This document shows positions 1 to 64,000 of a stretch of 64,000 bases of DNA, piece by piece. Each line of letters opens with the position of its first letter. Position 1 is the first letter of the stretch. The position numbers were made by a program, and so were the translations under genes. The stretch comes from Owenia fusiformis (lineage: Eukaryota > Annelida > Polychaeta > Sabellida > Oweniidae): positions 12,963,181 to 13,027,180 of the forward strand of contig CAIIXF020000010.1 of assembly GCA_903813345.2 (NCBI GenBank), written 5' to 3'. The notes under the pieces are model-generated. The model ran no database searches, was not told the origin of the DNA, and saw nothing but the letters and a program-made list of their open reading frames with translations.

Positions 1-312
1 TGATCTAATAGTTGTTTGGTACATTAGGCATCCAAACAAATCAAGTTCTTATATTTGTGATGCAACAAAGTTGAAAAACAATCCGTGGAAAGACAACAGT
101 GAAACTGATAAATTTGAACACTCATATCTGTATGGTTAACATTGTTCCAAGATTAAATGTCACATTTACATGCTTAAAGCTAATGTACTGCTCCAAGAAA
201 TCATTTACATGGTCTATCCTTAGTACCTCACAGCATGGACATTTTTTCTCACGACTGCAGTATCAACAGTTCAACGCCTTTTGTGAGTCTTAAAGTTTTC
301 AACATCTACCAT

Positions 313-524
313 CAGTGACCTCCCCAGCAGTAAAGCAAGTGGGCGCGGGCCGCGGCACCCACCTGAGATTTTGAAAATAGACTTGCACCCACCTGAAAAT
401 CCATTTGCACCCACTTTGAAATGAGAAAATCAAAAGAAATTGGCATCTTTTGACCAATTTTAGTCTCAATTGTGAAAATGAGAATTTTGCAACCACCTGA
501 GAAAAAATCCTGGGGAGATCACTG
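313..524. mobile_element. hAT-like MITE
   Basis: A 212-bp non-coding element whose ends are inverted repeats: CAGTGACCTCCCCAG at the left, and the right end read in reverse is CAGTGATCTCCCCAG. The flanks TCTACCAT (305-312) and TCCACTAT (525-532) agree at 6 of 8 bases, fitting an aged 8-bp hAT target duplication. Inside are several 'CACCCACCTGA' type sub-repeats. A diverged relative lies near 36.45 kb. Confidence 0.7.
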
Positions 525-2404
525 TCCACTATATTACTATACACATTAACATGGAGTGCAAATGCCTAAAAATCTCTTTGACACTCAAGCCAGAATACTT
601 CTTCCAAAGCATGTACCAGAACAAACATTTTAAGGAATATTTTCAATGAATTAACTATAATGTGATTGAGATCATAGAGGCTATAGTGGTGGGCCCCTGG
701 CTCAGGGTGAGTCATTTTTGCCATAAAAAATGAGTTCCTCCCAAAGATCATGTAATCCAAGTAATTCTTTTTCGGCAACAGCAAGCTACTATCTCAATAT
801 AGTATGTTGTCCGAAAGTCACTGTATCCACGGGTTTCAAGGCGATTTTCACTGGTTGTTTTCACAAAATCACCTGTTGTTTTTATGGCCTTTCAACTTTT
901 CCATGTTAAATCTATGATTTCCATTAATTTTTGCCTGTTGTTTTCATTTATTTAGCCTGTTGTGAGAAATTCTAGTGAAACCCCTGGTATCACAGACTTA
1001 TTTATGATGTATATTACAATAAAGAACTTGAAGTGAATCTAATGTCATTCTTAACAGTAAGACTGCCAAAAAAGCTTTAGCCAGAAAATAACTCCAAAAT
1101 AAATTCAGAGTACTAATTAAGAAAAAATGCCAATTACTTGTTGAACAATAAACATAGTTGAACCTAATTGCTGAGTAAAACATTTATCAAAATATTTGGC
1201 GATTGCACAAAAATGAAAAATCTTTAATGAGTTATAAACATATATTTATTGGATTCTCTGAATATTATATGCATTAAGTTACGTACTTACCCCTGACTTT
1301 AGCCTCTATGTGCAAGAACTAAGGAATAGATATTATATCTTGTATTTCTGCCAAAATGAACCAGTTTTAAGTATCTAAGGGACACGTTTTCGCTTGTTTA
1401 TTGATTTTTAGCGTTCCACAATATAATACTAACTCATAAATCTATTGTAGTTATACATTCACAAATGTTATATTATAATTCTCCTTCAACTATTTAACCC
1501 ACGGTTCTCCATGATAAAATGTTGAATAAATATGAAGTACAGTAGTATAACAAGTCCCTTGTGGGAAATTTCATAACTCTCTAAAATGTTACAATTTTTA
1601 TATGAATTACACAATTCCACACAGTATATAACAACAAAAAATGTTTGAGTTTCCTGATACTTTGTTGAGCAATTGTAATATAATATAATATATCTACACT
1701 TACTAGAATTATCAAGCGTTAGGTCTTATCCTTACAGTGGTGAAAGATTCAGATAGATCCAACCTACTAAACTCTACTAAACCAATTGGTCTTACGTCAG
1801 AAACTACATGTATATCATCTACAAGGGGCTTCAAGAGCCCCATTGAAAGTCTTGTAGCAGATCTGGAAAATGTTTGCCACTCTTAAACTATACGAGTATA
1901 TACCTTTGTGCAATCAAAAAACATTCTGCTAATTATAACAGCTAGTGAGAGGTAAATTGACTATTAAACTCATATTGGATTTATGAAGTTATTTTGAAGA
2001 AATCATTGTATTTTCTTAAGGATTTGAACAAAACAATAAATGTAAAGTGACGGCTATGCGATTCTGTAAGATTTTGTAAGGTATAATAAGATTATTTCAA
2101 TGTAGCTTAAACAGAAATAATACAGTTCAATATAGTTAAATATAGGTTTTCATAAGTTCTTCAAAGCTCATGAATTGTTCAAACAAGAATGCTGTAAGTG
2201 TTTTCTCATCGCATTTGGGACCTTTAAAGTTTAAAGGTCCATGCATGACGCTTTAACCAAATGTAATTTTGTTATTGCAAATACTCCAAAAAGTTGACAT
2301 TTACAAATATAAATCCAAATATTTATTTCTCATATGAATAGGGTTAGAGTTTTTAACATTCCCTGACCTTGTCCCTGATGTTACCAAAGAAACAAAAGAA
2401 AATC
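525..2404. other. AT-rich stretch without recognised gene
   Basis: No open frame here looks like a conserved protein, and frames are short on both strands. The only local structure I see is a short perfect palindrome, GGACCTTTAAAGTTTAAAGG and flanks, near 2218-2241. Confidence 0.6.
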
Positions 2405-2407
2405 AGA

Positions 2408-2446
2408 CAAATAAACAAACAAACAAACAAACAAACAAACAAACAA
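2408..2446. repeat. (AAAC)n microsatellite
   Basis: About nine tandem copies of the tetranucleotide AAAC/ACAA. Similar tracts occur near 13.64 kb and, in the complementary form GTTT, near 16.09 kb. Confidence 0.95.
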
Positions 2447-3230
2447 GAAGACATTCAAACATATATCCTGAGTTTGATTATTTACATGTACATACAAAAC
2501 ACATATTTGCATGGTGATACAATATTTATATTTTAGAATTTAATTAGTTTGAACTTGAATGCTTTTATTCAGTGAGTAAAATGTTTCCATTGCCTCTTCA
2601 ACATACAATCCCTATGTAATTGCAAAAGCTAGATTAATCATTTTAGCACCCCCCCTCTTTTATTGACTCATAACATCACATATCATATTCAATCCATTTG
2701 GCTCAAATATGTAAATACATTTGCATGTTTGATGCATCTTCACACAATCGGTCTTCACTGCGGTCAAAATGATGCAACGGAAGCTGAGTGAACAAAGATG
2801 TGTTTGATTGTGATACAATGATTATATTTTAGGTATTTTTGATGTTTTCCAAAATTGATTTATCTTGTTTAAAGTCATCAATCCACAATTGCTCTGTCAT
2901 TGTGTTCATATACTTTTTAGCCAGGAAATATTATGTCAGTGAAAGAAAGTGTCAGGTCAGGGATGTAGTGAGGTTGATACATCGGGAATTCTATCCCACC
3001 ACTCATCCAATCACTCCACTATCTTATCTATCGCTTTAACATCCTCACTTCCTTTTCAATACGGCAAGTTTTGGAGTCAATAAAAACACATTTTTCTCTT
3101 GTGAGAAGGAAATGGGGGAAGATACCATATTTATCTGAGGTTAATTGCATTCCAAAGATATCCCCATTCTTGTGTCTATACTGACAAATTACAATTGGAC
3201 AAATGAAAGGTGAATAATGATAGGGAAGCG

Positions 3231-3508
3231 TTAATGATCCTTTGAACAGTCAAGTAGAGGATTTGACTCAATTTCTGATATCTGGATGCTGTTACACTTT
3301 TTCAACACTTGCCCGCAATAAACGGAATATCCCATCAACATTTGTTGGTTATTCTGACTCAGGACAGAATGTACTGACTGAGTGCAGGCTGTATGTTCAT
3401 CTTCTCTTTCTTGAGTCTCATTCCCTTTGCTGAAAAGCGTAACGTTTGAGAAAAAGTGCCAAGGGTCTTGGTTTATGGACTGTTGGAGAGTCAGATTGAA
3501 ATCTTCAA
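3231..3508 (-). CDS. Possible terminal coding exon, unknown protein
   Basis: Read on the minus strand, a good acceptor (pyrimidine-rich, ending TTTACTCAG) is followed by about 92 open codons ending in TAA at 3231. The frame starts DIEDFNLTLQQ and ends LLDCSKDH, with mixed polar and hydrophobic composition unlike the low-complexity frames around it. I do not recognise the protein and found no convincing partner exon upstream. A CG-containing stretch with a minus-strand donor (GCCAAG|GTAGGA, about 12.94 kb) could be the 5' end of such a gene, but that link is a guess. It could equally be a chance frame. Confidence 0.25.
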
Positions 3509-4186
3509 TATCCTGAGTAAATGGAAGAAAATACATTATATTAAAGAAAAATCTACAGCTTTCGTTTGCAATGATTGTTAAACACTGAACCGTTCAATCT
3601 CCATTTCAACCCAGTGAAAGAGAAGAAATCAAGAGGGGAGGACATACAGGATCCTCATACAATGCAAGCAATGATGTTGTATGTCATGTTTAATATCAAT
3701 ACAAACTTGTTTGCAATTAAAAAAATAATGCTAGAGCATCAACATGCTAAGAAGATACAAATATAACCCTTCTGAAAATTACCACTTTTTGTACAGTGAC
3801 ATTAATAAGTTCATTCACTTATCCTTCGAAAGCCCTCCATGTTACTGCATATGATTCAATCAAATGCATGTTTACAAAATACAGTGATTTTTCTAAGAAA
3901 GGCTTCATATACCTTAGCCTCTTTAAGCATTTATATCTTCACCTCAAACACACCTTTAAATGTTATTCAAATGTGTGGGATTGATATAGTTACATGCACA
4001 ACAACACAAGTAACCAGGTAACAAAATCAAACAAACATTATTTTCTTTACAAGTTAAAGACATGTGAGAATCAACACTGAAAACTATATATAAAAGATAC
4101 AATGTACATTCAGGTGACTAAGAAGGGGTGTTTCAATACAATTGTTACTTACATGTATCACCATTGTAATTTTTGAGCTATCTAAC

Positions 4187-4262
4187 AATGACTGGCAACC
4201 GAATGAATGATTGGCAACCAAATGAATGACTGGCAACCAAATGAATGACTGGCAACCAAATG
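4187..4262. repeat. 19-bp minisatellite, about 4 copies
   Basis: The unit ATGAATGACTGGCAACCAA repeats about four times with one or two substitutions. Confidence 0.9.
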
Positions 4263-5573
4263 TAAGTTCCAAGTTCCAATACCATACCTCAAACTTTTAA
4301 TTAAAAGTTGCAACACTAATTGTATAAAAAATATAAACACAGAGATCAAAAAGTATATGAGAACAAAAAAGTTTATGGTGTAAGGACAACAAATCCTCGG
4401 CATAAAGAAAAAATATGTCTGACACCAGCCCTCTACCATAATCCATATGAGAGAGAAGACACACGATGATCAGAATGGCCTCCCTCATTCTGATTGTCTG
4501 AACTATTCCAAAAGGATAGTAAAGGCTGTGGATCCCACAATGGCCTCCCTATGTTACAACAACCATGATCACAATCCAAAATTGCCAAAAACATGAAGAC
4601 ATTAAGAACAATTTGTCCTTAATGAGATCACAGAAGCCGCATTGCCACTCTGCTAACCATGATAAACTTAATTGTTCAGGAGTTATCATTACATTTCATA
4701 ACAGCATATAGTGATGAAAGCTCATGATGACATTTATGTGCAGACATTCCAACTTTAAGGAGAGGCTCAAAAATACTTAAAAAAACATTTGAGAACATTT
4801 ATCTTTCATTCAGGGTGTTACATGATCAATATCAGAGAGAGACATCACATCCCAAATACAGATATCATATGCCCAAAACAAACATAAGAGCCTAAAAGAC
4901 AGACATAACATTCTCAAATGATACCAACATCAACAAATAGATTTAGACACACAATGCTGCTTTTTACTGAGATACAGAACAAGTTCCCAAGAAGTAGGTT
5001 GCCAGAAATTCATGATTTTCGATTTTTCAGCCACCAAATGCCAAAATACCAACAATCATCAAAGGAAGGTTTCCATGGTCAGTCAAACCTATAATTTACA
5101 CAAGGTAGTAATCGATCAAACATTAGCTGACCATCTTTGGTCCAAGGGTATTCCAATTCATTCCATATGAGCTGGTACAGTGAACACTGGTGGATCTGGA
5201 GCGAGGGGGGGGCAGGTTTCTGGATCAACCCCTGGTGAATGCCTGATCTTGTTAGTACATAAAACATTCATAAATATAAATAAAGAAGGTGGGGCTCTCA
5301 GCATCTTAACAACATTTCTAGCTCCACTATTAGCTGATAAATTTGCAGGGTTTATGGTTGGTCCTACATGATTTCGAAGATAAGATAACCAAATGTCAGT
5401 TCCCAGTGGTTATCAAATTGATATACAGTAAAATGATACAGACTTGAGATATACATGTATTATGTCATTCCTGGGGGTTTTTACAACCCCAACCACCTCA
5501 TAACATCAGAGATCATAGAAGGTTGGAGGGTGAAATTGAGAATAAGACGTGTGGGCATTCACGTCTGTACAAC
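4263..5573. other. No gene recognised
   Basis: Short unrelated frames on both strands, AT-rich, with G/C homopolymer runs near 5.2 and 5.6 kb. Nothing here supports a gene or a defined mobile element. Confidence 0.5.
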
Positions 5574-5749
5574 CAGGACTGTAGCCAGAGGGGGGGGAGG
5601 GGGTTCGATGGGTTTGAGCGACCCCCCCTGGCCAAAAACTCTTTCAAAATCATGCAGTTTTTCAACATTCTGAGCACATTTTAAGTGATTTAGGTCATGG
5701 AAATTTTCAAAAAGTGAACCCCCCTTGGCAAATCCTGGCTATGGGCCTG
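5574..5749. mobile_element. MITE with CAGG...CCTG ends (copy 1)
   Basis: A 176-bp element with imperfect terminal inverted repeats (CAGGACTGTAGCCAG at the left, CTGGCTATGGGCCTG at the right) flanked by ACAAC and ACAAT, a probable 5-bp target duplication. G-runs follow the left end and C-runs lie inside. A better-kept copy lies at 23699-23903 and a fragment near 63.5 kb. Confidence 0.75.
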
Positions 5750-6691
5750 ACAATGATACAATAATAAATACAATTCTGTTCAAAACCCTCATTATTTTAA
5801 CCTAGGAGAGAGTGATATAATTTATCTTGTATTGTTGTAAATTGCATATTTCTTGCCTCACCCTTTTCAATAGTCTGATATTTGGTTCTTTTATAAAAAG
5901 TTACTCCAAATATAAGGTAATCCTATATTGATCTCACTTAACCTAATCAGAATACAGGACTATCAGAATTCATGAATCATATACAAGCAGCTTAGTTCAA
6001 TAAATGCTATGACAGGTATAGTAGTTTGAATAACTGGGGTGTATTGTATAATAAACTCTTACATTGCAATTGCTATTCACTTTTCATGAGGAAATGTGTT
6101 GATCAAATTGCCTTTTCTTTTATTTTTCCAGGAAATGTTTCTGATCAGATTGCCCTTGCAATTTGTTCTTCACTTTTCCCCAGGAAATGTTTTGATCAAA
6201 TTGCCCTTGCAATTATTTTTCACTTTACTTCTCGTGAAATGTTTCTGATCAAATTTTCTTGAGGAAATGAACTGATCAGATTGCCTTTGCAATTGTTTTA
6301 TTTATTTTTCTCATATTTCTCCATTAATTGTAAGTGTTATTTAGCCCACATAGTGAGCTATTCTATTTTGGTAATCATTTTCAATACTAAACTATGTTCC
6401 ATTATACATTTATGCTTTTCTGCCTTTATGGCAGATTTCTTTTAATTTCCATTTTTGCATCTGTAGCAGTTATCTCGAGCCAAGAGATGCTCAATATGCT
6501 GCTATTTCTTGTACATATTTTTGCAAGCAAGTCACTTGCTCCCCTTTATTTTTATTCGTTATTTTCTTTCGTTACTTTAGGATCAAAGAATGAATTTGTA
6601 CTGTTGACATTCAAAGCATTTTATATGGATAAAGGAAGCATTTACCCATATTTATATAAGGAAAAAATGACTATTCAACTTTCAATGCACT

Positions 6692-7600
6692 TTGAACTTG
6701 ACACTGGCTAACTTTTTAAAAGACCTTCCATTTTATTCATGTTCTAACATTGATTTTTTGGACTTAGCACATGGACTTGATCATTATGATAATCTTCTAT
6801 TAAATCCACTTGACTTTGATAAACATTTAGCCACGGAAGACCAGTTTAACAATGTTCAAACTCAAATGCATAGCATTTCTCAACAGTGTAATTTTGATAA
6901 TATTGACAAATTAAACTCAACAATTAAATATGACTCATTTTCTTTACTTCATCTGAACATGAGAAGTTTACCAAAGAATAACTGGAAATTTGAAATGCTT
7001 AACTCTCTTAGTAAAAATTCTTTTTTTGTCATAGCAATGTCAGAAACCTGGTTAACAGAATCATCTGAAAAGCAATTTACATTAGATGGATATAATACTG
7101 TATTTGATTCAAGGAAACTTTCTAGAGGTGGCGGGGTTTGCCTCCATATAGCAAAAACTTACAATTTCATTGAAAGATCTGATCTTAGATTAAACTCTGA
7201 TAAATGTGAATCTGTTTCCATAGAAATCAAACAAAATAAAGGGAAAAATATTTTGGTATCAGCTATTTATAAGCCACCTAATTTTAACTTACATGAATTT
7301 AATAATCTTTTTAATTCACACTTAGAGAAAATGGCATCTGAAAATAAGTTTGCCTATATTTTAGGGGACTTTAATGTTGACCTTCTGAAATCAAATGAAC
7401 ATGACCTTACAAATGATTTTTTGTGTAACTTGTATACTAATAATTTTATGCCTTTAATTTATAGACCCACTAGAATCACTAGTAACTGTGCTACATTAAT
7501 TGATAACATTTTTACCAATGCAAATAATATCACCCAATCTGGTATAATTTTATATGACATATCAGATCATTTTCCAATTTATGCCGTAAGTAATAATAAT
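6692..7600 (+). CDS. LINE ORF2, endonuclease part
   Basis: This encodes an apurinic-type endonuclease domain, which nicks target DNA for target-primed reverse transcription. Its motifs appear in order: HLNMRS, the catalytic-Glu motif SETWL, RGGGVCLHI, SAIYKPPN, ILGDFNVDL, LIDNIFTN and the active-site SDHFPIYA. The frame opens after a stop at 6668 with no early ATG; the first ATG in frame is about 58 codons in (MHSIS), so the true start is uncertain. The last three codons (Asn) lead in frame into 9726 once the transposon and one copy of its target duplication are taken out, showing that the LINE was intact when hit. Another frame at 6394-6711 is not a recognisable ORF1. Confidence 0.85.
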
Positions 7601-9720
7601 CACGGAGCGGTAGGCAAACTGCGCGCCTACTATGCACGCAGTTTGGAACACTGACAAACTGCGCGCCTATTCACTAAATGACAGACAGGGAGGACACGAC
7701 TCCCAAGAGGATGGAAATTACTGGAAATACTAGGCTAGTTTTGGTTTTCAGACAGCACCAAGATGTGGAGACTAACTTAGTTTATACGTAGCACTCGATT
7801 TTTTCCCGACGCATATCTAGTTATCTCAAAATAAGGTTCCCAAGGAGCTTTCGTGTTAAAATTATACAGTGTTGCGTCATATAATGTCTGTTTTTCGTAG
7901 TTTGACGTTTATTCAGCCCTTGTGTTTGCATATTCTGAAAGATATAGGATTGCTGCACATGGTTTAAGTAATATAGTTTGTTTGTTAAACAGTGACAAGC
8001 CATTAACGTGATTTTATTTTTTTCGCTGTCAAACTGCGTGCATACTTTCACGTGGATTTCACAAACTGCGTGCCTAATATTTACAAACTGCGCGCCTATT
8101 TTTACAAACTGCGTGCCTAATTTGCAAGCTGTGTGCAAGTTTGTTGTGTATTTTCAGAAAACGTAAACGCCACTCACTAAACCTGTCCCTATATAAAAAG
8201 AAACCAAAGTCTGACCCTAACAAAAATGTAGATAACAACGGCGCATCTTCAAAAACCATGACACCCCCTTCAGAATTAAACAAGATGTTATTTTAAAACG
8301 CACCAATGAAGAAAAGGAAACCAATCAAGAAACCAAAGAGGCGAATATTTAAAGGTACCAGTGACTCATTTGAAAACACATTAAAAGACTGTGAAAACCT
8401 CTTGCCCGATGTCCTCTCAAACCTTAAAAGAAATAGTACATTGTGTCAACCCTTCTTCAATTTCTTATTTATCAGGCTCGTATACTATACATGTACTGCA
8501 GTCCGGACATTCAAGTATTACTTCCTTTGGCATTTGCTATAAAATAGACTCGGAACTATTGTATCCCCAAAAATTAAAAGATTTAAGTGAAAAAGTTTTG
8601 AATTTCTGAATTTTTGCTCGTCATGCATGCATGGTCACTTATTTATGGTAACATCTTTCATGTCGAAAGAGTGAGGTTGTTGTAAATATCTTTTTCTTAC
8701 TTATGTTGCTAAAACTGTGGATTTTTATAGCGTTTTATAATGAGGAATTCATTGAATTATAAGCAATGGCTTTTTGGACTGCATCAATCAAAAATATAAA
8801 TAAAAAAGGATTCAATATATATTTACACAATTTTTATGAACGAATTGTATTTATGTTGCACCATGCATCATGCACCATGTTAGTTTGAAATAAAGTAGTA
8901 AAATAGGCACTTCGGCACTTCGATGGGGACTAGGCGGCGGCCACCTGGGTGTCTTTTAGTAGGACCCCAATAGAACAAAACTATTTTCATGAGATTTTTG
9001 AACTCAACTCTATATGATGAAGTCGAATTATTGCATCAATTTTTTATTAAATCATATAGACAAGAACAAAATAAAATATAAATATGTACATTTCCACTGG
9101 TTGTCAACCATCAACCCAATTTTAGTTTTTGATTTATTTGCACCTTTTCAATCTCTACCTTTTCAACTTACTTACGTACTCCCATGAAATCACATAGGCC
9201 TGCATTACTGAGAAGTCATCGATAATTATAAATATGCACGCAGTTTGGAAGAGTAGGCACGCAGTTTGTGATTTCTGGCTAAAATAGGCGCGCAGTTTGT
9301 GTTTTATTACTTCTTTCTGTCATGTTCCTCTGTTTTAATACGAAATATTTTGTATTGTACGGGAAAACTGGGTTGAGATTTACCTGTGAATCAAAACCCA
9401 AGTGTTTTATATTTCTGTGGAACGTGCGATATCAACTTATGTATCGGTGATCGAAAAATCGATGTCAATTTTTTGTATTAATCTGCTTATATTTTTAAAC
9501 CTACGTTCATCTGGACATGCATTTCGCTATCACATGGTTGAATCATATAATCGCCACCGAATGGACGTGTTGAACTATAAAACAATTCAGAATAAATGTC
9601 TTAAAATGACATTTGAAAACGCAGACTTCAACTTTTATGATGCAATGTTGATAGGCGCGCAGTTTGTCAGTCTTTCAAACTGCGTGCATAGTAGGCAAGC
9701 AGTTTGGCTACCGCACCGTG
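7601..9720. mobile_element. 2.1-kb DNA transposon with many subterminal repeats
   Basis: The ends are 45-bp inverted repeats: left CACGGAGCGGTAGGCAAACT..., right read in reverse CACGGTGCGGTAGCCAAACT.... The flanks are a perfect 5-bp direct repeat ATAAT (7596-7600 and 9721-9725). At least 13 copies of a 16-bp word close to ACAAACTGCGYGCCTA lie in four clusters: 7613-7670, 8030-8135 (mostly plus), 9232-9300 (minus) and 9650-9707. These look like transposase-binding sites. Short frames at 8157-8300 (basic, KRKRH...) and 8391-8609 show no transposase motif, so the element looks non-autonomous. Family is open: 5-bp duplications with CAC ends suggest Transib or an unusual hAT; a 3-bp TAA reading would suggest PIF/Harbinger or CACTA. 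Confidence 0.85.
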
Positions 9721-9725
9721 ATAAT

Positions 9726-11957
9726 GAAGCACCTAAAATTAAAAAGCAAAAGATTCAATATCGAATAATAAATGATGAAAATTGTTCCAAACTCCAAGAT
9801 GAGGTCGCAAATATTAATTGGCAAGATATACTTGATCCAAATTGTGTGAATAATGCATATAACTCCTTCATTGAGATTTTTACTGATATTTATAATAGAT
9901 GTCTACCAAACAGATCCAGAATAATTAAAACCTATAATGATCATAAAAAACCTTGGATTTCTCTCGGGATCATTATTTCAGCCAAATATAAAAACAAACT
10001 TTTCATAAAATATAAAAAGAATCCTACTTTAGAAAACAATGCAATATATACACGATATAAAAATAAGCTTAACCATGTCATTAGAAATGCAGAAAAATCA
10101 TATTACAGAAATAAATTTGAGACAAATAAAGGCAATATAAAGAAATCTTGGAATGTTATTAACGCTATCTTAAACAGAAATCCAAATCATTCTAATATCA
10201 ACGATACATTTGATCTTGAAAATACACAAATCTCAGATGGTCTTGACATAGCTAAGAATTTCAATAATTTCTTTAGTTCAATTGGTCATAAACTTGCAAA
10301 AAAGATAAACAATAATCTAGATCCAATGGTAAATTTAAAGAAAACTAATTCAAATAATAACTCAATATTTCTAACACCTATTACTGAAACTGATGTCATG
10401 GCCCAATTGAAATCTTTAAAAGACTCTGCTGCATCTATAGATGATATACAACCCAGAGTAGTGAAAACACTGAACGAATCTTTGTCGACTCCCCTTACTC
10501 AGATATTCAATTTATCAATAACTACTGGTACATTTCCTGATGCATTAAAAATAGCTAGAGTAATTCCAATTTATAAGAAAGGCCTTAAAGATAAATTCAA
10601 CAACTATAGACCAATTTCAATTCTCAGTGTATTTTCTAAAGTGCTTGAAAAAATTGTTCATGTAAAAGTGACAACATTTTTAGAAAAATATGAAATTTTA
10701 TATTTACAACAATATGGTTTCAGGAAGAAGCACTCAACTTATATGGCACTTCTAAATTTCATTGAAAATATTCGTAGGTCATTAGATATCGGGGAAACTA
10801 GCATTGGGATATACATTGATTTGACTAAGGCTTTTGATACAGTGGATCACAAAATATTATTACAAAAACTTGAATTTTATGGTATTCGTGGAACAGCTCT
10901 TTCCTGGTTCAAAAGTTATCTCGAAAATCGAATTATGGTCACAGAAATTGTTAAGAAAGATGTCTCGATTGATCAATTTACAACTACAGATATAAGATAT
11001 AGATCCGGTAAAAATAAAGTTGAATATGGTGTCCCTCAAGGTTCAGTCATAGGTCCCCTCTTGTTTATAATATTTATAAATGACATACATTTAATATCAA
11101 ATAAACTAAACTTTGTCTTATATGCTGATGATACTAATATTCTTCTTACCAATAAGAATTTTGAAACTCTAGTCTCAGATATGAATGCTGAATTAAAAAC
11201 TGTTTCTAACTGGATGAAATCTAATAAATTAACTCTTAATGTTGAAAAAACAAAATATATGATATTTAATAAAAAGAAGGATCCTAATAAAAACAATATT
11301 GTTCTCAAAATTAATGAACAACCTATAGAAGAAGTTAAAGAAATCAATTTTCTAGGTGTCATTATTGACTCAAAGCTGAATTGGTCATCTCACATAAATG
11401 CTATCTGTACAAAAATTTCTAACTTGATAGGCCTTCTCTACAAGACTAGACATAGACTGACTTTAAATACAATGACCACTATCTATTATTCCATGATATA
11501 TTCCTACTTAAGCTATTGTAACCTTTTATGGGGAAATGCCATAAAATCTCTTATTCAAAAATTGTATGTTCTGCAAAAGAAATTCTTGAGAGTTATCACC
11601 TATTCTGATCGCCTGGCTCCTTCAGGACCTCTCTTTTCAAAACTAAAAATATTGAATATATTTGACATCAATAAACTACAAACCGCTAGCTTTGTTCAGA
11701 AAACTGTTTCAGAATCACCAGAATTTCCTTTTCAAAAGTTCAAACATTTATTTGTTCCAGGAACAGCAATTCATAATCATGACACGAGAATTAATAAGAA
11801 TTTAACTGTAAAAAAATTCAGAACAGAAATTGGAAGAAAATCAATTGAAACAAGTGGCCCATTACTTTACAATACTCTTTCACTTGATCTCAAAAAGTCT
11901 AAACATATCAAATCATTTGAACGAAAGTTAAAGTTTGATTTGCTAAGTCATTATTAG
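9726..11957 (+). CDS. LINE ORF2, reverse transcriptase part
   Basis: The reverse transcriptase of the split LINE. Motifs run in order: IPIYKKG and NYRPISIL (about 10.57-10.62 kb), QYGFRKKHST, the first catalytic Asp in YIDLTKAFDTVDH, WFKSYLENR, GVPQGSVIGPLLF, the active-site LYADDTNILL, and thumb-region LNVEKTKYMIF and INFLGVIIDSKLNW. About 743 codons are open from the end of the transposon to TAG at 11957. The open frame runs upstream into transposon sequence as far as 9402, but that part is not LINE protein. The YADD and SYLENR signatures place it in the CR1/L2/jockey group; I cannot fix the clade without alignment. Confidence 0.9.
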   Translation, partial: EAPKIKKQKIQYRIINDENCSKLQDEVANINWQDILDPNCVNNAYNSFIEIFTDIYNRCLPNRSRIIKTYNDHKKPWISLGIIISAKYKNKLFIKYKKNPTLENNAIYTRYKNKLNHVIRNAEKSYYRNKFETNKGNIKKSWNVINAILNRNPNHSNINDTFDLENTQISDGLDIAKNFNNFFSSIGHKLAKKINNNLDPMVNLKKTNSNNNSIFLTPITETDVMAQLKSLKDSAASIDDIQPRVVKTLNESLSTPLTQIFNLSITTGTFPDALKIARVIPIYKKGLKDKFNNYRPISILSVFSKVLEKIVHVKVTTFLEKYEILYLQQYGFRKKHSTYMALLNFIENIRRSLDIGETSIGIYIDLTKAFDTVDHKILLQKLEFYGIRGTALSWFKSYLENRIMVTEIVKKDVSIDQFTTTDIRYRSGKNKVEYGVPQGSVIGPLLFIIFINDIHLISNKLNFVLYADDTNILLTNKNFETLVSDMNAELKTVSNWMKSNKLTLNVEKTKYMIFNKKKDPNKNNIVLKINEQPIEEVKEINFLGVIIDSKLNWSSHINAICTKISNLIGLLYKTRHRLTLNTMTTIYYSMIYSYLSYCNLLWGNAIKSLIQKLYVLQKKFLRVITYSDRLAPSGPLFSKLKILNIFDINKLQTASFVQKTVSESPEFPFQKFKHLFVPGTAIHNHDTRINKNLTVKKFRTEIGRKSIETSGPLLYNTLSLDLKKSKHIKSFERKLKFDLLSHY

Positions 11958-12180
11958 ATCTTCTTTGAAAAATGCTTTCTTCTCATTATTTGTATTTTAT
12001 TGTGATGCATTTTATGCTTTGTCATTTTTTTTTCCATATAACCTGACTGTTAATTTAATAAATGCTATTTTGTATGTTAAACATGGATCTTATACACCCC
12101 TCGGGGTGTCTTTTCATGTCTCTGTAAACACTGTATTTGAAACATTTGAAATAAAGTGAATTGAATTGAAAAAAAAAAAA

Positions 12181-13632
12181 AATAAATAAAACTATATGGT
12201 GAAGTACAGTTTGTTTTGATCAAGCACCATTAAGTCTGTTTTGATCAAGCACCATTAAGTCTGTTTTCAAAACCCAGCATCTTCATTTAACCTTATTATC
12301 ATGAAAAAGGCAGTGAAAAAAACATGCTGCTGAGAAAACCCCCAAAATATAATTTATTTTGTGAATGATATATTTATACCTTTACATGGATCACATGTGA
12401 AAAGATCCAACAGAACAAATTCAGAATGAATGAGACTGTACTGTAAAAATGATGACTTAAGATAATTCATGTTTGTAGGTTATATGCTTTTTGAAAATAT
12501 AACTAAATTTTGTACAGACTGGATTATAACTTTTATGCTCTACCCTTTTTCGAGCCACTTTAATTTTGTTTTTTACAACACAACATGACACTTTGATTGC
12601 AGGTATTGAATGTAAGACATTTACAAGATGTGTTGAAATCAGGTAAGTGCCACTTATCATGTGAGTTAAACATTAACGAATGAATATATGAAAAAGTCAG
12701 TTAAAAGTTTAAATTCAAATATCAAAACAATCATCAATATCTCTGTGGACATAAAACTTAATAATCCCTCATAACTTGTAGCATGTTATTGACTCATGTC
12801 ACATGTAATTACATGATGCTTTTGATAGGATATAATAAAAAATGATATTATTACCAGAGCATATAGACTAATATATGAAAATAAAATACATAAAAATCTA
12901 CATTTGAAAAGATGTGTTAAATTAAATATTCCTACCTTGGCTGAAGTATATCCACAAACATTTAACTACCAGGATGTTGTTTTCCCGTTTCGTTTCCGCT
13001 GTTGTCAAACTTATCTCACTAATGTAACTCTTGCAAACTCCGCTTGTATAACGTAAGCCTGTAAAACGAAGCAAATATCTGGTATAAGATTTGAAGTGTT
13101 ATCTCCAGAAGTCAGGTCCCCTGGCTTTTATACCTAGATCTCCGCTGAGACTGTGCGTCGTTACTTTTTACAACCGCAGTAGTAGAGCTTTGATAAAATT
13201 TCTAATCCCAATCTTCCAATGTCATAATCCGTATTTGTTATTGAGTTTTGCTTGGTCAGATATCATAATATCGTAATATCTCACTAAATATTGACAGTAG
13301 ATTTAAGTCCCTGATGATGTCATATCTCAGTACTTTAGTGCTATTAAGCAATTGATTTCAACTTGGTTTGGAAGAAAGAATCTATATTTACATCCTAGAA
13401 GGATGCAGGCTCATGTTGAACATGGTTGAGTTAGTCTCATTTGTTGACTAATTAATTTGGTATCACAAACCAATCAATAGGCAGGATTAAACAAACAAGA
13501 AATTCAGGATGTAAACAAAAAATTTGACAAGTTGTAGAAATTCAGAGCATCCAGATGTTTAAACCATGGTATGATGAGGGGTTTCTTTAACAGGAGATGC
13601 TGGGAAATATGTTAATCAGGCAGACTTTCAAA
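12181..13632. other. Gene-poor stretch after the LINE
   Basis: It holds a 28-bp tandem duplication near 12.21-12.27 kb (TGTTTTGATCAAGCACCATT...) and a locally CG-richer stretch at 12.97-13.16 kb that could be a promoter. On the minus strand a donor-like AAG|GTAGGA occurs at about 12.94 kb. No coding region is supported. Confidence 0.4.
12602..12641 (+). other. Candidate isolated 40-nt exon
   Basis: Good splice signals frame this segment: TTTGATTGCAG before it and AATCAG|GTAAGT after it. One frame reads VLNVRHLQDVLKSG. No neighbouring exon was found, so this is only a candidate. Confidence 0.2.
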
Positions 13633-13708
13633 AACAAACAAACAAACAAATAAACAAACAAACAAACAAACAAACAAACAAACAAACAAACAAACAAACA
13701 AACAAACA
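13633..13708. repeat. (AAAC)n microsatellite
   Basis: About 18 tandem AAAC/ACAA units with one variant (ATAA). Confidence 0.95.
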
Positions 13709-15419
13709 TGAAAGGAAAAGTTACCTATTGTTATAATTAAAATTTAATTCAATTATAATCATAACATTTTATTTGGGATAACATTTATTTGGTTCATAGG
13801 CTTAATATATACATGATTTAGAACCAATATATTCTAACCCTGAAGTTCTCTGAGTGTTAGAGAGAATTCATTTAGGTGCATAATTTGACACATCCTCCGT
13901 ATCATTGATCGCACCAGTAATGCACCCTGTTATAGTATTGTTTAATTTAAATAACCGGAGTTATAAAGATTGATTGATTCAATTCAATTTGTCTACGTCC
14001 TATCTTTTACTACCCCAATAGCATATTATTTTACATTTGGGGCAGTTTTAGGATGTAATTAATTGTTAATGGTACAATTTGAACTCTATTACACTGATTT
14101 ACCTAGTAGTGGAACAAGAAGATGCCGCACCTAGTTGAAAATTACCTAAGACTCAGTTGAATATGCATGGTCATAATTGAACAAATAAATACATATAAAT
14201 TTGAAGTTGATTAAATAAATAAAATGAGAATTACATACTACAGACATTTAAAAACAGGGCAAAATGTTACCACTTGCCATAATTGTCATAGATGCTGACT
14301 GCTGAACTATGAATGCCGAACACCATGCACGAAAAAGTTGGAGACTATAATTAACAATATGTCACCGCTTGTGGTAACACAAAAATCCTGAAAAACACTT
14401 TTAATTTTCATTTCATCTTTATTTTGATCAAACACCCACACATCCATTACCCAGCAGCCTCAAGATTATGAAATATGACAAAAAGCAGGTTAAGATCCAG
14501 GGAGTTAAAAATGATATAATTGATTTCCCAGAATCTGTTAAGAGTGCCCGTTTATCATCCAACACTTATCCAATGTTCCTTTTACTATGAATAAACCACT
14601 TGATACTCTACCATACTTGAGACCTCAGCAAAGATAACAACATTCATATAGACAATAAATGAAAAGATAATAAAGAAATTTTTAAGATTTCTGACACTTT
14701 TTATAGGTGCAACGCTGTTTGAATGGATGTTTGGTGTTAGAAATAGGAGTATAAAGGTGGCTAAGTGTCACATATATCATATGTAGACAGATCAGGCAAT
14801 AATAGAGATAACCTAATTGTAAGCTCTAATCTTATGCCATATGTCTCTCTTATTCCAAGGAAAACAAGCCATGGCTTAGAGATGGAGATTAACACAGCAA
14901 AACATAAATTAATCAAAAATTCAGAAAATAATTACTTGAAAACATAATATCACAAATTGACTCGACCTTTCAACTCAGTCTCTTTTTTCATACCACCAGA
15001 GTGTCATCTTAGCATTTGTTTAACATAAAAGCTTTATCAACTTTACATTTGATTGTATGAATTACTGAATCACCCTGTATAAGCAAAATAGGTTATCTTA
15101 AAATACTTTGAAGTATATCCACTATCACAACAAGAAACAGAACATCCAAAGAGCATTTACAGTAAATAAATGGACAAATCTGGAGAATTTAGCTAGATCC
15201 TTATCCTGAAGGTTATTTGTTCAATATCAGAAAGGAACACATACTCTTCGAAATCCTTGGTTGTTTTGCAATAAGTGATTGTTATTATTCAGCCTTCCAG
15301 ATACTGATTAATATACATCTATGCCCTAATACCAATCTTTTTAGATTTCCAGGACTGTATAAATGGTATACCCCTGGGGAAATATATTTTTGTGCTAAAC
15401 ATAATGGAATTGTTTAATA
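13709..15419. other. No gene recognised
   Basis: Apart from the short repeat at 14.27 kb I see no gene. The small plus-strand frame at 14765-14947 has no supporting splice context. Confidence 0.5.
14268..14386. mobile_element. Short repeat, GTTACCACTTG...GTGGTAAC family
   Basis: Related words (TGTCACCnC, GTTGGAGACTATAA, AACAATATGTCACC) recur at 19899-19990 and 33886-33990, one copy reversed. The ends are roughly inverted (TTACCACTTG and GTGGTAAC). It looks like an old MITE; the boundaries are approximate. Confidence 0.45.
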
Positions 15420-15657
15420 ACATGCCATCACTTGGAAAAGTGTAACAATTGTTACAACTGCAAATGCCAACATCAATGCCAAACACAACAAGGCATTAAC
15501 ATGACAACATGCCACCACTTGGAAAAGTGTAACAATTGTTACAACTGCAAATGCCAACATCAATGCCAAACACAACAAGGCACTAACATGACAATATGCC
15601 ATCACTTGGAAAAGTGTCACAATTGTTACAATTGCAAATGCCAACATCAATGCCAAA
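15420..15657. repeat. 87-bp minisatellite, 2.7 copies, open in frame
   Basis: Three consecutive units begin at 15420, 15507 and 15594, exactly 87 bp apart. Because 87 is a multiple of three, one plus-strand frame (15432-15695) reads a 29-residue Cys/Gln-rich repeat containing CNNCYNCKCQHQCQ, and a minus-strand frame is open too. Both being open suggests period and composition rather than selection. Confidence 0.9.
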
Positions 15658-16089
15658 TGGTTATCAAAATATGTCACAACTACATGGTGATATAATTCAG
15701 TTACAAGTTACATCTCTAGAAAAAATATGTTTTGGAATGATGAATACTGAAAAACAGACCACATATCAGTCAATATAACTTCTAAACTGCCTTCCTGCTT
15801 TGTTAAGGTCAAATTGACCTAACTATCAGTTTTTCATACATATGTTCCAGTGGTTTAAAATAGAAAGCTATTAAACCAATGTAAATGTAGCTTCTGATAT
15901 ACAGCTGATTAAAATGTTAAGCTTGAGGTTAAAGTCCACAAACGGATTTTCATTCATCTCAAAATTATCTTGATGATTAACACAATTACTTTGTTCAATA
16001 GAGATATCAAAAATACACCTCTGATGATTTATATTTCAAATCAAATATTGAGATAGAAAATCAACTTAAGATTATTATGAATTAGTTAT

Positions 16090-16152
16090 ATGTTTGTTTG
16101 TTTGTTGTTTGTTTATTTGTTTGTTTGTTTGTTCATTCATTTATTTGTTTTT
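16090..16152. repeat. (GTTT)n microsatellite
   Basis: About 11 imperfect GTTT units running into a (CATT/TTTG) variant tract. Confidence 0.85.
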
Positions 16153-17003
16153 GTTGGTTTACAAATGTAATGATATGGTCACAATTGATTAAATTCAGAT
16201 TTTCTCAAGAAAAGAGAAAAATACTGCAAAACTCCCGGGTTCACTGTTATCTTTTATTCCATAGACTTAGAAGTACGCCTATATCTGTTCCTATTCATAG
16301 AGTTATAAGCCAGCAATCTTAGAAATACAGACCCGAAACGTTGAAAACTGTGTAGGAGATGATTGAAAAACTACAGACCTGTTGTTTATTTTTTAGAGAT
16401 GAGCCCAAGAATTTTGTTATGGCATGGAGTATACAGGCAAAGGTTTAGCTGAGTATTTTACTTGTTCATATGAATTCATGGTTGTAAACTGGAAAAAACA
16501 AAGGGGGGAGGGGGAGTATTTGTTGTATTTGAGTAAACCCTAACAGTAGTAACATGTACCTTGTGAGCATGAGTTGATGTGCAAAACTTAGATTCAAAAT
16601 AACCTTTCTTAACTTTTCTGCACACAAACTTGATCCCCAGGTCTGACAGAAAAATGTAATATTAGAAATCTACATGAAAACAACTAGGCCTGTCCGAAGG
16701 GGAGGGCGTTGGGTGCCGACTTTTTTAAGAATCTTTTTAGGATAAATAGATCAGATATGCCCCCAGACCCCCTATCTTGCAATGCTCCGCACTGTCAAGG
16801 CTTTGTGTGTTAGTCATATAAATCTGACCCTCGTATGATGTTATTTGTTGTTATTTTTTTCTGATTTGGATATTTATTTTTCTAATTTTCTTGCATACGA
16901 GGGTCATAAACACTAGCGCTTCTATATTGCAGGAATTGCTTTCCTTGCATGTCTACCCAACCAAACTCACACAAATGATAAATTAATTTCTTTGCTTCAA
17001 CTA

Positions 17004-17480
17004 TAAAGTATTTAATCTTACCTTAGGCACGTAAAACGCTTGGTAATTGAAGAAATATAAGCACGCTGCTAAATTTTTAAATTTTCTCATTTTGCCTACC
17101 AAGGTCACTTCCGGGTTAATCTGATAGTCTAGATGTAAAACTATATCACACGAAATCATAAGTTTTTGTTACACAAATATTCAGTTGAAAGGTCGTTGAG
17201 AAGGGAAGTTATTTGGAAAAGTTATTGTTTCAAAATGATAAGTAATAAGTGGCAGCATGGGCTTTCAACTAGTTGAAAGCCCATGGTGGCAGAGAACGGC
17301 TTTGGAATCAATCTCTGTATAATAAATAATTATGATTCCGTTTCGATACATGTTATACATTTAGACTACCGGAAACAACATTCAGCAACATGGTGGGCGA
17401 TAATGAAAATATAATTCAATTGATTATATTTCGTCAATTATCAAGCGTTTTACATGTCTAAGGTAAGATTTAACACTTTG
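17004..17480. mobile_element. TIR element of about 475 bp
   Basis: The left end carries TTTAATCTTACCTTAGGCAC then GTAAAACGCTTGGTAATTG; the right end carries the reverse complement of nearly the same 45-50 bases (CAATTATCAAGCGTTTTACA, then CTAAGGTAAGATTTAACA). There is no coding capacity. A second element is nested at 17256-17285. Confidence 0.7.
17256..17285. mobile_element. Minimal relic: two TIR ends joined
   Basis: A perfect 30-bp palindrome, CATGGGCTTTCAACT followed by its reverse complement, flanked by a perfect 7-bp direct repeat GTGGCAG (17249-17255 and 17286-17292). The same end sequence bounds the 537-bp element at 46605-47141, so this is that family with everything between the tips lost. 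Confidence 0.8.
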
Positions 17481-19585
17481 ATGTTGGAGCTAAATAATTA
17501 GGTGATAATTTGTGTAACTTTGGTTAGTATGGTAACTATGGTTACCAAGACAGGCCAGAAAAGCGTTTACCACAATTTGTTCCATATAATATCTACGACC
17601 GTGTATGCAAAGAAAATGATAAAAAATAAATATCCAAATAAGAACAAGGAATATCGAAAAACAGCATACAACGGTCGGATTTATATGACTATTGCGTGTG
17701 TGTGTGTAGGCGGCATAACCCATCAATAGGTAAAAGTTGCCCTGGAGGTCTACCTTTAGGTTAGGTCTAACTTTTTCAATGAACTCTATAACTTAATAAG
17801 CTTAGCCTTAGGCCTAGAAGTTAGATCATGGGCTCTACCACTGATAGAGCCCTAGTTCAACGTCGTTAAACTCAATAACGGCGTTATTTATTATTAAGAA
17901 TTTTCTTGGGGCCATTATTGAGTTTAACCTCCTTACTATTCTTTCCATTGATGCAAGTTTTGGATCCACCGAAACCATTTTTCCGCGATAACATGCAACT
18001 GATACTTGACAACAATATAAAAACACATAACATCAAGCGATTAAACACAATATTATTGTATTAAATGGTCATTTATACAAGTAAAATGAGGTTAAACTTA
18101 CCAATCTCTAAAATGACATTTCCGCATGTCCGCCATTGTGTCTGTTCGTCCCGGGTTAAAATTTAAACTATTGAAACGAAATTGTTGTCAAATAGATTGA
18201 TAATTATCACGCGATTACTCGGGATAAAATAACTATTTTTGAGGATAGCAGGTATCTTTGATTGATTTATATAGCGCTTGTATACACAAAAAATAGTTAT
18301 TAATTGCAAACCTACTGTTCGTTGATGCAGTGTCGCAATGACGGTTAATTCCTGATACGATTTGCAATTTCGATGTTACCGGAGTTGACCGATATTTTCG
18401 TAAAATTCCAAACCTGTCTCCAATATTTTCGTAATTATGCATCAATATGGTCTAAGGGGGGTACGGGATGGTGTGTATGTATTTATAAGGTATGTATGCA
18501 TGCTTGAATCACATTCTTTATGTAACTTGATATTACCATGTTTTCGGAGTTTAATTAGTTCCGCATGTCGGAACCTGCTGAACGACTAAATTAACACATC
18601 AAGGGCAAAATGGTCATGGAGGTTAGACCTAGCCGGGCCATAAGACATGTCAGATAAGAAAAGAGGCCCAGGCTAGGTCTAATGTTGTTGGACTAATAGA
18701 GCCCATGGTTAGAAAATAGAAAATTGGCACCAAAATTAAAAATTTTTATGATACTTTTACTAGTTTTTACAACCTTCCCACTATGCCTTGTGCCTCATCA
18801 ATGCAATCTAATGCATAATAATATATGATTTTTATGATAAAATAAGATCGTAAGGAACGGTAATACTCACGCTAATTGTATAATTCTGGAGAAACTTCAG
18901 AAAAACTTTTTTCCAATTTGGCTGAGAATGACGTCATTTGGCTCAGTCTATTTTTGGGTGTAAGGGGTGTAGGATTGAACATTGGATTTTCAAAGATTTA
19001 GGTTGCTTTATAATTTTATATAGGAATTTGATGAAGGTATAAGTATCGATAACAATTATTGTAAGGGTCCTGAAGAAATGTTATGACAAGAGCGTGCTAA
19101 CCAATATTCACGAACCAGCTCTTTTATCCTGTCAAGAACTTAAACTCTTTTAGAACATAAGTGGCTTTAGCCAAAAGATAAGTGAAGGAATTATAGATGT
19201 CAGTCTAGTATGTAAGGTCTAGAAGGCCTTATCCAAAGTATTGATTTATCAGCTTACAGTAAACACACTGCACCAAAACATGTATAATGTAGCTGATATC
19301 TACACTAACGAGTACACATACACACTACACAGTGTTACCACTATACACTGAATGTTAACATCATGTAAAGTTATACACTAGAAAGTCTGGAATTCAACTC
19401 ATACAAAGATCTGAAAGTAGAGTACCAAACATTAACAAGGGTAAATAAATGAGGATCTAAATGTACTGTACATATAAAAAGGAAAGGAGAAAACACCTTT
19501 AATCACCTTTACATGACTTGCATGTCTAACAGTGAATTACTGTCAAGCTTGAGTTTATAGATATCAACAGCATACAAGAAGAGTT
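17481..19585. other. Intergenic region upstream of the ankyrin gene
   Basis: It contains short repeats built around 'TAGGTCTAAC' and 'ATAGAGCCC' (17.73-17.85 and 18.62-18.71 kb) and no supported gene. The ankyrin gene's promoter and 5' UTR must lie in its last part, but I see no clear core element. Confidence 0.4.
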
Positions 19586-21124
19586 ATGGGTAACACTCCA
19601 ACCCCCTTGAGGGAGACTGTAAGAGCTGATGATGTGAATAGAGCTGAGAGAATGCTTAGCAACAAGACAAGTGAGAGTAGAGCTAAGCTGATCAATGAGG
19701 ACTACAGCCCAGACTGTATTCTGGACTCTTGTAAGAGAGTTGATGGCAATGCTCTTTACTATGCTGTTGAGAGGTAATGTACTCTCTTTCCGTGATATTA
19801 TAAGCATCCATGTGAATTTTGATAGATTAGACACCTCAAATGGAGGGTAGGTCAGAATGATCAAAAGATGTATAGTAAATCCACCTGTTTATTATTATGT
19901 CACCCCCAGAAGTGGTGACATATTGTTATAATCTCCAACTTTTTAGTGGACAGTGTTTGGCGGTTAGTGGTTGATGGTTGGCATCTATAACAAATGCCAC
20001 AACTATTGATAATTAGACACCATTCCTAACAATCAGGTATTATTCATGACCAAGGCAGGGGATGTAAGATTTGGCAAATTGAAAAAACTTTGAAAATGTT
20101 AAATAGATGGCTCTCACTTTAAAGGTTTCTCCACTTTACCCACAAAATATGTAGCATGGGTATCTACATGCACTGGGAAATATGTTATTACATTGCAACC
20201 TTTTAAGATTTAAGTTACAACAATGCCACCTCTGTCATAATTGGAATAATCCAACCATTGTCACCACTGAAAGAATATCGGCTACCACCGAGACCACTTT
20301 AATAATCCTGTATTAACAAGACTAATTTATTATATATTTATTTCATTCAAAATTTAAAAATTGTTTATTCCATCAGTTCATACATATTTAAATACTGTGT
20401 TGTATATTCTAAAATAAAGGACAAAAATTAATCCAAACATTTTACACAAATAAAATTTGAACACATAAAAAAGTTTAAAAATGTTAAAGGCCCCATGTAA
20501 AGTAAACCATTTTTGCCTTCATTGTAGTCTTGTAAAATGTTAAAAATGTTAAAAAGTGATAGGTGATGCAAATTTAAATTGAAAGTATAAACTAAATAAT
20601 ATTCACCGCTATTCTTATTCCAACAATATGATTTCAGGAATAGGGTCAAGATGGTAGAACTATTCCTGAAACACGGAGGAGATATTCACTCTCTTGGGAG
20701 ATATGATGAGACTTTATTACACTGCTGTGGACGTGTGCATGGCAATGTTAAACTTGCAAAAATACTTATAGAGCATGGAGCTGATCTAAAGGCAACTGAT
20801 GACCTTGGGAGATATCCAATACACAGCGCTTCCTCATCAGGATTTTTCAACAAAACACCATTCATTGAATATCTCCTGTCGACAATGAATGAAGCCGATG
20901 CACGTGATTACTTAAACATTAAGGATTTTTATGGTAATACACCCTTGATGACTGCTGTTAATGCTGAGAATATACCCGTCACTCAGTCACTTCAGTTGCT
21001 AGGAGCTGATGACACTATTGTCAATAACAATGGACAGACAGCCTTTGATATAGCAAAAGAAAGGAAAGCTGAAATGATGGAAATTCTAGAATCTAAACAA
21101 AGATTGACAGATAACAGTAATTGA
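19586..21124 (+). CDS. Ankyrin-repeat protein, 2 exons, 224 aa
   Basis: Two coding exons: 19586-19773 and 20638-21124, joined at GAGAG|GTAATG and TTTCAG|GAA. The join splits an Arg codon and reads YYAVERNRVKMVELFL, completing an ankyrin helix pair exactly across the intron, which supports the splice. About five ankyrin units follow, with recognisable ETLLHCCGR, GRYPIHSASSSG, GNTPLMTAV and GQTAFDIA cores, ending in a basic/acidic tail. The start MGNTP is a possible N-myristoylation signal (Gly2), though it could be fortuitous. Ankyrin repeats bind other proteins; nothing here shows the partner. It is one of many such genes in animals and I cannot assign orthology. The 864-bp intron holds an old MITE near 19.9 kb. 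Confidence 0.85.
19899..20290. mobile_element. Old MITE in ankyrin-gene intron
   Basis: It starts TGTCACCCCCAGAAGTGGTG and shares 'ATATTGTTATAATCTCC' type words, in the other orientation, with copies near 14.27 and 33.9 kb. The right end is uncertain. Confidence 0.4.
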
Positions 21125-21857
21125 ATAATTGAACCAATAGAGCTATTACATGTCAACTTCTGAGTTGTATTATTTTATAAGATTTTATAATTTTTTTATT
21201 CAATGATAATGCAACTTTCAGCGATCTAATGGAGTGAGGAAATATATCCTGTATTTTCACACCATAGAAAACATAATTTGTCTTATGCTCCGACACCAAC
21301 ATTCACTAAAAATGTGTGAAACAGTTTTCTTTTGAAAAGCCATTCACAACTCCATACTTATGTCAATTGAATATAAAATATTATTCAATGATTTTCTATG
21401 CAAACATTTTGATAACAATGTTTTACTTTACTAGTGTAGTAGTTTACAACCTACAAATACATGATACTGACTGAATAATGTGTTCTGTTAAGAATCCTTT
21501 TTGATGTTGAAGAAAACACGATGTACATATTATTGAGATCATCAACTAAGGTACCTTAATATACACCCATGGGCTTTTATTTAGAAATTATCACTTTTTC
21601 TGTCACAAATGTTTTCGCTGAGACATCTTTTTAAACAGTTTCGCAAAAAAGTCATAAAGAGGATCAATACAAATGAGGCCAATGTACTATTCAACATTCC
21701 TCCTACTGTCTTTTATCATTGTCGGTTCCCATGCTCAATCACAATGTTCTATCAAGGACACATCCTACATTTGATGAAGCAAGATGGTCTAGTCATAATT
21801 TAGCTTTCATTGAATGAGAATCTTATCTGAGGTATTCATCAATAGTTCCAATAAGTT
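21125..21857. other. Intergenic gap, convergent gene ends
   Basis: It lies between the 3' ends of the ankyrin gene (plus) and TCEANC2 (minus). AT-rich 3' UTRs are expected; no AATAAA hexamer stands out and no other gene is seen. Confidence 0.5.
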
Positions 21858-24800
21858 TCAGGTTTTCAAAGACGTTTTCACAAGGTCTTTTATATCCATC
21901 TCTAAACTCATCACTTTAGTTCTGATTTCCTCCTTATGTTTTAGTGTAAATATGACTTTCCTCATTGTCCTCCTGTATGCATTGTTCACAAGACGTTTAC
22001 ACTGGTGGAATACTTCTCTCTCTATGCTCTCACATAACTGTTTTTTCTCCTGGAAATACAAGCACGAATATTTTTTTTTTTAATTTACAGTGAAACCTGT
22101 AAAGCGGAACACCTCTAGAAATGAAACACCTCTGTAAGTGGCCGTCCCTAGACCAACTGACACAATGTTAAATGAACCTCTAGAACACTACTTAGAGGTA
22201 GCAAAATGTTCCACCAAGACAGTGTTTACTATACTCATTTATCTAATTTTCCACTGAAAGTGCAACATCATAAAACAATACAACATAGTACAGTAAAACC
22301 TGTAAAGTGGAAAACCTCTGTATTTGAAACACTTCAGAGTCCCATGACCAGGTGACTTAACATTAAATGAATTTCTGTCAGACTAGTAGAACAGCTTGCA
22401 AGTGGAACATTTTTTCGTTTAAGGTTTACCAAAGGTGTCCTACTTTCACAGGTTTTACTTTGCCCAAGAATTTCACATCATTTTACATCAGTTTCCCCTA
22501 TTATATACAACAATAGTAAAGGCAAAAAGCACTGAAGCCCAAGTATTGTTCTTGAGCCAGCAAAATTAAAATCTACAAAACTGCAATAGTTCAATCAAAG
22601 TCTTTCAGAGTTTAAAGTCTAGTAAATCAAGGTGATTTCATTCTGAAAACAAGTGACAACATCTTTTGAAAAGTTCCAACTACAAATATACAATGGACAG
22701 TTTTCATCCTTTAAATAAGTTCCCACTGATTTAAACAATCCAACAACTTACAGTGGAACCGAGGGCATCTGCAATCAAATTGCGTCCAGATTTCCTTAAT
22801 TTTTCTGTCTTCTTATCCTGTTTTACTTCAATTTGTGGTCGGTCTAGTTTACTCTCAAAGTGTGCCTTCCATTTATTTATAAGTGCTGTAGCTTGACGGG
22901 AAACCTCATTGTTGGAATGTTTGCTCACTTTCTTCAGTGTATGGCCTGTAATTCACAATTATACATTTAAAATTTATAAAAAATTAAAAAATAATCGAAA
23001 GGAAAAGCTGTTCAATCTTATTCCTACTTTTAGACTAGTTTATATAGAAATAAGGCTTAAGGCCATTCAAGGTTTAACATACTGGGTGCCCCAGAAAAAG
23101 TGAACTGCATTTTGACATGTATTTTCTCAGCAATAGATTAACCAAAAGAATTTCTGTTTGGAAAAACAGCTTTGTTCAATTGTAGGGGTAAAGAGACCAG
23201 ATTGAGCATAGTTTGAAATGTATACATTGGTACAACTGTATCTCACCTATTTTTGTTTTCTGTAGCAGGTCCCTTGGTGGAATCTTTTTGTCCAGTTCAG
23301 TTAAAGCTTGAAGTAGGTTTTCATCACTCTGGCCCTCAAGACGCAAGACTGACTTTAATCGCCATAAATCTTCCACAATAACCACTCCCTGGGGAATATA
23401 AAAGCCAGACTATAGACCCATAAGTTTTTTGTTTCATATTTTTGGTTACAAAGGAAAAATTCATCATCCTACAAAAACCTTTTCATATTGATATATCAGC
23501 AACAATTTGAAATAGCAAAAATGTTTTTAACAAAATCATTTAGATTTAGGGCACACAGTATGAATTTGTCTTCCTCATCAGAGAAACATGTACAATAAAG
23601 CCTCAGTCACATTTGCTCAATTATAGGTGTACGTACAATATCAGCGATGCAATGTAGCGATGCTCAGTGGCAAATAATTAATTTTATAATATATTCTGCA
23701 GGCCCGTAGCCAGGGGGGGTTCGGAGGGTTCGGGCGAACCCCCCCCCTGGCCAAAAATTCTTTCAAAATCATGCAGTTTTTCACCATTTTGAGCACTTCT
23801 CAAGTGATTTTAGCCATATTTGGGCCAAAATCGTCAAATGTGAACCCCCCTGGAATTTTTTGAAAAATGAACCCCCCCTTGGCAAATCCTGGCTACGGGC
23901 CTGTTCTGTTTTTACATTTGTCTTTCCAAATTTAGATTATTGACAATGACAAAAATAACAATACATAGAATTTCTCATTTTAATTACTGCCATTTTTATT
24001 TCTTGGGAGAAAATATGTATAAATGAGTGATAAAAGGAGCTCTTTTTCTAGTATACATGTATGACCAATTATTTCAAATAATTTAGAAACATTTGGAACA
24101 GGCTTGGTTAGTGGTGAATTTTAGTGTTTTAGTTTCAGGGGGAGTGAGACACCCCCCTAATATTCTCTATACACAGGGTGGGCCAAAAAAGCGCCACTTT
24201 TTTCAAGACACTGTAACTTTTTCATATTCCAACCTAAATACACAAAATTTTGCAGTTATATAGTGCCAGGGGTCCTCAGTAATTAAATAATTTAACAAGT
24301 CCTTCAACTCTGATTGTTTTTGATCTAAAAAAGGAGTTCAATTGGCATGCCACACTCTTTGATGATTAAGTCTTAGTCGCCATACTGATATGGCAGTATC
24401 AATGTATGTTGAATAAGTTTCTTTCAGCTTAAACTCTTAAGGTATGAGGTTCCATATCCATCCGCCAAAAGGTATGACCCCTATATAGTCCATTTAAAAA
24501 CTTGTGTTTTTATTCTAAATAACACCAAAGTTGGCTTCTAGGGTACCTAGCATGTCACTATTTGGTATCAAAATAAAGAGGAGGAGTTCATAGCGGGATA
24601 AATAGTGTAAAGTAATCGCCGTTTGCGGAACAAATCGTGAAACTTTCCTCAAATGATCACTGATTGCTACTCTTCAAATAAAGCAACTGTGCCAAAAAAT
24701 CGCTCCATAGGAACTACCCTAATTTTACAATTCTTACCCCCCCATGGTCACGGAGGGGGGGGTCTAAAAAAAAATTTGACACAAAATTATGCTCATACTT

Positions 24801-27800
24801 CAAATTTAATATTACCTTATCATGTTAAGAAGTTAATGTTGAAGTAAAAATATGAAATACCATTGATTTTCGATTGCTATGTTAAAGGGTGGTGATGGGC
24901 GACGCCCACTTTTCTTGTATTGAATATTTTGCACCATATCAGAGTAGCAGGAGTAAATCAAATAAGTGATATATGATTTTAAAATTACATCTATATCTAA
25001 TGCTTCACATGACTATTATTTTTCACTTTTTTCACTGTTAAAGGCTTGTTTTGAGTCACACCCATCTTTTAGATATTCAGAAAAAATGGTCGAAATGGGT
25101 TGACTTGTGGTTTCTTTTGGCTTCTGAGTGCAGTTAGACTCCATATATCAACTATCTATATCTGTTTCATAGTTCCTTTAGTTTCACTTTGCACACATTT
25201 TTAAATCATAGTTTTATTAATCTTATCATGGGCCCATGATCTTATTGAAGGATTTATACTAGTGTCTATCAGTATCATAGTTACTTTTTGGTATGTTGCA
25301 GTGTCCTTATGAAGAACAATTGCTATCACACACACATAATGCTGTACAAACAAGATTTCCTTTCAGGCACTTGCATCGTGTTGATATGCATTGGTTTTTG
25401 CAGCTACATTTATGAGAGCCTGGTAAGTGTCTGATGCTTGGGGTAAGGTTGTCCACCTTGGTATCCATTTGGTGTCTTCAAATATCCAGCCTCACTCAGC
25501 TGGGGAAGGAACTTGAGGATTCGCTGTAAGTGGTTGCCCCCAAATAAATACAGCTTGGTATATGACTCTCTTCATATGCTGTAAAAAGGCATCTGATGTT
25601 GGACGAATGTGTGATATTATTGAAGTTCTCTTTGTGAACATCTCCTTCCTCGCAGTATTGATTGATGTTTCATTGCTTGTTTTAAGTTGGAGACCAGAAT
25701 AATGAACAGCTCTAAAATAGGCATCAAGCAGGGTATTGGGTCATATTGAGATTTCTGTTAATACTGTAGTCAATTCAGGGTAGGTACTCCATTGGTTCCA
25801 GGCTGATGTCTTAGACTTTCCATTAAAGCCTGATGTGGTGTCACACCCAGTCATAGCATGGAATATTGGGAAACAAATGGCTTTCTGAGGAGTCATCTCA
25901 TGGGCAATTTCGTGGGCTGGAAGGTATCTATAGGACTTTCCCTTGCCAAAGGTGAGTCAGCTTTGAATGTTAAGTTGTACTAACTGACAGAACAACATTG
26001 TCTGAATCAACTGTTCTAATCGTCATTTTTGTGAAGCCTTTTTTCATTGCATCATATATGTGCAGATCGAAAGATTCGGGAATCTACCTCTTCATGGGAT
26101 GATGGTGAAATCTCAGAAACATGCTGCTTAGGATATGCCTCTGCAGTATTCCCAATTGTTGTAATCAGGATTTTATTCTCTGGTGCTGGAATGGCTGAGA
26201 CATTTGATGCAAGGAAGGTAAAGAGATCACTTTTCTTGTCATCAGAGCGTAGAAATTCTGGCCAATTCCCTGGCAATTTGTTTTCTGGATAAACTATTTG
26301 ACGCTTTCCAGATCCATGCTTTTTTCTTGTTGAAGATTTGACACTATTTGGTATATATTGATCCCATACAATATTAAGTCTTTGTACTCTATTAAGTTGA
26401 TCTGCAGTATACTTATTAAATAAATATGTCATTTGAGTATTGTAGGAAGGTTCTTGCTTCTTGAGTTTTCAGCAGGTGGACTATTACGGCACCATCAAGA
26501 AACAGGGCTTCAACATCTGGTGTATTGATCTCTCTATTTGGAAGGTCTTCCACTGGTTTTAAGATATTTGCTTTGAGTCCAGTCTTGATTGTGCCATCTT
26601 GTGAAAGGGATGGAGGGAATGCCTGGTTCTCATGTCGGAAAAGTTCATCTAAGTTGCCGTCTCTATTCTGGCACATTATGTCTAGTTGTGAAAATAGGGC
26701 AGTGTCATTTTTCAAGCTTGCTAGCTTTGAACTTGACTTAGATTTGTTGGAAGATCTTGAAATTGTTTCTCTTGATAGGGTCTAGTGATGGCTTTTGATC
26801 TTTCAATAATTCTCTCCTTATTATATATACTTCACATTGACTTTTGCCCCTTTTCTCAATTGTGTTCAATGTGTCAACTGCACTGCTTGACATTACATCT
26901 CTAGTATCAAGTGTTGCAATAAAGGGGTTTCCTAAATCATTGATAACTTAAGTAAGGGAATTGACATATTTGTTGAAACTGGTTTGATAACTAACACTGT
27001 GCTCATGGTTTGCAAGGACCATCATTATTCTTCATCTCATCCTCAAACTCAGTTAACAATCTTGCGATCTCTGGACCATCGACCATCCACTTCTGTAATG
27101 CGGTTGGATTGTCGAACAACCCCACAGCTCCACCCTCACTTTTGATCACACTATTATTTTGCTCATGGGCTTGGTCTATTGACATGGAGGAGAAGCTTTT
27201 TCTTGACTTGCTGACAGTGAAATGCCCCTTCATGAAACCATTATGAACTTCAGGTTGGGTTTCTTTGAGCTGAACCATATCACTTACATGGACAGGTACC
27301 TAGCGGGCATAATTGGTATGATCCAGGGAGACAAACCATGGCATGATTTCCATGATAGTTTCTTTGTAGAGCTTGAAGTCCCCAAGTCTCACAGCTCTAA
27401 CATTTGTTAGACCCAGAACTTGTAATTGGAGAACCATGTACCAGAATTTGAATATAGGCGACCCTGTTTCTTCACTCTGCTGTGTATCTATCAAAGATTC
27501 AAAATCAAGAGGCAAAATTGTACTGATTGGTAATCTACCTGAAATCTACCCAAGTAACAAGACCCCCTCCCAATACACATAACACTCATTCTTAATTCAA
27601 AACTGCCCTTATTAGACCAACAATATCATATTTTAAAACATAACAGTTAAAGATGCATTATGCCATAGGTTTCTCCCCCAGACAATCAATGATGTCCTAT
27701 TGTTATTGCTCATATAATATCTCACATACCATAGATATATCTTGAGAATAACTTTTGGGTATATCATTGCCGAAATATCGGAAATAATCAACAGAACAAC

Positions 27801-29731
27801 CAAACTCCAGAATTAAACACAATCGATTCCTCAGCTAGCGAGAGGAATCCCCATTGAGTCACACAAGTGCCCACAAGTGCCTTGAACCAGGCAGCCAATC
27901 AGGTTTATGATTAACAAATTCAACGACCAATCAGATAACAGGACAACTTTCCTGGTATATTCACACTTCAGATTGAATTAATTTCTTCGAAAATAATTGG
28001 ATCGGCCAGCACAATCCCGAAATTAACACTGAAAGAGGGGGATTTGGGACTTCTTCTTTGGTAAGTAGATGGGTATATGTGTGGTGAAACTCAATATGCA
28101 AAAAGTCCAGAGGAGTCTTGATTTTGCTATCCTATGGCATAGAGCCTCTTTAATCAAAATAAGCAGAACAACTTCTTGATTATTTTTATTAATCATGTAG
28201 GTCAAAATCATACTTACAAAAACTGATCTAGATCCTATCACAAACGTTGATGCTCATTGTCACTTAAGCATGACCTTGTCAAAAACAAGAAGTGATTTTG
28301 GTAGTTGTTTAAGAAAGATACACTTCTTGCTAGATTATTCTGTATTGCATTCAAGTCACTCATCAGATGTCACATAGTTTGTCAAACTTTATTTTCAATT
28401 AAAATTACGTTGTTTATCATGTCGAAGTACATGCCACTATGGAAAAGAGATAAAAGGAATTAATTAAAGATAAAAAAATATTCATTTTGCTAAAAATCTC
28501 ACTCATTATCATGTGTATCATGGTAAAAGGTCCCAACATTGAAATTATGATACTATTTAATGATAATTATAAAATGTTATGGATGGTCATTAAGCCTACC
28601 CCTATAAATTTTAGGGGTAGGGGTAAAAATTGCGAAAAGTATATAAAAAATGGAGGAAATTTTCGGCACAGTTGCTTTTTACACCCAGGAAGGTTGTCTG
28701 GTCATATATGGAAAGTTCCACGATTTGTTCCGTTTTCAGCGCTTTCACCCTTTTTATGTCACTATTTATCTCGCTATCAAATTTCATTTGAATTACGAAA
28801 ATAGCGATGTATAGTCTAGTAGGTCAAAATAGTTCCGACGTGATCATGTTTACTACGCGTTTGCCCGTCTTCTCAGAATTGAGGAAATGGTAGCAAAAGC
28901 GAGTTACAATAAATGGACGCTGATATCTCAAAAAGTAACCTGACTCACTATAATTTGATGTAGATCAATCGAACCCCTATATGAACAGGTACATTTTGAT
29001 ATATAGCACTATGAGGGGTAAGCGTTTTAAAGTTGATCACGAATGCCATATGTGCAAAGTATTGTTGTGAATTTTCCAATTTGGTGTTGGATCACGGTAC
29101 TCATACCTTAAGGTATGAGGTTCCATATCCATCCGCCAAAAGGTATGACCCCTATATAGTCCATTTAAAAACCTGTGGTTTTGTTCTAAATAACGCCATA
29201 GTTGGCTTCTAGGGTACCTAGTATGCCATTATTTGGTATCAAAATAAAGAGGAGAAGTTCAACTTTCATTTGAATAACGAAAATAGCGATGTAGGTCATA
29301 ATAGTTCCGACGTGAGCATGTTTACTACGCGTTTGGGATTTGGGCGAGGATTTGAGGAAATGGTAGCAAACGCGAGTTACAATAAATGGACGCTGATATC
29401 TCAAAAAGTAACCTGACTCCCTATGATTTGATGTAGATCAATCGAACCCCTATATGAACAGGTACATTTTGATATATAACACTATGGGGGGTAAGCGTTT
29501 TATAGTTGATCAAGAACGCCATATGTGCAAAGTATTGTTCTGAATTTTCGAATTTGGCGTTGGATTACGGTACTCATACCCTAATGAATTTTTTTGTCAA
29601 ATTAGTGGGCGATAATACAGTGAACTTACTTGTAACGAGTGGATAGTAGCTTGAACAAATTGCTTCTCTGAAACTTTTTCCGTTGAGCCACTACAAGAAG
29701 TTCTTTTTGTTTTAATGATATATTTATCCAT
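21858..29731 (-). CDS. TCEANC2: TCEANC2, TFIIS N/central-domain protein, 4 exons
   Basis: Minus-strand exons are 29731-29630, 23388-23247, 22945-22752 and 22049-21858. They total 630 nt, giving 209 residues; from memory human TCEANC2 is about 208. The start MDKYIIKTKR matches the vertebrate start MDKFVIRTPR in style. Exon 2 carries the TFIIS-type LW-domain core VVIVEDLWRLK and KKIPPRDLL (about residues 35-80). Exon 3 has GHTLKKVSKHSNNEV and DRPQIEV; exon 4 has SIEREVFHQC and YRRTMRKVIFTLKHK of the central domain. Every junction keeps phase (0, 1, 0). Domain kinship to elongation factor TFIIS implies a nuclear, Pol II-linked role, but there is no zinc ribbon, so no TFIIS-like cleavage activity is expected. 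Intron 1 (6.2 kb) is full of mobile elements. The start codon lies about 400 bp from a divergent gene's first exon. Confidence 0.93.
22088..22229. mobile_element. pogo/Tigger-like MITE, diverged copy
   Basis: It begins CAGTGAAACCTGTAAAGCGG after a TA and shows a degraded inverted end near CAGTGTTTAC. It lies in TCEANC2 intron 3. Confidence 0.55.
22291..22461. mobile_element. pogo/Tigger-like MITE
   Basis: The left end CAGTAAAACCTGTAAAGTGG follows TA. The right end, read in reverse, has AAAGTAAAACCTGTGAAAGT. The CAGTAnAACCTGT terminus is typical of pogo-group Tc1/mariner elements. It lies in TCEANC2 intron 3. Confidence 0.7.
23079..23165. mobile_element. Mariner-type element end
   Basis: TACTGGGTGCCCCAGAAAAA resembles Tc1/mariner termini (ACAGGGTGnCCCAAAA). 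No partner end was found, so it is a one-ended fragment in TCEANC2 intron 2. Confidence 0.4.
23699..23903. mobile_element. MITE with CAGG...CCTG ends (copy 2)
   Basis: A 205-bp element with 16-bp inverted ends CAGGCCCGTAGCCAGG / CCTGGCTACGGGCCTG and a perfect 5-bp direct repeat TTCTG (23694-23698 and 23904-23908). It is the same family as 5574-5749 and lies in TCEANC2 intron 1. Confidence 0.85.
24174..24436. mobile_element. Mariner-type end, remainder unclear
   Basis: ACAGGGTGGGCCAAAAAAGC is a typical mariner-group terminus. The matching right end is not visible, possibly because a TTAA-type element lies at 24441. The right boundary is arbitrary. Confidence 0.4.
24441..24775. mobile_element. 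TTAA-type element, left part
   Basis: It follows TTAA (24437-24440) and starts GGTATGAGGTTCCATATCCA like the complete short copy at 29112. After about 150 bp it continues into sequence (GCGGAACAAATCGTGAAACT) found in reverse orientation at 28.68-28.78 kb. This suggests a parent element with a long internal inverted repeat. No right end is seen. Confidence 0.55.
25390..27515 (-). pseudogene. Decayed coding region of a multicopy family
   Basis: Consecutive minus-strand blocks read in order SPIFKFWYMVLQLQ, HNGFMKGHFTVSKS, SIDQAHEQNN, GGAVGLFDNPTALQKWMV, SSHEEVDSRIF, IRTVDSDNVVL, GKSYRYLPAHEIA, FHAMTGCDTTSGFNGK and a tail with GWIFEDTKWIPRWTT. I remember this series from large families of unnamed invertebrate proteins. 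The three acidic blocks HEEVDSRIF, TVDSD and GCDTTSGF recall, in order and spacing, the metal-binding blocks of FEN/XPG (PIN-fold) nucleases; that reading is inference. The frame is interrupted in several places, so this copy is dead. It sits whole inside TCEANC2 intron 1 in the same orientation, as an insertion would. Terminal repeats were not found. Confidence 0.7.
28600..29107. mobile_element. TTAA-type element, 5'-incomplete copy
   Basis: It ends CGGTACTCATACC directly before TTAA (29108-29111). From about 28.79 kb to its end it matches the right two-thirds of the next copy (29.27-29.58 kb) with few differences; its left part matches, in reverse, the inner part of the 24441 copy. The left boundary is approximate. 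Confidence 0.6.
29112..29580. mobile_element. TTAA-type MITE, complete 469-bp copy
   Basis: The ends are GGTATGAGGTTCC and GGTACTCATACC (8-bp inverted tips), with TTAA before (29108-29111) and CTAA after (29581-29584), a TTAA target duplication with one change. Kolobok and piggyBac use TTAA; the GG start fits Kolobok-like elements better, but this is tentative. It shares its left TTAA with the preceding copy. Confidence 0.7.
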
Positions 29732-30127
29732 ACTGCTGCATGCCCTAATAGCAGCGTAAAGAAGAAGAACGATTGTAATTTTTCATTTATTATTGAACCA
29801 AAATTCGTGAAGATTGCGTCAAAATAATCACGAAATAATAATAGAAACTTGTTAACAGATCTATATTTTACATTATGCAACGGCCTGTAAATCATTTGTT
29901 TTTCTTAAAAATCAATCATTAGATTATGCACTATTTTTTTAACCAAAATCATAAAATGTTTCGAGGTTACACGATTTACTCGAAGTAATTTAATAGTAAA
30001 TTGTGATACAACTAACGCCGTCACAAATTGATATTGAATCATTTCCGGGTTATTTCCTGGTTGACAGCAGAAAAGTGAGGAGCAGAATAAGTCTTTTAAA
30101 GTGGTTATAAGTAAATCATCTGCCGAG
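29732..30127. promoter_or_regulatory. Probable bidirectional promoter and 5' exons
   Basis: The TCEANC2 start codon (minus, 29731) and the first-exon donor of the ADF-H gene (plus, GCCGAG|GTAAGT at 30127) are about 400 bp apart and divergent, so both 5' UTRs and both promoters must lie here. The stretch near 30.04 kb is locally richer in CG (ATTTCCGGGTTATTTCC, an Ets-like core). No TATA box is obvious. Confidence 0.5.
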
Positions 30128-33100
30128 GTAAGTTGTTATTGATTAAATTGAATTTATTCTCAATGCTTGTTTTGATTTCCACTTCATTTTATATGGGATT
30201 ATGGCAGTTTTGATGGACCTAAATCTTAGGCAGAAAAACAATATTTTTTCATTCATTTTTTGAAGAGCTTTAGCACTGATTTACTCTTCCGATATGAGTC
30301 ATCGTTCAGATTTGACTAACGACAGCTGTAGTAAGCAAAAAATACATTCATGAACATATTGCAATTATGAAATACTTAGAGGTCATGTTACTATGACCTG
30401 AAATATGCACAAGTGCCCCCTGGGTAATAAGTGTTGGGCTTCTCTGGAACTAAGAAATCACCTTTTGAAATATGCCTGAGTTCTGTACCTGTAGACCGAC
30501 CTTTGGAGTCTCTATGTTTGGGCAATAACGGAGGCATATTTCACGTCATAGTGACGTAACTGATGTATTAATACCAGACATTAATTGGTAAAATCCGGGC
30601 ATTTAAAAACTCAAAAAATCTGGCCCCTATAACCAAAAATTAGGCCCATATCAAACCCAAATTTTGCCCTAAAGGCCTATTTTGAGACCCTACAAAATTT
30701 TGAGATTTTTGGGGCCCCAAAGTTTTTTCTCTGCAAAGATTTTCAGGGCAGTTTCAGAGGAGGTGCACCCCCATGCATGTTTGTCTTCTGCGATTGATTG
30801 TTACCTTTTATTACCCTACTGAATACTGAGACCATCAATTAGAATTTTTTAAAAAGACTATGACTATGCTGTGTTTAGTAGCATGTATGATACATTTGTC
30901 TATGGTTACCTTATTTTATTTCTTCACATTCGCTGCAAAACAACTTGCTATATCTTATTATGAAATGTCACATGACATGCATGTGCATGTAACGGACACT
31001 GCACAGTACACATGCACAAGGAATTCAAAATACTGACGACAAACACTATATTTTTCAACTTTAACTTCAAATAACACAATAAATAGTCCACATTGTTATC
31101 AGGGGGTATGCAAAAGTCATATTCATTTCTCTTTTTCAATACTTTTTCTTATCCTGCTGCGCTGGCTAGAAGAAAGAAAAAAACACTCCTAAAATTGTTT
31201 ATGGTTCCTCAACTGGTTCTAGACAGGAGTGTTCAATAAGTTACCTTTGTTTAATCCAAGCTGACGAGATCGGACCTAAACAATATGGTAACACTAACAG
31301 ATGAGAAACAGTGACAAAAATTGACAATGAAAGACCAGCTGTAACTTTATTTTTGGAAGTAAACTTGATTGATCTCAAACTGCCTTGTAACTTGGTGTAC
31401 TTATGGTATATACGTTGATTACGATCAAAGTATTCAAGAAAAAGTACTCTCGCAGTTCATTGTCCATTATGGCTCCAACCATGTTTATTAACTACAACTT
31501 TGGAGAGTAATAGGCTATTTGTGCATGAGTGATTGCCACTTTAATGGTATAGTGACAGTGTAAGGTAGCAATTATGAAGTACAATATTTACCATGGCAAC
31601 AGATATAACAGTTTATCATTGTCATCCTGCAACTGTGCATTATCACCTTCAGTAGATATTATTATAGTCTACTGACAATTGCACATGTACCTTCTCTTTC
31701 ACATCTTTTCCTATAATTTTATGGTTGCATAAACATTTTAGACAAATATCAAGTGATGTACATTTGAGAGTGTTAATAAAGAGCCATAAAGGAAATCTTG
31801 GTGTTTTTAATATTTTTTATTTTATATGTAAGTACAATGGTAGCCTTTCTCAAGTTGGTCTCTTTTACTTATCTTAATTTCTATTATGACCATGGTAATA
31901 ATTCAAGATCAGGATACAGACTTGGGCAAGGCTAATGTACAGGTTAGATTAAAAATCAGAGGGAGAACAGTACAGATAGTCATATATACTTGCATTTGTT
32001 TTATTATGATTTGGTTGATGCCTGATATTTGGATTTGATATTTGGATAATAATCTTGCTATTTCATCATATGATAATAACAAAGGAGATACTGTAATAAA
32101 GCCATGTCCTGGTATAATATACCAGATTCACCTATATCTAAATGTATCTGAAATTACATTGCTGCACCTTGAATTATGTATTGTCATGATATTGATAAAG
32201 CACGTCCTGGCTAACGGATACAGTTGCAATAATGCTGCACAGTAATATTCTGGACATTATGCTTTCGCCACCTGAACCTGCATGTTAATTTGACATGTAT
32301 GAGCTTATTGGCATTATTATATATTCCCTCTTGTCTTGTCTGTATAGTATCAGAATTTTTCAGAAATGCCATACATTTGAGTTAATCATTATATATCTTC
32401 AGCATTTCATTATTAGGACTCCTCTACTAATTGAAAATGATGTCCTCTAATATTCTATGACATAAAAAACAGTCAGGATCATAAATTGTAATGTGTTATT
32501 CACTTTTATGCTACAGTAGTACAAATAAGCGATGTGTATAATTCTTTCAAAAGTTATTTTTATTCATGAGAATTCTATAATATTTCAGAGCACAAACACA
32601 AATGAATTTCTTCATGCTACCATGTTCTCAAATCTGCAAAAAATATGTATTTTGTTCTCAAGGATAATTAACTGTTTACAAAATAGTTGATATGTAGAAC
32701 ATAGTAAACACTTTTTTGAGGCAACCCCCTATTCAGATAAAGTCGTTTAATACATGTATCTCTCACATATTTCCAGGCACACACTACTAATTAAAGAGAT
32801 ACAACACATTACATACAGTATACCAATTGATCTCAACCTCTACCCCTAAGTATGAGTACAACAGCAGAATTTGAGGACGTTGATGCATTTAAAGAGGCAA
32901 TCGGAGCTGTACGTGATGACTCTAACAGTACTAACTACACTGTTGTTGGACATGTAAATGGGAGCCCTAATCTACTAGGTGTTGTTGCTACAGGGGAAAA
33001 CATTGGGGACGTCCTTGATCTGTTCAGTCCCACTGAGATGATGTATGCTCTAGTAAGACTATCAACTAAAGTAGATATGAGTACAACAGTCAAGTTTGTC

Positions 33101-36100
33101 TATATTCACTGGTAAGTATATAATAGTACTCAATAGGAAATTGAAGGAGTTCTCTAGTATATAACTGTTATGTTGAATTATTATCACAATATATGTTACC
33201 ATAGCGATTGATTATGGGACTTAAGCTTGTCATATCTGCAGTTCCTGTAATTTTGAATATAAATAATCCTTAATATTTGAATTCATATGATATGATCGTA
33301 GTTAAGCACTGTTCTGTGTTAAACACATGACATTTTCTTTCTGAAAATCTCAAAGCTTTGAAATTGATTACGAATACACAAAAATTCCATAAAGAAAAAT
33401 CAACTTGCACTTTTCAATTTTAAAAGGTGATTAAGTTCATTTTATATACAAACAATAATTACAGAAAAGAAGGGTAACATCCATTATGTACATGAAATTA
33501 TTTGTAATCTGATATATTTTTGTTTTATTTATATTGTGATTTATAGCATAAATATTTCTGTATTGTATGGTATGAGTTATATATGTCTTCTTAGATGTAA
33601 ACGCTGTTAATTGTTAATAATGATGGCCTGCTTCAGACCTTATTAAGTCACTTTTCATGTTACTAAATCTTTCAGGATGGGAGATCAGATTCCATTTGCA
33701 AAGAGAGGTCGAATGGGAGTGGTACATGGGTCAATTAAGGAACTCTTTCAGCCTAGTCATGTAGAAATAGAAACATCAATTCTAGCTGATCTCGAAGAAG
33801 AAAACATTATGGCATTGGTAAGTATGCACTAAATACCATTTACTGTAGAAACCTAATATAAAACAATGCAAGATGTCACTACCTACCATTTGTTACATAT
33901 GCTGAACACCAGATACCGGATGCAAACCACCGTCACAAAAAATGGAGACCATAGCAATATGTCACCACTTTTGGAGGTGAAATAATGATCTTGTTTATTT
34001 TGAACCTTTTTCAAAAACAGTTGTGCAACCTCTGATGCGTAATTTTAATGTTTCAGTTGGCCAATGTTGAGGGAACGAAAGACAAAAGCATAGAAGCTGC
34101 AAGAGTTGACCCTAAACATGAACGTAGCTTTATTGGAAGGGGGACATCTAGGGCTGTAGAAGAGTCTCCAAAAAAGATCGCACCAAAAGGTTTGTTCTAA
34201 TTATAAGTTGTGACAGAATTTATAGTTGCTCCAAAAATAGTCACAAAGTGTTTACATATGTACTTTAAAAAGAGGTTCTTATCAAGAGGTTCTTAAAGTT
34301 CGTACAAATTTTACATTTTCACCATATTCAGCGAATAGCTCAAATTGATGCAGCACCTCCTTGCTTAAATGCTTAGGAGAACATTATACATACATCACAA
34401 AATATGAATGAAATTAATAGCAGAATCCCTTACTCAAAATTGACAGCAAATCAAAAATATCAGCATGGCATGAATATTACTGCATAAAACTTGTCATAGG
34501 ATTGATAAATGTCAAGACTGTTTTATTGAACAAAATAACATTTTTTTGAATGCATAATGTTAGAATGTGACTTATACATGTTATAGGTGTTGCCATAGAA
34601 ACAGGAGAAGGGGTTGTCGAGGCGATAGCTGATGTACGTAATGATGAATCTCCTTGTAATTGGTGCTTAGTAGGCTATGAGGGAGGTAACCCTAAAGCAC
34701 CACTAAAACTTTTTGGTAAGTATTCTATTTTTTAAGGTCATTTTATTTCCATCTAATATGAATCATTTAACATACAAAAATACAATAATACATAAATATT
34801 CTATTTGTAATTACGTGTATGGTTTCATATTTTGTGTTTGCGGTGTAGAGGTGAATATAAATGGAAAATATGGCTTACTTTATAAATAGATAGTATAGTG
34901 TTTTGTCTCTGGGCTCTTGCTTTTGCCTCAGTTTTAAAAAAGATGAAAAGTCGTGGAGTCTGAAGGAAGTTTTCAAAAAGTTTATGTTCATACATTCTAA
35001 ATTGGTGGTAAATTGTGAATGAAGGAATAATTAAAGGGAAATCACAATATGAGCCAACCAAATGGTGCCATTTTATCAATCAACCTTTTTTCCCATATAT
35101 GTGTTTATAACTCCCTTGCTTTTGTTGCAGGTTCTGGAGATGAAGGGGTCGGGGGACTCATTGACCTGTTAGATGACAGTGAGGTCCTTTATGGGATGTG
35201 CCGTGTCACAGATGTTGTTGATGACATCACAACAGTAAAGTTTGTCTATATAAACTGGTAAGTGGATAAAGAAATGTTCAGAAGCATATTTTACAACTTC
35301 AAGGGTACATTTTTTAGCTCACATGTTGAGCCTATGAAACGCCCAAATGTTTATCTGTCTGCCCATCCTTCCATCAACAATTTTCTGACAAGTGCTGTCA
35401 ATTTACTGAATTCCTCCGAGCTGCTTCTTTTACGTTGTTTTGGAGAAATCAGCTTTTTCACCATGTGATCCCACTGAATGGTGCCAGTTTTGAGAGTTGA
35501 TATTTTTTTTGTATTTGTTTTTAATTTCGTAAAGAAAAGACAATTCTTGCTTTACACCATAACTCTCTTCTTTCATGTTCAGGATCGGAGAAACTGTGAA
35601 ACCCATGACAAAAGCAAAGACATCCACATATAAGGCCAGTATAGAAGAACTCTTCTCACCCCACCATGCGTCCATATTTGGCTGTGATAGGTCAGAGGTC
35701 ACGGAGAAAAGAATAATGGATGTGGTAAGTCATCAACCAACATTGCTTCACTAAGAGAAATACTAGTAGTCAAAAATAACAACAAGACACAACATGATAA
35801 ATATTGCACTACTGTTCAAGCCGAAAACCTTATTAGGTGCGGGCATTAGTGTAAGTGCAATAAAAAGGGAATGTAATCAGTGTATACCAACAGGGTAAAT
35901 AATTTATTATACATGAATATGTACACATTATTAGTTTGGTGTAGTGGTACACATACAATACTTTTTATCTTATTTGAAAAGTGCTATATTGTCACTTTTT
36001 TAAATTAAATATCTACAGATGCAGGCACAGACTTTTGTGCCAAGGTTTTGGCCATGCACAAAGATCTGATTAGTTTTAGGGCATGCTGTGTAATTTATAA

Positions 36101-36377
36101 GATTGTCATTTTGAAATTATCATGTGTAATATTTCTGTATTTATCTCTGTGTGTCTTGTTCTGTTATAAAATATAAGGCCACAATTTGTCAGAATTATAA
36201 AATTATTAAGTTGCAAACTCCCACTGATCAAAAACATCTGGTCAACTAAAGATTGATAAAAGTTTCAAAAGAGCAGCTTCACTGAACATGAACCCAAAGC
36301 TACTGTACTTGCCTAATGTATATTTTCTCATATTTCAGGTGACAGCATCCAGTGGCTCAAAGTCATTTGTAATGTAA
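30060..36377 (+). CDS. Tandem ADF-H domain protein, 323 aa
   Basis: A non-coding first exon ends at 30127. A second exon starts at 32777 with ATG at 32852. Coding segments are 32852-33111, 33676-33817, 34057-34189, 34587-34715, 35131-35257, 35583-35724 and 36339-36377 (972 nt, all phases close). The protein has two ADF-homology domains. The first (about residues 8-135) has NYTVVGHVNG, MYALVRLST, VKFVYIHWMGDQIPFAKRG and VHGSIKELF. The second (about 180-320) has NWCLVGYEGG, LYGMCRVTD, VKFVYINWIGETV, YKASIEELF and ASSGSKSF. The KFVYINW-GE core is that of coactosin/drebrin/Abp1-type domains, which bind actin filaments without severing them. The two halves split at matching points (both KFVY-W junctions are TG|G), which shows an internal duplication including introns. 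Coactosin has one domain and twinfilin two of another type, so I give no symbol. Likely cytosolic. Confidence 0.9.
33886..33990. mobile_element. Short repeat in ADF-H gene intron
   Basis: It shares ATGGAGACCATAGCAATATG and TGTCACCACTTTTGGAGGTG type words with the copies near 14.27 and 19.9 kb. Boundaries are approximate. Confidence 0.4.
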
Positions 36378-36450
36378 TAGGTTGCTATAGAAAGGATATT
36401 ATCCAAGGTGCAGTATTAAGTGCATTTCAACAAGACACTAGGCCATTATG

Positions 36451-36633
36451 CAGGGATCTCCCAAGATTATTTTTCAACAGGGCACTAAATTCTCAATTTA
36501 CCTCTTTTAGTCATAAAATCTCAATATTTCATCCTAAGTGCAAATAGATTTTCAACAGGGTGGTAAATAATTTTTGAATTCTCAAAAAAGCAGGACCCAT
36601 AGGCCAGCTGCTGTAGTGCAGATGAGAGATCAC
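36451..36633. mobile_element. hAT-like MITE, old copy
   Basis: It starts CAGGGATCTCCCAAGATT and ends near GAGAGATCACTTTG, with inner words (GATTTTCAACAGGGTGG) matching the reversed element at 313-524. It is heavily diverged. Confidence 0.45.
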
Positions 36634-37311
36634 TTTGTAATGTGTTGTACATTGTGTTTGCAACATATGCAGATGGTCCCTCTTGTTTCATATTATGGTC
36701 TTCAACAGGCTTCAATACGCTGACTTAGATGACCAAAATGTTGATAATAGCACACCAAATTCTTAACAGATTAGTTTTGTTTAACTTTATATATGAGGCA
36801 AAATAGAGCAGGAGCAAACTAGATTGAGGTGCTTAGATAACATATTAGATAACATATGCTGATTATCTGAAATCATGTAATTTAATTGGTAAACTAGCTT
36901 TGATAATATATAGGTTTATTTATTCACTACATAACTTGTCCATCATACTCCTGTTATGAATATTTAACATTGTTGTATTGGAATGAGTAGAGCTTTACGT
37001 ATACATGTAGTGATGCACTATTATATTGCAGTGTATTAGTAGTATATCCAAGGTATTGCACTTTATACTATATTCATTCATTTTTATGTTGATATTTCTT
37101 CATATGTAATATGTAATATGTGCAATTCAAGAATTCCGATTTGTTATAAAAGTGGATATTTTTTAGATATGATATTGTGGTGAATTCACTTGATATTATG
37201 GTATCGTTAAAGTATTACAGAACTGAAGTAACTGTATAACAAACTTCGTCTTTATTAAGAATTAAAACTAATCTAATAAATAACTATAGTATTTATTAGT
37301 TAGCTACAAAA

Positions 37312-37661
37312 ATGTTTTAGTTATTTCGTTAAGATTCAACAGACTTGAGTTCTTAAGTAGGTTGAGTATCTATACTGCATATATGCTTATTGCAAATCAT
37401 TATGTTATTTATTAATTAATAAAAACATGTTTTAGTTATTTCATTACTTTGGGTTAAACAAACTTTGAGTTCTTGAGTACAAGTTGCGTACTTAGTGCAT
37501 GTATGCTAATTGCAAAACATTATGTTATATTATTTATTAATACATACAAACATGTTTTACCTATTTCATTAGTTTTGGTTTAACAGACTTGAGTTCTTGA
37601 GTACACATTGAGTACCTGTAGTACATGTAGTTCATATGTGCAAAACATTATGTTATTTTCT
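37312..37661. repeat. Three tandem units of about 120 bp
   Basis: Units begin at 37312, 37427 and 37552, each with ATGTTTTA, TATTTC, ACTTGAGTTCTT, GAGTAC, and GCAAAACATTATGTTAT, at about 80 percent identity by eye. Confidence 0.8.
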
Positions 37662-38480
37662 TGCCAACTTTCTAATGCAAAACATGATTACTTTTCAATA
37701 CATATATGTACATGTATAGTTGTCAAGGGAACTTTCATGTTGAAATAGATTTTGTAGAACAAAACATTCCACACTGAATATTTATATAGATTGTTCTGAT
37801 ATTTGTATTTTGTTAGCTTATTTTTTTATTAGATTGAAGTGACGGCAGAGAGAGAGTGTAAAATGTTAGAGGGACTACTTTCAATTAACATTCAAATGCC
37901 TTTGTGACAATCTTATGAAAGTCTAGGAACACATCTGAAGTATCTGATTGAATTTTGAATGTTTACCTTAAATTTGTTTACTCTCAATATGTCGATTTCT
38001 TTTGCTGTACATTTAATTCAGGATTTGGATGAATGTCAAAGGATAGTCTGGAAAATGTGATTCAAATGTATACTAATAAATATAGTATCTTTATTGTGTA
38101 GGCTTATTTTTTATGTAAACCTTTTCAGACCATTTCATATATTTTCCATTCCATATTTTCTATTCCATGTTTTTTATGTGCTTTTTTATATTATGCAATA
38201 ATATTAATGCGCAAATTACTTTTCCTTTTGCCTGAGTGACATTTCCTCTAAATCATCAGCCGGTGCCCAGCAGCCGATTGAATATTTGATCAAAACTGAA
38301 TACAATTTTGAACAAAATACTCAATCGGTCAGGCACCAGACAATGAATCCAGCAAGTGATACTCGGGCATTACAATGCCATTTCGTATATTTCCAACTAT
38401 TTTCATTCAATGAAAAACAAACCATGACGCTTTATTATATCTTGTCTAATGCTCGAATTAAATAAAAGTATTTATATTTG

Positions 38481-40593
38481 TAAAAATATGTTATGTTTGT
38501 TTATTATTGATAATTACACCTCTCCAAAGAAACAAAATTAAGATTCAAACATTGACATGGTTTGATATTATGCTTTCCAATAAAACCTATGAAGGGGAGT
38601 ATACACTGTATATGTACTGGTGACAAGGATTTCAAATTGTAAAATATGAACTTAAACCTCTCCCAACTCATGTAATGTTAAAGGTGTCACTACTTGAACA
38701 ATCAAAATTACATCAATACTGATATTGTATATTATTTGTTATTTTCATCAATATTCAGCTTACAGGCAACTGACACCAATACGGGTGCACACGTATAATG
38801 TTACAAATGATTTCTATAGGCCATTCAATGTTAAATACATGTCGAAACTCCTCTGGTGGCACATTATCAGATTTCAGCATTTCAAAATTAATATTTATTT
38901 GACATCTGCTCCTTCCTGATATTGAGGCAAAAAGTTTTCAGTGTTGTCTTCATTAAAAAGTTTAAGTGAACTCGAAGGATACTAGTACGTGCGTCATTTT
39001 ATGCGTCAAGTTTAATGGATCTTTTTATTTCATTGAATACTAAAATCCATATGTACTTAGCTATCACATACATTTCTGAGAAAAATCGTATTGTTAAGTA
39101 TGCATCCGTAAGTAGATTAAAGATGTCATTAAGATCCACCAACTAGCTAGAGTGAAGTAATTAGATTAAGCCAACCTTCCAATCCGGTTAACTCGATAAA
39201 GGATCAAGACGTCCAGCCCTATTTTCAAATTTCCCGATACAGACACTGGCCAAGTCCTCTCAATGCTCTAGATGTTGTACAGTTAGATTTATCTTAAAGG
39301 CCCACTTTGGGAATTTTCAACATTTTGGGGCAAAATAAAGACTTACATTTAAATTTTATAGTATTTCATTTGACACCAACAGCTCAAATTGACCACACGA
39401 AAGCTTACAATAAATTATCAAAAAATATTTTTAATCTGTCAAGCTTTATATATCAAGTTTTTATCAATGTCATTGAAAGATGGCAAAGTTGTTTGTATTA
39501 CATGATACATTTATTTCTATAGAAGTGTCGCCATCTTTTAAATAAATAGTAATTTAAAACGTGCACTTTGTTTAACATGTGCATGTATGTCTAATGATCT
39601 CTGAACTTCAAATGCTTTTTCCTATGTGAGTAAATTTTTTTCTTGGTTCAATATTAAAGCAAATCAAACTTTGTGTCATATTTGATCAAGTGTGTGAGTA
39701 ACATGTTTCAATGATTTTTGTTCTTCTTAATTAAGGAAAGTGTGCCTTTAAATATGTCTGTGATAGAAAAAGTTTTGATAGAATATGATTTGATAGGATA
39801 TGAATGCTTCAAGACGAACATTCAATCTCGAGAAATAAATCATAGTTTTAATTTGCTAAAGAATAGATATCATCTAGACAAAAAGTTATGCAACATTATG
39901 TGGACTCTCTTGGACTGTTTATCGTTCAACCACAGCAAGGTTGTTACACCATAAACAATTTGCAGATGATTTCAATTTGAACATGTACTTGGCATATACT
40001 AGTATTTCAGTAAAAGCACTTCAAGATATATCTCTTTATTGTACTATATGCCCATTATTGTACAGCTATTGTCTCAAGATAAGACAGTGCAACAGAACGT
40101 CCCTTGCAAATATCAAGCTCACTTCAATCGGTATCACTTAGTACAATTTCTCCTTGTGTGTTCCCTTTAACAATTACATCATTTGTTGGCCTCATACAGT
40201 CATAGTTTATTTCACCGTTGCCGTCCAATGGTTCCTGAGGGAACCGATGTAGATAATTCGAAGTTGCCATTGTATCATTCATTCAAGGGATCAAGGGAGT
40301 CTTGCGAATTCTCCCACCGATAGTTTAAATCCACAAACAAGCACTTAAAACGTATCACACTATAACATACATGGATGCTAAGGTAAACTTTAACACTTAA
40401 CAATGTAACAGTTTAATATTTGAAAACAAAACTAGGGATAGAAAATACCTAAATAACAAAAATATATGTTTGCCTTGAACTGTCGTGGCTTGGTCCAGTT
40501 CGAAAACATAGCTGAACATCGTGGAGTAATTGAAGAAGTACATGTAACTTGGGTCTACATCAGACTTCAGAACTAACATGTAACATGTAATTC
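38481..40593. other. Intergenic region before the lyase gene
   Basis: Small frames on both strands without splice support. One minus-strand segment at 40129-40275 resembles the start of a lyase (see separate entry). The lyase promoter and any 5' exon should lie in the last part. Confidence 0.4.
40129..40275 (-). pseudogene. Possible NPL-like fragment, opposite strand
   Basis: A minus-strand frame starting MATSNYLHRFPQ continues EPLDGNGEINYDCMRP and NTQGE and stops after LSDTD. The block PLDGNGEINYDC resembles the TP-x-NGEIN start of aldolase-type lyases, and KGNTQGE recalls the GTTGE signature. It lies just upstream of the intact lyase, reversed, with the rest of the barrel missing. It may be a relic of a paralogue or a coincidence. 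Confidence 0.3.
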
Positions 40594-43500
40594 ATGCATC
40601 TAGATTCGTGGTTATTGAAGAACTGTACGTTCAGCGAACTTTCGATTTTTCAGATTTCCGAATTCCGGGTACATGGGTTGTGTGCTGCCACATTTACTCC
40701 TCTCAAGGACGATGGGCAAGTAAAATAAAATAATTGAAGTAAAATAAAATTTTCTACCATCAATTCAAAATAATCATTTCAATTTATTAAATAACTTGTG
40801 CACCCGGTTTATATTAAGATTAAATCAATTATATTTGTTTTAGGGAGTTAAATTTGGACTACATCGGTGTCTATTGTGATCACTTAGTTTCCCAGGGTGT
40901 CATGAATATATTTGGTAAGTTTATACTAGTTTATTCAAGTATATAGGGTGTCTCAAAAAATGTACCCAAAAGTATATCAACAGCATAGACAAACCAATCA
41001 ATATTTTCAGACATTTTTTGCATGGTCTTGTAGATAAAAGATGAAAGTTTTTTCCCCTAAACACAGTTTTTAATTCAGTTTTGCCTTTTTGATACTTTAA
41101 CCTGTTACCTTTTACACCACAAATTCAATGTAACCTCATATTTCGATGACAGTCTGCATCCTTACTACTGCATTGTTCATCACATCTGATATTTCTAGTG
41201 GAATGTTTTGATTTCTGTTCGGATGCTGGTCTTAAGTTGTTCTAGGTCTCTTAGCTTGGGTTAAGCATAAAAATGGTCCTTCAAAAAGGCCCAGAGAAAA
41301 AAGTATGGGCCGTCAAATATGGTGAATAGGGAGGCCCTCACAATGTCTTATAGCCCCCTTATACAGAGAGGTCAGAGTTTTAAGAAACTGCATTGGTTGG
41401 GATTCTAGTGTATCCTTTGTTGTGTGTATCAATTTGAGACCACTGTGTTTTCATTTGAATATCATTTGGTCTCCAGGCTAGCCTGCATAACTCTAGAAGG
41501 TTAATCCTGAATCATTTGCTGATAATTGACCTGAATATCTGTGTTTGTTCTGCCATTGTCATCCTCAAACATTTTTCTCTGTGGCTATTTGAAGGAGTGT
41601 TTTAATGCTCATTCCAAGCAAAAAGACCTGGAACAACTTAGAGCAACATCCAAAGAGAAATCCAAAACATTCCACTGGAATTATTATCAAAATGTGATGA
41701 ACAATGTAGCAGTAAGGATACAGGCTGTCATCGAAATATGAGGTTACATCGATTATGTGGTGTAAAAGGTAAAGGGTTAAAGCATCAAAAAGACAAGACT
41801 GAAATTATAATGGTGTATTGGGGAGAAAACTTTCAAGTTTTGGCTACATGACCATGCAAAAAATGTTTAAAAATATTGATTGGTTTATATGTGCTCTTGA
41901 TATACTTTTGGGTACATTTTTTTGAGACACCCTGTATACTATATTGAGGCATCACCATATCTAATCTTCACGTATCTATGGTATACACTACCCTTTGCAT
42001 TCGTTTGACTTCACTTCTTAAAAGAGAGCTTCGTCTTCAGTTTAACTAGACTCTGCAGGCAGGGTAGGTATACGTATACACCGATGTCACAACAATTGCA
42101 ATCCAGAAGTTTAAGGGCCGATATAAAGATGGCAGCAGAGGTAAAATTTTATCTATCTTGGCCAGATATACAAACCAAATTGATTGCAATGCCATTCAAA
42201 TTATTTTCGCCCAGTAGCCTATTTTCCAACTCAAATTAGACAAATTCAGAGAAAAACATGTCGGTAAATGAGTGAAATCATTAATAAAGAGGCAAATTAA
42301 ATGTACACCAAAATTGTTTTAGTGAACGGCACAACTGGAGAAGGTCCGCTACTGACTCTTGACGAAAGGAAACTAGTCGCTGAAGCCTGGGTCAAAGCAG
42401 GAAGAGGCAAGTAAGAATGACTTTTTAGATGAGGTACCATTTATCAGTTTATAATGACGTTTACGAATAGATCGATGTAAGTGCGCATTCAAAATAGTTA
42501 GTATGTGTTCACGATTTGTAAACAGATAGATCTAGAGAGCGTTAGATATGTTCCATTGATGCTATACTTGATTGATATTCATCATTGATGCATTCCAGTA
42601 ATATACTTTCAGATTAGATAAAATAATCATACATGTTGGCACAACCAATCTAAAAGATACACAATGTTTGGTAAGTAAATAATGCGTTAAAATAGTAACG
42701 GTCCCAAAATGACCCCATGCAGAACGCTTACATTTCAATAAACACCTTAGAAATTCAACACTAGCGTTCAAAAAATTATTACAATTTATCATTTTCAAAT
42801 AATCTTTTAGGCTCAACACGCCGAGAAAATTGGAGCTCACGCGATATCAACAATTCCACCCACATTCTTCAAGCCTAAGAGTGTAGGTAAGTCGATTGCA
42901 GCTTATATCAGCTACCGATCAATGAACGAATGCATTTTTCTGAGAACAAAGTAAAAATAAAGATATTTTTATGAAATAACATTTCCAAATCATTTTTTCA
43001 GATTATGAAAGTGCTGAAATACATTAAACTCCCTGGGAGATTGCATATCTATTGGTTTTTCGACATTTTGGTTTTGTCAATGACTTTTCGTTCAAGAATA
43101 AGTAACGCATTTGTGCCATATAAATATAGCTTTATACAATGCATTAATGATGAAGAATAAACAAAACCAAAACTTGAAAATTCTTGATCGTTATTTTTGT
43201 GTTATATTGGTACCTCTAGCAAAATTGAATTATTGCAGGTTCCTTAGTGAAATATTGCAAGGATGTCGCCGGTGCCGCTCCCACACTACCCTTCTTTTAC
43301 TATCATATACCACAGATTACAGGCGTTGAATGTAAGTAAAGAACTCCTCTCATTAATGATGTGGCAACGAATGATCCAATCAACGACATGATCAACATTG
43401 AATACAATCAAAAACGCGATCAAAATATAACCAACAACATAAATGTTGACACAATCAAAACTCCAACACAATCAACGTCACAACTAAAAACGGCAACTAC

Positions 43501-45063
43501 ATAAAGTAGCAACTCTCATGTTCAATATGTATATGGATGTTTGAAATACGATCATTTTGTGATCTTTTCAATCTCACACCTTAATTAACTACAATATCTA
43601 AGATCGACAATTTCCATTGTTCAACTCCAATGCTGGATATGAATTTAGTTATGATGCTGGATTTCCTGAAAGCTGCGAAGAGTGAGATTGCTACTTTAAG
43701 AGGCATCAAGTACTCATGGTTGGACCTGGTAGACGCTGCACATTGTCTGAGGTTTAACGATGGGAAGTACCAGATCATGTGGGGGAGAGACGAGGTATGT
43801 GCACATACAAGATAGCATCAACCTTCTACTAGCTGGACTTCTAAACACTTTTTACACACAAAACGATAATAAGTTAAGAAATAACCACAGGAATTAGTCT
43901 ATGACATCCTGAATGAAATGTCGATATGATATAGCATTCTAGTCAAGACCCCCTTGTTTGCGAGTAACTTTGGAAAGATCAAGACAAAGGGGTAAATCGA
44001 GTGAATCCCTTCTATCAGAGACATTCAAAATCAATGTCAGACTTGCATACTTGTACGTACAGTGTACATCCAGGATGAAAATGTGTGAACATGTATTTGG
44101 TCCTATGAAATATGTTGATTTATAATGTAACCTAAATACAAATATTTCCCTCGTGTACTAGAATACTCAATCAATGGCACTTTGGAAAAGAGACCGTAAT
44201 CCTGTTCGGTCCCGTGCGTTCGGTAGTCGTCACTATGAACTAACTAAATGCTATACTAGTATTTATTTTATCTTGTCGAACAGTGTCATTAATTATGCAT
44301 ATGACTCAAAACATAGTTGCCTCCTTATGCTGTTTTCAGCAACTTCTGACTGCCCTTGTACTGGGTATAGATTCAGCAGTTGGCAGCACCTACAACTTCA
44401 TGCCACGCTTATATCAGAGAATGATCGAGGCGTTCGAAAAAGGCGACATATGGGTGGCTCAGAAAGAGATGTATAGGATACAAGATGCTGTACTGGCGTT
44501 GTTCAAACACGGTAAGAAGGCAGGCTGGTTTGGACATGCTATTGATACTTTTGGGTATTGGGTCATGCAATGTATGCTAGAGCTGTCTGAGCCTCATTCT
44601 CATGAATCATTAACTTATACTGTTCAAATGGGTATGGAAAGGAGCGCGAGCCCTCAATAATTTAGTTTGGACATGCTACTGACACTTACGAGTATTGGGT
44701 CATATGATATGCTAGAGAGGTTTGATTCCTCATTGTCAGTAGTTCTTCTCAACGGAACTGTTCATCAGATGGGAATGAATAGGACCCCTTGATGGAATAT
44801 CACGGATGTTCATTGCAGTTTGGTTTGGACGTGTTATTGTCAATATGAATAATACGTTTAGTTCGACCCTCATTGTCATTAATTATTCTAAATTGAACTT
44901 TTCAGGATTCGCTGGTGTCGGGCCTCAGAAAGCTATATGTAAACATATAGGTCTAAATCTTGGTCCAGCTAGGTCACCGATAGAAACCCCATCCGATGAT
45001 AAAATGGATGATATTGCTAAGGACTTGTCCGATATGGGATTTAACGAATGGATAGAACAATAG
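40594..45063 (+). CDS. NPL: N-acetylneuraminate lyase, 9 exons
   Basis: This enzyme splits N-acetylneuraminate into N-acetylmannosamine and pyruvate in the cytosol. Coding segments are 40594-40719, 40848-40914, 42323-42410, 42613-42670, 42811-42886, 43239-43331, 43649-43794, 44340-44511 and 44906-45063: 984 nt, 327 residues (human about 320). Family signatures are HGLCAATFTPL, VNGTTGEG (about residues 65-72), PFFYYHIP with the catalytic Tyr (about 160), and GIKYSWLDL with the Schiff-base Lys (about 190), then AVGSTYNF. The start is the weak point: ATG 40594 is in frame and open, but it gives about 19 extra N-terminal residues, and TTTTCAG just before ATTTCCGAA could be an acceptor for an unseen first exon. 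Exon 2 seems to use the second AG of TAGGGAG. A second version of the last exon follows. Confidence 0.93.
40944..41934. mobile_element. Mariner-like fold-back element in NPL intron
   Basis: The ends TAGGGTGTCTCAAAAAA and TTTTTTTGAGACACCCTG sit between TA dinucleotides, as in Tc1/mariner. The first and last 240 or so bases are inverted copies of each other (compare 41088-41190 with 41687-41790). The right arm still encodes the C-terminus of a mariner transposase (FLCGYLKECF, DLEQLRA, VMNNVAVRIQAVIE). The catalytic core is gone, so it is non-autonomous. Confidence 0.8.
41989..42066. mobile_element. Short hairpin MITE, TACCCTTTGCA family (copy 1)
   Basis: TACCCTTTGCATTCGTTTGA at the left and CTCTGCAGGCAGGGTA at the right, 78 bp, in NPL intron 2. 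A longer relative is at 46362-46448. Confidence 0.6.
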
Positions 45064-45148
45064 GATCTTCTCGTGTTTGAAATCATTCCAATAGAGAAAC
45101 AATGATTTGACAGTAAAATGAATCAAAAAACATCATGTACATTTTCAG

Positions 45149-45303
45149 AGTCTGGTATTGGGCCGTTGAAGGCAATAACACAATCAGTTGCACTCTCAGA
45201 TCTTGGACCAGTCAGATCTCCCATCGACGTACCACGAAATGAGAACATGGACGGCGTTTTAAAGGACCTTCATGATATGGGTTTCAACGAATGGATTAAA
45301 TAA
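45149..45303 (+). CDS. NPL: Alternative last coding exon of NPL
   Basis: The acceptor ATTTTCAG|AG is followed by 51 codons ending in TAA. It enters in the same phase as the main last exon (44906-45063) after the donor at 44511. Both read along the same pattern: GxGPxKAI, LGPxRSPI, PxxxxMD, DMGFNEWI. The first two-thirds differ at many positions while the frame is kept, so it is a selected duplicate rather than a fresh copy. Each exon has its own stop, so only one can end the protein. It would change about the last 50 residues, the C-terminal helices of the barrel. Which exon is used, and where, needs transcripts. Confidence 0.8.
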
Positions 45304-46530
45304 AATGGTGTTGGAATCAAGCAATTAACTGAGAATCAGCCTTTGTGAGATATCATGGTGATTCATAAGAAAGAACTACGATGTACATCCAATTTAGAGT
45401 ACGTCACGTGAGCATCCCTAAATTCCAATGGACTGCGTAATTTATGGTTGTGACAGACATCTACAAGATGTGATTCAAGTTCATAATACACATGCAGCTG
45501 AAAGCTTGAATGAAATGATGAAATGATCAATTATTAAATACAATGGTACACCAGACACTTCTATTTGTATTTATGTCCGACAGAATGGCTCAGCTTCATT
45601 AAAACGACATCAATCAGGCAGAAGCTTCAAGTATTGACACTTAGTATTGTTCTATGGACAAGTAGCAATGGGTCTACCTTGCCTGAATTAAAACAATGCA
45701 CATCAATATATTTGCAGCCTTAAGTTTTTCATTTTCTAATTTGATATTGTAAAGTCTTACTGAAACGACAATAAGTAATTTCTTGGCTTTTCATAACTGA
45801 GTTTTGAAAACACGCAGATTGTATCCAATCTCACTTAAAATGAGTTTAACATAACTGGTCATCTCATATCAATTAAATTGATATTTTTAACACTTTAAGG
45901 TCAATGTTATCCGGACAAGATGCTTCAGTGAATTAGCATTTATTTTTTGACAAGATGAGACCAACTCCCATAATTCCCATTCATCATGTGATACATCACG
46001 TGACACATTGCCGCCATACTGTTATATTCATATCTTGTATTCGAGACTGAATGTAGCTTGTTTGCAATTTTGAGTATTCGGTGTAACTAGAACAAATAGT
46101 ACATTGATTTTCTGAACAAAAGAGAAATCAACATATAATTAATGGATGGTAACTTTCATTGAAAGTGATTTTTGTAAATAATCATCAGGAAGTGTTGATA
46201 AAAAAATAAGGTGAGTAATTTGTTATTGACTTTGAATCTTATTTATTTATTTTTTTAAATATCGATGGATAACATAAACATACTTATGCAAATCGTTGCT
46301 CGTGAATTAATGAAATTATATTTTAATCGTCGAAGATGAACTCATATCATATCTTGGAGAGTACCCTTTGCATTCGTTTGTCTTCTCTTCTAAACGAGAC
46401 CTTCGTAGTCTTCGTCGTAGTTTATAACGAGACTCTGCACGAAGGGTACATCATCTTGGCTTGGGGAGATGCGATGGAATCCATTTTTAGTTGTTACAAT
46501 TAAATCTATTTGATTAACCCTTTATTCCAG
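45304..46530. other. Intergenic region; 3' UTR and next promoter
   Basis: The NPL 3' UTR probably occupies the first part. A likely non-coding first exon of the next gene ends at 46210 (AATAAG|GTGAGT). A hairpin MITE lies at 46362-46448. No other coding region is seen. Confidence 0.45.
46362..46448. mobile_element. Short hairpin MITE, TACCCTTTGCA family (copy 2)
   Basis: TACCCTTTGCATTCGTTTG at the left, CTCTGCACGAAGGGTA at the right. It shares its core with 41989-42066 and lies in the 5' UTR intron of the first secreted-protein gene. Confidence 0.65.
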
Positions 46531-46531
46531 C

Positions 46532-49500
46532 ATGCGTCTCATCATTATACTGCTGTTGGCGTTATATGCTATCAGTAAGTTGGCTTAAAACTCATTTGAT
46601 GGAACATGGGCTTTCAACTAGAAGGGTATGCAACTCTATGTAATAACATGAGACCTTCAAAATGAGCAATGACATGCTTCCCTTTTATGGCAATATTTCA
46701 AAAAGTATTAGATAAATGTATATGTTTTAGTATTAATTTGAATAAAAATCAATTTTTAATATGATTTAAGCATAAAATATATTCAATATCATATAAAAGT
46801 AAACAAAAGAGACCAATAAGAATAAGAGTTATCAAGATGTTCTCTTTGAGTATTGCATTGTGGGTAATTATTCAAGAACACATTCCAATAAAAACATAAT
46901 TTGTGGGAGAATGTTCACTTTCTGTATTGTCATAATTATGATGAATTCCAATTTTTATTAAATTATCAAGATGTATGTAGAAGATCATGTTTTTATTTTT
47001 GAGTTATTTCTTTTAATCATCAATAAAAAGTACAAAATAAGATTTTCTTGGAATGTGTACATTCTCCAATTTTGAAAACCCATGGCAATGTTTATGTATG
47101 AAATATGGGAAGTTGCCTACCCTTCTAGTTGAAAGCCCATGGATGGAACAAGTTCACTAAATCTAAAACCATTTTTGTAGATGTGACAATATATGTCTTA
47201 AATAATAATCCCGTTATTCAAATGCATGTACAGATAATACCGTAAGTTCAAAGTAATATTCTGTAGCATAAACATGAATATATAATTGGTGTGGAATCTC
47301 GGATATAGTGATGTAACGTAAAGGTCCTACATTTAAATGCCCTACATGTATGCTGGATAATACAGCTGCCAAAAAGTCATCAAGTCATACATGCAACAAG
47401 TAAGACGTTACCAAAATACAGTAAATCATATTTCTGCACTGAACTGTTTAAAAGAATGACATCATTACTAATAGATGACATGGTTGACAGGAATGGTATG
47501 TTCATTACATTATATATAACTTTATTTTACATTATAATGATTGTATTCCAGGTCTTTGTGACGCAGGAAAGAAAAGAGGAAAGGAAGGGAGAAAGGATAA
47601 AGTAGCAGGGAAGGCTGGGAAGCCTGGGAAACCCGGGAAGGGAGGTAGAGGGGGAAAGGAAGGGAAAATTAGAGGAAAGAAAAAGGGTTCTGGTATGTAT
47701 GCTTTCCATTGATTCGAATGCTACTACACATTTTTGAAATAAAATCAATAATTAGGTTTTTATTTTAAAACAAGATAAAAGTAACATGCTTATTTGGTAT
47801 GATATGCCTACATTTAAAGGTCCCATGTAAAGTTCATCAAATATTATTTTTGACCCAATTTCTCGCCATTCAAATACAACACTATACATTGTACAACACA
47901 TTATTTTATCAACTTCATTTGATAATGGAGGTTGATATTGTTTCAACCGTTAAATTTTTATGTTTAAACTTGAAATATAAGCAAGACTGTTTGATTCTTT
48001 TTGAATAAAGCTAATCCTAGGTAAAAGATTCTAGGAAGTGTTGTACCTATAACCGAATTGGTTTAAACTTTGCATGGGGCCTTTACAGATTAAACAATAA
48101 CAATAACTCCTCGAATAAGTCGTGAAACATTTTGCGCATTTGTTTCAGACTCATGTCCTTCAGACCCAGACCATCAAATATATCGTAAGTACAATACCAT
48201 TTCTAATATTGATCTGGATTATGCGTCAGCTTTACCAAAGACAAATACATATAGTTATAAGTTACCACATCCAGACACTTAGTCTTGCTTGAAGACCCTG
48301 TTGTAGATACGGGGATGGGGGTCAAGGGTCTTAAAGCAAGACTTACACCTACTATTTATACTCCAGACCCTTCTTTCCAGAGACAACGAGCGAACGACAA
48401 ATGTGTTGTCAAAATAATATCATATACATGGCAAGCGGAGGTCCTATGTACCAGTCGAAGGGACTGAACAGTGGAGATATGTGGAAGGACGGGGCTTGTG
48501 ACAAAAGCGAGGATCATATATTCAAAGTCTACGGAATCAACTCATGCAGATGTGTCAAAGGAGGCAAGTATGAGCAATTGTTAACAAGGTCGACTTGAAA
48601 ATCAATGTATCATATATGAAAAGGAATGCTAAGCATAGGAAAACAATACACAACCACTGCAACATGTATGTACTCTTAAAATGATGTGGTAATTAACTCA
48701 CAATCCGTTTCATTTTAGATCTATGCCCAGCAGACGATTCTCCAAAGTACAGAGCAAACGGTAAGATTATGAACTGAAACTCACAGTTATAGAAAATATT
48801 ACCGCAAACAGTACAATGTATGTACAGTGTAGATCTAGCAAATAGTGCACTGATTGTGTTTGGTGTTTGTAAAACTGAACATAATGAAGATGTCAAAAGG
48901 AGATAACAACGCTAATTGTTTTTTAAAACATTAATTTATATTTGATAGAGTGGCATAAATGTCCGTTATAATAGATTTTCTCACGACCTTATAGTTTTTA
49001 CGTTTGGATTATAGGTTACCTACATGTATGTATCTGTATCTAATTATCTTTTAAGAATATATTCTCTATATAAAACTCATTAGAGTTCAGTCAACTATAT
49101 GTTTTTTGAATTGTAATTGTAATTCACATTCAATTTAGTTTTTGAACAACAGGGTTTTCCTCATAAACAATCGGACATGTTTTTGACGTTTGATCAATAT
49201 TCAACAGATACTAAGTATTGTACTTTGTTAAATACAATTATAGTAAAGGCATTTCCAAAGATGGAGAAAATATTAAAAGAGAAAGCTTTACTTAGCTATA
49301 GTTTCATGGTAGAACAATTAACAAGCAACGCGACTAGCTTTAAATTCATCTATGCATGCCTGGCAGCACCAGTCTCCACATACAAGTTTGACGTTCTTCC
49401 CCGACTCACAGTTTACACACACATGCTCTTTTAGTACATGAAATGCTTGCATAATTCGCTTCAGGCAAGGACTTTTTGCAGCAAGCCACATCCGAAAATA

Positions 49501-52500
49501 AAACTCATCACCAGCGGAGCTAGCGCCACTTCTAACCTTTCCCCGTAAAAGCTGCAAAAATGTTTTCCGCTGGGTCATTAAATGGTGGTAAAGGTAGTGA
49601 ATACGCTCATTCTCCCTGTCCGGGTTGTACCAGGCTGCTATGGTATGTTGAAGTCGGGCTCCGTACGAACTGAAAATTGTCAAGATGAAGGTGACAATAA
49701 ACCAACTAATTAACCATGTCATTTGTGAATCCCTGTAGAAAGGAGGGAGGGGATCTGGTAGACATGCTTCCGTTTTAATCTCCAAGGTGTAATTGAAGGT
49801 AGTTGTATTACTCGCGAAAAGGTTCGGGACTTCCTGATAAAACAACTGACGAATATTTTGACTAGTATCATTCAATTCGATGTGGAAACCGTTTGCGCCA
49901 TCTATAACCATCGTTACATTCGCCTCTGCTTGTATGATCTCCAATATGCGGAACAAAACATAGTCAATCAAACACAGAAACGCTGCAGCTACAGCAAATG
50001 GTGTAAAAATGATGATTTCCCGAAGCATTCCGTAGATTTCCTGTTGAGATATACAACACGACGTATCAATTAAGTCTGATCGCTCTTTCCTTTTTAGCGG
50101 CAATAACGTTTCTTTGCTCATCGCCTTTCTTTTTGAATCTTTCTTTTTAAAAGACTTGGTTACGTAGATGTTTCTATAGTGAAGATGTCGATTGTATCCT
50201 CGATAATAGCAACATGCCTGTCCAAGAACAACAACAATAGATACATACGCTAAAATTCCGAGTCCACCTATGATTTTTTGAAGAAAGGCCGTCTTTTCAT
50301 CAAAATCTGCATTAAGTTTTTCGCCTACATCGGAAAGCTTTTCTATTCCTTCAACTTGTGGAGGATCAAGAAAGCGAACAGCATTAATGTCATTGGTGTA
50401 GTTATTCACATCTGACCAAAATATGCTTACATTCCTAATCGTACCGAGCTGTGGATCTGGGTTGAATTTGGCAAAAGCTTTCAAACTGTTGGCAAGTTTG
50501 AATAATATACTTGAAAAGGATTTCATTGCTTCGATATGAAACCCAAAGAGTCGGTTTGTGGTTGTTTCAAATTCTTCGCTGTATTCTTGTACCCGTATAA
50601 ACATAGCGTATTGTACTGCTTTGACTTCCTTTGTCAGCATTTCAACCTGACATGAAGTAGCTTCGGGGATTTTCTTTGCGTTGTCTAATGTATTGGCGAG
50701 TGGACCTGAAAACAGGAGTTTTAATATGACAGTCCATAATATGGCCTTCCCACGAGACGTAGAAAGGCCGGGAAGTGTCAAAAGTGCGATACATCGGGCT
50801 GTGCTTGACATCATTACAAATACTGATATAGAGATGGAAACTACAAGAAACACTATCATCAGTTCCACTGGAGGGTACTTGATTTTATTATACGATGTTA
50901 CTTCTTCTACGTCAAGGGTTCTAGTATTATTTGAATCATAAAGGGTATTGTTTGTTTGAGGGAAGTAAATTTTAAGCAAATCCCAATGTTGTGTTTTGTT
51001 TGACGTTTTCAATTTGTTCATTATCGGTTCAAAGTATCCTTCCCTATAAAGCATCAGGGCAAAAATACCAATACTAAATGCAAATACAAATAGGGCTAAG
51101 GCCATTTTGCTATTGCAATATCTTGGTGCGCAATCATCATGAATTGTCCTGTTTCTTTCGATGCCGCCTTTGTGAACCTGATCAATCCCATCCGTTTCCC
51201 TGTCATTGCTGATTACGCTTAATCGAACATTGTCCATAATGCTGTCTTGCTGACGATACTCCGGGCGTGTTGATTTAACTGTCTGTCTGTTTCCTTCTAA
51301 AACTTGCATCTTTCATTTATTTTGTTCATCGTCAAACACTTTTTTGATGATGTTGATGATCAATGTCATATCTTCCGCAATGATGGACTTACTGAACATG
51401 GTGTCTTTCTCACAGGATCCCAAGTGGCACGATCTAAAAGGAAACGAGTCACATTAAAATAATTCTGAAAATATTTTCAAAACATAAAAATAAACTTGAT
51501 ACACATCTAGAAAAAATGCGAATAAAAATTAATTTTAAATTATTGCTTTCATTTTAATGTAATAATAACATACCTTTATGTTTGAGATGCTTATTAACAC
51601 TTGACTCCAATTGCCATAATCCGTATCTGTGTAATTAGTTGTTTACTTGGTCAAAATAAATAAGATCGGGAAAAGCAGTTGATAACGTTGAAAGAGCGTC
51701 CGAGTGATTCCGTGTAGCCATTCTTATTGTAAATATGCAACATGAATTCCGACGTCTCTTGATTACTTCATGAGGGGTGGAACAAATACACGCCTAATAC
51801 ATCATTACCCCGAATCAAAATCGGATAGCTACACTTTGCCGTCCGATCTCATATGTGGGGTTTAAAGTGGTAGGTTTGATTTGTCGTAGTTTGACGATGA
51901 ACTAAATACAAATGCTCAAGAAAGTGAAAATAGCATCGTCGCGTTGTTTTCAAACTACATTTTCGAATTGGAGAAATTCTACATAATTTACCCCAAAAAA
52001 TTACACCAGCTGTATGCTAACATATAATGGATGGAAATCTGCCGCATCCAAATGGAAAGAACCATATACGTGCATATTAATAGCATATCCTATATATTCA
52101 AAATGTAGTTATACGCCCTCCATATGGTCCGTCATAAAGGGGAGGTTTACAATCTTTATAAGATAAAGGATCAGACAAATTATTGCACTGTGGCTTGTCT
52201 AAGGTACCAATACTTGTCACATTCAATAAAGCATATCTGCAATAGTAGCAGGAATAATAGAAATAATCCCCAACAGAATGTGCATCTTTGCCAAAACAGA
52301 GCCAATATCTTGATTTCAACGATAACGAATGGATAATTGCCCCATATGCCTTATATATTGAGGGATATACTCACTGATATAGGATGTATTCTTATTCTAA
52401 GTCATATAATGACATGAAGAAACGACCAGCAACTTTCGAAGCTAGGCTATAACGCTTTTCAATAGTTCAAAAATGTAAATTCAACTAAGTCTATAATCAG

Positions 52501-55500
52501 AAGGTGGCGATACCGTGGCAGTAGTGCTGCGAGTTCAACTCATTTTATGTTTTTTTTCTATAATTACAAGGTGACGATACAATTACCAGACGCTGCAAGT
52601 TCAACTCATTTTATGTTTTTTTCTATAATTACAAGGTGACGATACAATTACAATGCGCTGCAAGTTCAACTCATTTTATGTTTTTTCTATACTTACAAGG
52701 TGATGATACAGTTACCATGCGCTGCAAGTTCAACTCTTTTTATGTTTTTTCTAAACTTACAAGGTGATGATACAGTTACCATGCGCTGCAAGTTCAACTC
52801 TTTTTATGTTTTTTCTAAACTTACAAGGTGATGATACAGTTACCATGCGCTGCAAGTTCAACTAATTTTATGTTTTTTTTTCTATAATTACAAGGTGACG
52901 ATACAGTTACCATGCGCTGCAAGTTCAACTCATTTTATGTTTTTTTTTCTATAATTACAAGGTGACGATACAATTACCAGACGCTGCAAGTTCAACTCAT
53001 TTTATGTTTTTCTATAATTACAAGGCGACGATACAATTACCATGTGCTGCAAGTTCAACTCCCAGTACTATAGAGGTGAAGGTGCCAAATACAAGAAGCT
53101 GAAGTTAAGGCGAAATGGCGTCAAATACTTGGAGTGTCGTGAGGGGGAGATCTTTAAGATACGTGGGCCTCATGAATGCGGATGTGAAGGTTAGAAAATA
53201 ATGCAAAGAATACTAAAAACTATAAAACCCTGAGTGATTACCAAAAAAGCATCTTTGATATAGAAACAGGACAAATGTGAAATACACTCAGGTATCTCAA
53301 ACTAACACATTTGACAACTAGCACATTATGTATTACAGAGGATATCAAAGAGACCATTGCAGTGGACCAGGCAGGGGCGGATAACAAAATCGAAGACCCG
53401 GATGAAACAAGTACGATTTAAAATACACCATTAAATGTGACATCAATGTGATGCATCCATGGCACAACAACACATTAACGTTGAATTAATGAGCAAATTA
53501 TCTTTAATTGCCAAGTAAAATATTTCGTCTGCAGAAAAATATTAATTCAACATTAGTATATTGAACATTGCGCAAATACGTTGATTAAGTAGGTAAAAGC
53601 TCGAGTTAGAATTTTATATAGTCTATTCAGTTGATGACGAAGTTTATAAAATGCGTCTCATTAACTAGATATTGTACTTTATCCATTTCAGTAATTCGGA
53701 GCAGCATGCGCTCTAAATGTGGAGGATCACTAAAGCACATCTCTCCCATTAGACTTGTTGCTCGGACTATCAATGGCAAGCGTTATCACGTTCCCCAAGC
53801 GTGTCTTGTAACCGATAGATGGTTCTACATATGCAACAAAGCTGAAGCGTATGCATCGGTAAGATATTCCAGCTCGTTGAAAAGAAAGAGAATATCATTT
53901 AGTTATTAGAACTGCGACCCACCTTCGCGATCAATAATAATATATCACAAACCAGGATTCCCCAAAAAATAAGTAACAATAAAGGGCTATCCCAAACGGT
54001 GCATACTCTTTATAGCATTCGCATAACTGAAACAACATACTCGAACATTGATCACAAAACAAATTAAAAACTATCATAATTACAGCAGCTATCGGTTCGC
54101 CAAAATATTCATTTAAGTATTTTGTAATTGCTTTAACATGTTTTTTCTTCTCTGAAATAAAAAATTTAATAAAAAAATATTCATTTAATTTCAATCTTGA
54201 TATTTTAGGAAATATGTAAAGAGCTGAATCTTTGTCAGTCTAACATGCCTGGTCCGTTCGACTGTAGCAACGCTAAAGGTGAGTAAAGTGTCATTATATC
54301 ATTCCATGCGTTAAACGTTATCAATCCTTTATGTTAATTTATTTATTTGTTTCCACCTCACACTCTAAATATATAAATTGCTCGTCTTAGCAATATATAA
54401 ATAAATTACCCCTACATTAATTTTTATAATTATAACGTATGGTTTAAAAGTAAATTAGTATATACTACAGTATGTACATTTTTATGCTCTCCCAACACGG
54501 AGGAAATAGAGACATAAACATAGAAAACATAAACTCATGTAGATGGTGGAGCAGCCGGGAAGAATCTTGAACTGAATTGAATGAAATGGATTTCTTTGCT
54601 TTCACGTTCCAATGTCCACTTGAACAGCTAGCAACCTTTTCAAATTTTATATATTTGTTTCATATTACTAGAATCTTTATTCGATCCATTGTCATGTTCA
54701 ATTCAATTCCAATAAACTATTCAAAGGGATTTTAACATATCTGTGTACTGATAAAAACAAATGTGAATATCCACTTAAATTATTTTTGACTTCTATAGCG
54801 GCGTATGCTAATCCCAATCAACATAATGATAAATCTTAAATGTTAGTTGCAATTTGCGCCCTTTCCCAATATCCCTGATGTTAGCTCTTCAAAAACTCGA
54901 TCCATACTTTTGCTGATGACAACATTTAACGACTTCCAGGTGAGATAGTCAAGGCACTCCGGGGGTCGAATTGGCTTACATACAGGGTGAACATGCTACC
55001 ATTTTTCCCTCTTGGTGAAGCATGTCAACAGGTTGACAACGTCCTGACAATTCAGTGTGAGTACACGTAAAATTCAATTCTAGAGGGCGCTGAGATATAA
55101 CCGTAATATTAATGCAATTTACTCTGTTATCTTTCGGTAAAGTAAATAATTAAGCCTACTTTAATTACATACACAAGCTTTGAGTACAAGTCAGTGGTAT
55201 GGTTGTCTGTTATCATAACATGGATGATGAGCTATTCCATCTTGTTGGGGGTTGAACAATGAACATGTATACGAAAGGCAGACAAGTCTCATTCTGATAC
55301 CTATAACAACTTTCTACTTCAACTAAAAAAGCGTAAAGAAAGCCATAATTTCTCATGTTGGATAATGATGGGGATCACATGTAGTGTTATAATGAACGTA
55401 ACTGACAAATTGACCTTGGTCTATTTCAGGCCCAATTCCATTCAATTTGGCAGCCAAAGACCAAATTTCAGATGGGACGTCAAACGACAACGAAGTATAG
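46532..55500 (+). CDS. Secreted six-Cys-module protein with SRCR-like end, 368 aa
   Basis: Eleven coding exons: 46532-46574, 47552-47692, 48149-48184, 48381-48563, 48719-48760, 53025-53189, 53339-53410, 53692-53858, 54209-54278, 54940-55056 and 55430-55500 (1,107 nt; all phases close). Signal peptide MRLIIILLLALYAISLCDA (1-19); Lys/Gly/Arg-rich stretch without strict Gly-X-Y (20-61); then two copies of a pair made of a mini-exon with Cys-Pro (SCPSD, LCPAD) and an exon with C-C-x28-29-C-x13-15-C-x-C preceded by IFK-V/I-x-G. This is six cysteines per unit (64-131 and 137-202). An acidic linker (204-227) leads to a domain (about 234-346) with PIRLV, RWFYIC, AEAYASEICKELNL and GEACQQV, reading like a divergent scavenger-receptor Cys-rich domain. 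Almost all introns are phase 1; the fourth coding intron (after 48563) starts GCAAGT. AATAAA lies near 55.6 kb. Function unknown; an extracellular role is inferred. Confidence 0.85.
46605..47141. mobile_element. 537-bp TIR element with 7-bp duplication
   Basis: About 30-bp inverted ends (CATGGGCTTTCAACTAGAAG then GGTA-x-GCAAC) bound an AT-rich non-coding interior. The flanks are a perfect 7-bp repeat GATGGAA (46598-46604 and 47142-47148). A 7-bp duplication and CATG tips would fit a P-superfamily or Dada-like element; this is tentative. It sits in the first coding intron of the secreted-protein gene. Confidence 0.8.
47814..48085. mobile_element. MITE with TAAAGGTCCCATG ends
   Basis: TAAAGGTCCCATGTAAAG at the left and CTTTGCATGGGGCCTTTA at the right are inverted. 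A related one-ended word (AAAGGCCCCATGTAAAG) occurs at 20.49 kb. It lies in an intron of the secreted-protein gene. Confidence 0.7.
49318..51309 (-). CDS. DC-STAMP-domain membrane protein (DCST1/2-like), single exon
   Basis: An uninterrupted 663-residue frame. About six membrane segments: 69-88, 147-170, 189-205, 344-366, 431-456 and 530-549. SGPLANTLDNAKKI after the third segment and the late block ERIHYLYHHLMTQRKTFL resemble DC-STAMP-like proteins (DCST1, DCST2, sneaky, SPE-42). The C-terminus has a small cysteine finger, C631, C634, C644, C648, C649, C652, as in the RING-like tails of DCST proteins. The family acts at cell surfaces in cell fusion, with DCST1/DCST2 in sperm-egg fusion; a sperm role here is inference. 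The gene lies entirely inside the 4.3-kb intron 48761-53024 of the secreted-protein gene, on the opposite strand. The lack of introns, where the neighbours have many, suggests retroposition or intron loss. An upstream reading frame precedes the start. Confidence 0.88.
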   Translation of the reverse strand: MQVLEGNRQTVKSTRPEYRQQDSIMDNVRLSVISNDRETDGIDQVHKGGIERNRTIHDDCAPRYCNSKMALALFVFAFSIGIFALMLYREGYFEPIMNKLKTSNKTQHWDLLKIYFPQTNNTLYDSNNTRTLDVEEVTSYNKIKYPPVELMIVFLVVSISISVFVMMSSTARCIALLTLPGLSTSRGKAILWTVILKLLFSGPLANTLDNAKKIPEATSCQVEMLTKEVKAVQYAMFIRVQEYSEEFETTTNRLFGFHIEAMKSFSSILFKLANSLKAFAKFNPDPQLGTIRNVSIFWSDVNNYTNDINAVRFLDPPQVEGIEKLSDVGEKLNADFDEKTAFLQKIIGGLGILAYVSIVVVLGQACCYYRGYNRHLHYRNIYVTKSFKKKDSKRKAMSKETLLPLKRKERSDLIDTSCCISQQEIYGMLREIIIFTPFAVAAAFLCLIDYVLFRILEIIQAEANVTMVIDGANGFHIELNDTSQNIRQLFYQEVPNLFASNTTTFNYTLEIKTEACLPDPLPPFYRDSQMTWLISWFIVTFILTIFSSYGARLQHTIAAWYNPDRENERIHYLYHHLMTQRKTFLQLLRGKVRSGASSAGDEFYFRMWLAAKSPCLKRIMQAFHVLKEHVCVNCESGKNVKLVCGDWCCQACIDEFKASRVAC
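51313..51399 (-). promoter_or_regulatory. Upstream ORF before the DC-STAMP-like gene
   Basis: An ATG in good context (ACACCATGT) opens 28 codons, MFSKSIIAEDM to DEQNK, ending in TGA three bases before the main ATG at 51309. Such a frame could limit initiation at the main start. Alternatively CAGTAAGT inside it is a donor and the 5' UTR is spliced. Confidence 0.4.
51420..52485. other. Intron sequence without further gene
   Basis: This is upstream of the DC-STAMP-like gene (its promoter should be here, minus strand) and within the host gene's intron. A minus-strand frame at 52098-52319 has no recognisable domain. Confidence 0.4.
52490..53060 (+). repeat. Tandem array of a 3' splice site plus exon start
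   Basis: Nine units of about 58-70 bp, each reading pyrimidine tract - TATAATTACAAG - GTGACGATACAATTACCATG - CGCTGCAAGTTCAACTC - ATTTTATG. The last unit is the real acceptor and first 15 or so codons of the exon at 53025-53189 (GDDTITMCCKFNS). The eight units before it are copies of that junction within the intron; the first (about 52.49 kb) is the most diverged. The middle units share TTACCATGCGCTGC and are nearly identical to each other, showing recent spread. Each copy keeps the AG and a pyrimidine run, so each is a potential competing acceptor. Confidence 0.9.
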
Positions 55501-56334
55501 ATGAACGATATGGAAAAGATTCAATAAACTGAGAATGAAGTCATAGTCAGACCAACTTCCACTGTTCATCATTCCAACGATGTGTCATTTCTTGCCTTGA
55601 AATAAAAAATATATCAATTTCCCAAAGCGTAAACTGGTTTCTAGTCTTTTTTGTTTATTTTGTTGCTTTTGTTGTTATCATGATCAAATGATCAAAAGGA
55701 CGAATGGGGTTTTATTTATGGCAGGCCACAAAAATTAAAAATGCTTGGATAAATGAACGAATAAGTTGGATAAATTGACGATTTTTTCCTTACGTTTCCC
55801 TTTCGCTTATTTTTTATTGAAATTCAAGAAAGGTCTTGAAAAGTAAATCTCAGGTAGTTGGTTGACTTTGTCTGACTTTTTCAAATATATCAGCAGCCTT
55901 GAAAGGAGCTTTAAAACCATACAGCCATTGTGTCTGTTTATTCGTTAGAACGTCGATCAATCACCCAGAATGTAACATAACACCCGGCCTTAACACAATC
56001 TAACTATCTTTTCAAACTTACAAAAAGATTCACAATTTCAACGTCATTGCCATTAATATAAATATAATAGACTTTTGACTTTGTTTTGATAAGCGTCTGA
56101 TCTTACGATTAGGGCCCAAGTAACAAGTTTTTAAGTTAAAATTTGAGAGGACGCAGCTATAGGGTAAGTAGGAATTTTACCTGTCTTTTTCAAAATTGTA
56201 TTTCTAAGATTTGAGTACATATTTTCTTGATAATCGTAAATTTGTTTTTTTAATAGTTTATACTTTCATAATTGCATTTTATTCACTTGAAAACTGAATT
56301 GTACGTTTATGGCATCTTTTCAGAAATCGAAACC
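55501..56334. other. 3' UTR of first paralogue and promoter of second
   Basis: AATAAAAAATAT near 55.6 kb is the likely polyadenylation signal of the first paralogue. A non-coding first exon of the second probably ends at 56163 (CTATAGG|GTAAGT), with AATATAAATATAATAG near 56.06 kb as a possible TATA region. The coding exon begins after TCTTTTCAG at 56323. Confidence 0.5.
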
Positions 56335-59300
56335 ATGAAGGTTTTCGTTGTTGTTTTGGCGGTGTGTCTTCTTTTAGGCAAGTATATTACCTATTATTAT
56401 TTAGCTTTCGATTACTTAGTACTACATGGAATATGTCTAAACTTTAAACAAAAATAACAACTTGACATATTGCTGATATAACTACAACTCTTTTTTAAGT
56501 ATATGTTTTCTTTATTTTAAACTCATTCTTTGTCTATTGATGGTCAATCAGGGCCAATGCGGACCATGGATGCATGGACAGTCAATACTCGCTTGGGAAC
56601 CGTAATCTATGTTCGCAGTCGACAACCCGCCATTAATCATTTCTTTTCAGAACCACTGGAGTAGTGAGCCATACAAAGGAGTAGAGTAACATGTCATGAT
56701 TGTGTACACGAAAAAATTAGTCAAAACATAATTTGAAATCAACGGGTCACATCGTGTACGTCATAGTCAGCTTTAATGCGGCGTTTTAGAGTTATTCTAT
56801 ACCCTCTCTTATAGTTAATGATGCGATATTATGTTTTTTCTAGATCTGTTAAACGTTTATTAAGTGACTATGAAATGCGGACTGGAAACATCCAATAGCC
56901 TAACATTATTTTTAATACCCTTTCCATTTTGTTCGTCCCCGAAGAAGGCCATGCATTTTAATCACTTTATTATTCTTTATTATTGTTTGTGAAACCAGAG
57001 AATCTATTTCCATACGGCTAAATATTATACAAATATATTAAATTTTATAGATGTGTACCTTTGCATCTTTCGCAAGAGATATCATATTCAACGAAGCCCG
57101 AAGGTATTCTCCGAAAATAGAATTAAATATTTGTTTTATCATACCACTGTTAAGCAATATCTTCAATAAAACAAATATCAAATGTTAACATTGAAATACA
57201 TGTACATTAACATTTTTAAATAAAACATATTGGATTAACTCAATCCCGGCGATTTATAAAATCGTAATTGACACTGGACTAAGTCGTAATACAGGGTGCC
57301 CCAAAAGAAATGCAACCTGGTCATGTTTTGATAACGTTTCCAATCAATGCGGTTGAACCTACAACTTAAAATTACAAATCGAGGGCGTTTCTCTTTTTAT
57401 TATACATTTACATCAAGAAAAGTTGTGCAGTATGTAAAATTCAAAAACATTAACACTTGAACTCTACACAGGTCCAGTCATATTTTCATTTGTTAATGAT
57501 ATCTGAAATATTAATAAAAAATTGATCACTTTTGCAAAAATATATGAGGCAGATACCTCATCCATTATTCTTTAATAAGAATATATAGGGGTTATGCACT
57601 GGGAGGTTTTGGATACGGGGAATATCCCGAGGGATATACAATATATCTTCCCGAGGGACCGAAGGGACCGAGGGAAGATGTATTGTATATCCCAAGGGAT
57701 ATTCCATGTATCCAAACCGACCGTGCATAACTGGTGTATCTCATACTTGAGTGGCTTTAAGGTAGATATAACCTTTTCCACCTTTTTCAAATGACAAGAT
57801 ATTTATATTTAACATTTGCGTAATATTCTTTTTGTTCAATACAATGAAATTGTAACATTTAAACTTAAAAAAATTAAATTATAAAATTAAAACTTTTGAT
57901 AATTAAACTTTTTTAAACTTTTGAAAAATTCCCGGGAGCGGGATGGATATATTATATCTGCCCGCATTTGGCCTGGAGCGGGACATATACAATATATCCT
58001 GCCCGCTCCTCAGATACGATATATATTCCCGGGTGATATCTACCGCAAACCCACTCAAGTATGAGATACATAGAGATTATCCTATATGAGGTTCAGGATA
58101 TTGGGATTATCCCGAGGCCAATATAATATATCTGCCCGAGGGCCGTAGGTCCCGAGGGTAGATATATTATATTGGCCAAGGGATAATCCAAATATCCTGA
58201 ACCGACTATAGGATGATCTGTTTATCCCATACCAATGACATTGTTCAATTGGCCAAAGTTCAGAAACTTTGCAACCAATCGTGGAATTATTTTAAAATAT
58301 TCATGTCCAGTTTTGTATTCTTGTTTCTTTTCCTGCTCAAATCTTTGATTATTAACGGGGTATACTGCTCCTTCCCTTCTTTAAAGCATCAAACAGGTCG
58401 AGATTGTCTGCGTTTTTCTCCATTGTTACAGTATGCGAACGTTACAAAAAAAGAACCAATACGGGAACAGCGATTATGACGTAGCGGGCAGATATACTAT
58501 ATCTGCCCGCTCGGAGCGGGACGTAAAGCTATATCTGCCCGCTGATGAAAATATAAGTTTTTACAAACCGGCTTTATGTACCCGTAACACGTCCAAGTAT
58601 GGGATAAAAGAGATTATCCCATATGAGGTTCGGGATTTTGGGATTATCCCGAGGCAAATATAATATATCTGCCCGAGGGCCGTTGGACCCGATGGAATAT
58701 ATGTTATATTGACCAAGGGATAATCCCAATCCTGAACCGACTATAGGAACCAACGAGCCGTATCCATGTCCAGTTTCGTATGCGAACGGCGATTATGATA
58801 TCTGCCCGCTGATGAAATATATAGAGATTATCCTATATGAGGTTCAGGATATTGGGATTATCCCGAGGCAAATATGATATTTTTGCCCGAGGGCCGCAGG
58901 TCCCGAGGGAAAATATATAATATTGGCAAAGGGATAATCCCAATATCCTGAACCGACTATAGGATGATATGTTTATCCCATACCATTCTTGTTCATCTGG
59001 TTCACATTGTTCAATCGTAAATTTTTTTTAGAATATTCATGTCCAGTTTTGTTTTCTTGGCCGTGGACGGATTTTCCTGTTCTCTCAAATATTCCCACAT
59101 TTATTTTCTCGATTTTTTTTATTGATTAAGTGGATGCTCCTTCCCTTTTTTAAACCATCAAACAGATCCCGATTGTATGTGTTTTCTCCATTGTCGTTTA
59201 CAGTCATTACGCGAACGTTACAAATTATGAACAAATATGCGAGCGGCGATTATGACGTAGCGGGCAGATACACTATATCTGCCCGCTCGGAGCGGGACGT

Positions 59301-62300
59301 AAAGCTATGTATCTCATACTTGAGTGGGTTTGGGGTAGATATCACCCGGGAATATATATCGTATCTGAGGAGCGGGCAGGATATATTGTATATGTCCCGC
59401 TCCAGGCCAAATGCGGGCAGATATAATATATCCATCCCGCTCCCGGGAATTTTTCCAAAGTTTAAAAAAGTTTAAATATCAAAAGTTTTAATTTTTTAAT
59501 TTTAAAATTTAATTTTTTTAAGTTTAAATGTTACAATTTCATGGTATTGAACAAAAAGAATATTACGAAAATGTTAAATATAAATATCTTGTCATTTGAA
59601 AAAGGTGGAAAAGGTTATATCTACCCTAAACTCACTCAAGTATGAGATACACCAGTTATGCACGGTCGGTTTGGATACATGGAATATCCCTTGGGATATT
59701 GTCGCGCCGGGACGTTTCCAAGGAGTACCCTGTTTCTCAACTTCAGGGAAAGGCCAGGGACGATATAAGGGATCTTTGAGGTGTTGTATTTGGGTGCCGA
59801 CCTAATTTGGTGGTACGGCAGTTACCTTTTAAGATGGCAAAATAACAATAGTATACAGGGATTTTATACTCTATTCCAATGTAAAATAATAATACAAATA
59901 AATTCAAAATGTCTATATAGAGCTGGAATGTCTCTGTAATTGTTCACTTCAGCTTCTTCCAGTCTTCTCTCTCTTCTAATAACACCTTGAATAATTGTAA
60001 GAGGAGGAGGATCTGCTCCTATGAACTATCTTCACCCTCTAGAAGGTCCTTCTGCTCCAACTGGTAAAATGGCCTGAGGAGGATCTGCTCCTCTGCAGCT
60101 TTCTTCACCTCTAAACTGGAATTTAACCTCGGGGGAGTTCCTTCTGCTCTAGGTATCGTCTCGTCTATATCACGGCTTCAATGTGATATCTATGGAGGAG
60201 GAATAACTCAGGAATGTCAATCAAAACTGAGATTAGACCCAAGTTATAAATGCTCCAAATAATCTTCACTGCGCTGTCCCTCAGAGTCGTCTCACCTCAG
60301 AGGAATCAGGGCTCCAGGAGTTTTGGTTCCGGAAGTGTAACCTTGGCTCAAGGAGTTATTTTGTCTCTATAAAACTGTCTCATGGAAGGGGTCCAGGCTC
60401 CGGGAGTATCTTCTGCTCGGGAAGTCGCCACTTCACAGGAGAAACCTCTTCTTTTGTACAAGACCCTAGCTATTGGAGTACCTTCCACTCCAGGAGTTGT
60501 CTCGTCTCAGGGGAAACCTCTGCTCCTGAACGCAACCCTGGCTATTGGGAGTACCTTCCGCACCGGGAGTCTTCTCGTCTCTATAATAACTTCTGTTCAA
60601 CCTCTCTCACACTGTCTCTTGGAAGGAGTCCAGACTCCGGGAGTATCCTCTGCTCAGGGAGTCGCCACTTCACAGGAGAAACCTCTTCTTTTGTACAAGA
60701 CCCTAGCTATTGGAATACCTTCCACTTCAGGAGTCTTCTCATCTCTATAAAACTGTCTCGTGGAAGGGGTCCAGGCTCCGGGAGTATCTTCTGCTCAGGG
60801 AGTCGCCACTTCACAGGAGAAACCTCTTCTCTCTCTACAGAGAAATAACACCTCTGGAATGTCAATCAGATGGTGAGATTAGACCAGAGCTGCTACTTCT
60901 CGATCGTAGAGTACCTTAGTTCCGGTAGAGTAACCTTGGCTCCAATGAGAGTAAACCTTGCAACACAGAAATACCTTGGTTCCGGTAGTGTAACCTCAAT
61001 ATCTAACTTCTGGAGGAGTCAAATCACCTCGGAGGGTACGTCAAGTTCAGCAACTTGTATCAATTTCGGATCATCAATAACTCGGAGGAGGAGAAGAAGC
61101 AACTCACGAATATCGATCATTAAACTGAGATTAGACGGAGTTGTATTCTCAACCCTCGGAGCAGATTCCACTCTAGAATAGATGGAGGAGTAAGCACTCT
61201 GAGCTAACAATCCTCAGAGCAGATATGGCTCTCGAATAGATGGAGGAGTAATCACTCGGAGCTGGCAATCCTCGGAGCAGATACAACTCTCGAATATCAA
61301 TCACAACGGAGATTAGACAGAGCTGTAACTACTCGGACCAAATATAACTCGGAGGAGATATAACACTTAATAATTGGAGGAGTAATCACTCGGAGCAGTG
61401 AGTCCTCGGAGCAGATATGACTCTTGAATATCAATCAAACTGAGATTAGACAAGAGCCCTAATTACTCGGAGGAGGAATTACTTCTTAAAATGACGTCAC
61501 TTCCGTAAAAATAAAGATGGCCGACCGCTAGGAATTCTGGGAAGAAGAAATCAAAATGGCGGACAGCAATATGGCGTCAAACTCAATAATCAAATTGCCA
61601 ACTCACCCAAAACTGGCTGTAATCTTCTTGTATCTCGCACAGTCACAACGGACGCAAAAACTGCAGCAAATAATGTCAGCAAATAATCCAAATATCATGT
61701 AATATAGTTCTCTATTCAAATCGATCACGCTCTCACATAAAACGATACAAACTGACGAGGTGTTTCCTCTGCAAAGTATTGGTTTACTCTGATTTACAGG
61801 TCACTTTCTCACACTAAAATCCAGACACCTCAAGTTGCATCATGGGAAAACTACAACTTAAGTTGGCGGTAAATTCAAATGAAGCCATCTGATTGGTTGA
61901 GCTCTGTTGCTGGGTGCCTAATTATGCAAATTTATTCCAACCCAGCTTGCTGATCAAGTAAACATCCAAATTACAGGGACGGAACATTGAATAAACATGA
62001 AATAACATAAAATCCTGTAAAATAAACGTTTCACAGGCCCTAGTACTACTCAGGGGGAATTAAAAATTCCCACAATATACAATACATCTTCCCTCGGTCC
62101 CTTCGGTCCCTCAGGAAGATATATTGTATATCCCTCGGAATATTCCCTGTATCCAAAACCTCCCAGTGCATAACCCCTATATCTGCCCGTTGATGAAAAT
62201 ATAAGTTTTTACAAACCGGCTTTATGTACCTGTAACACGTCCAAGTATGGGATAAAAGTTGTTACAAACCTGCTTTATGTACCCGTAACACGTCCAAGTA

Positions 62301-63894
62301 TGGGATAAAATCCATTTGTGGAAAAGGTAGCAAAATTAAAGTATATTGCACGGATACTGTATCTCAACAAAATCAATAAATTTCTAGTCTGTGTGCATGC
62401 CCAAAGAGAAAGAAAGAAAAACAAGGATGGCAGAGAAGGTGGGAAAAGGGGAGATAGAAGACCAGGCAAAGTGAAAAAGCCACGTATGTTTATAATGATT
62501 TTTCATTATTTCCACACGATATTAATATTGTACCATAATGATATACTATTCACCTTCATTCATAATGTTCCGAATATCATATCGTTGAATGCTTTATTCA
62601 AAAAACGTGTACATTTTGAACTGCAGCTTAAGTTCCATACTCTGCCACAAAGTCTTTAGTTTTTGTTTCAGGTCCAGGGACGGGTACTCCATGTCCAGAT
62701 GCCAACAACGCTGCCTACGGTGAGTGAACAATACAAGCATTTTTTTTTATATAATCCATATATAATTTTGCTTCATGATTCTAAAACCTCAGTTACTTGA
62801 TTTTAAGCAAGCATGCCAGGAACAACACCAAGGGGAGTTTCCACGTGCCAATCTTGACAGTAGCTAAAATATTTGCTCATGAATTTAAAGTTTTGATCTT
62901 GGTATCTATTTTATGATTTTTATAATCCTTATTTGCTAATTATTATGTTATGTTGTTAGTTTTTATCCGAATATTAAGTTCTCAATTGGACAGACAACAT
63001 GTAAAATTCAATATATTCGAAGATATTTATATTTTAACAAAATATGCATGCATAGATAAAAAAGATATCCAAATGTGTATAAATGTATGAGGTAGTCACA
63101 TAAATGAAAATGTATGAGGTAGTCACATGAATTGAAAATGTATGATTCACATAATTGATGGTTGACAAAGCAATAAGTCATCAATTATTCTGTTAAATAA
63201 GAATATAATACACTCCTTATATATTTTTCAGAGATTGAATGGAAGGGTAGAAAGGCATGTTGCAAAGATGGTATATGGAAATGGCCGACAGGGGGCCCTG
63301 TGTTAGTCGAACAACCAAACGGCCAAGATAAAGCTGAGCCAGTCGCCAAGAGGTGCAGAGGATCAGGCATATTTACAGTGACTGGGCCAAACAAGTGTGA
63401 TTGCGTCAGATCTGGTAATTAATTTAATGATGAAAAACATTTTGTCCCAAAATATCTGACGCGGCTGTATCAAACGCTGACGTCTTTGTCATGATTTAGT
63501 TTTGTAACCTTGGCGCGTAGTAAGGGGTTCACTTTTCAAAAGATTCCTAGAGGGGATGGGGTTCAGATTTGACAATTTTGGAATAATCTTTGACCAGGGG
63601 AGAGGGTAAAACGTTATTTATTAGACTCTTGTAGTTACAGAACATATTATGCATGTGCCCTTGAGGCACATTTATTTTACTCATATTATTCCTAACTATT
63701 GAATGGCAAAAACAGTCTTGAGCAAAGCAAGGAAGAATATGGTCAACTACATTGTTAACCGCTCATCTTTAATGAATTCAAAACTGACATAAAGCACAAT
63801 AATTTACCTAAATTTCAACTTATATGTATTGAAGTGACATATTCTTATTTCAAAATTGTAGATATCTGTCCAGAAGAAGGAGACCTGAGATATG
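56335..63894 (+). CDS. Second secreted six-Cys-module protein, 5' part
   Basis: A paralogue of the preceding gene, cut by the window's right edge. Coding exons seen: 56335-56377, 62388-62483, 62672-62719, 63232-63414 and 63862-63894, all joined in phase 1. The first coding exon is 43 nt and the main Cys exon 183 nt, exactly as in the first gene. Signal peptide MKVFVVVLAVCLLLVCVHA (1-19) is followed by a Lys/Arg-rich stretch (QRERKKNKDGREGGKRGDRR), a mini-exon with TPCPDANN, a module C-C-x30-C-x13-C-x-C with GIFTVTGPNKCDC, and the next mini-exon with DICPEEGD. The first coding intron starts GCAAGT and is 6 kb long because of inserted palindromic elements. A second Cys module, acidic linker and SRCR-like exons should follow beyond 64 kb. 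Confidence 0.85.
57294..57420. mobile_element. Mariner-type element end
   Basis: TACAGGGTGCCCCAAAAGAA is a typical Tc1/mariner terminus after TA; no right end was found nearby. The extent is arbitrary. Confidence 0.4.
58069..58222. repeat. Hairpin unit 1
   Basis: A nearly perfect inverted repeat: TATATGAGGTTCAGGATATT ... CCAATATAATATATCTGCCC | loop GAGGGCCGTAGGTCCCGAG | the reverse complement out to CCTGAACCGACTATAGG. Confidence 0.85.
58607..58750. repeat. Hairpin unit 2
   Basis: Same unit with more mismatches in the right half (TCCCATATGAGGTTCGGGAT ... CCTGAACCGACTATAGG). Confidence 0.8.
58816..58990. repeat. Hairpin unit 3
   Basis: Same unit with AAATATGATATTTTTGCCCG in the stem; it continues into TTTATCCCATACC as unit 1 does. 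Confidence 0.8.
59700..62074. mobile_element. Probable solo LTR, family undetermined
   Basis: The element starts TGTCGCGCCGGG and ends ATTCCCACA, the TG...CA form of LTRs, between two ATAT copies (59696-59699 and 62075-62078). It splits a sequence that is continuous in the opposite arm of the host palindrome, which fixes its ends well. AATAAA-type hexamers lie near its right end. No gag or pol is visible, so it is either a long solo LTR left by recombination or another long non-coding insertion. It contains its own tandem sub-repeats (60376-60890 and 61.18-61.45 kb). It is younger than the palindromic element it sits in. Confidence 0.5.
60376..60890. repeat. Tandem sub-repeats within the probable LTR
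   Basis: Three copies of a segment with GGGTCCAGGCTCCGGGAGTA, AGTCGCCACTTCACAGGAGA and (first two) AAGACCCTAGCTATTGGA begin near 60376, 60612 and 60753. Open frames across them are a by-product of composition. Confidence 0.75.
63505..63610. mobile_element. Fragment of the CAGG...CCTG MITE family
   Basis: Reversed words such as GGGGTTCACTTTTCAAAA and GATTTGACAATTTTGG match the inner part of 23699-23903. The ends are eroded. It lies in an intron of the second secreted-protein gene. Confidence 0.5.
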
Positions 63895-64000
63895 GTATGT
63901 ATTGAAGCTGGTTAAAGAAGCATACAGATAAAGGATATAAAAATACTAAATTGCGAAGTTGTTAAAATGTGGTGGTGTGGTGAGTGATGAATCATCGAGG

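What the first reader, a model, noticed from the sequence alone, without database searches (positions are those of the whole stretch)
46532..63894. Tandem paralogues of an apparently undescribed secreted six-cysteine-module family
Seen: two neighbouring plus-strand genes share a 43-nt signal-peptide exon, a Lys/Gly/Arg-rich exon, Cys-Pro mini-exons and a 183-nt exon with C-C-x28-30-C-x13-15-C-x-C. All are on phase-1 symmetric exons, the class that duplicates without frame damage. The Cys unit matches no family I can name. Inferred: secreted, disulphide-rich proteins of an expanding local cluster, possibly immune, adhesive or matrix-related.
Basis: partly seen in the sequence, partly recalled or inferred. 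Interest (0 to 1): 0.8.

Follow-up and report, generated by a model that had tools for sequence, protein, structure and literature searches.

The report
Shuffled six-cysteine secreted-protein module
Two neighbouring genes encode related, apparently secreted proteins built from a small six-cysteine block that the family libraries searched here do not describe; the same block occurs many times elsewhere in this animal's genome and probably helps to build or bind material outside cells.

Summary
Gene A (46532-55500; 10 predicted exons, 329 aa) lies in the window. Gene B starts at 56335 and ends about 4.3 kb beyond it (10 exons, 351 aa). They align over 297 positions (26% identity, E 1e-16). Both encode a signal peptide, a Lys/Arg/Gly-rich segment, two six-Cys modules (CP...CC-x28..30-C-x13..15-CxC), a linker and a Cys-rich tail that looks remotely SRCR-like.

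The module is real and wider than this locus. A profile built without the window's modules finds only the four module exons of A and B as significant hits among 2388 ORFs. Protein searches of the same genome give 57 module-length places (a lower bound), mostly on contigs C12 and C3, only these four on C10. Elsewhere it lies beside C8, TIL and TSP1-like exons, and its best splice sites are nearly always phase 1. Pfam-A, NCBIfam and PDB sequences gave no accepted match. 'Undescribed module family' is supported as far as these libraries reach; 'expanding local cluster' is not.

The animal is probably the annelid Owenia fusiformis (inference). Best functional guess: a secreted matrix, mucus or tube component whose basic segment binds acidic glycans. 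No transcripts, reliable structure or other animal genomes were available.

The parts
46532..46574 (+). gene A exon 1, signal peptide, 43 nt
   Evidence: hydrophobic start judged by eye
47552..47692 (+). gene A exon 2, Lys/Gly/Arg-rich, phase 1-1
   Evidence: 18 K+R, 4 D+E, 14 G in 46 aa
48149..48184 (+). gene A exon 3, Cys-Pro mini-exon (Cys1 of module 1)
48381..48563 (+). gene A exon 4, Cys2-6 of module 1, 183 nt, GC donor
   Evidence: E 4.8e-8
48719..48760 (+). gene A exon 5, Cys-Pro mini-exon (Cys1 of module 2)
52526..53061 (+). 64-bp tandem array copying the acceptor and head of exon A6
53025..53189 (+). gene A exon 6, Cys2-6 of module 2, 165 nt
   Evidence: E 1.6e-7
53339..53410 (+). gene A exon 7, linker, phase 1-1
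53692..53858 (+). gene A exon 8, start of Cys-rich, remotely SRCR-like tail
54209..54278 (+). gene A exon 9, tail
55430..55500 (+). gene A exon 10 with stop; tail shorter than in gene B
56335..56377 (+). gene B exon 1, signal peptide, 43 nt, GC donor
62388..62483 (+). gene B exon 2, Lys/Arg/Gly-rich
   Evidence: 13 K+R, 4 D+E in 31 aa
62672..62719 (+). gene B exon 3, Cys-Pro mini-exon
63232..63414 (+). gene B exon 4, Cys2-6 of module 1, 183 nt
   Evidence: E 1.1e-8
63862..63894 (+). gene B exon 5, Cys-Pro mini-exon; the gene goes on in L062 (132-296, 921-974, 1440-1627, 1974-2128, 4168-4258), outside the window

Best explanation
Genes A and B are paralogues lying in tandem. They encode secreted multidomain proteins: signal peptide, polybasic Lys/Arg/Gly segment, two six-Cys modules, linker, and a Cys-rich tail remotely like SRCR. 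The module is a mobile, phase 1-1 extracellular domain used many times in this genome, at several places beside C8, TIL and TSP1-like exons, as in mucin- or SCO-spondin-like matrix proteins. In A and B an intron cuts the module after Cys1; elsewhere it is mostly one exon. Shown by sequence: exon anatomy, paralogy, module family and its spread. Inferred: the proteins are exported; the disulphide-bonded modules act as compact binding or cross-linking units in an extracellular matrix, mucus or tube secretion; the polybasic segment holds acidic glycans. I put the anatomy and the module family at about 0.9 and the matrix/mucus role at about 0.5.
For: Exon anatomy and phases. Paralogy, 76 of 297 identical, E 1e-16. 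Independent profile finds the four module exons. 57 module-length places (compiled from 21, 22, 85, 86). dN/dS below 0.75 in 28 of 29 computable pairs of modules outside A and B (31 pairs at 70% identity or more). TIL and C8 exons beside the module at C2 (E 5.1e-7, 1.5e-9, over cut-off). Basic exons. vWFD, SRCR and TSP-1 domains, and one protein with positively charged repeats, among limpet adhesive candidates (PMC7333891, passages).
Against: No transcripts. TSP1-like neighbours stay below the Pfam cut-off or without hit. Neighbour exons were not joined into gene models. The tail fails Pfam. One of 29 dN/dS ratios is 1.62. The structure model is poor (pLDDT 57). In the module tree A pairs with A and B with B on long branches, while exon lengths (183/165 in both) suggest duplication as a two-module gene. 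Nothing measures function.
Confidence: 0.5

Rival explanations
1. Humoral immune recognition proteins: the modules and the SRCR-like tail bind microbial surfaces and the polybasic segment acts as an antimicrobial or opsonic arm.
For: SRCR-like tail; polybasic exon; the genome is rich in SRCR exons (154 matches); the window modules sit on long branches.
Against: The SRCR likeness is unproven. Only two genes here, no local expansion. Module neighbours elsewhere are of matrix type.
Confidence: 0.25
2. The module is a strongly diverged member of a known domain (CBM_14 peritrophin-type or another) that sequence profiles fail to join.
For: CBM_14 is the best Pfam lead, for 2 of 36 modules (E 0.0069 and 0.023); for 3 of 6 chosen modules at most 9 of 1000 Cys-kept shuffles reach the CBM_14 score.
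Against: Scores are below the Pfam cut-off. hhalign 22% over 17 columns, 14% for the 7-Cys subset. For the other 3 of 6 modules 45, 71 and 735 of 1000 shuffles reach the score. Vicinal Cys-Cys and CxC spacing differ.
Confidence: 0.2
3. One or both window genes are decaying copies, no longer making a working protein.
For: Gene A lacks the last Cys-rich part of gene B, and no copy of it was found after A. GC donors in both. A 6-kb intron full of inverted repeats in B.
Against: Ten exons in each read through with splice sites in register and all six module Cys are kept in all four modules.
Confidence: 0.08

Closest known systems
SCO-spondin and mucin-like vWD-C8-TIL-TSP1 extracellular proteins (architecture recalled)
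   Same: At C2 the order C8, TIL, module, TSP1-like exon is seen; TIL and C8 pass Pfam cut-offs.
   Different: The six-Cys module matches no accepted Pfam-A domain. Genes A and B carry no C8, TIL or TSP1 that Pfam sees.
SRCR-domain secreted proteins
   Same: The tail of gene B scores 15.8 bits against a profile of 9 own-genome SRCR domains, reached by 0 of 2000 shuffles and 2 of 2000 with Cys kept.
   Different: No Pfam hit, no PDB hit; hhalign 29%; gene A's tail is cut short.
CBM_14 / peritrophin-A chitin-binding domain
   Same: Small Cys-rich extracellular domain with a C-P-x-G-x-x-F stretch; weak hits for 2 of 36 modules.
   Different: Different Cys spacing; all scores below cut-off; profile comparison weak.
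Limpet (Patella vulgata) adhesive mucus protein candidates, PMC7333891
   Same: Secreted Cys-rich multidomain proteins with vWFD, SRCR and TSP-1; one with positively charged repeats (passages).
   Different: No sequences were compared; the likeness is of domain type only.

Membership tests
Six-Cys module family (defined here) | C-P, C-C, C, C-x-C in order with conserved spacing | tested here: met
   all four modules of A and B; independent profile
Six-Cys module family (defined here) | phase 1-1 exon borders | tested here: met
   best acceptor phase 1 in 34 of 36 and best donor phase 1 in 34 of 36 module exons; simple consensus scoring, no transcripts
Six-Cys module family (defined here) | limited to a few phyla | not testable with these tools
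   no other animal genomes held; one module in bacterial and archaeal genomes gave no relative
SRCR (PF00530) | Pfam score over cut-off | tested here: not met
SRCR (PF00530) | likeness to own-genome SRCR domains beyond composition | tested here: inconclusive
   gene B 15.8 bits, 0 and 2 of 2000 shuffles, hhalign 29%; gene A 10.3 bits, 2 and 26 of 2000; SRCR was picked by eye first
CBM_14 (PF01607) | Pfam score over cut-off | tested here: not met
CBM_14 (PF01607) | Cys pairing C1-C3, C2-C6, C4-C5 (recalled) | not testable with these tools
   no reliable structure
TIL, C8 and TSP1 domains | presence in genes A and B | tested here: not met
   no Pfam hit; they occur beside the module at other places

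The most novel reading that the evidence does not exclude
A previously unnamed, exon-shuffled six-Cys extracellular domain, with its own fold, expanded in an early-branching tube-dwelling annelid and used to assemble mucus, tube or adhesive material. Genes A and B are a derived branch in which an intron splits the domain after its first Cys and a polybasic glycan-binding segment was added.
Probability: 0.3. Interest if true: 0.6.

Novelty: new member of a known kind. Interest (0 to 1): 0.45.

Why it matters
If right, an extracellular domain with more than 50 copies in one animal is missing from the domain libraries searched here, so its carriers would be annotated only by their TIL, C8 or TSP1 parts or as unknown. 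The alignment of 36 modules is a seed for testing its taxonomic spread, its expression in secretory glands and its fold. The recurrent tandem arrays over module-exon acceptors are a separate oddity worth a look.

Tried and rejected
Pfam and PDB with whole genes: no Pfam match for A, noise only for B, noise only for A in PDB; none for gene B's tail in PDB. NCBIfam with 9 modules: none. One module in bacterial/archaeal genomes: 14 pattern stretches, none a relative. CBM_14 as the module's family: not accepted. Other weak Pfam names among the 36 modules (Ephrin_CRD for 4, best E 0.052; five more families for 1-2 each) were taken as noise. SRCR for the tail: kept as a lead only. A candidate gene B exon (L062 1379-1420) was dropped because it leaves a 19-nt intron. 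The structure model of the module exon, from three window sequences and lacking Cys1, was poor, so no fold search was run and the second job was not used. Tree and exon lengths disagree on how the two-module layout arose: unresolved. Paper searches on contig and genome sizes gave nothing useful. Searches for the module type, Owenia tube or gland proteins, SRCR in annelids and multidomain adhesives gave no listing that by title or abstract start describes it; the papers themselves were not read. Papers: PMC9539403, passages and section 6; PMC7333891, passages; all others as search listings only.

Errors found on checking: my typed gene B protein and tail held one extra Ser, and the tail's last half too. 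The exon-derived protein is 351 aa. Pfam, PDB, BLASTP and the SRCR tests were rerun with the right letters: Pfam, PDB and BLASTP results are the same, SRCR support rose from 12.3 to 15.8 bits and from 10% to 29%. The genome search and the look for B's tail behind gene A were not rerun. One flanking letter of one row of alignment A2 (row 6 of 36) was also mistyped.
Full report
Checking the observation. Reading 46-64 kb and translating the exons with their splice sites gives two plus-strand genes. Gene A has ten exons from 46532 to 55500 and 329 aa. Gene B begins at 56335, has a 6010-nt first intron, and runs past the window. The adjoining 8.8 kb of the contig (L062) carry the rest. One candidate exon was dropped because it would leave a 19-nt intron; ten exons and 351 aa remain.

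Chance. A profile of 32 modules outside A and B was run on 2388 six-frame ORFs (20 aa or more) of the window plus L062. The significant hits are the four module exons of A and B (E 6.2e-10, 1.1e-8, 4.8e-8, 1.6e-7). The next (E 0.093) is the ORF holding the Cys-Pro mini-exon at 63862-63894. The best hit in the reversed sequence has E 0.66.

Paralogy. A and B align over 297 positions, 76 identical, E 1e-16, from the basic segment to the tail. Gene A's tail ends where gene B goes on with more Cys-rich sequence; a look for that part behind gene A found nothing significant (run with a query that had one extra Ser).

The module family. The own genome was searched with six single-module queries. The 58 rows are 53 module-length and 5 partial. 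Adding four new places read gives 57: 28 on C12, 11 on C3, 4 each on C2 and C10, 2 each on C8, C69 and C466, 1 each on C1, C7, C9 and C11. The C11 place is weak (E 0.008). C69 and C466 are small contigs whose places resemble those on C3, perhaps alternative haplotypes (inference). The tool calls such counts lower bounds. The four C10 places are A4, A6, B4 and B6.

Thirty-six distinct modules were aligned. Majority consensus: CPPxxDPRYGGxPPxxCC...WYxPxGG..Y...DG...CPxG..F.I...CxC. Five Cys are invariant; Cys1, the Pro after it, one Tyr and one Phe reach 90%. Best-scoring acceptors are phase 1 in 34 of 36 and donors in 34 of 36. In most modules the best acceptor lies just before Cys1, so one exon holds all six Cys; in all four modules of A and B it lies between Cys1 and Cys2. 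Among modules outside A and B, 31 pairs of equal length are 70% identical or more; of 29 with a computable ratio, dN/dS is below 0.75 in 28 and 1.62 in one.

Company. At one C2 place the order read on the coding strand is C8, TIL, module, TSP1-like. A TIL exon (from the neighbouring C2 copy) and the C8 exon pass Pfam cut-offs (E 5.1e-7, 1.5e-9); TSP1-like exons from C2 and C8 do not (best E 1.4 and 0.0019). On C12 the module alternates with another exon that looks TSP1-like by eye but gets no Pfam hit at E 0.01. These resemble SCO-spondin- or mucin-like matrix proteins; no full gene models were made.

Known families. Of 36 modules none reaches a Pfam cut-off; CBM_14 is the best lead, for 2 of 36. 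NCBIfam: none of 9. PDB profile searches: none at E 10 or less. CBM_14 was tested against 16 of 72 own-genome matches: hhalign 22% over 17 columns, 14% for an 11-member 7-Cys subset; for six modules chosen of 36, 735, 71, 45, 9, 9 and 5 of 1000 Cys-kept shuffles reach the score. Not accepted.

The tail. Pfam and PDB give nothing. Against a profile of 9 of the 12 fetched own-genome SRCR loci, gene B scores 15.8 bits, reached by 0 of 2000 shuffles and 2 of 2000 with Cys kept; gene A 10.3 bits, 2 and 26 of 2000. hhalign gives 29% against SRCR, 0.4% against CBM_14 and 0.07% against the modules. SRCR was chosen by eye beforehand, so this is a lead, not membership.

Organism (inference). Contig lengths are C1 62.2, C2 35.8, C4 31.9, C5 42.5, C6 40.8, C7 39.8, C8 39.3, C9 38.9, C10 37.5, C11 37.3, C12 36.7 Mb; C3 was not seen. 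They fit twelve chromosomes listed as text: 1, 10, 11, 12, 2 to 9. Read so, 25 forkhead matches (E 1e-15 or less) lie on chromosomes 1, 2, 5, 7, 11 and 12, with close groups on 5 and 7 and none on 4, 9 or 10. The Owenia fusiformis Fox paper (PMC9539403, section 6) gives 12 chromosomes, 35 Fox genes on 1, 2, 3, 5, 6, 7, 8, 11 and 12, and tandem foxQ2 on 5 and 7. Without the reordering the fit fails. I call it probable; the window would be chromosome 7.

Mechanism. Seen in sequence: signal peptides (by eye), basic exons (18 K+R against 4 D+E in 46 aa; 13 against 4 in 31 aa), two Cys modules, a Cys-rich tail. Inferred: export, disulphide-stabilised binding units, glycan-binding basic segment, work in matrix, mucus or tube secretion. 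The inference leans on domain company here and on the make-up of limpet adhesive candidates (PMC7333891, passages). Immune recognition is the main rival.

An oddity. Exon A6 is preceded by a 64-bp array that copies its acceptor and head up to the Cys-Cys codons. All 7 upstream copies with an AG acceptor run into in-frame stops. Arrays over or reaching the exon head occur at 4 of 36 module exons (64, 102, 102 and 87 bp) and over the donor end at 0 of 36, so at least three separate events by period. No background rate was measured and I have no explanation.

Limits. No transcripts, no other animal genomes, a poor structure model (pLDDT 57, pTM 0.28, three sequences), and spliced proteins could not be folded here.

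Noticed in passing
52526-53061; also L015, L016, L031: Tandem arrays (64, 102, 102, 87 bp) that copy the 3' splice acceptor and head of a module exon up to about the Cys-Cys codons; 4 of 36 module exons at the acceptor end, 0 of 36 at the donor end. Unexplained.
   Followed up: partly
49318-51312, minus strand: A 664-aa open frame matching DC-STAMP (PF07782, E 6.8e-37) lies inside intron 5 of gene A on the opposite strand, without introns over that stretch.
   Followed up: partly
57568-62197: The 6-kb first intron of gene B is full of inverted repeats (8 pairs of 60 nt or more; best 225 nt at 93% and 206 nt at 97%), probably mobile-element sequence.
   Followed up: no
6671-7651 and 9390-11957, plus strand: LINE-like frames: endonuclease (PF03372, E 7.1e-7) and reverse transcriptase (PF00078, E 2.2e-35).
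   Followed up: no
20600-21121 and 44244-44657, plus strand: An ankyrin-repeat frame (PF12796, E 1.6e-23) and a DHDPS-family frame (PF00701, E 1.3e-6; N-acetylneuraminate lyase-like is my recall).
   Followed up: no
G000 C12:6.18-6.49 Mb and C3:9.14-9.28 Mb: The large groups of module exons lie here, not at the window.
   Followed up: partly
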